A stretch of 64,000 nt of DNA. Origin: Henricia sp. BOLD:AAB3569. Lineage: Eukaryota > Echinodermata > Asteroidea > Spinulosida > Echinasteridae. Both the position numbers and the translations under genes were made by a program. Shown here in pieces: positions 1 through 64,000 of this stretch. How positions within the stretch are numbered: position 1 is the stretch's first letter; each line of letters starts with the position of its first letter. The notes under the pieces were generated by a model. It had not been told where the DNA came from, made no database searches, and was given only the letters and a program-made list of their open reading frames with translations. The stretch is from NCBI GenBank assembly GCA_037783545.1, contig JBBELK010000691.1, positions 883,001 through 947,000 on the forward strand, read 5' to 3'.

Positions 1-547
1 GCCACCATGATGTCTTGGTCCTTGACTCAAACCATACTACTATGATGATGAGGATGATCAGGAGTACATACTGGAATTGAGACATAAGAATTAGTGCATG
101 AGAGTATTTTCAACATGACTGATTAATTTGTTATTTTCCTCATTTTTGGGCATGGTTGTCATGTATTAACATTCCACGTACTTTGAAATAATGTAGATTG
201 GACTTACTGATTCAAATTTAATCTGGAGCTAGAAGAGGCAAAATTTGGTTACACAAAAGTTGGCAAACACATTTTGTTAACACTATAGTATCAATTGTGT
301 TTTATTGTGTTAATCGTTTGAACTTTAGGCTATTGTTATGGTTAATGATATAACACCATGGATGTTCTGGATGTGACTTATTTTCATACATGTACATATA
401 TACTTTTAACCAAAATCTGTTTGCTAAATTGTTTTTGTAACTCGGTACAAACTCAGTATTTAAGAGGTGGTGATACTGCGAACTGTTAAGTTTCTCTCAA
501 AAAAAGTGACAACATAAAACTAAACAAAAACATAACCCAAAACTCAC
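1..547. other. CLCC1 intron, no feature seen
   Basis: This is AT-rich DNA downstream of the CLCC1 splice donor (GTGAGT, read on the minus strand, at 542-547). I found no exon, repeat or RNA gene in it. The next CLCC1 exons, which should hold the membrane segments, lie beyond the left edge. Confidence 0.6.
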
Positions 548-3135
548 AAATCTCATATCAGTAGCATCCATTCCAGTCATTCTCTCCAGCCAGCTGGTAT
601 CTTCAGTGAAGTTATCATGACGAATGGTTACTAACATATCCACCATCAGATCGTAAGCATCAACGAGTTTGATTTTTCCTTTCTGTTGTACAAATTGCCG
701 CAGTTTGCTCCAACCATATTGCGACAATTCAACCCGAACCTCTGCTCCTAGGGGACTGTCTTCTTCATTCTTGTGCTGCGAAAAAAAGCTCAAAGGTTAA
801 AGTCATCATTTGCAGATTAATTTTAATTGGTTCCCGGAATTACCGCCTTATGTATGTAAAGAGTCCCCACAATAAACTAATTTGAAGAAATTGTGTGTCA
901 TAAATGGGACACCAACATTTGTTTTAATGGTCATGCAACAAACACGTTCATTTACCAGTTTTAATAAACAAAATGGTTCTGGAGATTTTTTGATGGCAGC
1001 GGTAATAATGGCAACAGTGCCATGATCTATATGGAATGGCGCTATATAAAAACCTGCCATTATTATAGAAAAGATCATTTCAGACCCGAGAAGCTTATTT
1101 TTCCAACCAGCACAAATTTCCTTAAACTACTTGCATGGTAGTTACTATTTGTTAAACTTTGCAACACTAAGTGTCTAATGTTACTGGGACACTATCTTTG
1201 GACCTCTAATTTCAGGAATGAGCTAAAAGCTATTACTAAAAATCCTCCTCTTAGCATACTCTTACACCTACGTGCAAATTACTGTACCTCTTGAATTAAC
1301 ATGCCAATGAAATGCTTTGCAAATCGACGGAAGAACATTTCCTCCAGCTTGCATGGTGAACCAGCCGAGTCATCGGATGATAACGACTGGTTGAGCTCGT
1401 ACCCCAACTTGCAGTCAGACAGGTCCGCTTGGCAGGTTTTCAGATCCTTCCTGCACATTCCCACTTTCTGATAGGTAAAATCATTTCAAGGTATTAGCAT
1501 CTAGTCTACTCTGCCATTTTCCCCTTGGGGAGAGACAAAAATATCTCAAAAGAAATACAATAAATCAAACTTCAAGGGAATCGGTTCACATCTTGATTCC
1601 TCATTCCCAAATTGGAATCTATTCTAATCAACTCAATCCAGCGAGGATTTACTTAAGGAATGTGACTTGTTTCGGGATTCCCAGAAAGATATTTGTCAAA
1701 AACCACTGAGAAAAAAGCAAAGATTCAGGAAAACCCAGAAGAAAAAAACATCCTTGTGCTGTATACATTTACCTTGGAAGTGGCTTTATACAACCAAACC
1801 AACCTTTGGGGCTGTCCATAAAGTACGTACGCACGGAGGGAGGGAGGGGGAGACGGTGTTGGAGCCAATGCGTACACCCAACATTAAGGCATATGGGTGA
1901 CGTCACGGAATATGCGTACAGGGGGAGAGGGGGGTCTAAAAAGTTGCCATTTTGTGCGTACGTACTTTATGTATGGATGCTTTTTCCGGATTTAACAAGG
2001 AGTCCTGAAATTATTTAAGAAAATGTGGCTCTTGATATGGAATATCTCAAGACATTGCTGTACTTACATCATGGGCCTCGTTTTTGTCATACATCGCATC
2101 AATGAGTGTCTTATCATGTAAAACAGCCAGATTTTGCCGACACTGTATCAGGTCCTGTTGAAGTTCTTCCATGATTATCTGTAAATGGCAACAAAAAAAA
2201 CAAAATATGAGAACATGTTACATTCCTCCTAATACTGTAGTACAACTGCCTTTTTATTAAAATATTTTGGACACTGATGTCCAAGGATACCTCAAATTAA
2301 AGAAGTGCACTTTGAACTGTAGCTCATTAGCCTGAAGAAACCTGTGACGAGACCATGAATGAAGACATGTTTCATTGTAGATATGAGAGGAAAACTCAAC
2401 ACGGACTATGTCAGTGGTTTTTATTTCATTTTATTTCATTTATTTTTAAAACCTTGTGATTTTTTATTTTTTTTGGAATGAAGAATCAGAACATAATTTG
2501 GTATTTTTTTCGTATACATTGAACAAAGGTTTGAAGGAAATTACCTCCTGGAATCAACAGATAATCTAATTTTAAGACATACTTCCCACTTGCACTTTTG
2601 TCGCAAATGTTGCTTTTCTGTAGAAAAATCAAATTTTCTCCTTCAAAAATTGCATTCAGTTAGTGCACAAGATAACCATTCCCACACGTACCGTAATTTT
2701 GTGCATTACTTTATGCAGTAATTTTATTATTTATTTATCTCAGAAATGCAACATTTGCGACAAAAGTGCACGTGGGAAGCCTTCAAATTGGATGATCTGT
2801 TGATTCCAGGATGTAATTTTCTTCAAATCTTTGTTCAATGTATAAGGAAAAAATACCAATAATTTTATTGAACCAAGTATCAGTCACTGTGGTTTTAAGT
2901 TTTCACTCACTATATCATCTGTTTGTGCTTTTCCATTTTGTCTGTGCATCGTTCTAGAGGCAGGGTCAAAGTTCAGAATGTCTGAAGGGTCAATATAATC
3001 TCTTGGCTTTGCTCGATTTGGAAACCCTTCAAACATGGAGTCCTCCTCTTCCTTGCCTCCCGACGTTGACGATGCTTCGTCTCCATCTCCATATATCGAT
3101 ACGGTTGTCACGGCAACCAGTAGCATCACAAACAT
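548..3135 (-). CDS. CLCC1: chloride channel CLIC-like protein 1, N-terminal part (gene leaves the window)
   Basis: Four coding exons in transcript order are 3135-2911 (exon begins at 3150), 2178-2068, 1467-1288 and 775-548. All junctions are phase 0 and together give 248 residues. Residues 1-16 form a hydrophobic signal peptide (MFVMLLVAV start). An acidic stretch follows, then DYIDPSDILNFDPASRTM at 46-63, which matches the conserved lumenal motif of CLCC1. Further matches are a cysteine-bearing helical segment, an FFRRF block, and a TSWLERMTGMD block near the end. In vertebrates CLCC1 is an ER membrane protein linked to anion flux, protein folding and lipid handling. The transmembrane helices are not in the window. 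The start ATG lies 15 nt inside an exon preceded by a good acceptor, so a 5' non-coding exon should exist further right. Family assignment is strong; exact borders are unverified. Confidence 0.85.
1811..1981. repeat. fold-back MITE-like element in a CLCC1 intron
   Basis: Arms at 1815-1834 (TCCATAAAGTACGTACGCAC) and 1954-1977 are inverted copies flanking a G-rich centre. The element is about 170 bp and non-coding. It sits between CLCC1 exons 2 and 3. Confidence 0.6.
2500..2859. repeat. fold-back MITE, family A, copy 1
   Basis: Long imperfect inverted arms carry GTATACATTGAACAAAGGTT and TCCTGGAATCAACA on the left, with their complements on the right (ending near 2859). A second, right-truncated copy lies at 34779-35099 in OSBPL9. 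It is non-coding and sits in CLCC1 intron 1. Confidence 0.7.
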
Positions 3136-4480
3136 TGCTCGGAGTCGTTCCTGAAATTTTACACAATGAAGAAAGATCAATTGTGATATTTCAAACAGTA
3201 AGAATTAAGATTAAGAAATTTTTTTTTAATGACTCATTAAATATTGGTAAGTGCAGATTTGATGGAAAAACCAAAATTTTGTGAGAAATTTTAAGATTTT
3301 ATGAGGAAACACTTTTTTTCAGCCAGTCTATGTGTTTTGCACTTTTCAATTCTTTCCCCTTACCCCTAGAACTATGGGGGATACATTGGTCGAAACATCA
3401 ACCACTTTACACACAGAGGATGAAGTTTCCTCCCCCTCCCCCTCCCCCGCCGGGCACCGCCCCTAAACATATAAATATTATCATAGGCCTACACGTTTGT
3501 TTATGTTGTCTGGTTCTGTTGAACAACATGAACAAGGTCACAAAATATTCTGACCGTTTTTGTCTTGTTCCCCACAGACTCTGTAAGTACACAAGGTCTC
3601 CAGTGTTTACCACTGTATGAAATTCTTTATATATTCACTCAAAACGTTTGCAAAAGCTAAGAAAAAGGGGAAATACGGACCATTATTCTGCGAAAATCCC
3701 GCTGTTGATGTTTCAACCAAATCGCAGTGAAAAACAACCAGGCTGGTGTCACCCCAAATGTACGTGCATTTTACGTTATATGAAGTCTGGGTGCAAGAGA
3801 CAGACTTGTGTTGTTTATTTACATTGGTAGTCTGAATTTCAGTCGTAAAATTGTTTTCTGAAAAAGTGTAAGTTTATGCACGTGGAAGAAACAAACAAAA
3901 TAATACATTACACCAACCAATATACTTATTTTGTATTATTCTTGCGTCATTCATTCAAGATAAAATCAGTGAAACTTTTAATCTAATGTATTCTTTGCAC
4001 CAATTTCAGAGTGCGACTCGAAAAAGTTACAAAAGGAAATTAACCTTTCAACGACTGTTTTATGTGGGTAAGCGCGCTACTAAGGTCCCTACATTTTGGT
4101 GCACACAAGTACAATGAGACCGGTGACGCCCACCCTCTCTCCGATTTCATGGGGAGGAAGGAACAAATACAATTTGCTCCTTTGCGCCATCGATGAGTTA
4201 AAAGCTTAGTGTTTTCAGGCTATAATGTGTAGGCGAGGTGGACATCACAATATTTGTGATGTGTATCTGTCAAAAAAAAAAGGTCATGGCTATTCAACTT
4301 TTGAGTTACAGTGTTTCATAAGCGAGTCGATGATTGCAGATTGTTAAAGTCAAGTCGAGGCTACTTAATTGTCGCCTTGTTTATTGCACGGGTGACATGG
4401 TTGGGTTGGGTTGCCACACCCATACCTGCCCGCCCTCTATATATGGAGTCTGAGCCTTTGAAGACAATACCGCTTATTTT

Positions 4481-4583
4481 TTGGGGGGAGGGGGGAGGGG
4501 GGAGGGGGGAGGGGGGAGGGGGGAGGGGGGAGGGAGGGAGGGAGGGAGGGAGGAGAGGGGGAAGGGGGATGGGGGAGGGGGGT
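4481..4583 (+). repeat. GGGGGGA / GGGA microsatellite
   Basis: About 100 bp of almost pure purine, with many runs of four or more G on the plus strand. The units are GGGGGGA, then GGGA. The plus strand could form G-quadruplexes. The long open frames across it are a low-complexity artefact. Confidence 0.9.
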
Positions 4584-5066
4584 GCACTACATGACGTCAT
4601 TACTTCTCTCTATCGACTGGCGTATATATTATGGGTGCCGAATATTCTGACGAAATCCCCTCCCTCCCAAATTAATTATATCACCTCAAACGAAGCATTT
4701 TCCAGATCACTGAGCTGAGTGGATTGCAATCGCTGACAAGTCGTCTGAAAGAATCACAATCTCGATAGCAAAATCAATCCCACGAGGTTACAACCAATAC
4801 GTCCGAATCACAGCGGGGAATATCCTCTATTTAGAAAGGACATCGAAACTCGGGGTTTATTGGACCAACTTCCTTGAGGATTGGAGCAAGCGGCCAGCAG
4901 GTGCTCCTTAAGAAATCTGGACGTTCTTGGAATTGAATTACTGAGGAAAATTAGTCCACCAGTGTGGTGAACTTGAACTCAACCTTGGTTCCACGAAGAT
5001 TCACCGCAAAAAGCAATCACATTACTAGCAATCAAAGGGCGGTATTATGAAGGGGCCCAAGGATAA

Positions 5067-5540
5067 TGTGAATATCTAAAGCGCAAAAATCGAGTATATC
5101 ATAGTGCTCCCTATTATTATCCCTGGGGTTTCACAAAAGTTAAGACGAGTTCAATGGATCCTAATTCCCATACCAACGTCCCAAGATACAAAGAGTGACC
5201 CTTCCTAAGACGCGTCCTAGTCTTAGTGCCTTGTGAAATCGGCCCTGGTCATGTATTTAAATCAAATAACAGGTATCGCCAGTTAGTGCAAATTATCAAC
5301 TAGCCACTGAGACCTGGAATTGATTTCACAAAAGTTAAGATGAGGTCAATGCGTCCTAATTCCCATACCAACGTCCTAGTAAGATAAGAAGAGTTACCGT
5401 ACGTTCCTATAAGACGCGTCTTATAGCGCCTTGTGAAATCGGCTCTTAAATCAAGTGACATGTTTCACCAGTTAGTACAAATTATCAACAGCACAAAAAT
5501 CAAATATATCACATTGCTCCCCATTATTATCCCTGGTCGT
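5067..5540. repeat. two-copy degenerate duplication
   Basis: A block containing TTTCACAAAAGTTAAGA, then TCCTAATTCCCATACCAACG, then GCCTTGTGAAATCGG occurs at about 5133-5243 and again at about 5327-5443. Related flanks (ATTATTATCCCTGG) lie at 5114 and 5525. Each block begins and ends with the inverted pair GATTTCACAA / TTGTGAAATC, so each may be a small fold-back element. Confidence 0.6.
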
Positions 5541-6321
5541 CGAGCTCTTAACAGCATTCCTTTTTAAATAAACCATCTCAGCTCCCCGTGGAGTATACAT
5601 CCCGGCTGCCCGTTGGGTGACCATCAAACACAACACCTTCAGGTACCCAAAACATGGATGGAGACGAGAGCCAATAGTTTGTGGCAAAATGCATCACCCA
5701 AAGGCACAGGCACGGGCCCACGACCTGAAAATTAACCATAAAGGTCTTATATAGGTTCAATGTGCTGGACCGCTCGGCTAAGATATCAGGAGCAAGTGTA
5801 AAAGGAACTGACGTCACGGAGGCAGCTTAGGCAAGTATGGCATAACACGTATGTACATTTGTAGTGAATTTGTAGTAAAACTCTAAAGACATTGCAAGTT
5901 CATTCACCATCAAAATCTGGAACAAATCTTGGATTTCCGGAATTGGGGTGTACGCTTATTTGGCCACCGAGCGACGGGTGGACTTGCGACCGGTTCATAC
6001 CAACGAAACCTAGACCATGACTGATGACGTCATATCCTGTGCAAGCTGTGGCTTTGCATGGGCTTCTTAGGGTGTCGTGTGGCCAGATTTTAATCATTTG
6101 ATATTTGAGATAATCTCAGATATTTCTTTTCTATGATCACAAATACGAACTAATCGTGCCGAGTAATACCATGGTAATACCGACCGAGAGTAACTCGTCA
6201 CTGCAAAAAAAATATTAGGGCGTCTCCACCTGATGCGCATGCTCCGTACGTCAACAATTACATCCTCATTGGATGTAGACGTGCGTGCTTCAAGGAATGG
6301 AATGATCCCACGTTATACGTC

Positions 6322-6328
6322 TATAAAA
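6322..6328 (+). promoter_or_regulatory. TATA box of the secreted-peptide gene
   Basis: TATAAAA lies 103 bp upstream of the ATG at 6431. A transcription start near 6350 would give a 5' leader of about 80 nt. No competing ATG is seen between about 6350 and 6431. Confidence 0.55.
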
Positions 6329-6430
6329 CACCAAGTACCCATACTACGTACCATTCATTAACACCTGAAGAGTTTTGGTTTCAAGTAAACGTTCTTTTGG
6401 GGGAAATTTGATTATTTTTTTGAGTGGAAG

Positions 6431-9400
6431 ATGAAATCTGCCGTAGTTGTAGTGCTCCTGGTGCTAGCCGTTCATAGTTTATTAGCGACATCCGCATCTT
6501 TGGTAAGTACATATCACTATAGTTTTCATTTCAAACAAAACTTTGAACGTCAAATTTCTTGCCAGTTTTGTCAATTCACCACAACTATTTACACATGTAT
6601 GCAGTGCGTTCAACAAAGAAAAGGATGATGAAAAATAGCAAGCCATTAGTTATCAGTTTCATGAATCACGTTATGTCCAATTCCATGTCCGAAAACGTAG
6701 TGAAATAAAGATTAACTGATGAAGTTGACTGAAGTTGAATTAAAAAATATATATATATATATATATATATGTTTCTCAATTTATTTTTGCAATCTTTGTT
6801 TTCGTTTTCGTCTGATATTCTACGAGAAAATCGAGTCTCGTAAAACATTTCCAGAAAGAAAAAGTACACTTTATACACTTTTTTTGCAAACCCTGCACTT
6901 ATATTATGTATACTCATCCGCAAAATGTATACGTCAAGAAACGTAGGCCTATATCTTCCCATTGCTTTTTCGTTCTAATGCACCACATTTTGTTGTTCAC
7001 ATTGTGACCTTTGGAAAAACCTTATTAGCACGAGCACCTGTAAGTGGACACGAAGTTAAACATCAAGATTCCCCCTTTTCAGCAATTATTTTTGCAAGGG
7101 GCCGGCAAAACCGTCATGTGCTCGAGTGCGCCCTTTGGCTTAATCACAAGTACGAGAAATTTGCATTCTGAAAAATAAAAATACATCCAATACGTTGGCA
7201 ACGCGCTCCTTACGCCCACGAAGACGCACAAGATTGTGATTCTTGGTTTGGAGGTCAATACGGCGTATCGATTTGGGGGTGTCTAAACAACCGCAACAAG
7301 GGGATAAACACGTATTCTCGCCCGATTGGAATCGATTTTTTTCCTCTCAATGAAACACCTTCTAAGACCGCAGTCCTGAAACAAGGTCTTCGCTCGACCT
7401 CACGCATGAGACCGGCGTTGAAGATTTCGCCATAGGGAGGTGGATCCTTTTTCTTGTCATAATCCTCATGGTTCATGATCCCGATTCGCTATGAACATAT
7501 GTCTTCATATTCAATTTCTAGAACTCCTTAACTTAGGAATGAGTAGAATTCAGAAACAAGGAATTACTGACTGCCTTTTGGTAAAGTTTTAATTCTTTTG
7601 ATGACGACTTGTGAATTCCTGAAGTCAATGTCTGTACGTCAAATGATGTCACACTAAAACAATTAATTTCCACGCAATGACGCGATCGACGATTTCAGAG
7701 AGAGGCAATAACCTCGTTTTTGTTTGCCGCCCAGCTCTTTCGCAGCGAACCAAGCCCTCCGCAGTCGTTGCCTGAGGCTGTTCACACCGTACCAACCAAT
7801 AAGTACGCCATAACGTTTGGGACTTGGAAAGCAAATTTGCAAATCAAGATTTTGAATTGTAGTTGGTGAAAAGACAAATTGACTGCGATAGGTGGAATAA
7901 ACGCGAGGCATTATAGAAATATAGTGAAAGCGTGCACAGACACAGTTTGGGATTTCCTTAGGTGCGTAAATTGAACGTGACATTCTTCACGGTAAAACCA
8001 TCAAAAATTGCAAATAGCTGACACTCTGGCAGCCTTAAATTAAAACTAGCCCCCTTCATGGCAGTTTCGCTGCTCGCACAAAGGAATCGATTACATAGGA
8101 GGTGACATCTTTATTAGAAGGCGGTTTTTAATTTGTGCTCATAACCTTACGCTATGCTATACGCACGCTCGTCCGCGATCCTTTTTTATTATGTTTTTGA
8201 CCTGACACAGGGTTTCTCCAGATAAATTGAATATTCTTCTGAAAGCCATCATCCTGTGTGGAAGTGTTTATTTCTTACAAATTTTCGAGCGTAACCCGCT
8301 CGTAACTGCAAATGATTCTCCTAAACCCGGTTAATAATTCACGCGAAAGCGAACGCGAAGTTGAACTCAGAGTTTTCGTTCCACGAATTCGAAGAAAATT
8401 GAATTGGTTTTAACTTGCGCTCAAATATTAGGCGCGAAATGTTTGACTTCAGATTTACGTCAAGATTCGCGAATTAACGCAATCGATTCTCGAATAAAGA
8501 CATTAACCATAACCCCTTGTTCTATGGAAAATCATGTACAAATTGGAGAATTTAGTACTGTTAGGGCTAAATATACCAAATGCAAAACAATTATAACTGC
8601 GATTGAAACGTAGTATTACACTGCAAAAACTATGGTGTTAAATTAACACCAGTGGTGTTGTCTTATATGGATACCAAGTCTGGTGTTAAAATTTAACCCC
8701 ATGGGTGTTAGTTTATATTTCTCAACTGGAATAAATGCATTATTGTTAACACCATAGGTGTTAAAGCTAATACTCGTGGTGTTAAAACCTAACACCAGGC
8801 TTGGTATCTATATAAGACAACACCACTGGTGTTAATTTAACACCACGGTTTTTGCAGTGTACAAGACTATCACTATTTGACTGTAATAAATTTCTATATT
8901 GGCAAAAATATCATTAATATTTTTGTTGTCCCTGCAATCAGCGATATCTTCGCATATAAACATAATTGCAAGGACTCCTTTTTCTCTATATATTATGACC
9001 ATATACAGCCTTATGCTGTGCAGTTTTGCCAGACCGATATGGACTGTCGGCGGCACTCGTTCGGTCGTCGATACTGTCTGGGCTGGGAATGCGAGAGGTA
9101 CTACCAAATGACACCGTGCACCAAGAATTCAGATTGTGCTGGAGGGAGAGGGGGAAATGTGTGCCGGAATATGTACTGCCGGCACTCCAGTTCCGGTAAG
9201 AGTTATGCCCCATGCATACCCACCCCTCCCTGCCTCAAACCTAGAGGCACCCAATGACTCCGTGCACCAAGAATTCAGATTGTGTTGGAGGGAGAGGGGG
9301 AAATGTGTGCCGAAATATGTACTGCCGGCACTCCAGTTCCGGTAAGAGTTATGCCCCATATACCCACCCCTCCCTGCCTCAAACCTAGAGGCACCCAATG

Positions 9401-11274
9401 ACTCCGTGCACCAAGAATTCAGATTGTGCTGAAGGGAGAGGGGGAAATGTGTGCCGGAATATGTACTGCCGACACTCTAGTTCCGGTAAGAGTTATGCCC
9501 CATACCCACCCCTCCCTGCCTCAAACCTAGAGGCACCCAATGACTCCGTGCACCAATAATTCAGATTGTGCTGGAGGGAGAGGGGTGAAAGGTGTGCCGG
9601 AATATGTACTGCCGACACTCCAGTTCCGGTAAGAGTTATGCCCCATACCCACCCCTCCCTGCCTCAAACCTAGAGGCACCCAATGACTCCGTGCACCAAT
9701 AATTCAGATTGTGCTGGAGGGAGAGGGGGGAAAGGTGTGCCGGAATATGTACTGCCGACACTCCAGTTCCGGTAAGAGTTATGCCCCATGCATACCCACC
9801 CCTCCCTGCCTCAAACCTAGAGGCACCCAATGACTCCGTGCACCAAGAATTAAGATTGTGCTGGAGGGAGAGGGGGAAATGTGTGCCGGAATATGTACTG
9901 CCGACACTCTAGTTCCGGTAAGAGTTATGCCCCATATACCCACCCCTCCCTGCCTCAAACCTAGAGGCACCCAATGACTCCGTGCACCAAGAATTCAGAT
10001 TGTGCTGGAGGGAGAGGGGGAAATGTGTGCCGGAATATGTACTGCCGACACTCTAGTTCCGGTAAGAGTTATGCCCCATACCCACCCCTCCCTGCCTCAA
10101 ACCTAGAGGCACCCAATGACTCCGTGCACCAAGAATTCAGACTGTGCTGGAGGGAGAGGGGGAAATGTGTGCCGGAATATGTACTGCCGGCACTCAAGTT
10201 CCGGTAAGAGTTATGCCCCATATACCCACCCCTCCCTGCCTCAAACCTAGAGGCACCAAATGACTCCGTGCACCAAGAATTCAGATTGTGCTGGAGGGAG
10301 AGGGGGAAATGTGTGCCGGAATATGTACTGCCGACACTCCAGTTCCGGTAAGAGTTATGCCCCATGCATACCCACCCCTCCCTGCCTCAAACCTAGAGGC
10401 ACCCAATGACTCCGTGCACCAATAATTCAGATTGTGCTGGAGGAAGAGGGGGAAATGTGTGCCGGAATATGTACTGCCGACACTCTAGTTCCGGTAAGAG
10501 TTATGCCCCATGCATACCCACCCCTCCCTGCCTCAAACCTAGAGGCACCCAATGACTCCGTGCACCAATAATTCAGATTGTGCTGGAGGGAGAGGGGGAA
10601 ATGTGTGCCGGAATATGTACTGCCGACACTCAAGTTCCGGTAAAAGTTATGCCCCATACCCACCCCTCCCTGCCTTAAACCTATAGGCACCCAATGACTC
10701 CGTGCCCCAAGAATTCAGATTGTGCTGGAGGGAGAGGGGGAAATGTGTGCCGGAATATGTACTGCCGACACTCTAGTTCCGGTAAGAGTTATGCCCCATA
10801 CCCACCCCTCCCTGCCTCAAACCTAGAGGCACCCAATGACTCCGTGCACCAAGAATTCAGATTGTGCTGAAGGGAGAGGGGGGAAAGGTGTGCCGGAATA
10901 TGTACTGCCGACACTCCAGTTCCGGTAAGAGTTATGCCCCATGCATACCCACCCCTCCCTGCCTCAAACCTAGAGGCACCCAATGACTCCGTGCACCAAG
11001 AATTAAGATTGTGCTGGAGGGAGAGGGGGAAATGTGTGCCGGAATATGTACTGCCGACACTCCAGTTCCGGTAAAAGTTATCTCCCATATACACACCCCT
11101 CCCTGCCTCAAACTAGAGACTGCGTTCCAAAAGACGCGAACATTGTACATAATTTGATTTGCAATATTTAACCGATATTTGCAATAGTGACCGATAAATC
11201 ATTCGTAATCTATAATAACTGTAATTTTATGCCAACCCCTCATGGATTAATGTATTTTATTTCCAGGACGATGA
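6431..11274 (+). CDS. small secreted cysteine-rich peptide precursor (about 83 aa, 8 Cys)
   Basis: The exons are 6431-6502, 9024-9195 and 11267-11274 (exon 3 continues as UTR to a donor at 11312). Junction phases are 0 and 1. Residues 1-23 are a strong signal peptide (MKSAVVVVLLVLAVHSLLA). The mature part has two similar four-cysteine blocks: C-x5-C-x9-C-x4-C and C-x5-C-x8-C-x4-C (second block C-TKNSD-C ... C-RNMY-C). It ends SSSGR and is basic. The spacing resembles EB-like or dickkopf-like half-modules and small host-defence or signalling peptides such as starfish cysteine-rich antimicrobial precursors. I cannot assign a family, and the function is unknown. The 3' half of exon 2 with its donor is the unit of the array at 9105-11118, so alternative splicing there is possible. 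Exon 3 was chosen by its acceptor (TATTTCCAG) and phase. A longer 3' end or a different last exon is possible. Confidence 0.62.
6746..6770. repeat. (AT)n microsatellite
   Basis: About 12 consecutive TA units in intron 1 of the peptide gene. The rest of that intron up to 8300 shows no further feature I can support. Confidence 0.85.
8340..8495. repeat. MITE, GCGAAAGCGAA family, copy 1
   Basis: CACGCGAAAGCGAACGCGAA at the left is matched by a degenerate complement near 8476-8495, and the inner motif GCGCGAAATGTTTGAC is shared. Relatives lie at 19289-19470 and about 30868-31040. It sits in intron 1 of the peptide gene. Confidence 0.55.
8619..8859. mobile_element. Tc1/mariner-type MITE with TA target duplication
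   Basis: The 241-bp element begins CACTGCAAAAAC and ends GTTTTTGCAGTG. TA lies on both sides (8617-8618 and 8860-8861). The inverted arms extend about 75 bp and are rich in GGTGTTAA motifs. It is non-coding and inserted 164 bp upstream of exon 2 of the secreted-peptide gene. Confidence 0.85.
9105..11118 (+). repeat. 14-copy tandem array built from the 3' half of a coding exon plus its 5' splice site
   Basis: The in-frame ATG of each unit is at 9108, 9254, 9398, 9540, 9683, 9830, 9974, 10116, 10260, 10406, 10552, 10694, 10836 and 10983, so the period is 142-147 bp. Copy 1 is the 3' half of exon 2. Each later copy repeats the second four-cysteine block, the donor G/GTAAGAG (the last reads GTAAAAG), a short pyrimidine-rich spacer and CTAG/AGGCACCC, which looks like an acceptor. 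The duplicated exon would be 97 nt. Length differences come mainly from spacer insertions such as CATATACCC, CATGCATACCC or CATACCC. Many changes relative to copy 1 are synonymous in the peptide frame. Copies 4, 5 and 13 carry a one-base insertion in the G-run that breaks the frame. The last copy runs into unique DNA at about 11118. Confidence 0.95.
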
Positions 11275-11548
11275 TACTTCTTGAACAAGATGTTGGTCCA
11301 TCTTCATACACGTGAGTTCCCCCTATGTTCCCATATGAGTGAGATTCATAATTAATATGTTATACTTGATTGTCGCTGACGGCTGGCCGCCTCTTCTTTT
11401 GTGAAAAGTTTCTAGATTCCTGTATTGGTAATCCTTTTCATATTTTGAGTAGTTTGTAACGACATGACTTTTATAAGTTCAAACAAATTATACTGTTTTT
11501 ATCATGGTGTACTTATGTTTTCTTCGAATTTTTCGTTTTGTAGATTGA

Positions 11549-11554
11549 AATAAA
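11549..11554 (+). terminator. poly(A) signal AATAAA, secreted-peptide gene
   Basis: AATAAA lies 275 bp past the stop codon. It is 6 nt after a good acceptor (TTTTGTAG, ending at 11543), and a donor (CAC/GTGAGT) sits at 11312. A spliced 3' UTR ending in this last exon is therefore plausible. Confidence 0.45.
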
Positions 11555-11776
11555 ATTTGAGAGCAATCATTTCACAACAACGCGAACTGGACCACTCGAC
11601 GCCATCTCCAAAGCACGCCTTCCCGGAAGTGGACACATGGCTTCCATGGATGCCAAACTCGTACAGTTATTTACAAACATGACATTTTAGCTTTCCCGTC
11701 AGCACAGTAATAATTATTACAATTGACTTCTCACAATTGATGTCTTGGAAGGTACGGCCATACTGCCATCACTACG

Positions 11777-11877
11777 AGCAACTAACAATGGAAATTGGGC
11801 ACAAACCGTTGTTAATAACAATGGTTAATTTGTGCCAAATTTCCATTCATTTGTTAGTTGCTCATAGTGCATACGCC
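11777..11877. repeat. 100-bp hairpin
   Basis: CACTACGAGCAACTAACAAT at the left is complemented at the right by TGTTAGTTGCTCATAGTG, around a short AT-rich loop. It is probably a tiny fold-back element. Confidence 0.75.
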
Positions 11878-12093
11878 CTGTTCTCAGAAGATTGGTTCTG
11901 ATATTATGACTTCCTATGTTCGTTATAATTGAACTGAATTTATGTCCGAGTCGGAAATATAATGAAGGTATATTAACCTGATTGCTGATATAGCCTGTAG
12001 CATCTTACTTTAAGCGAGTGTTAATTTGACCTAATTTATAACGCCACGGACAACCTATAGGCCTGGACTGCCAGGGGCGCAAAACTGAAATCA

Positions 12094-12204
12094 GATGAAC
12101 AATTTCAAAACGTGACCAAACTATTTTTTTCTGCAAGCCTCGCTTTGATTACGTTCATTTTAATAAGAGAAAAGGGAAGATGGCCGCGCCATGATAATGG
12201 TCTA
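12094..12204. repeat. truncated MITE, GACCTTTATCAC family
   Basis: This right-hand fragment (ATGAACAATTTCAAAAC to AAGATGGCCGCGCCATGATA) matches the right halves of the fuller copies at 37139-37445 and 53931-54220. The left half is absent. Confidence 0.7.
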
Positions 12205-13895
12205 TATGTTCTTTATCTCTGTGTATCACGCACATCCAAACCTCCCCCTCGCGCGCCCTCCCGAGGCACATTGACGCAATGTTTGTTTGCTTACGTTGCG
12301 TAACCAAAGCAGCGGCACAGTTAACTCGATTTTTTTCACGATTGTTTATGATTATCGAAGAAATCTGCTCACGATTTAACGAAAAACATTTACCGTGCTT
12401 AATTTGTTTACGCGGCTGACGTCATCCCGCCCCAACCTATACCTTAAGTTACGCGTTATTAATGAAATACAAATATCACCTCGTATTTGACGATATTCCT
12501 CCAACCATTTTCATATTGTCTCGCAGTGTTTTTACCCCGTGTCCCTCCCTTTACATTGCTACGTAACTTGACGGCATATTAAGGCATCAACCGTGGTTCC
12601 CATTTGGGAATAGATTCTATCTCCTTGAAATGTATGTTTATCTCGTCTTGATTAATCTGCACTTCCCGAGGGAGCCATTCTTCAGGCATGACAGCGCGTG
12701 ATTTATGCCGCATTGTGCAAAGTTTTCGCCCGGGTCGTTTTGGCCACAATTAGGAGGTATCATGCATGCTGCATTTAATGTATGGAAATTAATATGGGAA
12801 GGGAGTCGATTGCAGCTTTTGATAATTTATTTTTTTCATCGAAAGCTCCGAGATAGTTTTTATCACCTCCCCGTTGCCTCTGGGGGTTCGTGTTTTACAC
12901 TGTTTGGCTATCACTCGTGGGAAACCACTTTTCCCGTGTACCGACAGCTCCCCCGTGGGCCACCTCTAAACTAGGCTTCTTTTGATACATACTGCATACA
13001 GAACCTGCCTGACGTGTTTACACTGTTTGAAGGTATATACTGAGGTCTATCAGGATAAATTTGAAAGTGCTGTGTTGAACGTTGAAATAAAAATCACCAA
13101 GTGTTTTCATCAGACTACTACGCTCACTCTCGGAGATAATTTTGTTAAAACGGAAAAACAGGTTCATTGATCTCGCCAGGTTAACGAAACATAACTGGGC
13201 TTTAGCTATGGAAAATGCTGCAGGTTCAGAATGAAAAGATGAGGTGGCATTTTAGGTGCGCATTATATAAAATGCAGTAGCTTCTTGTAATTATAAATTT
13301 TATCTGACAGAACATTTATTAACTTTGTTCACAGGGGTATCATGGAAAATATAGCTTTCCGACGGTGACCAGTATACTGACCACGCCCCCTTAATGTTGA
13401 TTTCAGTGACACTTGAAAATGCGATCGGCGTAATACAACCCTCCACAATAGCGGAACCATGCACTAACCGTATGCCTCCGATTCGTCAAATCTAATTTAT
13501 GTCTCAGTATGAAACAGAGTGCCCAATCTGGGGAATTTAGATTTAATTATAGGACAGATATACAACTTGAAATCAAGCATGAAATTATAAAAACAGACAT
13601 GGGCTGTGGCGATTCATTTTCGGGACCATCGCACAAGGAGGTTGATGGATTTCGTCGTTGATTATTCCGGACAGTGTGCATGAATGCTCTTTATCCATAA
13701 TAACCTTAAATAAAAGAGAAGGTAATTACATGTATAAAGAAATAATAAAGCCTGATATTAACATCAAGATAAGGCCTATTAATATATGCTAAAATTTATT
13801 GAAACATATGTACTATTTTACAAGACATTGTGAAAACGAGAACATATTTCAGCTGCATGGTCTAACTGTCATAATGACTTCGTCTTAAAGGTATA

Positions 13896-14020
13896 CAGGC
13901 TCGTCAGAAATGTGCGCTCGCCAAATTACAGTGCCACGAAATACGCAGCTCCATGCCTTTGCTATGGAGCTGCGTATTTCGTGGCACGAATTTGGCGCGC
14001 GCATTGCTGACGAGCCTGTG
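13896..14020. repeat. fold-back family B (CAGGCTCGTCAG), copy 1
   Basis: Near-perfect palindrome of 125 bp: CAGGCTCGTCAG ... GTGCCACGAAATACGCAGCT, then GGAGCTGCGTATTTCGTGGC ... CTGACGAGCCTG. Other copies lie at 19000-19135, 38887-39010 and 55433-55540. Confidence 0.9.
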
Positions 14021-14348
14021 CGTTTAATTCTTGTTTTGTTTGATCAACCAACATCATTGTTGTAATCCAGTAATGAAGTCTTTTTTTTTGGCAAACTCTA
14101 TTTTGTAAGCCATGATTCAATTCGTCAGTACTGTCGATGTCCATAAGATGAAATACATGTACCTTTGATTTCATTTCATTAAAATCGCTCATTTTAGCTC
14201 GAATTGAGACTTGGGGATTATTTTGTGGTGACCGTGTAGCGGTCACGTATTTGTGAGGACTTGCAGGGACTTACGGCGGATTACATCGTATGGTCAGACT
14301 AAGGCGGAATTAAAGGGCACTTAATTATAATTGCATACCTTGGTACTA

Positions 14349-14472
14349 TTTCATAAAGCCCACTTAGAAACATTCTTAAATAAACATTCTTAACTCATGT
14401 TTCTAAAGATAGGAAAAATTAATTTTTTTTTGTTCCTAAATCCACTTAAGAATGTTTTTAACTTTTATGAAA
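14349..14472. repeat. AT-rich fold-back element
   Basis: TTTCATAAAGCCCACTTAG and AAACATTCTTAA on the left are mirrored by TTAAGAATG and ACTTTTATGAAA on the right. It is about 124 bp and non-coding. Confidence 0.55.
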
Positions 14473-14932
14473 AAGGACCCTGATGTCGATGTGAAAATAG
14501 CATTTTGCCTTGCATTTTGCATACTTTCCTGACCGTCCAATGAAATTGGACCGATTCTGTTGTTCTGTCTGATCAAAAACAACCGACTGCAGGGCCTAAA
14601 AGGATTTACTGGAAATACGATCTCGCGAGTATGAATACGTCTTCGGCTGACTATGGCTTCTGTAAACCCTTGTCTGATTGGTCGGTTCATCCTCGCTATA
14701 TATGTCATGCGCAGTCCGCTGACCAATCAGACTCTTTCTCAGTATGTGGCGGTCGACGAGATATGGTGATCCAGTCTTTTGGGGAATGGTGCGAGTTCTG
14801 TTTCGATTGAGAAAAAAATAAAACAGACAAGAAATCCATCAAAGAAATGAGTGATAATCTAAAAGGAAAAGTTCATGTTTCATAACATTCTTAAAAATGG
14901 GCGGATAATTGAGAAGAAGGAATCTTTACAAT

Positions 14933-15063
14933 GGAGCTTCTGCACAAACTGCAGGCGGCCATGACAAGGGGCAGGTTTTCATATTTAAATGATGTGACAA
15001 TAGATGTGACACATGGTAACAATGTGGCTGCCCCCTGTCATGGCCGCCGTGCAAAGGCTCTAT
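14933..15063. repeat. MITE family C (GAGCTTCTGCAC), copy 1
   Basis: The inverted ends GGAGCTTCTGCAC...GGCGGCCATGACA and TGTCATGGCCGCC...GTGCAAAGGCTCTA flank a centre with ATTTAAATGATGTGACAATA. Copies also occur at 16038-16193, 49627-49772 and 62910-63049. Fragments lie near 35548-35640 and 61608-61650. Confidence 0.9.
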
Positions 15064-15592
15064 ATCAAGATATTCACATCGTATGGTCTCCATTCAAGAA
15101 ATCGAAGCAGACGTACGTTTGAAGCATTCTCTCCTTGTTGAGTTTCCTCCGCGCCAAAAATCGCGTCCAGTTGTTAGATTTGTCTTGTGATTTTCGAGAG
15201 TTCTTATTGGTCCTTGTGGACATGACGTCATCGTGGATGTGGCGCGAAGTATATGCTATGGCTTCTTTGTCGGTGACAGGATCTGTCAAGCAAATTTAAA
15301 CCCACGCAGGTTTCACGAGATTACACTTTTGTACATAACAAAATTATGTATACACCCTTTTCACACCTTTGAGTTCACTGCCATTTTGAGACTTTAAGAA
15401 ATCGAAAAACAGACATGAAAGAATTTTGTTTTAATTATCAATTTTTAATCTTTAGACAATACATTTTGTCCTGGTCAAAACAAAAGCGTTTAGACCCAGT
15501 TATCCTTGCAATTTGCGATCTTAAAAACATTGTATTTTCTTGAATGCGGAAGACTGAAACATGGCTTAAGTCAAGTGTTGTTGTTTAATCGC

Positions 15593-18500
15593 TCAAAACT
15601 CATCTACCATACCTGGTTCAATAAGAGGTTCCTTTAATGGCGGACTCAGGCTTGGCGCGTATCTCTCCTTAGCTGTCATGGCGTTACTATCCTCGGCTGA
15701 GGGTGCCCTAACCTCATCTTGTTGTATGAGGCCCATCTGCGTGAGGTAGGGTCTAGTCTCCTCATCCACTGAGGCACCGTGTTCTAGGAGTACCTTACAA
15801 CACTCATTGTAGTCACGTGATGCGGCGAGGTACAGTGCGGTGTGGTTATTATTGTCCTTTAAATTGAGAACTCCAGTCGTGCTATTGGTAATATGAAACC
15901 ATTAATTGAATGGGGATCATGGGTTGCAGCTCTTAAGACGTATTAACTAAGACATCACAGATTAATTTTGTCTTGCAATAAAAATCTGCCATAACTCGTC
16001 TCTTGAGACAAAACAAAACGAGAACACCTCAATTCAATAGAGCCTTTGCACGGCGGCCATGACAGGGGCATTCACATTGTTACCATGTGTCATGCATGAG
16101 TAGTATTAGTATACGTGCTTTGTGGTTCTATTGTTACATCATTTAAATAAGAAAACCTGCCCCCTGTCATGGCCGCTGGTGCAGAAGCTCTATAACGGCA
16201 TATGACGTGTCTTAGACTTATGGCAATCTTATTGCAATCCACCCAAGGCCATTGTGATACCATTTCTGGTCATGTATTTACCATATCGCTGATAGGCCTA
16301 TATAAAACGTACGTGTTGGATCGACGTTCATTTTGGAGGTTTTTAAATTAAAGTGGCAAATGTGAAATGCAAAAATAACGAGAAATAGTTGGGCAAAATA
16401 TTGGTGATTACCTATTGTGGTCTTGGCTATCGTCTGTGTGCAGTTCAGACGACATTTTGATATCTTTCACAAGGATTTGCAGAATATCTCGGTAATCGCA
16501 TTCAGCTGCATCGTGAATTGGTGTCCTGCGAAGATTAAATAACACAAAACGTTCATTTTAAAAGAAAACATTCAATGGGCACTTGAGGCACGTGGTGGCA
16601 GCAAACAAACCCGTCCTTTTCCGTTTTCTGTTTGCTGCCACCAAGAGTCTTCCATTGAGTTCAGCCGAATCCTACATCTATACCATAAATGTTGCTCCAT
16701 GTATTATATTTCAATCGTTGCCATTTTGTGGGAGACAAACTTGAAATGGCCAACAACTTGCCCTTATCAGAATGTCTTTGCTGTGAATAAATACATAGAT
16801 ACAACTCGCAAATTTGTTAAACGATGAATTGCTTTAACACACCTTCCTTCAGCATCTTGTATAGACACGCCCCTTGATCCATTATTCATGAGTAGCTCGA
16901 TGACGTCCGTGTGTTGATTGGTTGTTGCAAGGTAAAGAGGCGTCTCGCCTTTACAATTGGTCGGATCTGAGATGGCTCCTTGGTCGAGTAGTAACCGACA
17001 AATAGCGCTATCGCCTCTAGATGCCGCAAAATGCAAAGCGGTCAATCCCTGATGGCAAGTAAGGGTGAATAAAAATCAGTATGGATGCCATATAATATGG
17101 ACCGAAACATGAATATCAAATACGAATACAACTAAATGACAAAAGACTTAAAATATTTCAGTCGTTTAGGAAATATCGCACGATACCTACATCTACATCT
17201 GATGACTCAATCCCCGCGTGTTTCTCAAGTATGATCTCGAAAATCTCTCGATGACCCGCGGAGGCGGCAAAAACAAACGGCGTCCTCCCCGGAAAATCGA
17301 CTAAGGTCAGGTTGCAGCCCTAAAACATAAGGCAAATACCAAAAGAGGTATAAAACCATTTGTATTTTGCATTATACAGTTGTATAAATGTAAAGGTTGA
17401 CAATATAAACGCTTCTTGCACCAATATCTAAATATTAATAGTGTGTCTAAAACGATCTATAGTCATATATCGCGCGTGGTCTGGCGCTTTAAAAACATAT
17501 CGTGGCAAGATATAGTCCAGTCGTCAGGGCACATGACCAAGATGGCAGCTCCCATGATACCTTATTTACGAGGTGACGCACGATGTCCGGTCTGTTGATC
17601 TGCACAGCGTAGTGGATTGGATAGAAGCCCAGCTTGTCTCGCACGTCGATGGCAGTTGTTGCATCGTCGTCAAGGAGAATTTCAACATTACTTCTCTGCA
17701 ATGTGAATGCAAAGAATGTATTACGTAGAAAAGACATATAGGCCTACATAGTTTGCCTATTTACAAATTAAGCAGTTCATTTGTATAAAGCTGAATCTTA
17801 TAGACGTATATAATTTGAATATCCCCTTCGATCACATGTGTACAGTTGTTGAAAGGGACTTCTTTTGCTGTCCAAATTCCTGTGACCGAAGGGGATTATC
17901 TAGGCCTACCATTCCCTGGATGACAGCCCAATGTAGCGGTGTCCGTCCTAAGTTGTCTAATTCATCCCGTTTGGAATCATGCTCTAAAAAGCATCTTATC
18001 AGCTCATAATTTCCCTGTAAAAGAAACCAAGTAGGCATACAGTTATTCAATTATTATGAGTGAACTGTTCGAAATGTGCATTGCTGGAAGTATTGAAAAT
18101 GTCTCAAAGCTCTTTCAAATGTTTGTACGTTTCATTTAAAAATTGCCCAACAGCAGACATGTAAAAAATAACCTATGCACTAATTGTAACCGAGAGGTGA
18201 TGGGTTCGAATCCCGATGTTGGTTCAGACACTACCAAATGCACTTGGTAAACTGACCTCGCCGGCTACCAGGTGCAGTACGGTATGTTGATGTCGATCCG
18301 TAATGTGAACCAGGGATGGATCTTTGTCAATCAGAAGTTTCGCACACGTACTGATCTGGAGGCGAGGGGAAATGCAAGAATGTATTTGTTATCAAAATGC
18401 TTCCAAAACCGAAAAAGGGTAACTTTTAAGAAAGACTGCGCCACAATCACGATTCTTAATTTTAAAAGCTTTGTTAATGGCATTAATGTCCATAAATCAA

Positions 18501-21500
18501 ATAGAAGATCGCATAAGTACGTATTGTAATATATTAGATGAAGTTACAAAGTAATAAAACAGTCAACAATTCAAAATAACAGTAACGTGAAGGCATGGAA
18601 GCATTTCCATTCTTTGACTCCTTTCTTGAGCTACCTTAGTTACCTTATTCTGCTCCGTTCTGTGTAGCGCTGTTTTCCCTTCGGCGTCGACGACGTCAGT
18701 AAGTGCACCTTTGTCGAGGAGGTATTCGATCTGTTAAACGATAAAATTCTAATCTTTTCTAAGAACTATAGCTTTGGGGAATTTCCTACAACAACTTTGA
18801 ATCGCTTTGCCTGTATTTGGTTTAACAAAACATTTTGGTTGGTTTGCAAATGCACACACAGTTGCCGTTTGGTCGATTTTCAACAAGTTAGATAAACTAC
18901 GTGATAAAATGGAAAACGTACAAGGTATACTAACATAAAAACACTGAGGAGGTTTCTCTATTCCTTCCAACCACAAATCACCTGTATAAAGTCGCAATTA
19001 AAGGCAATGCTCGTCAGCAATGCGTGCGCGCTAAATTCGTGCCACGAATTACGCAGCTCCATAGCAAAGGCATGGAGCTGCGTAATTCGTGGCACGAAAT
19101 TGGCGCGCGGGCATTGCTGACGAACTCTGCCTTTAAAGCGGGCCTCCCACTGTGCGATTTTTGCCACGAATTTTCAACGATTAGCTACGATTTGGTACGA
19201 TTGTGTATATAGACTCTATACACAATCGTACCTAATCGTACCTAATTCGTGGCAGAAATCGCACAGTGGGAGGCCCGCTTAAGCCCTGTTCATACCTAAC
19301 GCGAAAGCGAACACAAACGCGAATATGACAGTGTAGTTCTGGCGCCGCGATTTCGCAGAAAGTTTAACTAGAAAATAAGTTGAATGTTCGCAGAAAGTTC
19401 GCCGCGAAATGTTTGACGTCAGATTTACATCACATTCGCATTTGCATTCGCTTTTGCGTTTACATGCATATAAACTCCCAAAATCCATTTCCTAACCTTT
19501 ATTTCCGATTCGAGTTGAGCGGCGACCATCAGAGCCGTATCACCGCTTTCATCACGCGCATTGACATCAGCACCAGCGAATAGCAGGATGTCTAGTGTCC
19601 TGACGTCTCCCTTGGCGATGGCATAGGTCAGTAGAGTCTGGCCCTTGGTGTTCACCTGGTTGGGAATCGCACCGTGTTCATTAAACTGTGACTGGAGAAA
19701 CCGGTGGTTCTCCTCCCCGCGATGACAAGCCTTGAAAACATCGTTGACCTAGAATGTCGGAAAAAGATAAAATTTGTTTGGTTTACTTCAACATTTCCAG
19801 CGTTGGAAAATAGAATTAGGACAAAGACGTGCTAAAGTACTTTTCGATTTGCACTATTAAATTAGAGCAGGTATAGAATGGCGTTCGGATAAGCTTAATA
19901 AGTTGATAAAAAAAAGGTCTAAAGCAACGAACGATTGTGAAAAGAGCAAGCAACTTAAAGACATGAGAGAAACAACCAAGATGGAAATCAATTATCTAGC
20001 TACTGTATTACGTCAATCACAATTACTATAAACTCGCCTCTGTTTCTTCTTTCTCATCGCTAACTTCTTCCAGTTCGATCAACACCGGGTTAGGTACGTG
20101 GGCCTGTCCAGAAATGGCGCCAAAATTAACACACACAAAAGTCAGTTGATAAAAAAAAGAACAAATCACAAAACATCAACAAAACATAATTTTTCATAAT
20201 TCTCCATTGGATCCATCCAACACCGACAGAATTTTTTAAAGTTCATATAGGAAAAAACCTGAACGAAATATACCACCGTTCTACATAGTGGTATAGCATC
20301 CGCCCGGATTGTCAGAGGTCTCGAGTTCAAATCACAATGAGAATCTAGGACTATATGATTTTCTAATCGATTAAAGTGATATTAAAGTTGGTATATAAAA
20401 TAACTAAAAACAAAATGCATCGCGTTTATAAGTCTGGTACTTGTTAGGTTACTTTCCAGACGTAAATTTCGGAACCAACCTTTTGGTCGTACTTTTGGTG
20501 ACATTCAGACGAACAGAACAACGTCCTCTTGTTGTCATATAGACTGTAGAAATCGGCTGGGGATTTTCCGCATTGGGCACACTCGCGATCTATGATATCT
20601 GGGGGAAAATAGACCTATAGCAAACAATTTCACCAAGAATGTTTTAACTTTAGCCGAGGGGTGTGTGTGTGGTGCGTTAACAAAAGGGAAGAGTGTGTTG
20701 AGGTATAGGGGCGTTAGGGGGGAGTCCCTTTGCCACATATCGTGATGGGTATAAACGAAATGGCGGCTATTCGATACGGTCTATGTTGTTTGACAGAATC
20801 TGTGTATATAGAAAAATATTTAGGTAAATAAATCAATGTTTGTATTACTAATATACTGCCCCGTGTTTGCTGTATTTACTTTTCAACACAATTACATATC
20901 GTACTCCATGCCGGCTTGGTATATGTCACGCATGAATGTCGCCATTTTTATTGGACCATTTTTATTGAACCGTGACTCAGAATTTGAAGAATACACAAAT
21001 ATTTCAAAGGAGCAATAGATTCATAATTTCAATAGACAGCCGAAGTGTGACGTGTTACCATGGCAATTGGCTCTAAACTATCATGGCCGTCGGCAAAAGT
21101 ACCATTGCAAAAGCACAGGGACACGGTTTGGTGATTTTTAGTTTAGAGCCAATTCCTATAGGCAACCAACAAAAGGTGACGTATTCACTTCGGCAGTCTA
21201 TATATATATACAGACAGATCAAAGATTTACAATGCTTATTGAATATTATAGTGTTTGTTGTCATGGTTCCCGCGGTTAATGGCTTAGCTGTTACTTAGCA
21301 ACTGTAACAAAAGAGCCTTAATGGATTAATTTGCCTGGAGCAAATTTACCATTTCCTCTAAAAATCAATCGACGAGCCAGCGTCAGCAAGCATCCAAAGT
21401 ACTGTGCAATGACCCGTATAGAGCCATATTTCTGAATAATTCAAGGCAACACAGTGCATACTAAATTTGTACATGTCTGGCATGGGAATAATAAGTGTAA

Positions 21501-21901
21501 AATACCTATGATACGCACATTTTATTATAAATTTCAACGGCATTAATAATTACAATTCAAAGGTGAATTTAAAAAGGGATAAAAAGTAAGGAGGCCCTGA
21601 TTTTTAACGTTCCTGCAGAGATCAAAAAATCTTCAAAACAATGATCTTTTTAGCATTTGCTGATTTCAAAATATATAATAACGGTTTACCATTTTGGGTA
21701 GTTAAACGAATGCATCTCATTGGTGAAGAAAAGCGCGTTAAGCGTATCACCAGCACGCGCAACGCGCAACGCGCAACCACGTTGCTTCACCATACAATAA
21801 GACGATTGCTTTGAATCCCAAAATGGTACTTTGTGCAAGTACATAAAACGGTATATTTTAAGGGTGAATATAATCAAGATTTCCGCCTTACCAGAGGTCA
21901 T
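15593..21901 (-). CDS. ankyrin-repeat protein with N-terminal Cys-rich finger (about 536 aa)
   Basis: Coding exons in order: 21901-21892, 20598-20480, 20103-20038, 19748-19497, 18730-18644, 18355-18257, 18014-17910, 17695-17561, 17319-17191, 17048-16843, 16525-16412, 15881-15593 (TGA 15595-15593). Reading phase is unbroken throughout. Residues 10-36 form C-x2-C-x18-C-x3-C (ECAQCGKS ... LFCSSECHQKY), a zinc-finger-like knuckle resembling half a MYND or an FCS/MYM-type finger. An acidic linker (ELEEVSDEKEETE) follows. About ten ankyrin repeats then fill the rest, with hallmark pieces GQTLLTYAIAKGD, GDTALMVAA, GKTALHR, GRTPLHWAV, GLTALHFAASRGD, GETPLYLAT and HTALYLAAS. Most repeats map one to an exon. 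Ankyrin arrays bind proteins; no catalytic motif is seen, and the partner is unknown. The 10-nt first coding exon (M-T-S) was chosen because it restores phase and has a GTAAGG donor; it is the least certain piece. The donor after 20038 is GCGAGT, a rare GC-AG type. I do not recognise an orthologue. Confidence 0.75.
16038..16193. repeat. MITE family C, copy 2
   Basis: ATAGAGCCTTTGCACGGCGG ... GGTGCAGAAGCTCTAT, with about 30-bp inverted ends. It lies in the last intron of the ankyrin gene. Confidence 0.9.
18190..18225 (+). repeat. tRNA-like B-box fragment
   Basis: GTGATGGGTTCGAATCCCGA looks like the T-arm and B box of a tRNA-derived SINE. No A box or cloverleaf precedes it. It sits in an ankyrin-gene intron. 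A similar scrap (GAGTTCAAATC) lies at 20290-20345. Confidence 0.4.
19000..19135. repeat. fold-back family B, copy 2
   Basis: AAAGGCAATGCTCGTCAGC ... TGCTGACGAACTCTGCCTTT palindrome with the shared core GTGCCACGAATTACGCAGCT. It is the first of three fold-backs stacked end to end in one ankyrin-gene intron. Confidence 0.9.
19137..19281. repeat. 145-bp near-perfect hairpin
   Basis: AGCGGGCCTCCCACTGTGCG at the left and CGCACAGTGGGAGGCCCGCT at the right are exact complements. Inner arms pair through TACGATTGTGTATA / TATACACAATCGTA. It abuts family B copy 2. Confidence 0.95.
19289..19470. repeat. MITE, GCGAAAGCGAA family, copy 2
   Basis: TTCATACCTAACGCGAAAGCGAA-like left end, with inner GAAAGTTCGCCGCGAAATG and right end CATTCGCTTTTGCG. 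It ends about 27 bp from the donor of the 19748-19497 exon. Confidence 0.65.
20742..20777. repeat. half of a CGATACGGTCTAT MITE
   Basis: AAATGGCGGCTATTCGATAC followed by GGTCTAT matches one arm of the complete elements at 40241-40417 and 43552-43703. The partner arm is missing. Confidence 0.6.
21033..21203. repeat. 171-bp fold-back element
   Basis: ATAGACAGCCGAAGTG ... CACTTCGGCAGTCTAT ends. Inner arms pair through AATTGGCTCTAAACTA and TAGTTTAGAGCCAATT. It sits in the first intron of the ankyrin gene. Confidence 0.85.
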
Positions 21902-24900
21902 AATTGCTCATGAAAACACTCAGAGCTGCGATCCACGTAAGCAGGTGTCCTCAACCGGCATATAGAATGGTTTGAATCGACATTCTCAAGGATGACATGT
22001 ATATCTCAATCGATGAGGTTAAACCATCAAACATTCCAAACCCATTCGGCGTCTGAGATGGTCAATTGTTCAAAGTGGGAAAAAATGTTCCAATGACCGC
22101 ATAAATTTTGTTGTTTACCAACGAGTTAATGACTTAATTTTGTCGTTTCAGTTTTACAAAATTTGCGCATTTTGGGCCGACCAAGAACTGACGATAGCGT
22201 TTCATCCGAAGACTAGTCTGGCTTTTAGGTCATGTAACGTATACTATCCCGTCGCGTGATGGATGGAGCAAATTGGTCAGATCTGGTTCTGTGATGTCGG
22301 TAGTATCTACTATAATACTTGGAGAAATACATACATAACTCCAATAATGTGGCTCGCCACGATCGATAGTGACAAAGGAATACTTCAGAAGTAGCAGGTG
22401 ATTGTATTGTTCTCTTCCTATAGCTCCTGGACGAAGAGAAAATAACAGCGGTTCAAATTTCACAATCGCTCTTTGTACAAGGCGCACCCTTGACCGATTC
22501 CTTGCTAGCGTTTCCGGCCTGACCGGTTGTGACAAACGTAAACTGTCTCCAACCAGTCACTCGAAGAGAAAATTGATGCCTGCGCTGCGTCACGCTGAAC
22601 CATTCTCCGTGAATTTCATTTTATCGATCACCACAAAATAACCATCAAACTCGTTATTGGCACGTATTTGATGGTTAGAAACATCATAAAAAGGCAGGAT
22701 GTACATCAACTTGAACACAACGGTGTTTGGTTGCTGTGTGCTGATCTATACAAGACCTTGGGTTTACGGTCAGTGACTGGCCGAACAGTGGTCACAGCTG
22801 ACCGGACATTATATAGCGTGAAGTCAATCGCCAGGACAACTGGATCTATACAATCGCTGGTATTTCTGAAACGTCTACTGATACAGCGCAGGAAAACAGT
22901 TAAACTGGTTTTCCGTAACCTTGGCAAAACACAAAGCGAGACATTTTCACTTTGTACACTTACCGAGAGCTTTTGAACACCGCTTTAAAAATATTTCACT
23001 AATTTCAGACACAGTAAGAATACATCTGTTCAATGGCATTTTCGTTAAAAAATACACGTGCGCTGATTGGTTGAAGAGTAATGACGCCAGTGACGTCACT
23101 AGGCCTTGACTACGGTCTCCGCATAAAAGGCCGAGGTATTCATTGCACGGGTGTACTACACAATCCCACCAAATTTGGGTGCTTTTATCGACACATTTCA
23201 TCAAATAAGCTGAAAGTGTCAAACCGATTAGCGAAAAAGAGGTTAACAAATACTATGTAGACGATTCAGGGCACAAAAGTTGACCACAAAAGATCCAGTA
23301 CACGATTGGTATCTCGAAAATCAGAAATGTAATTTACAGATTTACACATCTTACACAATATAAACACGATGGTGGTAGAAAACTTCCCCTAAAATGGTTT
23401 TGTCTGAAGTGCTATAGTCTTTGAGAAATGAGTAAGACAATTAATTTTTGTCTCATGATCGAGACGAAAATTCACTTCGCCCAAAAACCACTTCGTACAC
23501 GTAGGCCGTGGTTCAGGGCGAAGTGGTTTGTGGGCGAAATGACTGGAAAGATTTTTTGGACTTTTTCTCAAAAGTTAGACCATGGAGCTATGGTTAGACG
23601 AAGTACGGAGCTGACTTACTCAGGTTGGTTTTAATCGTGCATATCTTCAATTCACACAGGGAGGTAAAACTATTTGTAACGGTTTACCAATCATGTGTTC
23701 TACCTTTAACGACAGGTTAAAGCATTTTGACAGGAACTGCAATTTCAGTCTGAATAAAATGCCGATATCAGAAAAAAAGGAATTTAAATAAGAAAGGCAA
23801 ACAAACAGAAGTGCAATGAATAAAATGTGAACATAAAATAATTGATATAAAATATAGAATTTCCGAGTGTAAACCAATAGAAGTTAAATTAACTTTCAAA
23901 CAAACCGGATATCAAAGAAATATATGTAACTCATCAAACATCACAATACTGTAAACTATGTGTTTATTCTTCCTTTAATGCAACTGTTTGCATGACACAC
24001 TACACCTTTATCAAATATAAACATCATGCATTTTGTACAATTTCAGTTTCAAAAATTGGGTGACTGATAATGCATTTTGTGTAAACAATCGGCCAGAAAA
24101 ATCTTTACCTTATTTTTGACAAACACTCCAGAATTATAACCAAAACAGACATCAAAACTAAAGCATATAGTGCTGGCTTTCTTTGTTTTCTTCACACTGA
24201 ACAAATCTGTTGTAATAAACTTTAGCAATGTTTCAGAAATTCGGAAACAACTGTGGTAATTTAAAAACCATTTACAATTACTTTATTTTCATTAAATATA
24301 TTAATGTCACATGTGGTTTAATGCCGTGTGTTATATCCTGTGTAAAATGCACCGAGAAACTGTCCAAAGTTTCCAACAAAAATGGTGATATCATGAATTT
24401 AATGTCATTAGAAATTGCTTGGAAGTAGAATTGAATGTTTCAGTTAAAGATAAAATATTTAAGAAATCTAAAATTAAAACAAAGTAAACAGAAGAGATAC
24501 ATGTGTACTTTAATAATGGTAGTTGCTGCTTTATACTGAAATACCCCGATATTAACAGACTTTTTGGGTGCTTTATGTACAACATTCAAAATAAACAAAA
24601 TAACATATGTGACCCGATCTGAGAAAAAGTAGCATAAGTCACGTTTTTGCGACTATAAGAAGAAATCTGTGGCAGATCCACGCTCATTAAAATACAAAAA
24701 CAATGTAAATTCCAGGGGAACACAGACATTCCAGGGAGAACACAGACATTCCAGGTGGTATCTGGGCACCGCCAGGAATTTCCATTGTGTTTTGGTATTT
24801 TAATGAGCGTGGATCTGCCACATATTTCTTCTTATGGTTGCGAAAACTCGACCTCATCTGCGTGACTTATGTTACATTTTCTCAGATCGGGTCACATATG

Positions 24901-25698
24901 ATGTCACAATTTAAACTAATCAGCTGACTATTAAATATCAATGAGTTCCAACTACTAAATACTGAAATAATTTCAATTGTTTAAAACATTATTTCATTAT
25001 TCAAATTGCTCTCAGGCAATGGCACTCTGAAAAAAACTAAGTACAAACTTGAGTAGCCAGGAAGACAAGGACTGTTGAAAGTTTCAATTAAAAAAACTCC
25101 ATGTTGTGTTTACTCAACAGGATTGCATATAAACTCATGAACTATAGAGCCGAGAATTAAAAAAATACAGGCTTTTAAAATTAGCCCACTTTAAAAATTC
25201 AATACAAAATTCAGAACTTATAAAATAAATCATAAAACTTCTCACCCCCAAATGTATGACAGTTTTAACCTCTAAGCCAATCAGGCTACAGATCTGGGTC
25301 ACATGGTGTTTTACCTCCAACGACAATCCACAAAATCCATAAAATATTCGTGAACAATCTATGGTGTGAACTGGGACTTCTAGTAACCTTGAACATCGTC
25401 ATACATTTTGTTGGATGAAGTTCTTGAACAAAAGTATGATCGTGTAAATTAGGCTTTAGCATTTCATTTCTCAACTTCCGAAGGTGCCATTACAGCATCT
25501 GTTGGATACTTGATTTAAAATAAAACCATGTCCTTGAAATTACTCACAAGTCTACGGAAAGTGATAAATCCATCTACCTATCATCTTCCATTGATTTGTG
25601 AATTGCAAGCCAAACTTAATTCTGACACGTTCTAAAAAACTAAATAAAATGAAAATAAAAAATAAAAATAAATAAAAAAACAAAAACAATAGAACGAA
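21902..25698. other. intergenic DNA between the ankyrin gene and DEPDC1
   Basis: About 3.8 kb between two genes read on the same (minus) strand. It should hold the DEPDC1 3' UTR on the right and the ankyrin promoter and 5' UTR on the left. From 22230 to 22976 both strands have overlapping open frames of 70-102 codons, none recognisable. A MITE lies at 24604-24900. A small inverted pair around 23460-23545 shares CACTTCGCCCAAAAACCACT. Confidence 0.5.
24604..24900. repeat. 297-bp fold-back MITE
   Basis: The ends are CATATGTGACCCGATCTGAG and CTCAGATCGGGTCACATATG, exact complements. Inner arms pair through GGCAGATCCACGCTCATTAA. The centre repeats ACACAGACATTCCAGG. It is probably in or near the DEPDC1 3' UTR. 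Confidence 0.9.
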
Positions 25699-28600
25699 TC
25701 ACCTGAGAGACTTGAGTTTTGTGAATGACTTGCGGACATTAGTGATTGGTTGTTTGATCTTTGGCTTCTTAGGAAACAACTCTGATTCGCTGGTTGTCGT
25801 CGGTAAACGCCGGGAATAGATTTCGGGGTAGGTCTTCTGGAACTGATGCAAGCAAACAGAAATGTTAAATCAGAAATGCTGTGAACTAAATGCTTCAACA
25901 AAAAAATTAAAAGTAAACACTACATAAGAGTATTGTGGAAGGAATTGTTGAAATAAAAAAAAAAAAGTTTGATTTTAAGATTTTGCTACACAATGCCGCT
26001 ACTTGGTTTAACTTTGTCAGAAGTCATTACACCTGTTTCACACCCATTTCCCATTAGCAATCACACCCACCTGTTTGAGTTTATTTTTCTTGTCTTTGGC
26101 CGACATACGCTGGTCATTGATAATGACCTCTAACAAGTTGGAGATAGCTCGTTGGGAGTGATGCAACTTCTGCGCTTCATATTCTGCCATGCTCACCTTC
26201 TGGCAGTACGAGGGCGCTGTAGCATTTTCATTCTCCGTCCCACTCAGGTATTTAATCTGAAGAGAGAAATAGAGTAGATAAAGACAAGCCTCAATAAGGT
26301 TTTCTGACTGAAATTATACCTTATAAAGAAACCCCCTATATATGTGACCGGCTCCAGCAAAACCCAACACTTGTGATGAAAATTCAAAATTTAAGTTTTG
26401 GTATCAGCTTAGTGTGCATACAAAAAGGTATCTTTTAAAACATGTTTGAGGAAATTATGATAATTTTTGGCGGAGTTATGACCAATTAAAGTATGACAGA
26501 TCAGAAAAAGTGAAATGGAGCTATTGGTCTTTAAAGTTTGACAAACTAGTTGATTATTTAATTTTTTGAGGAATAATAATAATATGAGGAATTTTGAGAC
26601 AGTTCAAACAACAAAACAAATCTTGATTGTATCCCGATGTTGATTCGGCCAAATTTTCAAGTTGGTCCCAGAGGCCATTTTTTAAGGTTGTGGGCCCATA
26701 TCACGTAATGGGAAATGCCGAGAAGCGTCGGGTTTTGCCAGAGTCGGTCACATATTTTCTCACAAGAGAACACAGACTGACAACAGAAACAAAAACTACT
26801 TATGTTGGTTAGCAGTTGGGACGATTATGTTCAACAGATTTTGAACGTCATGTGTGAAGATTCTCACCTGGCCACGACGTAGATAGATAAGACGATCTTC
26901 CACATCGGCTTTCAGTGTCTCAGGCTGAGACAAGACATTGCTGTGGTTGTCCATTAGGTACTCAACGATACGGGATGATAGGGCCTCATCGTAGTCAATC
27001 TCTTCTTGGGAGCAGAGAATTGAACGGCTAAATGTCTCAAGGACCTGGCCAAACAAAAATGAAGGAAAAGGTTTTGTAGTTTTGAGTGCTTTATTTGTAC
27101 TTTTAGGACTTGCATAGATTGGGTAGAATAAGATTTGAGGACTTTCAAAGCTGGGGGACTACTTGGAGGAATGGGGGATGGGCCCGACGAAGGCCCGATC
27201 GATCACTATAAGGAGACCAGAGAGGTGGGAAAAGAAGGTAAATGCAGCGAAGTGCCACCGCAGCATGTGCTCCCACACCTGACCAGACCTGACCTGACTT
27301 TAAAAACAAACAAACAAACACAGTTTCAGTCACCGAGTCCCTTTGGCTGTGTCACTGAGAGAATGATTTTAGCTGGGTGGGTGCCAATCTGTCTGCAACT
27401 CATGGAGTTTTATGATTGACTCGGGGGATTACTTGCCTTTATGTGAATGGTGTCTGTTCATTTCTTTGGTTATTTTTCGTCTGTGTGTGACAAAGTAGGT
27501 GCCGATTTGGAGGGTTAAGATACCTAACAGATCAGTGAGTTTGTGCAGTCTTTAGAATGTCCTCAGCACTATCCAGACTTACCAGCTGTTTTGTAGTCTT
27601 GCAGCTGCTAAGGACGAGGTCTTGGTTACCATCCATCCTGGTCATAAGTTTGAGGAGGAGATGAAGTTTGCGTCTGTTGACAGGAGGCAAAAGGAGACAG
27701 CAAAGCCGGAGGGCTTCCTCGGTGTAAGACTTGTCATCGCTCAGATACAGACCTGGGAGGGATAGAATATCAAGCTCAGAGGAGTCGAGGCTTTCACCAG
27801 AACCTGCAAGTCCTCACAACTACACAAGTCTCAGGCAAGTTACAAAATGTTTAGATGAGATGCACCTGTGGCATTCTTGAGCTACAAATTTACAGGGGCA
27901 CCGTAAGCAAAACACAGTGAACTCTCAAATTCTGAAATGACGATAGCAGAAGAAACTTTTTAATTGAATGATAGATCTTTTGGTTTGCCAAATAAGCTGA
28001 AGTGGAAGATGATGAATGAGAAATGGAAGATGAATAATCATGCTTTAAAATGAAAGAAATCTCATCATTTAAAGGTAGTCTACTTGTTTGGTAATTACCC
28101 TCCAAAAATTTCTGAATTATTATCTTTAAGCTTACTTGTTATCAAGATGGTAATGGTACTAATTCTGTGAAATTATTTCGTCTGAAGTGCCCCCATTCAT
28201 GAGAAAAATTGCAAAATTATGTGAATCTCCAAAGATCGCCTACTTTTGGAGCCATTCATTCATGCACAAAAACCATACTTGGATTTTTCAGGTTTTCTGA
28301 AGTATTACTGCATCTATGTGGCTGAAATTTCTACAATGTAGTTTTCTCGACATAGGCTTTCAATTACCAGTGGAAATCATGTCGTTTTTAACAGTTTACA
28401 AAACAAGTAAACTACCTTTAAAAAGCTCAGGACTGTTACTTGTTAACATTTTGCATGACACACTGTCTTACTTGTTGAACTTTCACTTCTTCTGAGCCCC
28501 TGGGTTCCTGTGAGATTTGGATCCTCAACGGACGCCCTTACATCTGAGACACTGGTACATCGAAGTCCATTGATTTGAGGACAAGAGTCTGAGGTGTTAA

Positions 28601-31600
28601 TTGTGTCGTTTGCTTGTGAAGCGCCGATGTCCGAGAAGGATAGAGTTGCCCGAATGGGAGGGGGATAAGGTGGGCTGACCCTCTGTTTTTTATTTTTCCT
28701 GCCAGTGTTGAGAGCCTCTGGGTTTGGAGGTGTTGCCTTGTCTGCATCTTGGGGGAGATGCATAACCTCTCGTGGATGTACATGTAGGTTTGGCGTTGAG
28801 CCTCGCAGCTGATGACCCAGTGAAGAGGAACTCTTAAAACCATCTCCATCGCCTCCTTTCTTCTTGAAGAGCTTGCTGATTAGCTCAGTTGCCGATCCAA
28901 ACTTCTTGGAAACAAAGAGATTTCGGGTTGAATGGTCTTTTGTGGGCTGGCCTTTTGGGTCCAGTTTCGTTGCATTCCCGATATCATTCATGGAACCAAA
29001 TTTACGGCCACTGTTAGCGGCCAGGTCTTGGTACTGTGTTGGAAAGCCAGAGTTTGGGTTCTTAGAGTTTCCGTCTTTTGCCGTCAAGTTGGAGTCGTTG
29101 CCTGTTTCATACCCTGTCTGGGGTCTCTGAGCGCTCAACGCAGGTCTACTGCCTTCACTGATTATGATTTGTGAAGTGAACTTTCTGGAGCCTTGTAAGA
29201 GGTTTGGCTGCTCTTGATTCGGAGCATGAAGTCTTGATGCAGATGGAAACTTAGGGGTGAGCTCTTGGATTTGAGTGGATGAAGGCCAGTGTCTTGGCTT
29301 TTGATATCTAAGCTGATGATTCTGCCTTAAGGATTCCTGAATGCTTCTCCCTCCTGAACCAATTCTACTTAATACTGGTTCAGGTTGCTGTTTTTCATTA
29401 ATCTTCCCCGAGGGGTCACTCGGAGGAGACACATGAGGTCCTCTCGTTGGTTCTGAGATACATCGCCTCATGCCTTGGGGGTGTGCTTGCAGGTGCCTTC
29501 CTTGACTAATCACAGGTTGCCAGTGTCCAACGTCAGCGTTTCGTCGCATAAAGTTAGCAGCTGACATGCTATTGGAACGATGGATTGGCCGAGGTCCTCG
29601 TTTTGGAATCGGAGTCCCGTTGGAGCTGGGAGTACGTTCTTTTATTCCGAGTCTTTGACCGTGTCCCATATCTACTTTTTGATGTGGAGTTATTCCCTTC
29701 ACGTTGTTGTTCTCCCACCTTCCATCCATCAGCGTGGGTCTTCTCGCATACTCTAGAGGGCGTCCTTTCCCATCAGCCATCTCTGCTATCCGTGTATATC
29801 TTCCCGGCGCCCCAGCCAGTTCAGGCGACAGCCCAAACAGTCCTCCTGACGTCATATTAAGCATGAGATTCTCGACAGACTGAAACGATGCCAGTCCCTG
29901 GATGGTCTCTGGTAGGGGCGTGGCCATCACAGACTCCGCCCCTGGGTGTAGGCCTCTGTCTCTGCGTTCAGCTGTTACTGTTAATGGTGGGGTGAGATCG
30001 TGAAAAGGAGTGTTAGTACATGAGTCAATTGAGCATGAGTAGGGCTGGGCATCAAGGCAGCGAGTATTTTTTAGTGATGGATTATAATCAACGGAAAAAT
30101 AAGCAAGCAAACAAACAAAATAGTAGTATACTTTTTGTTAGCAATGACTAGAACGAAATAGAAACATAAATGCTTTTCATTAAAATGTAAACATTTCTAA
30201 AACAGACTTGAATAATAATAATAATAATAATAATAATAGCAATCTTATGAATATCATTAGTCAATAGTCAGCACAGGGAAATTTTACACAGCAGAAAACG
30301 TAGTGCATAATACGACTCCGTGTTGGATTTAGGAAGTCAAACTTAAAACAAGCATTCTACTTGTAACACGTACTGGACTAACAAAGAATGCCAACACTAA
30401 CCAAAGAAGCAATGTTACTTCTCTGACGAGCAATCTTACCAAATGCTTCCACGATCAAGCTATAGAGGTGGTGTGTGAGTAGAGGTTGGGTTAAGCCCTG
30501 GAAGTAGCTGCTGACTGTTTTAAAGACGTCTCGTTCAAAGCCAGGGTAGTTGGGGAGCTCTGAGTCTGGACTGTTGGGCCCTACAAGCAGAAAGAGAGAG
30601 AGAGAGAGGTGGGATAAGCAAGTATGAGGTCATTCACGTCTTCATGAATACCAAGTGTTGGATTGAGCAGTGTTGGATTGAGCAGTGTTGGTGTTGAGAG
30701 TCTTAGAATAGAGGGGCTGATACATTCAGCTCCTCTCCTTTAACACAAAAGCAACTGTATTACTTTGTATAAAAACATTGTATTTTTATTCACTGAAGAC
30801 TCAATAAATGCATGTACAGAGTGCTGAGGCGGTGTTCGTCCCATACAGTGAGTAAAGGGTTAAGGCCGGTTCATAATTAATGCAAAAGCGAACCTGAATG
30901 CGAATCTGATCTAAATCTGATGCGAAATGTTACGTGGCAAACATTCGCACAAGTTGAAACGAGTTCAACTTTCTGCAAATCTGTGGCACAAAAACTTTGC
31001 TGCGATGTCACATTTGCATTTGCTTTCACTTTTTCAATTGTTCTGTTCGTGCTGAAGACTTGAAGTGCACTTTTTTTTTTCCTGCTGTACAAAAATTCAG
31101 TTTGATTGTTGCAAATATCAGTTCCTTCTCTGATGACAGTGGACATTTTTCATGTTTATTCGTAGTGGAAAGGACGTTTAGGAGATAAGTGGATTTCCTA
31201 TAATTTCCAAAAATCTATTTACAGTTGGCAAGGCATTTCATGGCCGAAAGCACCCAATGGGGCAAATCGTCCTCATCTTTGGGCACGAGTACAACGCCAT
31301 TCTTGCTGACATGAGTGCAGTTGTGGACTATGTGCTTGGGGTTGATAAGGGTCGTGTCAAAAAGGTCATCTAACGTCGTTAACCACAGGAGGCGCTGTAA
31401 TCTGCAGTTGGACAGAGCAAAACAAAATAATAATTTATTAACACAACTAAACATGGGATATAAGAAAAAAATGATATGGCTTGATTGGGATTTAAACCCA
31501 CAACCTCCGACTCTCAAGGCAGATACTCCAACAGAGATATAAATGAGGCACAGTGATATACATGTACTTAATTATCATGGAAATATGGCGGCATGTTGGT

Positions 31601-33786
31601 CACCGAATGCAATACTTTTCAATGTTCGATAAGACCGTTTATCACACTATATAATTAGTGCCCAGGCTCACATACAGACCCTCGCAGAATCTTCTTTTGC
31701 CTTTGTTAGGCCACAGTTTTGTGTCATTATCAACAGAGTTTATCAAAGAGAATTATGCTTTACCTATTCAAAGCGACACTCTTCCAGACATCTTCCCGTT
31801 GTTCCAGTGTCAGCGCCTTCTGTACAAGCCGACACTCCGGTACCTCCCTGCCGACTCCCTCCCTCGCCCCGCACCCAGATGCCTTCCTCTGTCTCATGCC
31901 CTCCTTTTCTTCATCTAAGATGTTGAATGCTGGGTTATCGTAAGATTGGACCTGACTGGCTGGATCCTTGTTGATAGTCTTGAGGGGAGTCCGGACACCG
32001 CGCAGGTTTGATCGACTGCTCAAGGCGGAGCGAAGCTTCTTGATTGGCGACATGGGAACAAATCTGATGGAAAAATAACATGCTTGAAATAAATGGTCTA
32101 CAAAGCAGGAATCTGTGCTTTAATTTTCAGCATTTGAAACATGACGCTGTTTATTTTCAATTCTTCCCGACAACTTTGGAATAACCAAAACCATCGCAAA
32201 TATTGCAATTAACAATTTTAAAAAGTAACAAGAGTATCCACATACAAACCTGTACAAATCAGCGTTATCCTCCAACTTGACAGGGCTAGTCTTAGTTGAT
32301 CCCTTGACCCCTTGTATGACCTTGCTCTGAAGGAACTTGTCCAATAACGACACCGTCTGCGCTCTTGTTACCCAGGGACCGAATCTGTCGCAGTTTCGCA
32401 GGTAATCATGCAGCCAATCGATTGCTTCCGTAGATGTGAAACAGTGATCATGTTGACGACCTCGAATTCCACGGCGGTGGCGTTTTAGTGGCATTCCCTT
32501 ACGGAAATCCTGGCTGATCATGTTCCACTGGTTATGTACAAAACCCAAATAAAAAACTGTTTTAAGCAATTTTTTTAGGCTAGGCCTATATACTAATAAC
32601 ATGAATACACCAGTGTTATTAAGCCTTAACGATGTTATCAATGCATCATAGGATATGACAAATATTGCTGGCAAAGTGTGCATAAAACCTATGAAGTTAT
32701 GAAGCGGAGGTCAAATGACAGCTTCTTTCACTCATTTTTGAGTTCAAGAATGTTGGTAAAACGCAGAACGGTGGAACGGAACGGTTGAACAGTACGGTGG
32801 AAAAGTGGAACGTAACGATGGAAAGCACATGATGTGCAGTCGTAAAAATGTGTGGGCATTCCACCGTTCCGTTCCATATTTTCATTTCACCGTTTCATCC
32901 CACCGTTCCACGTATGGCACGTTCGACGTTCCTACATTCATCCCGTGGTACGCACCATTGATTTGTGTTTGCTTCTGGTTAAAAAATAATAATAATAAAA
33001 TTAAAAAATTGAGAGGAATTATGTGAATATTTTGCCCCATAGGTTTTGTGCATGATGACCTTGAGGGACGTTGGTAAAACGCGGAACGCGGAACGTTCCG
33101 CGAAACGTTCCGCGGAACGCGGAACGGAACGCGGAACGTTAACTGACCATGTGTGGTATTTTCGGAATCAGCGTCGAAGGGCGAGTTCAAAAATACCACT
33201 TTGGACACCGTCCGACCAAAACTTAATACTGGTCAGTTTTTTTCCAAAATGGCCGAAACTGACCATGTGTGGTATTTTCGGAATCGTTCCGCGGAACGTT
33301 CCGCGTTTCGCTGATTCCGAAAATACCACACATGGTCAGTTTCGGCCATTTTGGAAAAAACTGACCAGTATTAAGTTTTGGTCGGACGGTTTCCAAAGTG
33401 GTATTTTTAAACTCGCCTGTCGACGCTGATTCCGAAAATACCACACATGGTCAGTTAACGTTCCGCGTTTCGTTCCGCGTTCCGTTCCGCGTTCCGTTCC
33501 GCGTTCCGTTCCGCGTTCCGTTCCGCGTTCCGTTCCGCGTTCCGCGGAACGTTCCGTTCCGCGTTCCGCGGAACGTTCCGCGGAACGTTCGGCGTTCCGC
33601 GTTTTACCAACGTCCGACCTGGACAAGTTGAGTTGAGGCTTGGCTGGGGTCACTTTTTTTCTTTTTTGAACATGTTGAATCCAGCCATTTTCATGATCTA
33701 ATCATCAGTTAATCGCCTTTCCCAGTAAACCTCACCAATTTTGTGGCCTTAAATGGTGCTCTACTCGGAGAGGACGACTCCATCAT
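25699..33786 (-). CDS. DEPDC1: DEP domain-containing protein 1 (1043 aa)
   Basis: The exons are 33786-33736, 32527-32250, 32063-31764, 31401-31223, 30580-30440, 29977-28472, 27752-27583, 27044-26868, 26256-26071 and 25842-25699 (TGA 25701-25699). Phase is intact at every junction. The N-terminus ([11 protein letters not shown]) and the DEP domain (about 20-108, with [10 protein letters not shown] and [17 protein letters not shown]) match vertebrate DEPDC1A/B. A RhoGAP-like region follows (about 190-316) with the near-invariant [17 protein letters not shown] and [11 protein letters not shown]. The single 1506-bp exon 6 encodes about 500 low-complexity, Ser/Pro/Gly-rich, probably disordered residues, longer than in the human protein (about 811 aa). 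The C-terminus keeps [18 protein letters not shown], a helical region, and the tail [21 protein letters not shown] without its first residues changed in order. Vertebrate DEPDC1 is a mitotic proliferation gene that acts in signalling and transcription. Two ATGs are adjacent at 33786 and 33783, and either could start. Confidence 0.93.
26338..26757. repeat. 420-bp MITE-like element in DEPDC1 intron 8
   Basis: Ends TATATGTGACCGGCTCCAGC and the complement-like GCCAGAGTCGGTCACATATT, with AAAACCCAACAC / CGTCGGGTTTT just inside. The inside is AT-rich and non-coding. Confidence 0.75.
28067..28424. repeat. 357-bp fold-back element in DEPDC1 intron 6
   Basis: Left ATTTAAAGGTAGTCTACTTG and right CAAGTAAACTACCTTTAAA are complementary. 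The inside is AT-rich. It ends 47 bp from the exon 6 donor. Confidence 0.7.
30211..30238. repeat. (AAT)n microsatellite upstream of DEPDC1 exon 6
   Basis: About nine AAT units, in the intron between exons 5 and 6. A (GA)n run of about 12 units lies at 30589-30608, next to the exon 5 acceptor. Confidence 0.85.
30868..31040. repeat. MITE, GCGAAAGCGAA family, copy 3
   Basis: GTTCATAATTAATGCAAAAG followed by CGAA, inner GATGCGAAATGTTACG, and right end CATTTGCATTTGCTTTC. It is related to 8340-8495 and 19289-19470 and lies in a DEPDC1 intron. Confidence 0.55.
32760..32905. repeat. degenerate GGTGGAACGGAAC inverted repeat
   Basis: ACGGTGGAACGGAACGGTTG at the left is mirrored by CCACCGTTCCGTTCCA at about 32860-32877 and by CCCACCGTTCCACGTA further right. 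It is probably an older relative of the GAACGTTC array at 33066-33615 in the same intron. Confidence 0.6.
33066..33615. repeat. 550-bp palindromic element with GAACGTTC / CGTTCCGCGTTC satellite
   Basis: Two inverted arms (33066-33290 and 33300-33615) share GACCATGTGTGGTATTTTCG and its complement, and TTGGTCGGACGG-type pieces. Both outer ends read TTGGTAAAACGCGGAACG or its complement. The right arm carries about six units of a 12-bp satellite (CGTTCCGCGTTC). GGAACGTTCC recurs, a perfect nGAAnnTTCn palindrome. It lies in DEPDC1 intron 1, about 120 bp from exon 1. The long Arg/Glu/Thr or Phe/Arg/Val/Pro open frames here are satellite artefacts. Confidence 0.9.
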
Positions 33787-34028
33787 TGAGCTGAACGCTC
33801 AGTTCCGAGCCGAGCTTTCTGAACTGATACGACACTGTCACAGCAGCAACATCCAGAACTCATTGACAGCAGGACGCCATCTTGTTTCTTTTAAAAAACG
33901 AGCGCTTGTGAGAGCGTCTTTTTGATTGGCTGAAGTCTCCAGTCGACACACTTCACCCATTCAAACTCTTGAGGGCAGTATACCACTTCCACGGGGCGGC
34001 GGCGTGCGAAGCTGCGAAAAGAGCCAAA
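33787..34028. promoter_or_regulatory. bidirectional promoter of DEPDC1 and OSBPL9
   Basis: Only 242 bp separate the two start codons, so both 5' UTRs and both core promoters must lie here or in unseen upstream exons. No TATA box is evident. An NF-Y-type CCAAT site (ATTGG at 33925-33929) and a TTCAAA at 33960-33965 (TTTGAA on the DEPDC1 strand, a match to the cell-cycle CHR element) are present. The right half is GC-rich (GGGGCGGCGGCGTGCGAAGC). Shared regulation is inferred. Confidence 0.6.
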
Positions 34029-37000
34029 ATGTCTGCCTTTTCCCATAAAACTTCAATGGAAGGTCCACTGAGTAAGTGGACAAATGTCATGAAAGGATGG
34101 CAGTATCGATGGTTTGTCTTGAACTACCAAACAGGCCTTTTATCGTACTACGTGGTAAGTTTTATTTAATATTAAAAGGAGGGGAGTGGAAACGCAGGCC
34201 CGGGGATATTTTTACGGCGCCGTGAACCGAATACCGGAAGAAGAGACCCATTCACAGAATTGGAAGTTTTTATGTAAACAAAAATAAGGGAAAAACTACC
34301 ATACAATATGATACATGTTCACCAGTTAAGACTCCATGCGCTAAGTCTTTAGGGCATGACATAAAAAAACCTAAGTGTTTTCAAATAATCCCTTGAGCCA
34401 TTACCATGCACGGACATCCAGGATTTGCATTTTTATGATCTATAAAAAGTATAAAGTATAAACCATGTAAAAATATTAGTTTGATGATAAAAACACAAAA
34501 TTAAGAGGGAAAAATGTCATGATTTTACTAAGGAAAAACTTAAAATTGTTCAGAGTTGTCTTAGTTATAGGTACAGGTGCAGTGCATGGGGTCCCAGTGG
34601 GTGTCGGTGCATGGTAATCTGTCCGAATTGGTGGCGAAGGTGTACGGTATTTATACCGGGACCCATCCACAGAAGTCGAAGATTTGATATAAAAAATAAA
34701 AAAAACTACGTTAGTGCTTTTTCCTCCGAATTGTACAACTCAAAACTGTGCGTGTGTTGACATTGTTTTAAAGTAGTGGGTATTTTGTTCGTATACATTG
34801 AACAAAGATTTTAAGGAAATTACCTCCTGGAATCAACACATAATGTAATTTTAAGATATACTTTCCACTAGCACTTTTGTCGCAAATGTTGCTTTTTTGT
34901 AGAAAAGTCATGTTTTCTTCTTCAAAAATTGCCTTCAGTTAGTGCACAAGATAACCATTTACGCGCGCGCGCAGCACCCTCTGTTGTCGCGCTTACGCAC
35001 AGACCGCTCGCCGCGTCATTTTGTGCTTACTTTATGCAGTAATTTGATCATATATTTATCTCAGAAATGCAACATTTGCGACGGAAGTATATCTTAGAAT
35101 AAAAACCCTTTCACGGTTATCGACGCCATCTTGTTCACGGGGCACTTCGAGAGTGTTTTCAAGAAAAACTTGAAATATTTTATGCTATGCTCCAATTAAG
35201 TGTCATTAAGTCTCAACTGGCAAACAAGTTTTTTCTGCACAAATAATTGACTTTTAAGTATTTAAATTTTTCCTTTTTCCCGCAGTCCAAGGGGAAGATG
35301 ATGAGAGGCTCAAGGCGAGGCTGTGTCAGATTGAGGGTAAATTATTAGTCAATTTACTCTTATTTATATCTCATTCCAAGTACATTTTGAAAGAAATCCA
35401 TTAGTATTGGACATTGTGCTTAATTGAATTATTTTCACATGCTTGTATTTGCTTCCCAAATTGTTTCACGATGAGCCTGACAATTATGATGGTGGTGTTA
35501 TATCAGTGAAGAAAAATTGACTCATCGCATTAAATCTTAATAGGACCTTTGCACTGGCAGCCATATTGGGGGCAGGCTTATTTATTCAATTGATGTGACA
35601 ATAGATCCACAAAGAACCTACTCAATGCATGAAACCAGAGACCTGGATGAGAAACACACCCCGACAATGTGATTTTGGCATCAATCCCACTTTTCATGGG
35701 CAGATTCATTATCTGAAAAGGGGTTACTGGAGGGTAGGTGTGGGTCATGAAAATTGCACTTCCAATATATAATAGATAATTCTTTTCTTTTTATGTCAAA
35801 GGATGTTACTCCCAAATTAAAGAAGCATGCCAGATTTGTTTAGAAAATGGATTTCGCTCTAACCATAAAGTCATATAAAAATACTTCCCAAAATACTATC
35901 CTTGAGAAGAAAACTAAATTTGCAATCTCTAATTTGGATGTGGACGCCAAAAGGCTGGTGTAATTACTGCACTGCTTTATGGAATGGATTTAAATTAGTT
36001 TACAAAACATTGGTGGTTTTTAATTTCTTTTTTTACAATATCCTTGAAAATATACCGATAGAGAGCATGAAATTGCAAAATATGGTAATGAGAAAAATAT
36101 GACAAATGATAGGCCTATGGTATAAAAATCTCAACACCCATGAGGAAAAATGGGGGGTGGGGGTTGGGGGTTGGGGGTTGGGGGTAGTGTCAAGGGACTA
36201 GTTTGTAAAGGGTAGTTGCACCACTAACCTTTAACAAACATTTAGGATTTCCTGACTGGAAACAGATAAGACCAACACGGCCACGGATGTCGGCCTTTTG
36301 TGATTGTAGTACATTGCTTTTAGAAATGTAACCCTTTGTTAGACGAAAACATGCTGCAGAGTTTTTGTACCAGCACATGCACCACAGCCAACTGTTCATA
36401 GCTGAGGGTTTATTTACATTGCAGCTTAACCAGTTTAGAATACTCAAAAGCTGTTTAGAAGTCTGTATGTTGTATAATTAGCATGTAATTTGAATATTCA
36501 TGAGGAGTCTATCCATGTGCTGCGGCTCGGCCATCGCGGGATCATCATACAATAGCCATCCATCCAACCAATACACTTGAATTAAAGTGGCTTAAAAGTT
36601 CATTTGTCAACAAGTCAATATGTCGGTGGATATCGGATTTTTGAGTGTGAAATAAATATATACGACTAACACTGCCCAGTGACTGGGAGCCGCTATGTTT
36701 AAATCATTGACTGCAGACTGAGCGTGAATTTGCTGTAAATTCACTGATACAACATAACTGGAACCGTTTATAAAAACAGCATGGTGTATACCTGCATGAA
36801 ATCTGAATACATTGATGCAATGGCTGATAACGTCTTATCAGACGAGTTGTATGAGGATTATGTGGTTATACCAGATTTTGAAAAGGTAAGAATTGGATTG
36901 TAAAAATGTTGTCAATTTCCTGTAGATTCATTTCCTTTAATTGTTTACAAAAAATAAATAGACTGTTATCCCTTTGAAGCACAAGCTGTGTTGTTTTGGG

Positions 37001-40000
37001 CTGTTACTAGTAAGTGACTGCCCTGTGCACTCGAGGGTTAATGAAAATTACTAAATAAATAATTTCTTTGCCCCTCAAACATGACTTAATTCCCTAGGCC
37101 CACAGATGATTAAGCCATGTTTCAGTGTCTCTACACAATAGGCCTTTATCACAGTGCGTCCATCTTTGTCTTGTTCCCCTCAGTACGTGTCGGGCACAAT
37201 CAGTGCGTCTGCGCTACCGTGAGATAGCGTGTGTAATTTCCTGTTGAGGATCACTGCCACGCTGCGTGCTCTCTTGATCGCGCAATGCCTGTGCCCTTTC
37301 TTAATCACGCAACGCCTGTGCCATTGTGATGCACACAATGAACAATTTCAAAACAGGACCAAACTATTTTTCCTGCAAGCCTCGCTTTGGTTACGTTAAT
37401 TTTAATAGGAGAAAAGGGAAGATGGTCGCACCGTAATAAAGGTCTGTGGAGGCAATCTCCTTTAAGGAATTTTTCACTCCACTGAGTAATGAGATTAAAT
37501 TTTGTTTTGTGTCCCCGTAGGGTGCATTAATCGGTATCGACGACCAAGATGACTCAACATTCACGATTACATGCGACCAGAAGACATTCCATTTTCAGGG
37601 TAATTACAAAATACTCGGATGTTTTTCCCAAGTCCAATTCGCCTTGTAGGTTTTTCCTTTAATTACACTGTTCATTCTGCTTATCTCAGAAATAATATAA
37701 ATTGTTCAGTCATGTTCGCCGTTAATTTGTATACAGTTGAAGTCAGAATTATAAATACATGTACACCACTACCATCATCACCCAAAATGGTAAACGGGGC
37801 TACCGGAACCATTGCAAGGTGTGCAAGCTATGTTTTTAAGTACTGCATGCACGTGAGGCCACAAAGTAAAGACTGTTACAAAAATTGTGACAATGCAAGT
37901 TTAAGCACACCAGTTTTAACACATGGTTGCGTACAGTTGTATTTAAACTTCTGACTTCAACTGTACATGTGTAATTGTTTTGTCCGTAATCCAGTGATTT
38001 ATATGTCCCGGAAAATGAAATAAATAAACGAAGTAAATAAAATGAAATACAAAATGGAAGGATTTGAGCCCTGAAGTTGTATTCTGCTACACAAATCTGT
38101 GATCAGCCAACTTAGGTATGCTTTATAGTGTCGTGACAAATGTTAACTCTTTCAGTACGAACATTTTTCAAGGCCTGTGACGTAATTCATTAAAAGCGAG
38201 CCGCTGACATCGGCTTACCGGCCGGGAGTAGACATTTCTCGAGCCACTGTGAGCGGCGCGCTGTAGGGAAAGAGTTAACATTCAATGCATGTGCCATTAT
38301 ACTGTGATTTCAATATAAATTTTCGATCATCCATTTTGCTTTTTCTTCCAAGAGCCCAAATTTGCATTGTATATTGGTTCAGTTATCTTCCATTTTGCTA
38401 TTTTTAGCCCAACATGCTGATGAAAGAGTGCAATGGGTGACAGCACTGGAGGAAACAATTCTCAAACATTCCCAGCCAGCCAGGGTAAGTAGAAATATTG
38501 GCTTTATAAATCTAATCCCTAGGCACTTTTAATCCACTCTTAATCCTTCAAAATCATACAATGGGAACCCAGTGCCCGCTGCCTTAATCCTCCAAAATCC
38601 TCACACAGCTAATCAACTTCTGTCCTTCAGAATTATCCCAGTATCAGTACTGTTATTGCCCGTATTATTTATTTAAGCTACGTACAAACTACTAAAAAAG
38701 CATGCATTACTTAACAGATGGGTGTGGGAAAGTATAGAAAATTCGGAAAGGGTTCCGGGAGAGGCAGTTTTAACAATGAGTGGGAAAGCAAAAATCCAAT
38801 TTAAGATGGCCAGGATGAACAACCAACACCCCTCCCTCCCCAAAACCCTCCAGGAAGATTCTGTAGGATTGAGGCAAGTTAAAAGAAGAGGCTCGCCAGC
38901 AATGCGCACGCAAAATTCGTGCCACGAAATACGCAGTTCCATGCTTTTGCTACATGGAGCTGCGTATTTCGTGGCACGAATTTGGCGCGCACATTGCTGA
39001 CGAGCCTCTGTCTTTAATGTTCGCTGATACCTGTTTACTTCCACATTAACACTGGACCCGTTTACACTATATCATCAGGAGCATTCAAGAGGTGCTCAGG
39101 ATCAAGTGTGAACAAAAGAGTGATCAGATCCAGGTCTGATCCTGTACAGTCGAACCTTGTTTTAGAATAAAAGAGTGATCAGATCCAGGTCTGATCCTGT
39201 ACAGTCGAACCTTGTTTTAGAATAAGAGGTCCTTAGGACTTTCCAGATTACCTTGTTATAACAGGAACCTTGTGTTATCAGGAATGAAACCAATGATGAA
39301 CAGAAATTGGCACATCAAATTGTCCTTGTTATAAGTAGAATGTGCTCTTTGAGATTCCCCATATACATGTTATTAACCCTAACCCTCCTCAATCCTCCAT
39401 ATATGATTTTACATACACCCTAGGGAGTTGGGGTTAATCTTCCATTTGGGCAAGATCAGTGCGGCATTTGAAGTGTAAATATGATCGGCAAATTCACATC
39501 TACACCTGGCCATTGTCGTCCACAATTGTTAACAGCACCCTCGTGTGATTTAAGTTTTTTTAATACACATATCTACCATGCATTCAGAGGTACATGTATT
39601 TACCAACGATAAGCCATGCATTTCTGTTCAAAATAAACTGATATGAACTAATCAGGGCTAATGTACATTAGGGCTAAAGAACAGATTAATGCATTGTTAA
39701 TGTAACATGCAAGGTACTCGTGGTACAAAGGCGTTTCACATTGATATTTCATAAAGATATTGGCACCAAATCATTATTGAGCAGATTTCTTTTTCAAGTA
39801 AATAAAATAAATCCCAGAACCTAAGAATTTTATTGGTACCCTCAAGTTTATACACAATTTATGAGTTGACGTCAGCACAAGGCGACACACAGAAAACAAA
39901 ATAAAAATGCCAAAATCGTTAAAATTCACCTCAGTCTGATTTATTGGAAAGCTGAGCCCAGTCGTGGCTGAGATCTTAGTAGCTTGGTTCATCATTACCT

Positions 40001-43000
40001 CCACTGTCCCTAAGCAAGTCAATTTGTCATGAATCCTTCTTCGCAAACTGCCAAAGTGCCATTGGGTTACCATAGATATACCTGTCTTTGTCATTCCTGT
40101 GACTGGCATATTTTTTGGCTGTTGGATATGGTTAATAAATACAAATACAATCTCTTGCCAAATTAAAAATATCTTGATTTGGCTTAAGGAATAGATACAA
40201 TTCATGTTTAAAAGCTTTCAACATGTCACGGTAATACTTAAAACAGTGTTGGTTATAGACCGTATCGAATAGCCGCCATTTCGTGGGTCAGTTTCTTTGT
40301 TCCTTGAGGACATGCATGGTTGCACATATTGTGCTTCCATTGTTGAACGGTTTAAGTAACAAAAGGTGCCCCACGAAATGGTGGCTATTCGATACGGTCT
40401 ATAACCAACACTGTTTAAATGAAGTGTGTGAACGATGTTTTGTGGGTCAAAGTTAAGGAAGCAGGACTTGAAACCACAGAGCCAGATGTCAAGCACCACT
40501 GGCAGGTTTTTCAATGAGTTCGAAGTCCCGGCATATTGTGTACAGGCATAGATATAGATTGCCTTTTATAGCATACCATAAGGGTTAAAGAGGCAGGAAC
40601 AACAGAATATTGGCTTAAAAACTCAAGTCGGTATGTTCAGTGAATAGCTTGTCAAAATTATGATCATACATTGTGGTACAACATTTTGGACAGGTATGAA
40701 TTATTTCCTTGTCAAATATAACGTATGAAAGTTGACAGGGCGTTCTAAAGTCTGAGGGAAATTTGAAACTTAATTTCAAATCTCTTCTCACATATTGCTC
40801 TTTTAACAATTACCCGGGCACCTGGTAATACTGTATGTACTTTTATCCAGTCTATTTTTATATATATTTGTTCAGTCCCAACAATCTCCATGTCACCACA
40901 AAGTGGTTCTCTGGGTCATTATTTGACTTGCGATTGGGTCGTGATAGAGGCAATTCATTTTTTAATTGAGGGCGTGTTATATCTGGTGCCTCATGACATT
41001 GTGTCACATGCAACAAGGTAAAGCCAGCATTGTCTGCAGTGGAGTACATATGTAACTCTTCAACTAAAACGTGACGAACTGACTTACACCTATTGCTGCT
41101 GAATTTGTGAATATAAATTACATCATTTCTGAATGTAACTCTGCTTAGTACGCATTGTGGATGTGGATAGCATGCAGATTGCCCCTCCAGTTGCTGGATA
41201 TTTGTTCCCTTCATTGATTCCCTTTTATGAAGAAAATGTGTGTATGCTCTGCTGATTACTACTCATGGTGCAGAAAACTGGACGAGAACATGTAATGTAC
41301 CAGTAGATCAAACTTTGCGTCGGCTGTGAGTTAACTACAACGTACAGAAGTTAGAACTGCAACAAGTTGAGTCTACACCAGTTCTTCAAATCAAAGCTAC
41401 ATGAAGCTGTGACCTGACCCTCAGTTAATGAAATACCATGAGTGTTACCACCAGAAACCAGACAAATCAAGCTAGAAATCTATTTCCCAGGTCTAAGTCT
41501 GTGCTTCATTTCACGGTAACAACTACACTGCATGACTTCATAGTAAATACTCTATGTACCCAGTGTGGGCGGAGCTTGGTCATCAATATTCACATAAAGG
41601 AGGTGCAATAGCCAACAGTAGCGAAGCAATAATGGCAAGTACGGAGATGACAAAGAAACAAAGAGGTCTGACGAAGATGTTAAGAAGAGGAAGGAGGAGA
41701 TCTAACAAGGAGGATTTACAAAATGAAGAACTTCTCTCTCATCCTGATGAGGAACTTAGGTGCTGCTCGGTAGGGGAATTTTTGTCTTTTAAATTAAAAT
41801 GTTTGAGGTGAAAATGTAATTTTGACCCGAGTGTATTCTGTGTCAAACAGTTGTACCCAAGAAGAATAAAACAAAACAAGGAAAAATCTGTGATTCTAAG
41901 TTGATTAAACAATGTAAACAATTCCTTTTCTTGAAAATCTTGTGGGGTACCGTGGCCGAGTGGTTAGGTTCACTGACTCACAATACTCGGGTGAAAACGT
42001 GGGGTTGCAGGTTCGATACCCGGCTGGGGTACCTGTGTCCTTGAGCAAGGCACTTAAACACACTTGCTCCATTCTTCAGAAGGGATGTACCGGGGTAAAG
42101 CCGTTGGTCCAGTGTGTTCGGTAACACACTTTATAGATCCCATCTGGAGCATTCGTTTTTGAAGAGCAAGGGGATTCCCCGGTGTCTCTGGCCATTTTTC
42201 TTCTGATCTCCTCATGGGTTTCCTCTCACTTGTGAGCGACAGTGCAATAGGCACTTTTGAGGAATCGTTGGTTTCAGTACCAGAAAGAAGTAACAATAAT
42301 AGAACATGATTGTTTGACATTTTCACCACATCACAGATTGAAAAAAGTTTTGACTTGTGACCTTGCAAGAATGTTTGCCCTGCTGATCTACAAATAAATG
42401 GCTCTAAACACGAACCTGATTGAGTAGTTGACTGTCTCACTCTCAAGAGTTAATTCTTATGGAAAATACCCCTTTAAAGTTCACGGGAAAGGTTAAAAAG
42501 TCCCACAAAGGGAACAATGTTGCTCCGTTTACAATGAATTCAATGCACGGACACTGCTCGTGCCTCACACAAAATAGAAACACATTTATAGGTTCACAAT
42601 TTCTTGTTCTTTCGTGCATATCCTATAGCTGGAGCTTTGAAATATGTTGTAGGGTGCCACTAAACTTAGTATGACTGATGAACGGGCAGAATGCCATGCA
42701 TTAATACATGTGGGTTTAATACTGCATTGGCTCAGTCTTCTCGCAAGCTGATGTGATGCATCGATACACTGATCTTTGGTCTTTAAGTGGATTAAAACGT
42801 CTGATAAGAAGACTAAACTCTCCTGATGGCTGGTTTGGAAAGGTATTTTGAGTGAATAAAAAGACACTTTTGAATAATTTTGTAAAAATTTGCATCACTG
42901 GTTTCAGTGTGGGAGTGTTATGTACCATTTGTCCGCATTTGGATTAAAATAGTTTAATTGATTGTTATACTTCGTTTTCATTGTTTTCACTCCTGATAAT

Positions 43001-46000
43001 ATAGTTATCCTGTTACAAGGTAATCTGCAAGGTTATCTGAACCATTAATTTCTGTGCACAAGCAATGTAAAAACAATTGTTAAAAGCTTGTTCAAAAACC
43101 ATTGTTTTGATTTTTATGCATTCAATAATTGGATTATCTTATGACAGCTGTCAGCCTTGAAGTGGGTTTTAATTGTAATTTCATGGAATTATAATTGAAA
43201 TCCAGAGCTGTTCTAGCGACTGTGACGTGCGTTCTAATAGAATTAAATCTCTTGGAAATACAAACTGTTCATTCAATCTCAGTATAGAAATAGATTTTAA
43301 CTACTCATGGGTCTGGCATCTTCACTGCACTGTTGTCTTTGTTTTAGGTCTGATACGGTGAGTGGTTACGTGAAATTTTTATCAAATTGTAATTCTATTA
43401 GGATGAATTCATGAATATGTTAATTAAACCACCGGAGTCCATTCCTTGGACCCATTTCAGACAATATTTTGCTTCAGTGACAGGAGGCAAGTCTTCAAAA
43501 GTAATGACTTGAGTCAGAGTCGAGTTCTACCCCAAAGTGAGTTTTAACCCAAAATAGACCATATCGAATAGCTGTCATATTGTAGTGCAATTTATTTGTT
43601 CCGCAAGGTCATGCATGGTTGCACATTTTGTGCTTACATTGTTGACCAATTTAAACAACAAACGTTGCCCTACAAGATGGCAGCTATTGGATACAGTCTA
43701 TAATACAGGGCAGTGTCATTTTTTTTACAGCGATACATGCATAAAATGCTGAGAAACTAACCTCTTGTAATTTGATAACTATTTTCAGTTTGGGGGCCAA
43801 TCCCGATCCAGACCCAAGCCAACTGTTGAGGACTTTGACCGGAAGCTTGCCGAGTCCGATGCCTACTTACAGATTCTTATTGACCAAGTGAGCGAGTTTG
43901 AAGCACGGATTGAGAGGATAGAAGACGACGTAGAGAAACAGAAATATGAACAGCCTAGGATTCAGGCCAAGGTTAGCTCGAATTTGTCAAAATTATAGAG
44001 TAATTAAAATAGTTCTTGGGAAATTTGTAACGTTTTTGTAAAATTATTTACTCTATTACAGTTTTAATAGAGACACTGTGTGAAATTAGTGGCCTCGCAT
44101 TCTGATCCTAGCAGAATAAGCAAAGTTGGGAAGAAAAATAATTTACACTGCTCACAATAAGTTAGGGATATTGTGGGGCGCATGCAGATATTTTATTGAG
44201 GGTATGGATTCCGCTGGAATGATTTTGTATATGATTAGACAATTGTATCTGCATGACAGACACACCTTGTCGGAGGAATAGGTGAAAACAGGCATTTGAA
44301 AAAAAGTTACAACATACCAATATCCATAAATTATTGTGAGCAGTGTACATGTGTATAGAGGAAACCAAAGGAATCAAGCAGGGAGAGAGAACTTAATACT
44401 GGCCTAAGTGGGATTCGAACCCAGGCCAATCTGATTCCTCTAAATCAAGTTTTCTCGAATTGAACTTGTTTGACACAACCAAAATACATGTAGCAATCTC
44501 TGCAAGATTTAGAAGAATATAAATTGATTTGATAAAGTTTTCCCACACATAAGTCTGTCATTCATATGAATGTGCCCTTGTCCCTGTTATTTCGACTACA
44601 TGTACATATTATATGCAGTTCAGTGCCAGTTTTACAAATGACTCCACTTGTACTATTACTGTCGTAGTATAGCCGACTATTGATGTAACAATAAGTGACT
44701 ATTGCCCCGTGAAGGACACTCCGGAAATTCACCATTGAACGCAGTCAACCATCACTGACCTGTTTAAATGCAACGCTGGCTCTGTGCTTGCGCTTCGAGT
44801 TGTTTGTTCCTTTCTTTGTGGTTTATCAGTTATCAAGGTCTTGTTTCCTTTCTCTCCCCATGTACAGGCTATGATAGAATCTATCAAACAGGCCATCGTC
44901 CTACTCCAACTAGCCAAGGTATGTTTATCACAAGATATCTTTTCCACATTACGTAAGAGAAAGTATTATTGATTATGGAAAAACAATGTATGTAGTGTGC
45001 ATACATGTGTAAGTATGTACTGTACTTTAGTTGTAACAAAGATGTCGGGTCTGCAGTAGATAGGGTAGATGGGTCTTTCCACGCTAATGGGCCTATTTGA
45101 AAAATAAGTCAATAATTCCTTTCAGATGTCTTCAGTTTATCTCAACTTAAAGAAATTCCCTTGTACTTCTCAGTAGATAACTTCTGCCCAAAAAGTTAGG
45201 AAAATGCTGCCACAACATACATTTCTGAAAAGCTTATGTACAAATTTCCCCTTATACGTACATGTATGTAACTGGACAGACAAAAATGTCACACTTTTGT
45301 CTGTCCAGTTACATACGTATAAGGGGAAATTTGACTTTTTAAGTCTGAAGGAAAGAGATTATGGTATCAAAAGACGTAATTTTTCAAACATTTTGTCAGT
45401 TTCTAGACCTGTTTAATTGACATTCTCATCTGTGATATAGAGCAAGTTCGGGCGGGTGACTATAGTTACCTAGACTAACCATAGTCGATCTAGATGTCGC
45501 CCAAACGCTGCGTGGTTTGACTAGCTAGTCTGACTAGAGCAACCAAGCCCCGGGGGTAGGTTCATCTCTAGTCAATTGTTACACATCACTTTTTAAGATG
45601 GCGGAATTGTAAAAGCAATTGAACAAAAACAAACTTTCGCCAAAAAAGTGTTAATTTAAATCCAAATTCAAGATGAATTAATAACCAATTCTATGGTAGC
45701 TTTTGGTGAACGAGTTGAAATGTCTTTAGTAGAACATACGAGGGCAAACATGGGGGAAAAGGTTGCCAACAATTGCTTGTAAGTATTTTATGTAAACCAT
45801 TGATGGTGGGCAGTGCAGACGATTTTGCCCATGTTTGACTAGATTTGCCTGACAACGCGTTCGGTTGAAAAACAAACTACGCATGTGCAAATTTACTAAT
45901 GGTTAACACCCGAACTTGCTCATATTTGTACGTTTCTCCCAGTCATGTCAGAAGGTGTGGGTTCTCATTCATTCTGCATTTTTTCATTTTTTCACATTTT

Positions 46001-49000
46001 GTATTATTTGCTCTATATTTTCTTTACGACCATGAACAGTCCACAATATCATGGCCCATTGCAGAGCCTAAAGTGAGTATTTGTGGATATCTGTATTTAG
46101 CATGTCATGCACTGTACTCAAGTCACTGCAAGTTATCACAAGTCCATGGGTCTCGGCCAAGCCGCAAGCTTGTAAAATCAATAGACCGTATGAGAGATGA
46201 CATCAATATTGTAAACAAATCCACGTCGCGCATGGGTTCATGGAGTTGTTCATGGAGTACTTTAATAAATGGCATATTGTATCTCGATATTTAGATGGAA
46301 GATACTTGAGTCTTTCCACAGTAAAGGGGGCATTTTGGCAACACAGACCATATTTTCTAGAAAAAACCTTTGTCTGGTCTCAAAATAAAATAAATAAGTT
46401 TCAGTTGTTCTGAAGAGATAACTTACGCCCAAAAATGGGTTACAAATAGTGTGACAACATGCCTTTCTAAAAACCCTGTGTACAAATTACCAGACAAATG
46501 TATTTTCTCGAAAAAATGGTCTGTGTGGCAAAAATGCCCCCTTTACTGTGGAAAGACCCACTTGTAAGCTTCATGCAATTCAGCCTACGAGCTGCGATTT
46601 GAAGTTCATTAAATCCATTAAATAAAATATGCAGTATATTGTTGGTCCGTGAATTTGACACGGTGGGTGCTTCACCAAAATACTCCAGAGACTCTTCGGA
46701 TGATGAATGCAATTTAAACTGTAGCGAATTTGACATAAGTAAATGCAAACACATTAAGCAGCAGTTTGGCGAGTACTCCATTTAATCCCATTATGCTTTG
46801 CGCAGAGAGGTATTGTTATGTCATCTTGTTTGCGGGCTATTTCAACAATGACATCCTTGTATCCATATTCCCTCTTGCTACCTGTGGTAGGATTCCAGCA
46901 GCCGATTTCACGAAACTTACGCAGTTGCGTAAGCCCACTTGCGCAACGTTTTATTGAGTAAGTTGCGCAACAATTTAGCGATGATAACACGCAAGCTATG
47001 GAGATTGCGCCATTTTTCAAAAGTTGCACAAGCTGCGCACTCTTTCGTGAAATCGGCTGCTGGTAGCTTAATGCTCTATATCATTACTAGTGTTGTGAAT
47101 GCTATGACTTTTACATTTAGCACGTCTGCCATGCATTTGCATATTTGTATCTGTGCTGTACAATAATGTGTGGATCTTATTACCTTGTATTGGGCAGTAA
47201 AGGCTTAAATTGTTATGGATGTCACGTCAGTTTTTCATGACTGCTTGAACAGGGTAGTGCTACATGTAGGTCTGCTAAGGCCGAAAGAAACAAATAGCCG
47301 TGTTTCCTATTACCTGCCCCAACCTAGAAAATCATGCAGCAGCTGATTTCACGAAAGAGAGGGCAGCTTGCGCAACTTTTGAAAAATGGCGTAAGCCCCG
47401 TAGCTTGCGTGTTATCATCGCTAAATTGTTGCGCAACTTACGCAATAAAATGTTGCGCAAGTGGGCTTACGCAACTACGTAAGTTTCGTGAAATTGGCTG
47501 CAGAACCTACCGGTATATCTTTTTGTTGAAAAATCAATAAAAAAATAAAAAGTTATTGTGCCTACCCAAAACCTAAATTTTGTGTATTTGCAATGTTGTA
47601 ATGTGCAAGTGGTAAAAAAAAAATTTGTTTAAACTATTTTATATATAGAGCAAAATAAAAAGATATTTCCCACCTACCCACCCTGAATCTTGTTTTTATG
47701 TAATAGGAAACACATGTATTTTTTTTCTTGGCCTAATCAGTGTTGTAGACGAGTATATTTTCATGAGTACGAGTACATTTTTATGAGTATGAGTACAAGA
47801 ACATATTTTTTCTTGAGTATGAGTACAGATAAATGTACTCGTACGAGTACTACAGCATTGCTGCTCATTTTATTCTTCCATTTTGCCACGCCATGATAAC
47901 GACCTTGCTGGCTTATACAGACTTCACACATGCATGTAGTCTTACTTGTTCCTGTGTATGTCATCATTCACGCTTTGTCATATTGTGTCATTGTGAATGT
48001 GCATGTTATGGCATGTAGTATATTGGTTTGTGAATAGTATTTGTGGATTAGCAGAAACAACTAGAAAAACAACAGAAAATTCCAGTGTTAAATTAATATT
48101 CTGAACATTGGTTTATGCTCTTCCCCTAAACGCAGAACACTTTAAACCCAGTGAATGGTCTGATCAGTAACGAGCTTGATGCAACTCACAATGACAACTT
48201 GACCGTGGAGCCAGTTGTCAACCAAACACCTTCAGAAACACCAGGTGAGAATGAATTGATTTGTTTCTTTCATGCAAATATTACATATTAAATGAGTTTA
48301 TCAGTGACTCACACCAGGGGCCAATTTCATAGAGCTGCTTAAGCATGACAAGCCTTGCTTTATAAAATGAGGTTACCAGCAAATATTTCATGTGATTGTC
48401 ATGGTAATGAAACAGTCCTCTAACACTGTTTACACACTATTTCTATCACATGAGGATTTCAATGGTAACATTCTCTACTAAGCAAGAGTTTTTTTTACTT
48501 AAGCAAATTTGTGTGCTTAAACACCTCTATGAAATTGGCCCCAGAGCTAAGGGTAGTACAGTAATGTAAGGGGTTTCTGTAACGGACACCAATTTGCTAA
48601 AATTAAAATTATGCGGCAGTAAACATTACTCATGGCTGCCAACTATTAAATTAAAGAATACAATAATCATCGAAGTAAAACAACCAAACAGCTCAGTTGG
48701 TAGAGCATCTTCCCCGGCATGTTAGAGGTGATAAGGAATATAGGATTTTTCTCTTATCCCTGTTTGGCTGTTACCAGTCAGTGGTGATTAGGCACCATAC
48801 CAAATAATGGATTTGTTACTTTGCTCCTGTTTGGCTGTTACTATTCAGTGGTGATTAGGCACCATACCAAATAATGGATTTGTTACTTTGCTCCGTTGCA
48901 TACCCATGCAACACAGAGACAAAATTTAGTTTATGGGGAAACCTCGTAACTCGGGTGTCGGAGGTCTCAGGTTCAAATCCCATTGAAAACCATATGATTT

Positions 49001-52000
49001 TTCTCTTATCCTCTGTTCAGTTTCTGATATATGACATTTAACAAGTCAATTCTTTTGACTAAATCAATTACTGATTAATTGCGATCCCCGTTGCTAACTG
49101 ATTCGAACTGGCCATTCAACACCGGCTAGCTCGGTGGTCGAGTGGTTAAGACGTCTGCCTTGTTTGCAGAAGGTCGTGGGTTCGAATCCCACCCGAGCAC
49201 GCTATGAAGTTTTTCATAGTGTCTCGGGAAAGCACTGAGTATACAGTGTTAATATACGTCGGGTAAGGGCAAAACAAACCCTAATTAACATTCATTCTCC
49301 CTGACACAACCTAAATCAATTACCCAAGTCAATTCTTGATCTATGCAGTCATCGGCCAAGAGACCCAACCAACCAACGCATCCTCCAGTAGCGTTGAATC
49401 GGCAGCAGAGTGCTTCGAGGATAATAATGCTGCTACCGTCCTGCCAACAACGTCTCGACCCATCCAGGTGATGCCAAGGAATGAAAACATCCCGGCGTTG
49501 TCTTATTCCAGTAGTGATGAGGAAGATTTCTATGATGCAGATGAGTTTCTAGATTTAGATCTTGGGTAAGGTTTGGTGCTTTACGTGTCTCCCATGCTCA
49601 CACAATTCAGTTATTTAAATCTGGTTATAGAGCCTTTGCACGGCGGCCATGACAGGGGGCAGTCACATTGTCACTGTGCATCATGCATGAGTAGGTGCTT
49701 TGTGGTTCCATTGTTACATCATTTAAATAAGAAAACCTGCCCCTGTCATGGCCGCCGGTGCAGAAGCTCTATTCACATACAATTGAGTTTTTCCACTGTA
49801 AAGGGGGCATTTTGGCAACACAGACCATATTTTCAAGAAAATACCTTTGTCTGGTCTCAAAATAAAAGAAATAAGTTTCAGTTGTTCTGAAGCGATAACT
49901 TAGGCCCAAAAGTCAAAAGTCTCCCATTAAAGAGAGGGATAAAAACCAATCCCCCAGAATTCCAACTTGCTCCATCCTTGAGATGGGATGTAGAGCCTTA
50001 GATCAATTGGAAACTCGGTACTGTGATTTCTGGACAGGCCTCCTCAAGGACGGCTACCCATTGAAGATCAAGAAGAAGAAGACGAAGAACAGAGGCCTCG
50101 TGCCCACAAGCAGCACCCTGCCAACATGTATGAAGAGGAATCGGACGAAGAAAGTAGGTCACTTTCAGTGTGTTGTGTCACTTCAAAATAATTGTCTCTG
50201 TGCTGAGTTTTCTTGAAGCAATGCACATCAAATTTCTGTGCTAGAGAGTTGTTGATAATTTTATTTTATTTTATTTTATTTATTTCATTTTCCGGGATAT
50301 ATAAATCACAGACAAATAAATTACACGCACATATTACATACATACAAATAAACACTGAGAAGGAAACATAACAGAAAACAATACCCAAAAAGCTCCCGCA
50401 GGATTATCCAAAAGAAACAAGTTTCTATCGAGGGGCTCTCCAAACTAATTGGATAATACATTTAGGATAAGTACATTTAATACAAATATTTACAAAATTA
50501 AGCAATTATTGAAAATTATAATACTTGGCATGCATACTATATTAAATCATAATTCTAAAAAAAAAAAAAAAAGAAAAGATGTATGATAATGATAATGTCG
50601 TTTCTCTGATTTAAACACACAGTGTTTGATCTTCAGGGACATGGAAGCATTATCACCCACCTCTTATCTCAAGTCCGACTCGGTATGGACCTGACTAAGG
50701 TCGTACTTCCGACATTTATCCTGGAAAGACGATCTCTCCTTGAGATGTACGCTGACTTCTTAGCTCACCCTGAAATATTTGCAAAGTGAGTACAAATAAT
50801 TTGTCTTAATTAAGAGAAAAATCTTTGTTTAGATAGGACTGTCAATATTTTGTAAGATGGATGGGCATAATGGCCAAATAAGCACTGTTATTAGTGTTTA
50901 TATACCTCATGCGTAGATTCCTGTCATCTGATTGGTTAAATGTGGGGGCATTGAATCGGCTAGACCCGGAGCGTATATGCCCACTGGGCAATAGTCTTTG
51001 CCATGCCCCGGGCATAGTCATTTAGCGGGTTCCGGACGCGCGCATTACATGTGTTAGCATAGCTATAGCTGTGCACCAACTATGCAGCTGTGCGCTTCAC
51101 GTAAACATTCATCAGGACGGTAATGGCGGAATCTCGACGTCATTTTGTCGTCTGTCGTAGATGATGAAGTCCTTAAGAAAGTACGTGGCCTACAGTGAAA
51201 ACTGTGTCAGCTGAAATGTGCTACTAAAGTGCCAGGTGATTATGCTACAATGTTTGCTGTAAATATACAACTTTTCCGCCGTAGACCAGCTTCCGAAATC
51301 GAAACGCGAAGGACCACTGTCATGACTGTATGATGTCTCGTTACTTTTAACCAACCAGATGACGAAAATCTACACATTCGGTATATAAAACAAATATTGA
51401 CTGCTGTTTATTCGGGTCATGGTTAAGATTATAGGTCCTTGGTGATCTCGAAGCCATGACTATGCCCCTCGGCTTCTGCCTCGGGGCATAGTCATGGCTT
51501 CGAGATCACCTTGGGCCTATAATCTTAACCATGCCCCTCATTGCAGTCAATATTTGTATAATATAAGCCTCATGAAATTTAAGAGGATAGGGCATGCTGG
51601 CCAAGTTGGCAACAGAAAGTGTATACCTTGAAGGGGCATCAGGGCCAACTCAGCAAGGCATGAGGCCATTGGCCCTGGTGGCCTTGGTTAATGTTAAGGC
51701 CTGGGGTAGGGCATGCTGGCCAAGTTGGCCACAGAAAGTGTATACAGTTGTAGTCAGAAGTTTAACTGTGTTAAAACTGGTGTGCTTAAACTTGCGTTGT
51801 CACTATTTTTGTAAGTCTTTACTAAAGTCGTGATTTTGTGGAATTCCTCACGTGCTTGCGGTACTTAAAACATAGCTTGCACACCTTGCAATGGTTCGGG
51901 TAGTCCTGTTTACCATTTTGGGTGATGATGGTAGTGGTGTACATGTATGTAAACTTCTGACTTCAACTGTATCTTCAAGGGGCTTCAAGGCCAACTCAGG

Positions 52001-55000
52001 AGGCCATTGGCCTCAGTCGGTTAATATCAAGGCCTGAATCAACTGCCTAAATCAACTTTTGAATTTGAATTGCGTCGTCAATTCAAGCGATATTTTGGGA
52101 GCTGTTAGGGGGAATGCCACAATTTAAGTACTGATAATCATAGGGTTGTGCGCCTTGGCCGGGCAGTCGCCTAGTTGAAGTGAAATGGTTCTGGTGATTC
52201 CCTGATAGCAGTGGTAATAATGGCAACAGCGACAGGAGCACCCTGTTAGAAGGAATGCCACAATCTAACTAGGGTTGTGTGCCTTGGCCAGGTAGCCACC
52301 TAGTTGAAGTGAAATGGTTCTGGTGATTCCCTGATTGCAGTGGTAATAATGGCAACAGCGCCAGGAGTACTCTGTAGGGGGAATGCCACAATCTAACTGC
52401 TAATAGGGTTGTGTGCCTTGGCCGGGCAGCCACCTAGTTGAAGTGAAATGGTTATGGTGATTCCCTGATTGCAGCGGTAATAATGGCAACAGCGCCAGGA
52501 GTACCCTGTTAGGGGGAATGCCACAATCTAAGTGCTGATAGGGTTGTGTGCCTTGGCCGGGCAGCCACCTAGTTGAAGTGAAATGGTTCTGGTGATTCCC
52601 TGATGGCAGCGGTAATAATGGCGACAGCGCCAGGAATACTCCTGGCATATGCGTTATACAAGAATCCGCCATTCACTAACTGTTATCTATCTGTATGTCT
52701 TATAACAGCATCTCTGATATGGAGAGTCCCAAGGACCGAATTATCCAAGTAGTCCGATGGTTCATGACTGCTTTCCATGCCGGTCGTAGCAGCACCATTG
52801 CTAAGAAACCATACAACCCCATCCTGGGGGAAACAGTGCGTTGTTGGTGGGATCTTGGCCTGGAGAATGGCAATATAGACGGCAGTGAGGTGGGTTGTCT
52901 TCTGGTTTTATCAAATGTTGTGTCTGATTTGTAGTTTTCATTTTGAATTTGACAATAGCTGAACTTTCACTCTTCAAGGGACCAAAATAATCTGAGCATT
53001 ATATACTGCATTCTCTTGCAACCGTGCCTCTTTAACGCACTCCTCTACTCGTGCGTCCCGAGGCCCTGTTGAAATTGGCCCCATTTCGCTGTGGAAGCAG
53101 CGACAGAAATCTAGTCGCCGCTCTGGGCCAATCAGGACGCTTGGCAGTACATTGCGTGCGTTCAAATTTCGATTATACGCTCGTAACTGGGACAGACACT
53201 TGTGTTTTAGGCCGTCCCGATTTCGAGCGAATATTTGAAATTTGTACACAGGGTTTTTATAAAGGCATGTTGTCACACTATTTGTAACCATTTTTGGGCC
53301 TAAGTTATCTCTTCAGAAAAACTTAAACGTGTTTCATTTATTTTGAGACCAGACAGAGGTATTAAACGCCATCACGTTTATATTGTGTAAGTTATGTGTA
53401 AATCAGTGAACATTTCTGATTCCTCGGATACCAATCATGTATTCAACCTTTAACGTTGTGTGTATTTTTTTTATTACACTTTGCGTTGGCATAACAAATA
53501 CAGAAAATGCTAATAAAAAATACAAATGTAGAAATTAAAATATACATAAAATGTAAAAAAAAAGAAAAAAAAAAGAAATACCAAGCCAATGCATGGCAAG
53601 GAGGAACAGGTGACCAGCACCTCTACAAGGCCGTCCTACCACAAAGATTGTCCGCCTCCCCCCGTCCGTACAAACTTTATGGACAGCCCCTTATCCTTGA
53701 ATGTCGAACTGTTACCTCTTATTTGCAGGAGTTAGCAGATGGACCTGTTCCCTGGGCAACCAAAGACCAAGTTACGTTTGTAGCTGAGCAAGTTTCACAT
53801 CATCCACCAGGTAAGAATATGACGTGAAATATGAAACAAAAAGTCATTAATAATTGTAAAAATGTGTGCATCTCTCAAATTACCTTTCTCCATTATTCAG
53901 ACAAAGTCAAGGTATAGACCCTATAGACCTTTATCACGGTGCGTCCATCTTTGTCTTGTTCCCCACTGCATAGTACGTGTGCGTGTCATGCGTGTGCGTG
54001 TCTGCGCAATAGCGCGTGCAGTCTTCCGTTGTTGTTTTGAGAGAATCAATGTCAGCGCTGCGCGTTTTCTTGATCACACCGCACGCATGTCATTGTGATG
54101 CACACAATAAACATTTTTTAACACGGGGCCAAACTATTTTATTTCGGCAAGCCTCGCTTTTGTTACGTTTTTTTTAATAGGGGAAAAGGGAAGATGGCCG
54201 CACCGTGATAAAGGTCTATTCACACGAAAGGTCTGTTCAGTCTTGTCCCCTAAATCAGTCCCAAAGGGTTCAAGGTGCTTATTGGAATGGTACCAGACTA
54301 TGCGTTCTGATCCTCTTCTTGACAACACGATTTGGAGCACACACATAACTTGGACCTTTACAATCAACAGTTTCCATTTTATAGAACTGATTCAGGAGAC
54401 CCACTGATTCAGAAGGCCCATTGTATCATTTACAATGACCCAATTCTGTTTTTCATGAGTTCACAAGAAAAACCTTACTTAAAGTGTTGATAGCAATGGT
54501 AACAAACACCACATGAATTGATTTCCATCCAAAATGGTATTTCATGCTGGAAATTGACAAATGAAGGTGGTTTTCTAAAGGTTTTTACCATTCACTTGTA
54601 CACAAAATCAAAATATAGATTTTCAAGGTTTTCTGAAGCATTGATGCATCTAAGTAGCTAAAATTTCTTCAGGCTAGTTTACCAACATTCTTCCTTAAAT
54701 ATGTTACACTCTTATTCCACGAATCTTGCAAATGATACATTTGGCCTTTAAGCAAACTTGCTTCAGTAGTGCTAGATTATTTGGAGGATATTCAGGGTTA
54801 AGATATTGTCTTTTTCTTTCTTTCAGTTTCTGCATTTTATGCTGAACATTACAACAACCAGATGTCCATCAATGCTCACATTTGGACCAAGTCTAAGTTC
54901 CTGGGTTTATCTATCGGGGTAGATTTGGTTGGTCAAGGTGGGTTTCAAAAATTGTTTTACTCTGAATGTATGGTGGAAAACAACCATGTTATGCCTATTT

Positions 55001-58000
55001 AAAACGATTATGGGTAATTCCCGGGGTCTAAAACTGTTGATGTCCTAGTTATGTACGACACCCTGTGCTTCAAAAATTGCCACACATGGGCCTTTTTCCA
55101 AATCTCGACTTGGGCTCAGGCTCAGGCTCCGGCTCCATGTAAACCCTATGGAGACGGAGACGGAGACGAAGCCGATATCGATATTTGGAAAAGCCCCTTG
55201 ATCACAAATTCTCAGTAATAGACTGTGGCATGTGATTATAGGGGCCAGCATCATTTCCTTGACTATTTTGTTCTCTGATTACTGACAAATATTCGAAACA
55301 AGACCATAAAGGCTCATAATTTGTTCCATGATATTGAATAGGAATTCGGTGTCCCGGGTTAAATACGTCAATGAAAATTAGCTGTAGAATAAGTTTCCAT
55401 TAACCTTAGTGCCTTAACCACACACAAACATTAAAGGCACAGGCTCGTCAGCAATACACGTGCGCCAAATTCGTGCCACGAAATACACAGCTCCATAGCA
55501 AAGGCACGGAGCTGCGTATTGCTGTCGAGCCTGTGCCTGTAAAATTAAGTGAAAAAAATATTTTTCTCCTGGAAAACAACTTTTAATCAATAAAAACACT
55601 TGAAAATCTTTAAAAACATGTCACACTTTTGGACCCCTAATTTTGGGAATTACCCTTATATCAGTAACTGGAATTTCAAATTTGTACATTCTTGCATTTT
55701 TACAGCTTGTGTCTCGGATCTCAAACACGACGAAGAATACATCATGACGTTTCCTAACGCTTACGGTCGCTCCATATTGACAGTTCCATGGTTTGAGATG
55801 GGAGGCAAATGCATTATTAGCTGTGCTAAGACGGGGTTCACCAGTACCGTCACGTTTCTGACCAAACCGTTTTATGGCGGGAAAAAACATCGGGTCACTG
55901 GCGAAATCACGTAAGCTTGGAATTAAAGTCCTTTTTAGGGATAGAAAAAAAAGGGTTGAGGTTTTGAAAATCACCTGACAAATTTACATCTGAAACATCT
56001 GCAATTTACAATCCCTGATGTGATGCATGTCACACCATCTCATTTTAACCCTTAACAGGGGCGGATCCAGGATTTTCCAAAGTTTTTCAAATGTTTAAGC
56101 ATGAAGCCCTAACGGCGTGGGGTCCGGATTCTATAGATGCTCTGTGATTCGATCTCAGGCAATATTTAACCACTTTAAGCAGGCAAAAGTGTGGTGTCAT
56201 ATGAGGCAGATACCCCAACGGTTGCAAAAGTTATCGATAATTAAACAAAAAACATGCTTAAGGAAAAGGTGGGGGGGGGGGGGGGGTGGGGGTTGGTGCG
56301 CTGGGGCTAGATTTGTCCCTGCTTAACCAGAGCTGCCAACCCTCCCAGATTCTTCGGAAAATGACTAATTTTGTGAGTCCTGACATGAATAAACACCCTC
56401 CTGGATTGTCAATTAACAACCTTGGGGATTTTTACATGTGTTTGGAGTCACGGAATGAACCTGTTTTCCCGGATGTCTTCCCCAAAATCCGGGAGGGTTG
56501 GCAGCTCTGCTTAACACACTTGAACACGTAACCAAACACTTTTATAAACACTCATTTTGACCCTTGACATCAATGACTAGAGTTGCCAGGAACTACAATA
56601 GTGATGTAAAAGTGGTTAAAAGATTGAGCAGTGTGCTGAAAACATCTTCAGAGTAATGCCATCATTTTAAATTGTCTGTCTGTCTGTCTGAAACCTTGTT
56701 TAAATTGTTGGGTTGTTGCAGGCATGTGTCGGACCGTAAACCATTTATGACAATAGCAGGAGAATGGAACGGTGTCCTGACTGCCAAATACGCCAATGGG
56801 GTAAGTGATGACGCTCTCTTGGGCCCGTGGGATATTGGACCAGCAGCCGATTTCACGAAACTTTACGCAATTGCACAAGTCCACTTACGCCATAAATTAT
56901 TGCGCAAGTAATGGCGTAAGTGGACTTGCGCAATTGCGTAAGTTTCGTGAAATCGGCTGCTGGGTTCACTTTAGAATGAATGGTCTTCCTTGGGGAGGGG
57001 ATGGGGATGGTACAAGTAAAAAAGGTTTTCAATTCGGGGGGGAGGGGGGAGGGGGAGGGGGAGGGGGAGGGGGAGGGGGGAGGGGGGAGGGGGCTGGGGG
57101 GAGGGGGGAGGGGGGGGGGGGAGGGGGTTGGGGGTTGGGGGTTGGGGGTTGGGGGTTGGGGGTTGGGGGGAGGTGTGGGGAGGGAGGTGGTTTGAGGGTA
57201 ACCACCATCAACTTAAACCCTATCATGATACATGTATAAGGAAAGTACTTAACTCATTTTAATTACTTTTTTTTGTGGTAGAGTTATATTTGATCTTTGT
57301 TAGACATGTAACATGGATATTTGTTGATTATTTGATGATTACATTTCTGTAGCGCACATTCCATATGAGCATGTTCACATGCGCTGTACATTATTATGAG
57401 TTTATAGAAGTATCCTCCACCTAAACATCGAGATACATAGGTGGGTGGTGCCATTGGCAGCCCACGGCCAGAGACACCGGGTAATCCCCTTTTACTCTTC
57501 AAGAAAGAGTGCCTCTGGGATCTTTTAAGTGCGTTACACAACACACTGGACCAATGGCTTTACATCCCTTCCGAAGGATGGAGCAATTGCGGTTAGATGC
57601 CTTGCTCAAGGGCTACCATGGCTGGGTATCGAACCCGCAACCCCAAGTTTTCACCCAAGTATTGCGAGTTAACGACCCAAACCACTCGGCCACGATATAT
57701 ATGTAACCTAATTATTAATAGAAATGTATCATGATTTGTCATTGACTGTCAGGATACGGAAGAGTTTGCAGATACAACAACCATGAAAGTCAACAAAAAG
57801 AGAAGTATGCCTGTTGAGCAACAAGGGGAATTTGAGTCAAAGAGGTAGGATTGATGTCCTCATTGAGTTGTCATACCTTCTTAAATAAAAAAGTTAGCAT
57901 CTTGAGAAAAAAATTATTTTGAAGAAATTCCATAATACAAAAATGAGATTTTACCCACTTACTCAAATGAAAGATAGAAGTGGTTCCAACTGTTCTACTG

Positions 58001-59081
58001 TTCCAACTGACTACTGTGGTATTTTCCATGCATTATAGTCAGGAAACCAGACTAAATAGGACGGTGGCTTCGCACAATTTCCTGAAACCATGGACACAGT
58101 TTTCCATTGTTTCCGAATTTAGATGAGGTACTAACTGACTTATGCACAGGTTGGTTTATTTGACGAGCATCCTCAGTCACACAGTTTCCCCCAATCCTAT
58201 AATCAATCTTTTAATCTAAGGCTCTGGAAAGATGTCACGCACTACCTCAAGACACGTAATATTGACAAAGCCACAGATCACAAGCAGTTCCTTGAAGGGA
58301 GACAACGAGATGAGGCCAAGGCGAGGAAAGAGAAAGGGGAGAAATGGCAGACAAAGGTAAGGTCATAGGTAATACAAGGTCATGACCTTTGGGTGCAAAA
58401 TACATTTGGTATTTGCTTTGTTGATGTTTTTACTCAGTTTCTAATTAAGGGGCCGTCCAAAGTTGTCAACATTTTCATGAGTCTACAAAATGTAGCAAGG
58501 GGGAGGGGAGTCGAGGGGCTGCGTAGGACCTTGCATCTACTGTAAAATGTTGATAAGTAGTATTTCATGGGAAGGGGGCGGGGGGTGGTGGGTGTCTTGA
58601 AAAATACTATACTCTGTACAATCTTGAAAATGTTGACAACCCGAAGGGGAAATCTCCCCTTTGCGAATGAATGCTCTCGGATCTTTTAAGTGTATTACAC
58701 AACACACTGGACCTACGGCTTTACATCCCATACGGATGATTAAGTAATTAGGCTTAGTGTCTTGCACAAGTACCTTGAGTGGTTTCGAACCCACTTGTGT
58801 TTGCCAGTCAATGACCCAAACCACCCAGCCATGGTGCTTTGTAATTGTTGACGTTTTGCGTCTTTCTGCCGACTTAATAGTTCTTCCACGACGACGGCGA
58901 ATGCTGGATTTTCAACAACCCTCTCCAGAAACGCTTGAAAGCGACGCAAGACGAAACCTCTCAATTGACTGGAAGTCCTGTAACAAACTCACACGTACCC
59001 GGTTTCCATGGCGACGGGCCAACTGTTAATGTAACATCAACTAAAACAGCCAGTCAGGAAGTTTTGGATCTACTGAGTTGA
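34029..59081 (+). CDS. OSBPL9: oxysterol-binding protein-related protein 9 (ORP9, 752 aa)
   Basis: The exons are 34029-34154, 35286-35336, 37521-37599, 38408-38484, 43789-43971, 44868-44918, 48136-48244, 49349-49565, 50038-50153, 50623-50785, 52709-52889, 53729-53810, 54827-54937, 55706-55910, 56722-56800, 57753-57844, 58221-58356 and 58881-59081. All phases agree. Residues 10-108 are the PH domain ([20 protein letters not shown]). Residues 112-190 form a coiled-coil region ([20 protein letters not shown]). The FFAT-type VAP-binding motif DFYDADE is at 285-291 after SSSDEE. The ORD lipid-transfer domain runs from about 345 to 710, with [28 protein letters not shown] (PI4P binding) and the fingerprint EQVSHHPP at 471-478. 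Length is close to human ORP9L (736). Known role: sterol/phosphatidylserine-for-PI4P exchange at ER-Golgi/endosome contacts. The start ATG at 34029 is the first in frame (GCCAAAATGTC). Two alternative first exons lie inside the gene (36781 and 41554). Confidence 0.96.
34779..35099. repeat. fold-back MITE, family A, copy 2
   Basis: It shares CGTATACATTGAACAAAG, CCTCCTGGAATCAACA and TTTTGTCGCAAATGTTGCTT with 2500-2859. The right arm is cut after GCAACATTTGCGACGGAAG. It carries an insert GCGCGCGCGCAGCACCCTCT absent from copy 1. It lies in OSBPL9 intron 1. Confidence 0.8.
35548..35640. repeat. MITE family C fragment
   Basis: CTTTGCACTGGCAGCCATAT, then TGATGTGACAATAGATCCAC and TACTCAATGCATGA follow the order of complete family C elements. 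One end is lost. It sits in OSBPL9 intron 2. Confidence 0.6.
36150..36185 (+). repeat. GGGGGTT microsatellite
   Basis: Five G-runs of five or more, separated by TT, on the coding strand of OSBPL9 intron 2. It could form a quadruplex in DNA or pre-mRNA. Confidence 0.85.
36781..36885 (+). CDS. OSBPL9: candidate alternative first exon of OSBPL9 (35 residues)
   Basis: A 105-nt open frame starts at an ATG with an in-frame TGA 39 nt upstream. It is acidic ([20 protein letters not shown]) and ends AAAAG/GTAAGA in phase 0. That is the phase needed to join the exon at 37521 (GALIGIDDQ). Splicing there would replace the first half of the PH domain with this leader. AATATATAC at 36650-36660 could serve as a TATA-like element. 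It has no convincing acceptor, which fits a first exon. It resembles nothing I know, and the gene model does not need it. Confidence 0.45.
37139..37445. repeat. MITE, GACCTTTATCAC family, copy 2
   Basis: Left TAGGCCTTTATCACAGTGCG and right GCACCGTAATAAAGGTCT are inverted repeats. The inside includes TGAACAATTTCAAAACAGG. It ends 75 bp before OSBPL9 exon 3. Confidence 0.85.
37734..37963. mobile_element. Tc1/mariner MITE with Sleeping Beauty-like ends, copy 1
   Basis: It begins CAGTTGAAGTCAGAA and ends TTCTGACTTCAACTG, with TA duplicated at 37732-37733 and 37964-37965. The terminal CAGTTGAAGTC-GAAG pattern is that of Tc1-type transposons such as Sleeping Beauty. At 230 bp it has no transposase. 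It lies in OSBPL9 intron 3. Confidence 0.9.
38887..39010. repeat. fold-back family B, copy 3
   Basis: GAGGCTCGCCAGCAATGCGC ... GCACATTGCTGACGAGCCTC palindrome with the core GTGCCACGAAATACGCAG. It lies in OSBPL9 intron 4. Confidence 0.9.
39115..39224 (+). repeat. perfect tandem duplication of 55 bp
   Basis: AAGAGTGATCAGATCCAGGT ... CGAACCTTGTTTTAGAAT occurs twice head to tail with no visible difference, so the duplication is recent or an assembly artefact. It lies in OSBPL9 intron 4. Confidence 0.95.
40241..40417. repeat. fold-back family D (CGATACGGTCTAT), complete copy
   Basis: Outer arms AAACAGTGTTGGTTATAGAC and GTCTATAACCAACACTGTTT are perfect complements. They continue through CGTATCGAATAGCC / GGCTATTCGATACG. 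It is 177 bp, in OSBPL9 intron 4. Confidence 0.95.
41554..41769 (+). CDS. OSBPL9: candidate alternative first exon giving a PH-less short ORP9
   Basis: An open frame from ATG 41554 (second in-frame ATG at 41632) runs 72 codons to TGCTGCTCG/GTAGGG in phase 0. That is the phase of the next exon at 43789. The encoded leader is very basic in the middle ([17 protein letters not shown]), then acidic. Joining to 43789 gives a protein that lacks the PH domain but keeps the coiled coil, FFAT and ORD. Mammalian OSBPL9 makes such a short form (ORP9S). Transcript evidence is needed; the placement and phase are what support it. Confidence 0.5.
41943..42190 (+). mobile_element. tRNA-derived SINE, plus orientation
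   Basis: The head GGTACCGTGGCCGAGTGGTT has an A box (TGGCCGAGTGG), and GGTTCGATACC is a B box. The body (TTGAGCAAGGCACTTAAACA, CTCCATTCTTCAGAAGGGA, GTGTCTCTGGCC) is shared in reverse by 57302-57705, 58640-58835 and 60310-60470. It lies in OSBPL9 intron 4. Confidence 0.85.
43552..43703. repeat. fold-back family D, diverged copy
   Basis: AATAGACCATATCGAATAGC ... GCAGCTATTGGATACAGTCT with the inner CATGCATGGTTGCACATTTT shared with 40241-40417. It ends 86 bp before OSBPL9 exon 5. Confidence 0.85.
44146..44345. mobile_element. 200-bp MITE with TA duplication
   Basis: It begins CACTGCTCACAATAA and ends TTATTGTGAGCAGTG, with TA at 44144-44145 and 44346-44347. The interior is non-coding. It lies in OSBPL9 intron 5. 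Confidence 0.85.
45196..45345. repeat. fold-back element
   Basis: CAAATTTCCCCTTATACGTA with TGTAACTGGACAGACAAAA is complemented by TTTTGTCTGTCCAGTTACAT with ACGTATAAGGGGAAATTTG around a ten-base loop. It lies in OSBPL9 intron 6. Confidence 0.85.
45439..45922. repeat. possible 480-bp element with short inverted ends
   Basis: GAGCAAGTTCGGGCGGGT at the left and ACACCCGAACTTGCTC at the right are complementary with one mismatch. The interior contains CTAGACTAACCATAGTCGAT palindromic bits. No target duplication was confirmed. Confidence 0.5.
46308..46560. repeat. fold-back family E (GTCTTTCCACAGTAAAGG), complete copy
   Basis: GAGTCTTTCCACAGTAAAGG at the left and CCTTTACTGTGGAAAGACCC at the right are complementary. 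TTTTGGCAACACAGACCATA is mirrored inside. Partial relatives lie at 49789-49915 and about 53225-53355. Confidence 0.9.
46890..47066 (+). repeat. fold-back family F (CGATTTCACGAAA), copy 1
   Basis: CAGCAGCCGATTTCACGAAA ... TTTCGTGAAATCGGCTGCTG palindromic ends. The interior carries TTGCGTAAGCCCACTTGCGC. It lies in OSBPL9 intron 6. Confidence 0.9.
47337..47506 (-). repeat. fold-back family F, copy 2 (opposite orientation)
   Basis: It matches 46890-47066 in reverse complement over its whole length, including GCTTGCGTGTTATCATCGCT. The two copies, 270 bp apart, could pair over about 170 bp in the OSBPL9 pre-mRNA. Confidence 0.9.
48316..48541. repeat. fold-back MITE (GGGGCCAATTTCATAGAG)
   Basis: GGGGCCAATTTCATAGAGCT ... 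TATGAAATTGGCCCC ends; inside, GCTTAAGCA / TGCTTAA arms and a TCATGTGATTG / ATCACATGA pair. It begins 72 bp after OSBPL9 exon 7. Confidence 0.85.
48685..49000 (+). repeat. interrupted tRNA-like SINE with an internal duplication
   Basis: ACAGCTCAGTTGGTAGAGCA is a tRNA 5' half (A box). The matching 3' half (CGGAGGTCTCAGGTTCAAAT) lies 240 bp downstream. Between them a segment with CTGTTTGGCTGTTACYA and CAGTGGTGATTAGGCACCAT occurs twice (about 48761-48825 and 48826-48893). Confidence 0.6.
49128..49300 (+). repeat. tRNA-like sequence (TGT anticodon loop) heading a SINE-like tail
   Basis: Positions 49128-49199 fold as a cloverleaf by eye. The D arm is GTC-loop-GAC, the anticodon arm is TCTGC-CTTGTTT-GCAGA (TGT, threonine), and the T arm is GTGGG-TTCGAAT-CCCAC. 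Six acceptor pairs form, with an A-A mismatch at the first. TTTTT follows 11 nt later. It lies in OSBPL9 intron 7 among SINE debris, and a tail (CGGGAAAGCACTGAGTATAC) continues, so a SINE head is more likely than a working tRNA gene. Confidence 0.55.
49627..49772. repeat. MITE family C, copy 3
   Basis: TAGAGCCTTTGCACGGCGGC ... GCCGGTGCAGAAGCTCTA, about 62 bp after OSBPL9 exon 8. A family E fragment follows directly (49789-49915). Confidence 0.9.
51392..51564. repeat. 173-bp near-perfect hairpin
   Basis: ATTGACTGCTGTTTATTCGG ... GGTCATGGTTAAGATTATAG is mirrored by CTATAATCTTAACCATGCCC. Central arms pair through TGATCTCGAAGCCATGACTA. It lies in OSBPL9 intron 10. Confidence 0.9.
51590..52037 (+). 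repeat. two-copy tandem duplication split by a transposon
   Basis: GGCATGCTGGCCAAGTTGGC ... GTTAAGGCCTGG (51594-51703) is repeated from 51709, but the second copy is interrupted after GAAAGTGTATA by the MITE at 51745-51969. It then resumes TCTTCAAGGGGCTTCAAGGC. Confidence 0.85.
51745..51969 (-). mobile_element. Tc1/mariner MITE with Sleeping Beauty-like ends, copy 2
   Basis: Ends CAGTTGTAGTCAGAAGTTTA and TAAACTTCTGACTTCAACTG, flanked by TA on both sides. The interior matches 37734-37963 in reverse orientation (GTGTGCTTAAACTTGCGTTG). The uninterrupted sister copy of the host repeat shows the empty site. Confidence 0.93.
52111..52640 (+). repeat. four-copy tandem array, 128-141 bp units
   Basis: Units start at GGAATGCCACAAT at 52111, 52252, 52380 and 52515. 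Each contains GGGTTGTGTGCCTTGGCC, CCTAGTTGAAGTGAAATGG and CGGTAATAATGGCAACAGCG. The last ends 69 bp before OSBPL9 exon 11. Part of a unit (GCAGCGGTAATAATGGCAAC) also occurs singly at about 970-1022 in CLCC1. Confidence 0.93.
53931..54220. repeat. MITE, GACCTTTATCAC family, complete copy
   Basis: CTATAGACCTTTATCACGGT at the left and GCACCGTGATAAAGGTCTAT at the right are near-exact complements. It is 290 bp, begins 120 bp after OSBPL9 exon 12, and is the best-preserved of the three copies. Confidence 0.93.
54411..54752. repeat. fold-back element (GGCCCATTGTATCATTTAC)
   Basis: AAGGCCCATTGTATCATTTA at the left pairs with AAATGATACATTTGGCCTTT at the right. A small relative lies at 61649-61795. 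It ends 74 bp before OSBPL9 exon 13. Confidence 0.8.
55008..55668. repeat. fold-back family G, copy 1, with a nested insertion
   Basis: GGGTAATTCCCGGGGTCTAA ... GGACCCCTAATTTTGGGAAT ends. The body matches 59848-60287 (GATCACAAATTCTCAGTAAT, TGAATAGGAATTCGGTGTCC) but is interrupted at 55433-55540 by fold-back family B. It ends about 40 bp before OSBPL9 exon 14. Confidence 0.85.
55433..55540. repeat. fold-back family B, copy 4 (nested)
   Basis: AAAGGCACAGGCTCGTCAGC ... GAGCCTGTGCCTGT. The right arm has lost the GTGCCACGAA segment found in the other copies. It is inserted in family G copy 1. Confidence 0.85.
56270..56300 (+). repeat. poly-G tract
   Basis: About 16 G in a row, then TGGGGGTTGG, in OSBPL9 intron 14. 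Confidence 0.9.
56840..56964. repeat. fold-back family F, copy 3 (short)
   Basis: CAGCAGCCGATTTCACGAAA ... TTTCGTGAAATCGGCTGCTG with inner AAGTCCACTTACGCCA / TGGCGTAAGTGGACTT arms. It starts 40 bp after OSBPL9 exon 15. Confidence 0.93.
57037..57190 (+). repeat. GGGGGA / GGGGGTT microsatellite
   Basis: About 150 bp of G-runs: GGGGGA units, then about six GGGGGTT units. It is on the coding strand of OSBPL9 intron 15. Long Gly/Glu-rich or Pro-rich open frames over it are artefacts. Confidence 0.95.
57302..57705 (-). mobile_element. tRNA-derived SINE, minus orientation
   Basis: Read on the minus strand, TGGCCGAGTGGTTTGGGTCG (A box) and GGTTCGATACCC (B box) are followed by CCTTGAGCAAGGCATCTAAC and a long tail. 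It is the same family as 41943-42190, in OSBPL9 intron 15. Confidence 0.85.
58640..58835 (-). mobile_element. tRNA-derived SINE, minus orientation, second copy
   Basis: CTGGGTGGTTTGGGTCATTG head, GGTTCGAAACC B box and the shared body (AGCCGTAGGTCCAGTGTGTT) read on the minus strand. It ends about 45 bp before the last OSBPL9 exon. Confidence 0.8.
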
Positions 59082-59847
59082 TGGCGGGAGTTGTCATAGC
59101 AACTATCACTATGCAGAATTAATGTATCATGTTGATATGTTTAAATTAAAAACTGCCAACAAATCATGCATATCATGCAGCTCAATCCATGTATTGGCCT
59201 TTGCACTGAAACAACCAAAGATTGTAGACTATGGAAGACAAATCTGTGCTAACAACTTATATTTACTGCAGCTTTGTGTATTATTAATCATGAGCAATCA
59301 AAAAATGAAGACCGTTTGATTTAAAATACACCGCAGTGTAGCTGAAATAGAACTACATTTAACCCTTTGAACCCTAAATGTCACATTTGTGACTTCCCCG
59401 TGAACAAGGAATAACACGATGAGCCCCTATTGTGACTTTTGAGTGACATCTTCATAACCGGTTGACAAAAGAGGACCTTAAGCCAATCAGAATGGCTGTT
59501 ACAGCAGGGTCATGGTGTCATTGCGCATAAATAATTTAGGGTAGGTTTGACTTGGTCTAAGACTGGTTAAGACTATCAAATGGAAAAGTGGTTGTTCTGT
59601 AATACCAGACTTCCTTGGCATCCTGTTCACCACTTGCACGAAACCGCCGCATTGGCAAGACTCCCTCGCGTCGTTACCACGTCGGTTGCTGTGACGTTGA
59701 CTTTTGTCCATTCTAAAACATGACGTATGCTAGGAAAGCCTCGTTTTGAACGCGACTATGGTAAATAAAATGGCCTTTAGCGTATAATCCAGAAGAATAA
59801 CTTTCCAATCTTTATAATGGCCATTTCTTTAGCGCATTTCACATATG

Positions 59848-60287
59848 GGTCATTCCCAAAATTAGGGGTCCAAAATTGTTGGTGTCCCAGTTACGTACGA
59901 CACTCTCTGCTTCAAAAATCACCCCTCCTGATCACAAATTCTCAGTAATGGACTGTGGCCTGTGATCATAGGGGGGCAGCATAATTCTCCGATTCCTGAA
60001 AAATATTTAAAACAAAAGACCATAAAAGCTTATAATTTGTTCCATGGTATTGAATAGGAGTTTGGTGTCCCGGGTTACCTACGCCAATGAAAATTGGCTG
60101 TAGAATGAGTTTGCATTAACCTTGGTGCCATATTTACACACAGACATTAAATTTAAGTGGCATTTGTTAAAATTAAAATAATTATTATCTACTGGGAAAC
60201 CACTTTCAATCACTAAAAACACTTGGAAATCTTAAAAAGCATGTCACACTTTTGGACCCCTAATTTTGGGAATGACCCATATGGCCA
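59848..60287. repeat. fold-back family G, uninterrupted copy
   Basis: ATATGGGTCATTCCCAAAAT with TAGGGGTCC at the left pairs with GGACCCCTAATTTTGGGAAT with GACCCATAT at the right. It is 440 bp and non-coding, and serves as reference for the nested copy at 55008-55668. Confidence 0.93.
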
Positions 60288-60309
60288 AGCCAGATACGGG
60301 TTTATCACT

Positions 60310-60470
60310 TCTCTTTGCGAATAAATGCTCTGGGGTCTTTTAGGTTCATTACACAAAACACTGGACCTATGGCTTTACATTCCACCCAAAGGAAGAAGCA
60401 ATCAGTGTTAAGTTCCTTGATTGAGGACAAAAGTACCTCGGGTGGTTTTTGATTTGGGTTCATTGAGAAG
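60310..60470 (-). repeat. SINE remnant, minus orientation
   Basis: ACACAAAACACTGGACCTAT and GCTTTACATTCCACCCAAAG match the bodies at 57302-57705 and 58640-58835. The tRNA head is decayed. Confidence 0.7.
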
Positions 60471-60514
60471 CATGATATATCGTAAATTCCTTGTCAGAAC
60501 TAGAAGTAGTTCTG

Positions 60515-60896
60515 GGGCGGTATTCACAAAACGACTTAAGTCGTGAAATTTAAGCGCCCCGCTTAAATTCTAGACTTAAGTCAAATCATAAAGTTAAGTG
60601 GTATTCACAGCGCGTTTTCTTTTAGTGGCCCGCTTATTTTTTAGACTTAAACTTAAGTGTGGTCTGACCTGTCTTAAGTGCATTTAACGCTGGGTCAACC
60701 GTCTGCAATAACAATTTAGACATTGGGAGATTACAACAGATTTCAATTTTTATTCTTACTGACCTTAAAAAGCCTTCGTTCGCCACTGACCATTGACTAC
60801 CGCATAGCACAACGTACGTCGTCTACTTGTGGTACGTGCACGCGTATGTGTGCACGACACGCGCGTAATGTGAATACCGCCCCTGAGATATACTGA
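60515..60896. repeat. fold-back MITE (GGGGCGGTATTCAC)
   Basis: CTGGGGCGGTATTCACAAAA at the left and GTGAATACCGCCCCTGAG at the right are complementary. GACTTAAGTC motifs recur inside. It is about 380 bp. Confidence 0.85.
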
Positions 60897-61013
60897 GGAG
60901 CCTTGCTGTTCAGAACTTTGTGAGCATCAGTTTGAAGATAATTCGTTGTGAGAACGGAAGCTAATCGTGATGCAGTTCTAGAATTCAAGTGATATGACAG
61001 GAATTTCTTGATA

Positions 61014-61457
61014 ATGTCTCGATGTACGCTGCAGCGTTATGGACATTGTATTGGTGCCGTTTTGTATTTTGAGGCAAGCAGCTTGACTGATAAGAGTGTA
61101 AAATTGTCAATTTCAGCTTTTCTCTCAAAAAACAGCCAGTTTACATTTCCTTTCAAGATAAAATTGCCACAGGGTGATATCACCGAATGTAAGTTGTACA
61201 TATATTTCATTCCAAGTAATGGTTGTCGCAGATTCTGTAACCACGTTCATCAAAACATTTGGTTTTACATTGGCAATCCAGATCATTTTTTTGAAAAAAA
61301 TAGTTGGTGTGTCATTCCAGAAGATTATATTGAATGGGAGAACATAAGAAGCAATTTCTGTCTAATTAGTTATGGGTGTTATTCAAGAATAATTGCAAAG
61401 TGGTCACCAATTTCGAGACCCTACTCTAACAGCAGAAATGTACTGGTAAAAACATAA
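61014..61457 (+). CDS. orphan open reading frame, 147 codons
   Basis: This is the longest single-frame ORF in the window outside the recognised genes. It runs from ATG 61014 to TAA 61455-61457 in AT-rich DNA. The product would have nine cysteines and many aromatics (NIWFYIGNPDHFF, EDYIEWENI), no signal peptide and no motif I recognise. It sits 120 bp after a MITE. It may be a single-exon gene, an exon of an unseen gene, a decayed mobile-element frame, or chance. I infer no function. Confidence 0.25.
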   Translation: MSRCTLQRYGHCIGAVLYFEASSLTDKSVKLSISAFLSKNSQFTFPFKIKLPQGDITECKLYIYFIPSNGCRRFCNHVHQNIWFYIGNPDHFFEKNSWCVIPEDYIEWENIRSNFCLISYGCYSRIIAKWSPISRPYSNSRNVLVKT

Positions 61458-61648
61458 TATGAAAACGCTGATTATCATGTAAACTGCAAGTATATGTAAA
61501 TTATGGCAGATTTTATAAACATGTACATAGAAATAGAGGGGCATTAAATTGCAGTTTATACACGAATGCACTGAGGTTTATTATTTTTCTTCCCGGACCA
61601 ATAGATCCTTTGCACCGGTGGCCATGTCTGTGACAGGTATTGTTATTT

Positions 61649-61795
61649 AAAGGCCCAGTGTATCATTTGCAATGACCCCAAATAGTAATCGACGAGTTTA
61701 CAGGGGAAAAGTTCTGAAAGTAAAGATTGAATTATAATGGTTTTTTCGCAGAATCGCTCAAAAACAGATCATCTACAGGGCCTTTAAATGATACA
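61649..61795. repeat. small fold-back (GGCCCAGTGTATCATTTGC)
   Basis: TAAAGGCCCAGTGTATCATT at the left pairs with GGCCTTTAAATGATAC at the right. It is related to 54411-54752. Confidence 0.7.
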
Positions 61796-62189
61796 GCCAT
61801 GCATAGTTATAAAATGACTACCCAGAATATATACAAAATTCCTTTGACTAATCGATTTCCTCCTTCCCTCCCCCCAAAAAGGTATACCCAGCACGATTTG
61901 GGCCTAAGGACTCCCCCTATGACTCGACACACTCTTCCCTTTTGTTAACACACCAAATTCCTTGAATGTTTGAGACACGATGGTAGGGGTGGGGTACCCT
62001 CGGCCCCAGATCGTGCTGCATATGAAAAATAGTACAAACTATCGCATAGATAAGAAAATGATACAGTACTTTAGCAGCATTAGTAAACATTTTACCACAA
62101 TATTTTTAGAATACATTTTTGAAATAAAAAAAAAGCCCATGCATAATGTGAATCTCTTTTGTGTATGTGTGGTTCTGAACCACACATAT

Positions 62190-62585
62190 AAGTCTGTTTT
62201 CAATACTGGAGAGACTTTTTCACCAGGATCATAACTCTGTGCAAAGCCAGTTATCTTCTCTCAAAACAAAAGAAATATCTTCAGACAGATCTAAGGAGAT
62301 AACTTAAGCAACAAATAGTGCAACAACATACCTTTCTGAAAACCCTGTGTACAAATTTCCTATTTAACGTATGTAACATACTTTGTGACATTTGTTGGTG
62401 TCCTGGTTACACACGGTATATTGGAAATTTGCACACAGGGCTTTCAGGAAGGTATGTTGTGGCACTATTCGTTGCAGTTCTTGAGCTGAAGTTATCTACT
62501 TAGATCTATCTTAGGATATTTCTTTTGAGAGATATAATCCTGGAGGAAAAGGTCTCTCCGGTATTGAAAACAGACACATATACAA
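62190..62585. repeat. fold-back element, about 395 bp
   Basis: TCTGTTTTCAATACTGGAGA with GACTTTTTC pairs with GTCTCTCCGGTATTGAAAAC. A second inner pair reads ACAAATTTCC / GGAAATTTG. Parts resemble family E (AACATACCTTTCTGAAAACC). Confidence 0.8.
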
Positions 62586-62909
62586 AAGAAATTCACATGC
62601 CTGCTACCATAAACTTGTTGATTTCCACAATGCATAGCCTTAAGTCTTACCTAGTTAAGAGTACACTAAGTTATATATTTCAGAATATTTGGAAGCATTG
62701 CGACAATCATTTGTTAGATATTTAAGTACAAAGCATGCATTTCATGCAAAACAAATAACATAATTTACAAGTTGAGAAAAAATTGTGACTTAAAGTCTAC
62801 AATAGGAAGAATACATTTAAGTACATGCACTATTGCATCTGTTTTTAAAACCATATTTCTTTTATAATTTCTGCGTGCTTTTGATTGTTCATCCAGCAGA
62901 AAACACCAA

Positions 62910-63049
62910 TAGAGCATTTGCACGGTGGCCATGACAGGAGGCAGACACATTGTCACAGTGTGTCATGCATGAGTAGGTGCTTTGTGGTTCTATTGTTACA
63001 TCATTTAAATAAGAAAACCTGTCATGGCTGCTGGTGCAGAAGCTCTATT
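62910..63049. repeat. MITE family C, copy 4
   Basis: ATAGAGCATTTGCACGGTGG ... GCTGGTGCAGAAGCTCTAT. A short CCTGCCCC stretch near the right end is deleted relative to other copies. Confidence 0.9.
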
Positions 63050-63052
63050 TTG

Positions 63053-63308
63053 ATATATGGGTCTTTCTATAAATTAGGGGTCCAATGTTGGTGTCCCCGT
63101 TACATTTTACATCTAGTTTTTGTAAATTCAGGACACATTCTTTAAATACTTTCCATCTCAAAGAGTGAGTACATAAAGTACAATTCATACAAAATGGTTA
63201 AAAGGCCATTTTAATGATTTTTGTACGAAAAATAACACATATCAGGTGTAACGGGGGACACCAAATGTCACACTTTTGGACCCCTAATTTATAGAAAGAC
63301 CCATATGG
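63053..63308. repeat. fold-back element (ATGGGTCTTTCTATAAATTA)
   Basis: ATATGGGTCTTTCTATAAAT with TAGGGGTCCA at the left pairs with TAATTTATAGAAAGACCCAT at the right. It is a distant relative of family G and lies directly after family C copy 4. Confidence 0.92.
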
Positions 63309-64000
63309 AAGTGAATATTTCACAAAATCATACAGTAAAATGCATTGGCGCTCTAAAAACGTTTTTACCTTAACTTAACAAATCATGGATAAATTACCTT
63401 AACTATGATAAAGTTCCCATTTTACTTAAACTGGTATGCCATCAAATCAAGTGTTCCGCTTTTGTCTGACAGCTGCATGCGAATTCACAATCTCTTTGTC
63501 GGTTATGATGTAGCCAGCCATTATTGACTTGTGTGTAATTTTCAGCCAACCTCATTGACCAGTTGATGCCGGAGGACAATTAAACACGCCAAGATTTCCG
63601 CATTGGTGTAGCGGTGGAGAAGTTTACCTGTGGGGAAATTTACTTGTTACTGCTTTTGATGTCTACACTCGCAGTAATTTACGAGGGAAATGGGCAAAAC
63701 AGTTTATAACAAAGCGGCATTGTGGTGTACAATGACAGTGCATCGACATAACAATATTTTACCAATGAGTTCAGTTGTTTTCATTCCTCAATGCTTTAAC
63801 TAAAAATTAACCCACGCCTACGAACAGCAATGTTTAAAATAATCCCGGCGTTAACTGGTTCATAGTATGAATTGATTTGTCTGCATTTATCTCTCAAAAT
63901 GCCCCAGGGTTGTTTGAGTGTCTTTAATTTGTTGGGTTAAGTTGACAGTTTTGAATCCTCATCAGTGACAAACCGTTTATTCCGAGCACCTTGTCACGTC

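Follow-up and report, generated by a model that had tools for sequence, protein, structure and literature searches.

Tandem expansion of a coding exon end and its splice donor, apparently variable in length, within a predicted secreted-peptide gene of a sea star

In the sea star Henricia sp. BOLD:AAB3569, the 3' half of a predicted coding exon, together with its splice donor, is repeated in tandem within the same gene. This arrangement raises the question of what the extra copies represent: a bank of cysteine modules from which a secreted peptide could be varied, or an exon-derived minisatellite whose units are mostly carried along with the gene. We examined the locus in a stretch of 64,000 nucleotides, hereafter the window, on contig JBBELK010000691.1 (C691). 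A coding exon end and its donor have apparently been caught here in a minisatellite expansion, with two allele lengths apparently present in one assembly. The array makes directly testable both the choice of a splice site among many near-identical sites and the replacement of coding sequence by such repeats. No title on an array of this kind was found among the literature matches listed, in which subscription journals are mostly absent.

The array and its host gene

A tandem repeat search (TRF) reports one array at 9103-11118, with 14.0 copies, a period of 146, 95% matches and a score of 3586. The 14 copies of the original prediction are thereby borne out, as is their spacing, with unit starts 142-147 bp apart. 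The array is not a chance arrangement. Every unit repeats exon 2 in its 3' half and runs on through the GT donor into 45-49 bp of intron sequence. The exon part, taken to start one codon ahead of the module's first cysteine, measures 82 bp (83 in three units). The intron part contains a pyrimidine-rich tract and ends in CTAG ahead of 12 of the 13 extra units, and length classes are set mainly by a difference of 0, 2 or 4 bases in it (none, AT or ATGC).

All 14 units retain the coding part and a donor of the form GTAA[AG]AG, and the frame is intact in nine. The remaining five are broken, units 4, 5 and 13 by a +1 frameshift and units 6 and 14 by an in-frame TAA, so that the four-cysteine block originally seen in every copy holds for the nine intact frames and is lost in these five. 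The other details of that description needed smaller amendments: GTAAGAG is indeed the donor of the copies, but the GTAAAAG variant occurs in copies 11 and 14 rather than in the last alone, and the CTAG expected before each next unit is CTAT at copy 12. As anticipated, the 5' half of the exon is joined to copy 1 alone.

Around the array, a compact three-exon gene with GT-AG splice sites was predicted from the sequence (Table 1). Its exon 2 supplies unit 1 of the array with its 3' half, which starts near 9104, and the array as a whole lies in exon 2 and intron 2; AATAAA is found at 11549 in the 3' UTR of exon 3. The predicted precursor comprises 88 residues, with eight cysteines in two blocks of four and a Gly-Arg end that could be an amidation signal. 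The gene product is read as a small, probably secreted eight-cysteine peptide.

Table 1. Predicted features of the gene and array, in window coordinates
Feature	Position	Strand	Remarks
TATAAA, putative promoter element	6322..6327	+	109 bp upstream of the start codon; equal distance on the second contig, C105
Exon 1, coding part	6431..6502	+	signal-peptide-like MKSAVVVVLLVLAVHSLLATSASL (by eye)
Exon 2	9009..9195	+	two four-cysteine blocks; donor GTAAGAG, phase 1 out
Exon 3, putatively terminal	11267..11570, end approximate	+	completes Gly-Arg, stop, then 3' UTR
Minisatellite array	9103..11118	+	14 units, each 142-147 bp
Units 4 and 5	9536..9825	+	+1 frameshift in G-rich run; cysteine frame lost
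Unit 6	9826..9969	+	TAA in frame
Unit 12	10690..10831	+	frame open; the AG of the preceding acceptor-like site is AT
Unit 13	10832..10978	+	+1 frameshift; two differences from unit 5
Unit 14	10979..11120	+	TAA in frame, GTAAAAG donor, right edge distinct

No Pfam family scored above its gathering cut-off for either the precursor or the module. More specifically, the precursor, queried in a form five residues shorter than the final gene model, obtained 15.7 bits with late nodulin, 14.8 with Delta ctenitoxin and 9.1 with the Dickkopf N-terminal domain (cut-offs 30.4, 27 and 25), and the module alone obtained 19.3 bits with Delta ctenitoxin (E 0.0014), below the cut-off of 27. Membership in these three families was rejected because the scores lie under the gathering cut-offs. 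Among sequences of solved structures, no match was found up to E 10, and the predicted fold of exon 2 alone (mean pLDDT 60.5, pTM 0.31) was too poor for a fold search.

The assembly (740.7 Mb in 2104 contigs) was searched at both DNA and protein level, and the best candidates alone were scored. At DNA level these gave 19 matches, namely 14 in the window and five on another contig, C105. At protein level they gave 23, of which 22 fall in the same two loci and one on a further contig, C1210 (E 3.27). The C1210 stretch is an open frame of 929 residues (1140 as listed in the protein search) that by eye looks zinc-finger and DNA-polymerase-like and is probably a mobile-element protein; given this setting and the E value, the match was taken as chance and rejected as a paralogue. 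Among the best-scored candidates of both genome searches, no paralogue was found beyond the two loci. The mitochondrial COX1 of the assembly stays open for 518 or more residues under each of the six genetic codes tried in which TGA is Trp and AGA/AGG specify residues, but not under tables 1 and 2; near its start, a codon expected to be a conserved Asn is AAA, which tables 9 and 14 translate as Asn. This agrees with the echinoderm code, and the order of the tRNA genes is suggestive of a sea star.

Reading phase and the use of extra modules

Exon 1 ends in phase 0 ahead of GTAAGT, exon 2 and the modules of intact length end in phase 1, and the acceptor-like site in front of a module is entered in phase 0. 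These phases bear on the first way in which the array could act, namely as a bank of add-on modules, one or more of which would follow exon 2 and lengthen the peptide. A donor in 14 of 14 units and a cysteine block intact in nine of them would suit such a use. However, because an exit in phase 1 meets an entry in phase 0, joins from module to module or from exon 2 to a module shift the frame: on both contigs, exon 2 followed by module 2 is out of frame and its cysteine pattern is gone. Adjacent modules are moreover separated by 45-49 bp, which would be the length of unit-to-unit introns, and introns of 45-49 bp lie below the usual animal minima. On account of phase and spacing we reject the add-on bank, to which we assign next to no probability. 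An additive exon array of the LPA type was likewise rejected, as joining in series is out of frame on both contigs.

The second way is the use of modules as mutually exclusive cassettes, whereby exon 1 would be spliced to one intact module and this module to exon 3; short secreted peptides with four cysteines would then arise beside the eight-cysteine one. Here the phases fit (0 in, 1 out), and the predicted product is in frame and ends in CRHSSSGR; an AG acceptor and an open frame are present in seven of the 13 extra modules in the window and in 4/4 on C105, with a pyrimidine-rich tract ahead of the CTAG. On the other side, five of the 13 extra window units are broken and a further one, unit 12, has no AG. 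The acceptor could also be intron sequence that fits by happenstance, its phase fit alone having a 1-in-3 chance. Finally, the intact modules vary at few residues (K/N, A/V, G/E, T/P and P/Q) and are near-identical in peptide, so little variety is stored and the gain from alternative products would be small.

The pattern of variation among units has been weighed in the same context. Over the 19 units of both contigs, seven of the 14 single-base variants at coding sites are synonymous, in a count restricted to substitutions that also takes in unit 1 and the broken units, against an expectation of 23-26% (P 0.023-0.047 for kappa 1-3). Such an excess favours cassette use insofar as it could reflect constraint on the modules, but it would equally be expected from descent from a constrained exon, and we regard the signal as weak. 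Overall, we consider it unlikely that modules serve as exclusive cassettes. The broader idea of a ready-made bank of cysteine modules, as first proposed, is weakened by the frame shift, the 45-49 bp gaps, the broken extra units and the near-identical peptides, while the four intact extra modules of C105 speak in its favor.

A second array and turnover of the coding module

C105, which belongs to the same assembly and lies reversed relative to C691, carries an array of five units, all intact. In the stretches compared, matches between the two contigs are collinear at about 87-99% identity, with gaps. These stretches are window positions 1-32165 and 54726-63997 plus some 9 kb preceding the window, and the farthest match consists of 470 bases in three pieces at 984.9-985.4 kb of C691, so that the collinear samples span 873.9 kb to 985.4 kb of that contig, about 111 kb. 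One sample about 490 kb off, at a guessed position, gave no C105 match. The predicted precursor is identical on both contigs, with the GT-AG sites, TATAAA and AATAAA at corresponding positions; the coding differences are all synonymous, a single one in exon 1 against four in exon 2. Because ordered matches at 87-99% identity with gaps resemble two haplotypes of a variable animal, C105 is apparently the other haplotype of the same locus.

It could instead be that the array is mis-sized in the assembly, or that C105 is no allele but a separate locus, such as a segmental duplicate. Tandem repeats are prone to assembly error, and the distant check without a match would agree with a paralogue. Nevertheless, the array is just 2 kb long, the 19 units are all different, and the near samples remain collinear over the span given above, down to the last 470 bases in three pieces; we consider an artefact or a paralogue to be improbable. 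In particular, inflation of the array, whose copy numbers are taken from the assembly, is unlikely because all units on both contigs differ and the second contig has a five-unit array of its own. If the two contigs are two haplotypes, their synteny and their 14 versus five units agree with the suggestion in the original prediction of an exon-derived minisatellite of variable copy number.

Next to the array, the contigs are more alike, with five differences in 1202 aligned bases (7883-9103), compared with 38 differences in 2149 aligned bases over 6883-9082. Given so few substitutions near the array and yet a difference of nine units, the number of units apparently evolves quickly compared with point mutation. 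Each of the 19 units differs from every other, the smallest distance being 1: by alignment columns, units 3 and 7, units 7 and 12, and unit 7 and the third unit of C105 differ by 1, whereas units 1 and 9 and units 5 and 13 differ by 2. Because of the latter two pairs, we infer block duplication within the array. Units lie at a mean distance of 7.4 in the window array, of 5.8 in that of C105 and of 7.1 when taken from different contigs. By inspection, no unit-by-unit match exists between the contigs, with the right edge as a possible exception: there, the fifth unit of C105 is the nearest to unit 14 of the window (distance 7).

Since unit 1 belongs to the array as well as to the coding exon, array turnover could replace the coding module. 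The first units of the two contigs are nine columns apart, no closer than the between-contig mean. Within their coding part, four of 92 bases differ, all synonymously, and 3/4 of these sites are also variable among other array units; the 5' half of the exon has 0 of 95 differences. The excess in the module gives Fisher P = 0.0023 when compared with 5/1202 in the near upstream stretch, which was chosen after seeing the profile, P = 0.091 when compared with 38/2149 over 2.2 kb, and P = 0.057 when compared with the exon's own 5' half. Taken together, the contrast between the two halves of the exon, the three sites shared with other units and the distance between the first units suggest that the coding module has been replaced from the array, although the statistics are soft.

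We hypothesize that the locus is a polymorphic minisatellite across an exon-intron boundary, with mostly passenger units, and consider this reading probable. Tandem duplication would first have taken in the 3' half of exon 2 together with the donor and some 50 bp of intron sequence. Judging from the unit patterns, unequal exchange and block duplication would then have multiplied this segment, to 14 units on one haplotype and five on the other, provided that C105 is allelic. In the most likely normal transcript, exon 1 is followed by exon 2 from 9009, and splicing then leads from the unit 1 donor past the rest of the array to exon 3 at 11267; units 2-14 would be mostly passenger sequence. Array turnover may swap an array unit into the coding module while selection holds the protein constant, a step that is supported, not proven. 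A combined reading would be a self-editing exon, in which unequal exchange swaps modules in and intact modules spliced to exon 1 give four-cysteine peptides, making the array a cis-acting reservoir that diversifies one secreted peptide; we judge this to be quite unlikely. Most likely, the array behaves as a fast-changing repeat rather than as a working set of spare peptide parts.

Relation to known repeats

Several known systems share part of this organization. The units of LPA kringle IV type 2 are in-frame exons. They measure 5.6 kb and are described with >40 protein isoforms (PMC6314250), and the likeness to the present locus, as far as that description goes, is an intragenic array of variable copy number; the difference is that additive use of units breaks the frame here. 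Within echinoderms, the SpTransformer (Sp185/333) genes of the purple sea urchin, in the accounts available, are a rapidly diversifying family of about 50 small genes with repeats in the second exon (PMC5491942, PMC5103432). The sea star gene resembles them as a small echinoderm gene with repeats; theirs is a multigene family, whereas here there is one locus and the array is mostly intronic.

Closer in position are internal tandem repeats in human segmental duplications, where minisatellite expansion at exon-intron boundaries is tied to alternative splicing and new introns (PMC2812944). As described in that source, those repeats have 30-bp units, four repeats on average and RNA support, whereas the present array is known from DNA, with one locus found. 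In human CBS, the insertion 844_845ins68 duplicates the intron 7/exon 8 junction and places two like splice sites close together, the distal site being strongly favored and the duplicated exon part removed (PMC2630376). According to this account it is a single 68 bp duplication and no array, yet it similarly sets like splice sites near each other, and by analogy the first splice site of the present array may not need to be the one used.

The close precedent, and by analogy a repeat of the same kind, is the 31-bp VNTR of human CBS, c.1444_1467+7(16_21), which is polymorphic with 16-21 copies; the name implies a unit of 24 bp from the end of a coding exon followed by the first 7 bp of the intron (PMC2630376). 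In the sea star, too, each unit runs from the end of an exon across its donor (predicted at 9195), and copy number is 14 versus five if C105 is allelic. Relative to the VNTR as named in that source, the present array differs in its 142-147 bp unit, where a complete cysteine block and an acceptor-like site of fitting phase accompany the donor, and in having the coding module of the gene as its own unit 1.

Intron 1 element and other features of the window

Within the first intron of the predicted three-exon peptide gene lies a near-palindromic element, whose 98-bp arms are 88% complementary and separated by 49 bp. GGTGTTAACACC-like motifs are abundant in this element, which looks like a short inverted-repeat transposon. 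Its position is listed below with those of further features.

Coordinates of additional features in the window
Feature	Position	Strand	Details
Near-palindromic element, intron 1	8617-8861		
Second tandem array	52102-52644		unit of ~135 bp, copy number 4; 88% matches
Open frame with ankyrin repeat	15593-15901	(-)	Pfam Ank, E 1.7e-06
G-rich array	4483-4582		unit GGGGGGA
G-rich array	57036-57173		unit GGGGGGA

COX1 copies in the assembly

The mitochondrial gene COX1 occurs three times at a spacing of 16,221 bp on one contig of the same genome assembly (C955, loci L036-L038) and once on another (C2104), a pattern that would fit a mitochondrial genome assembled as a concatemer.
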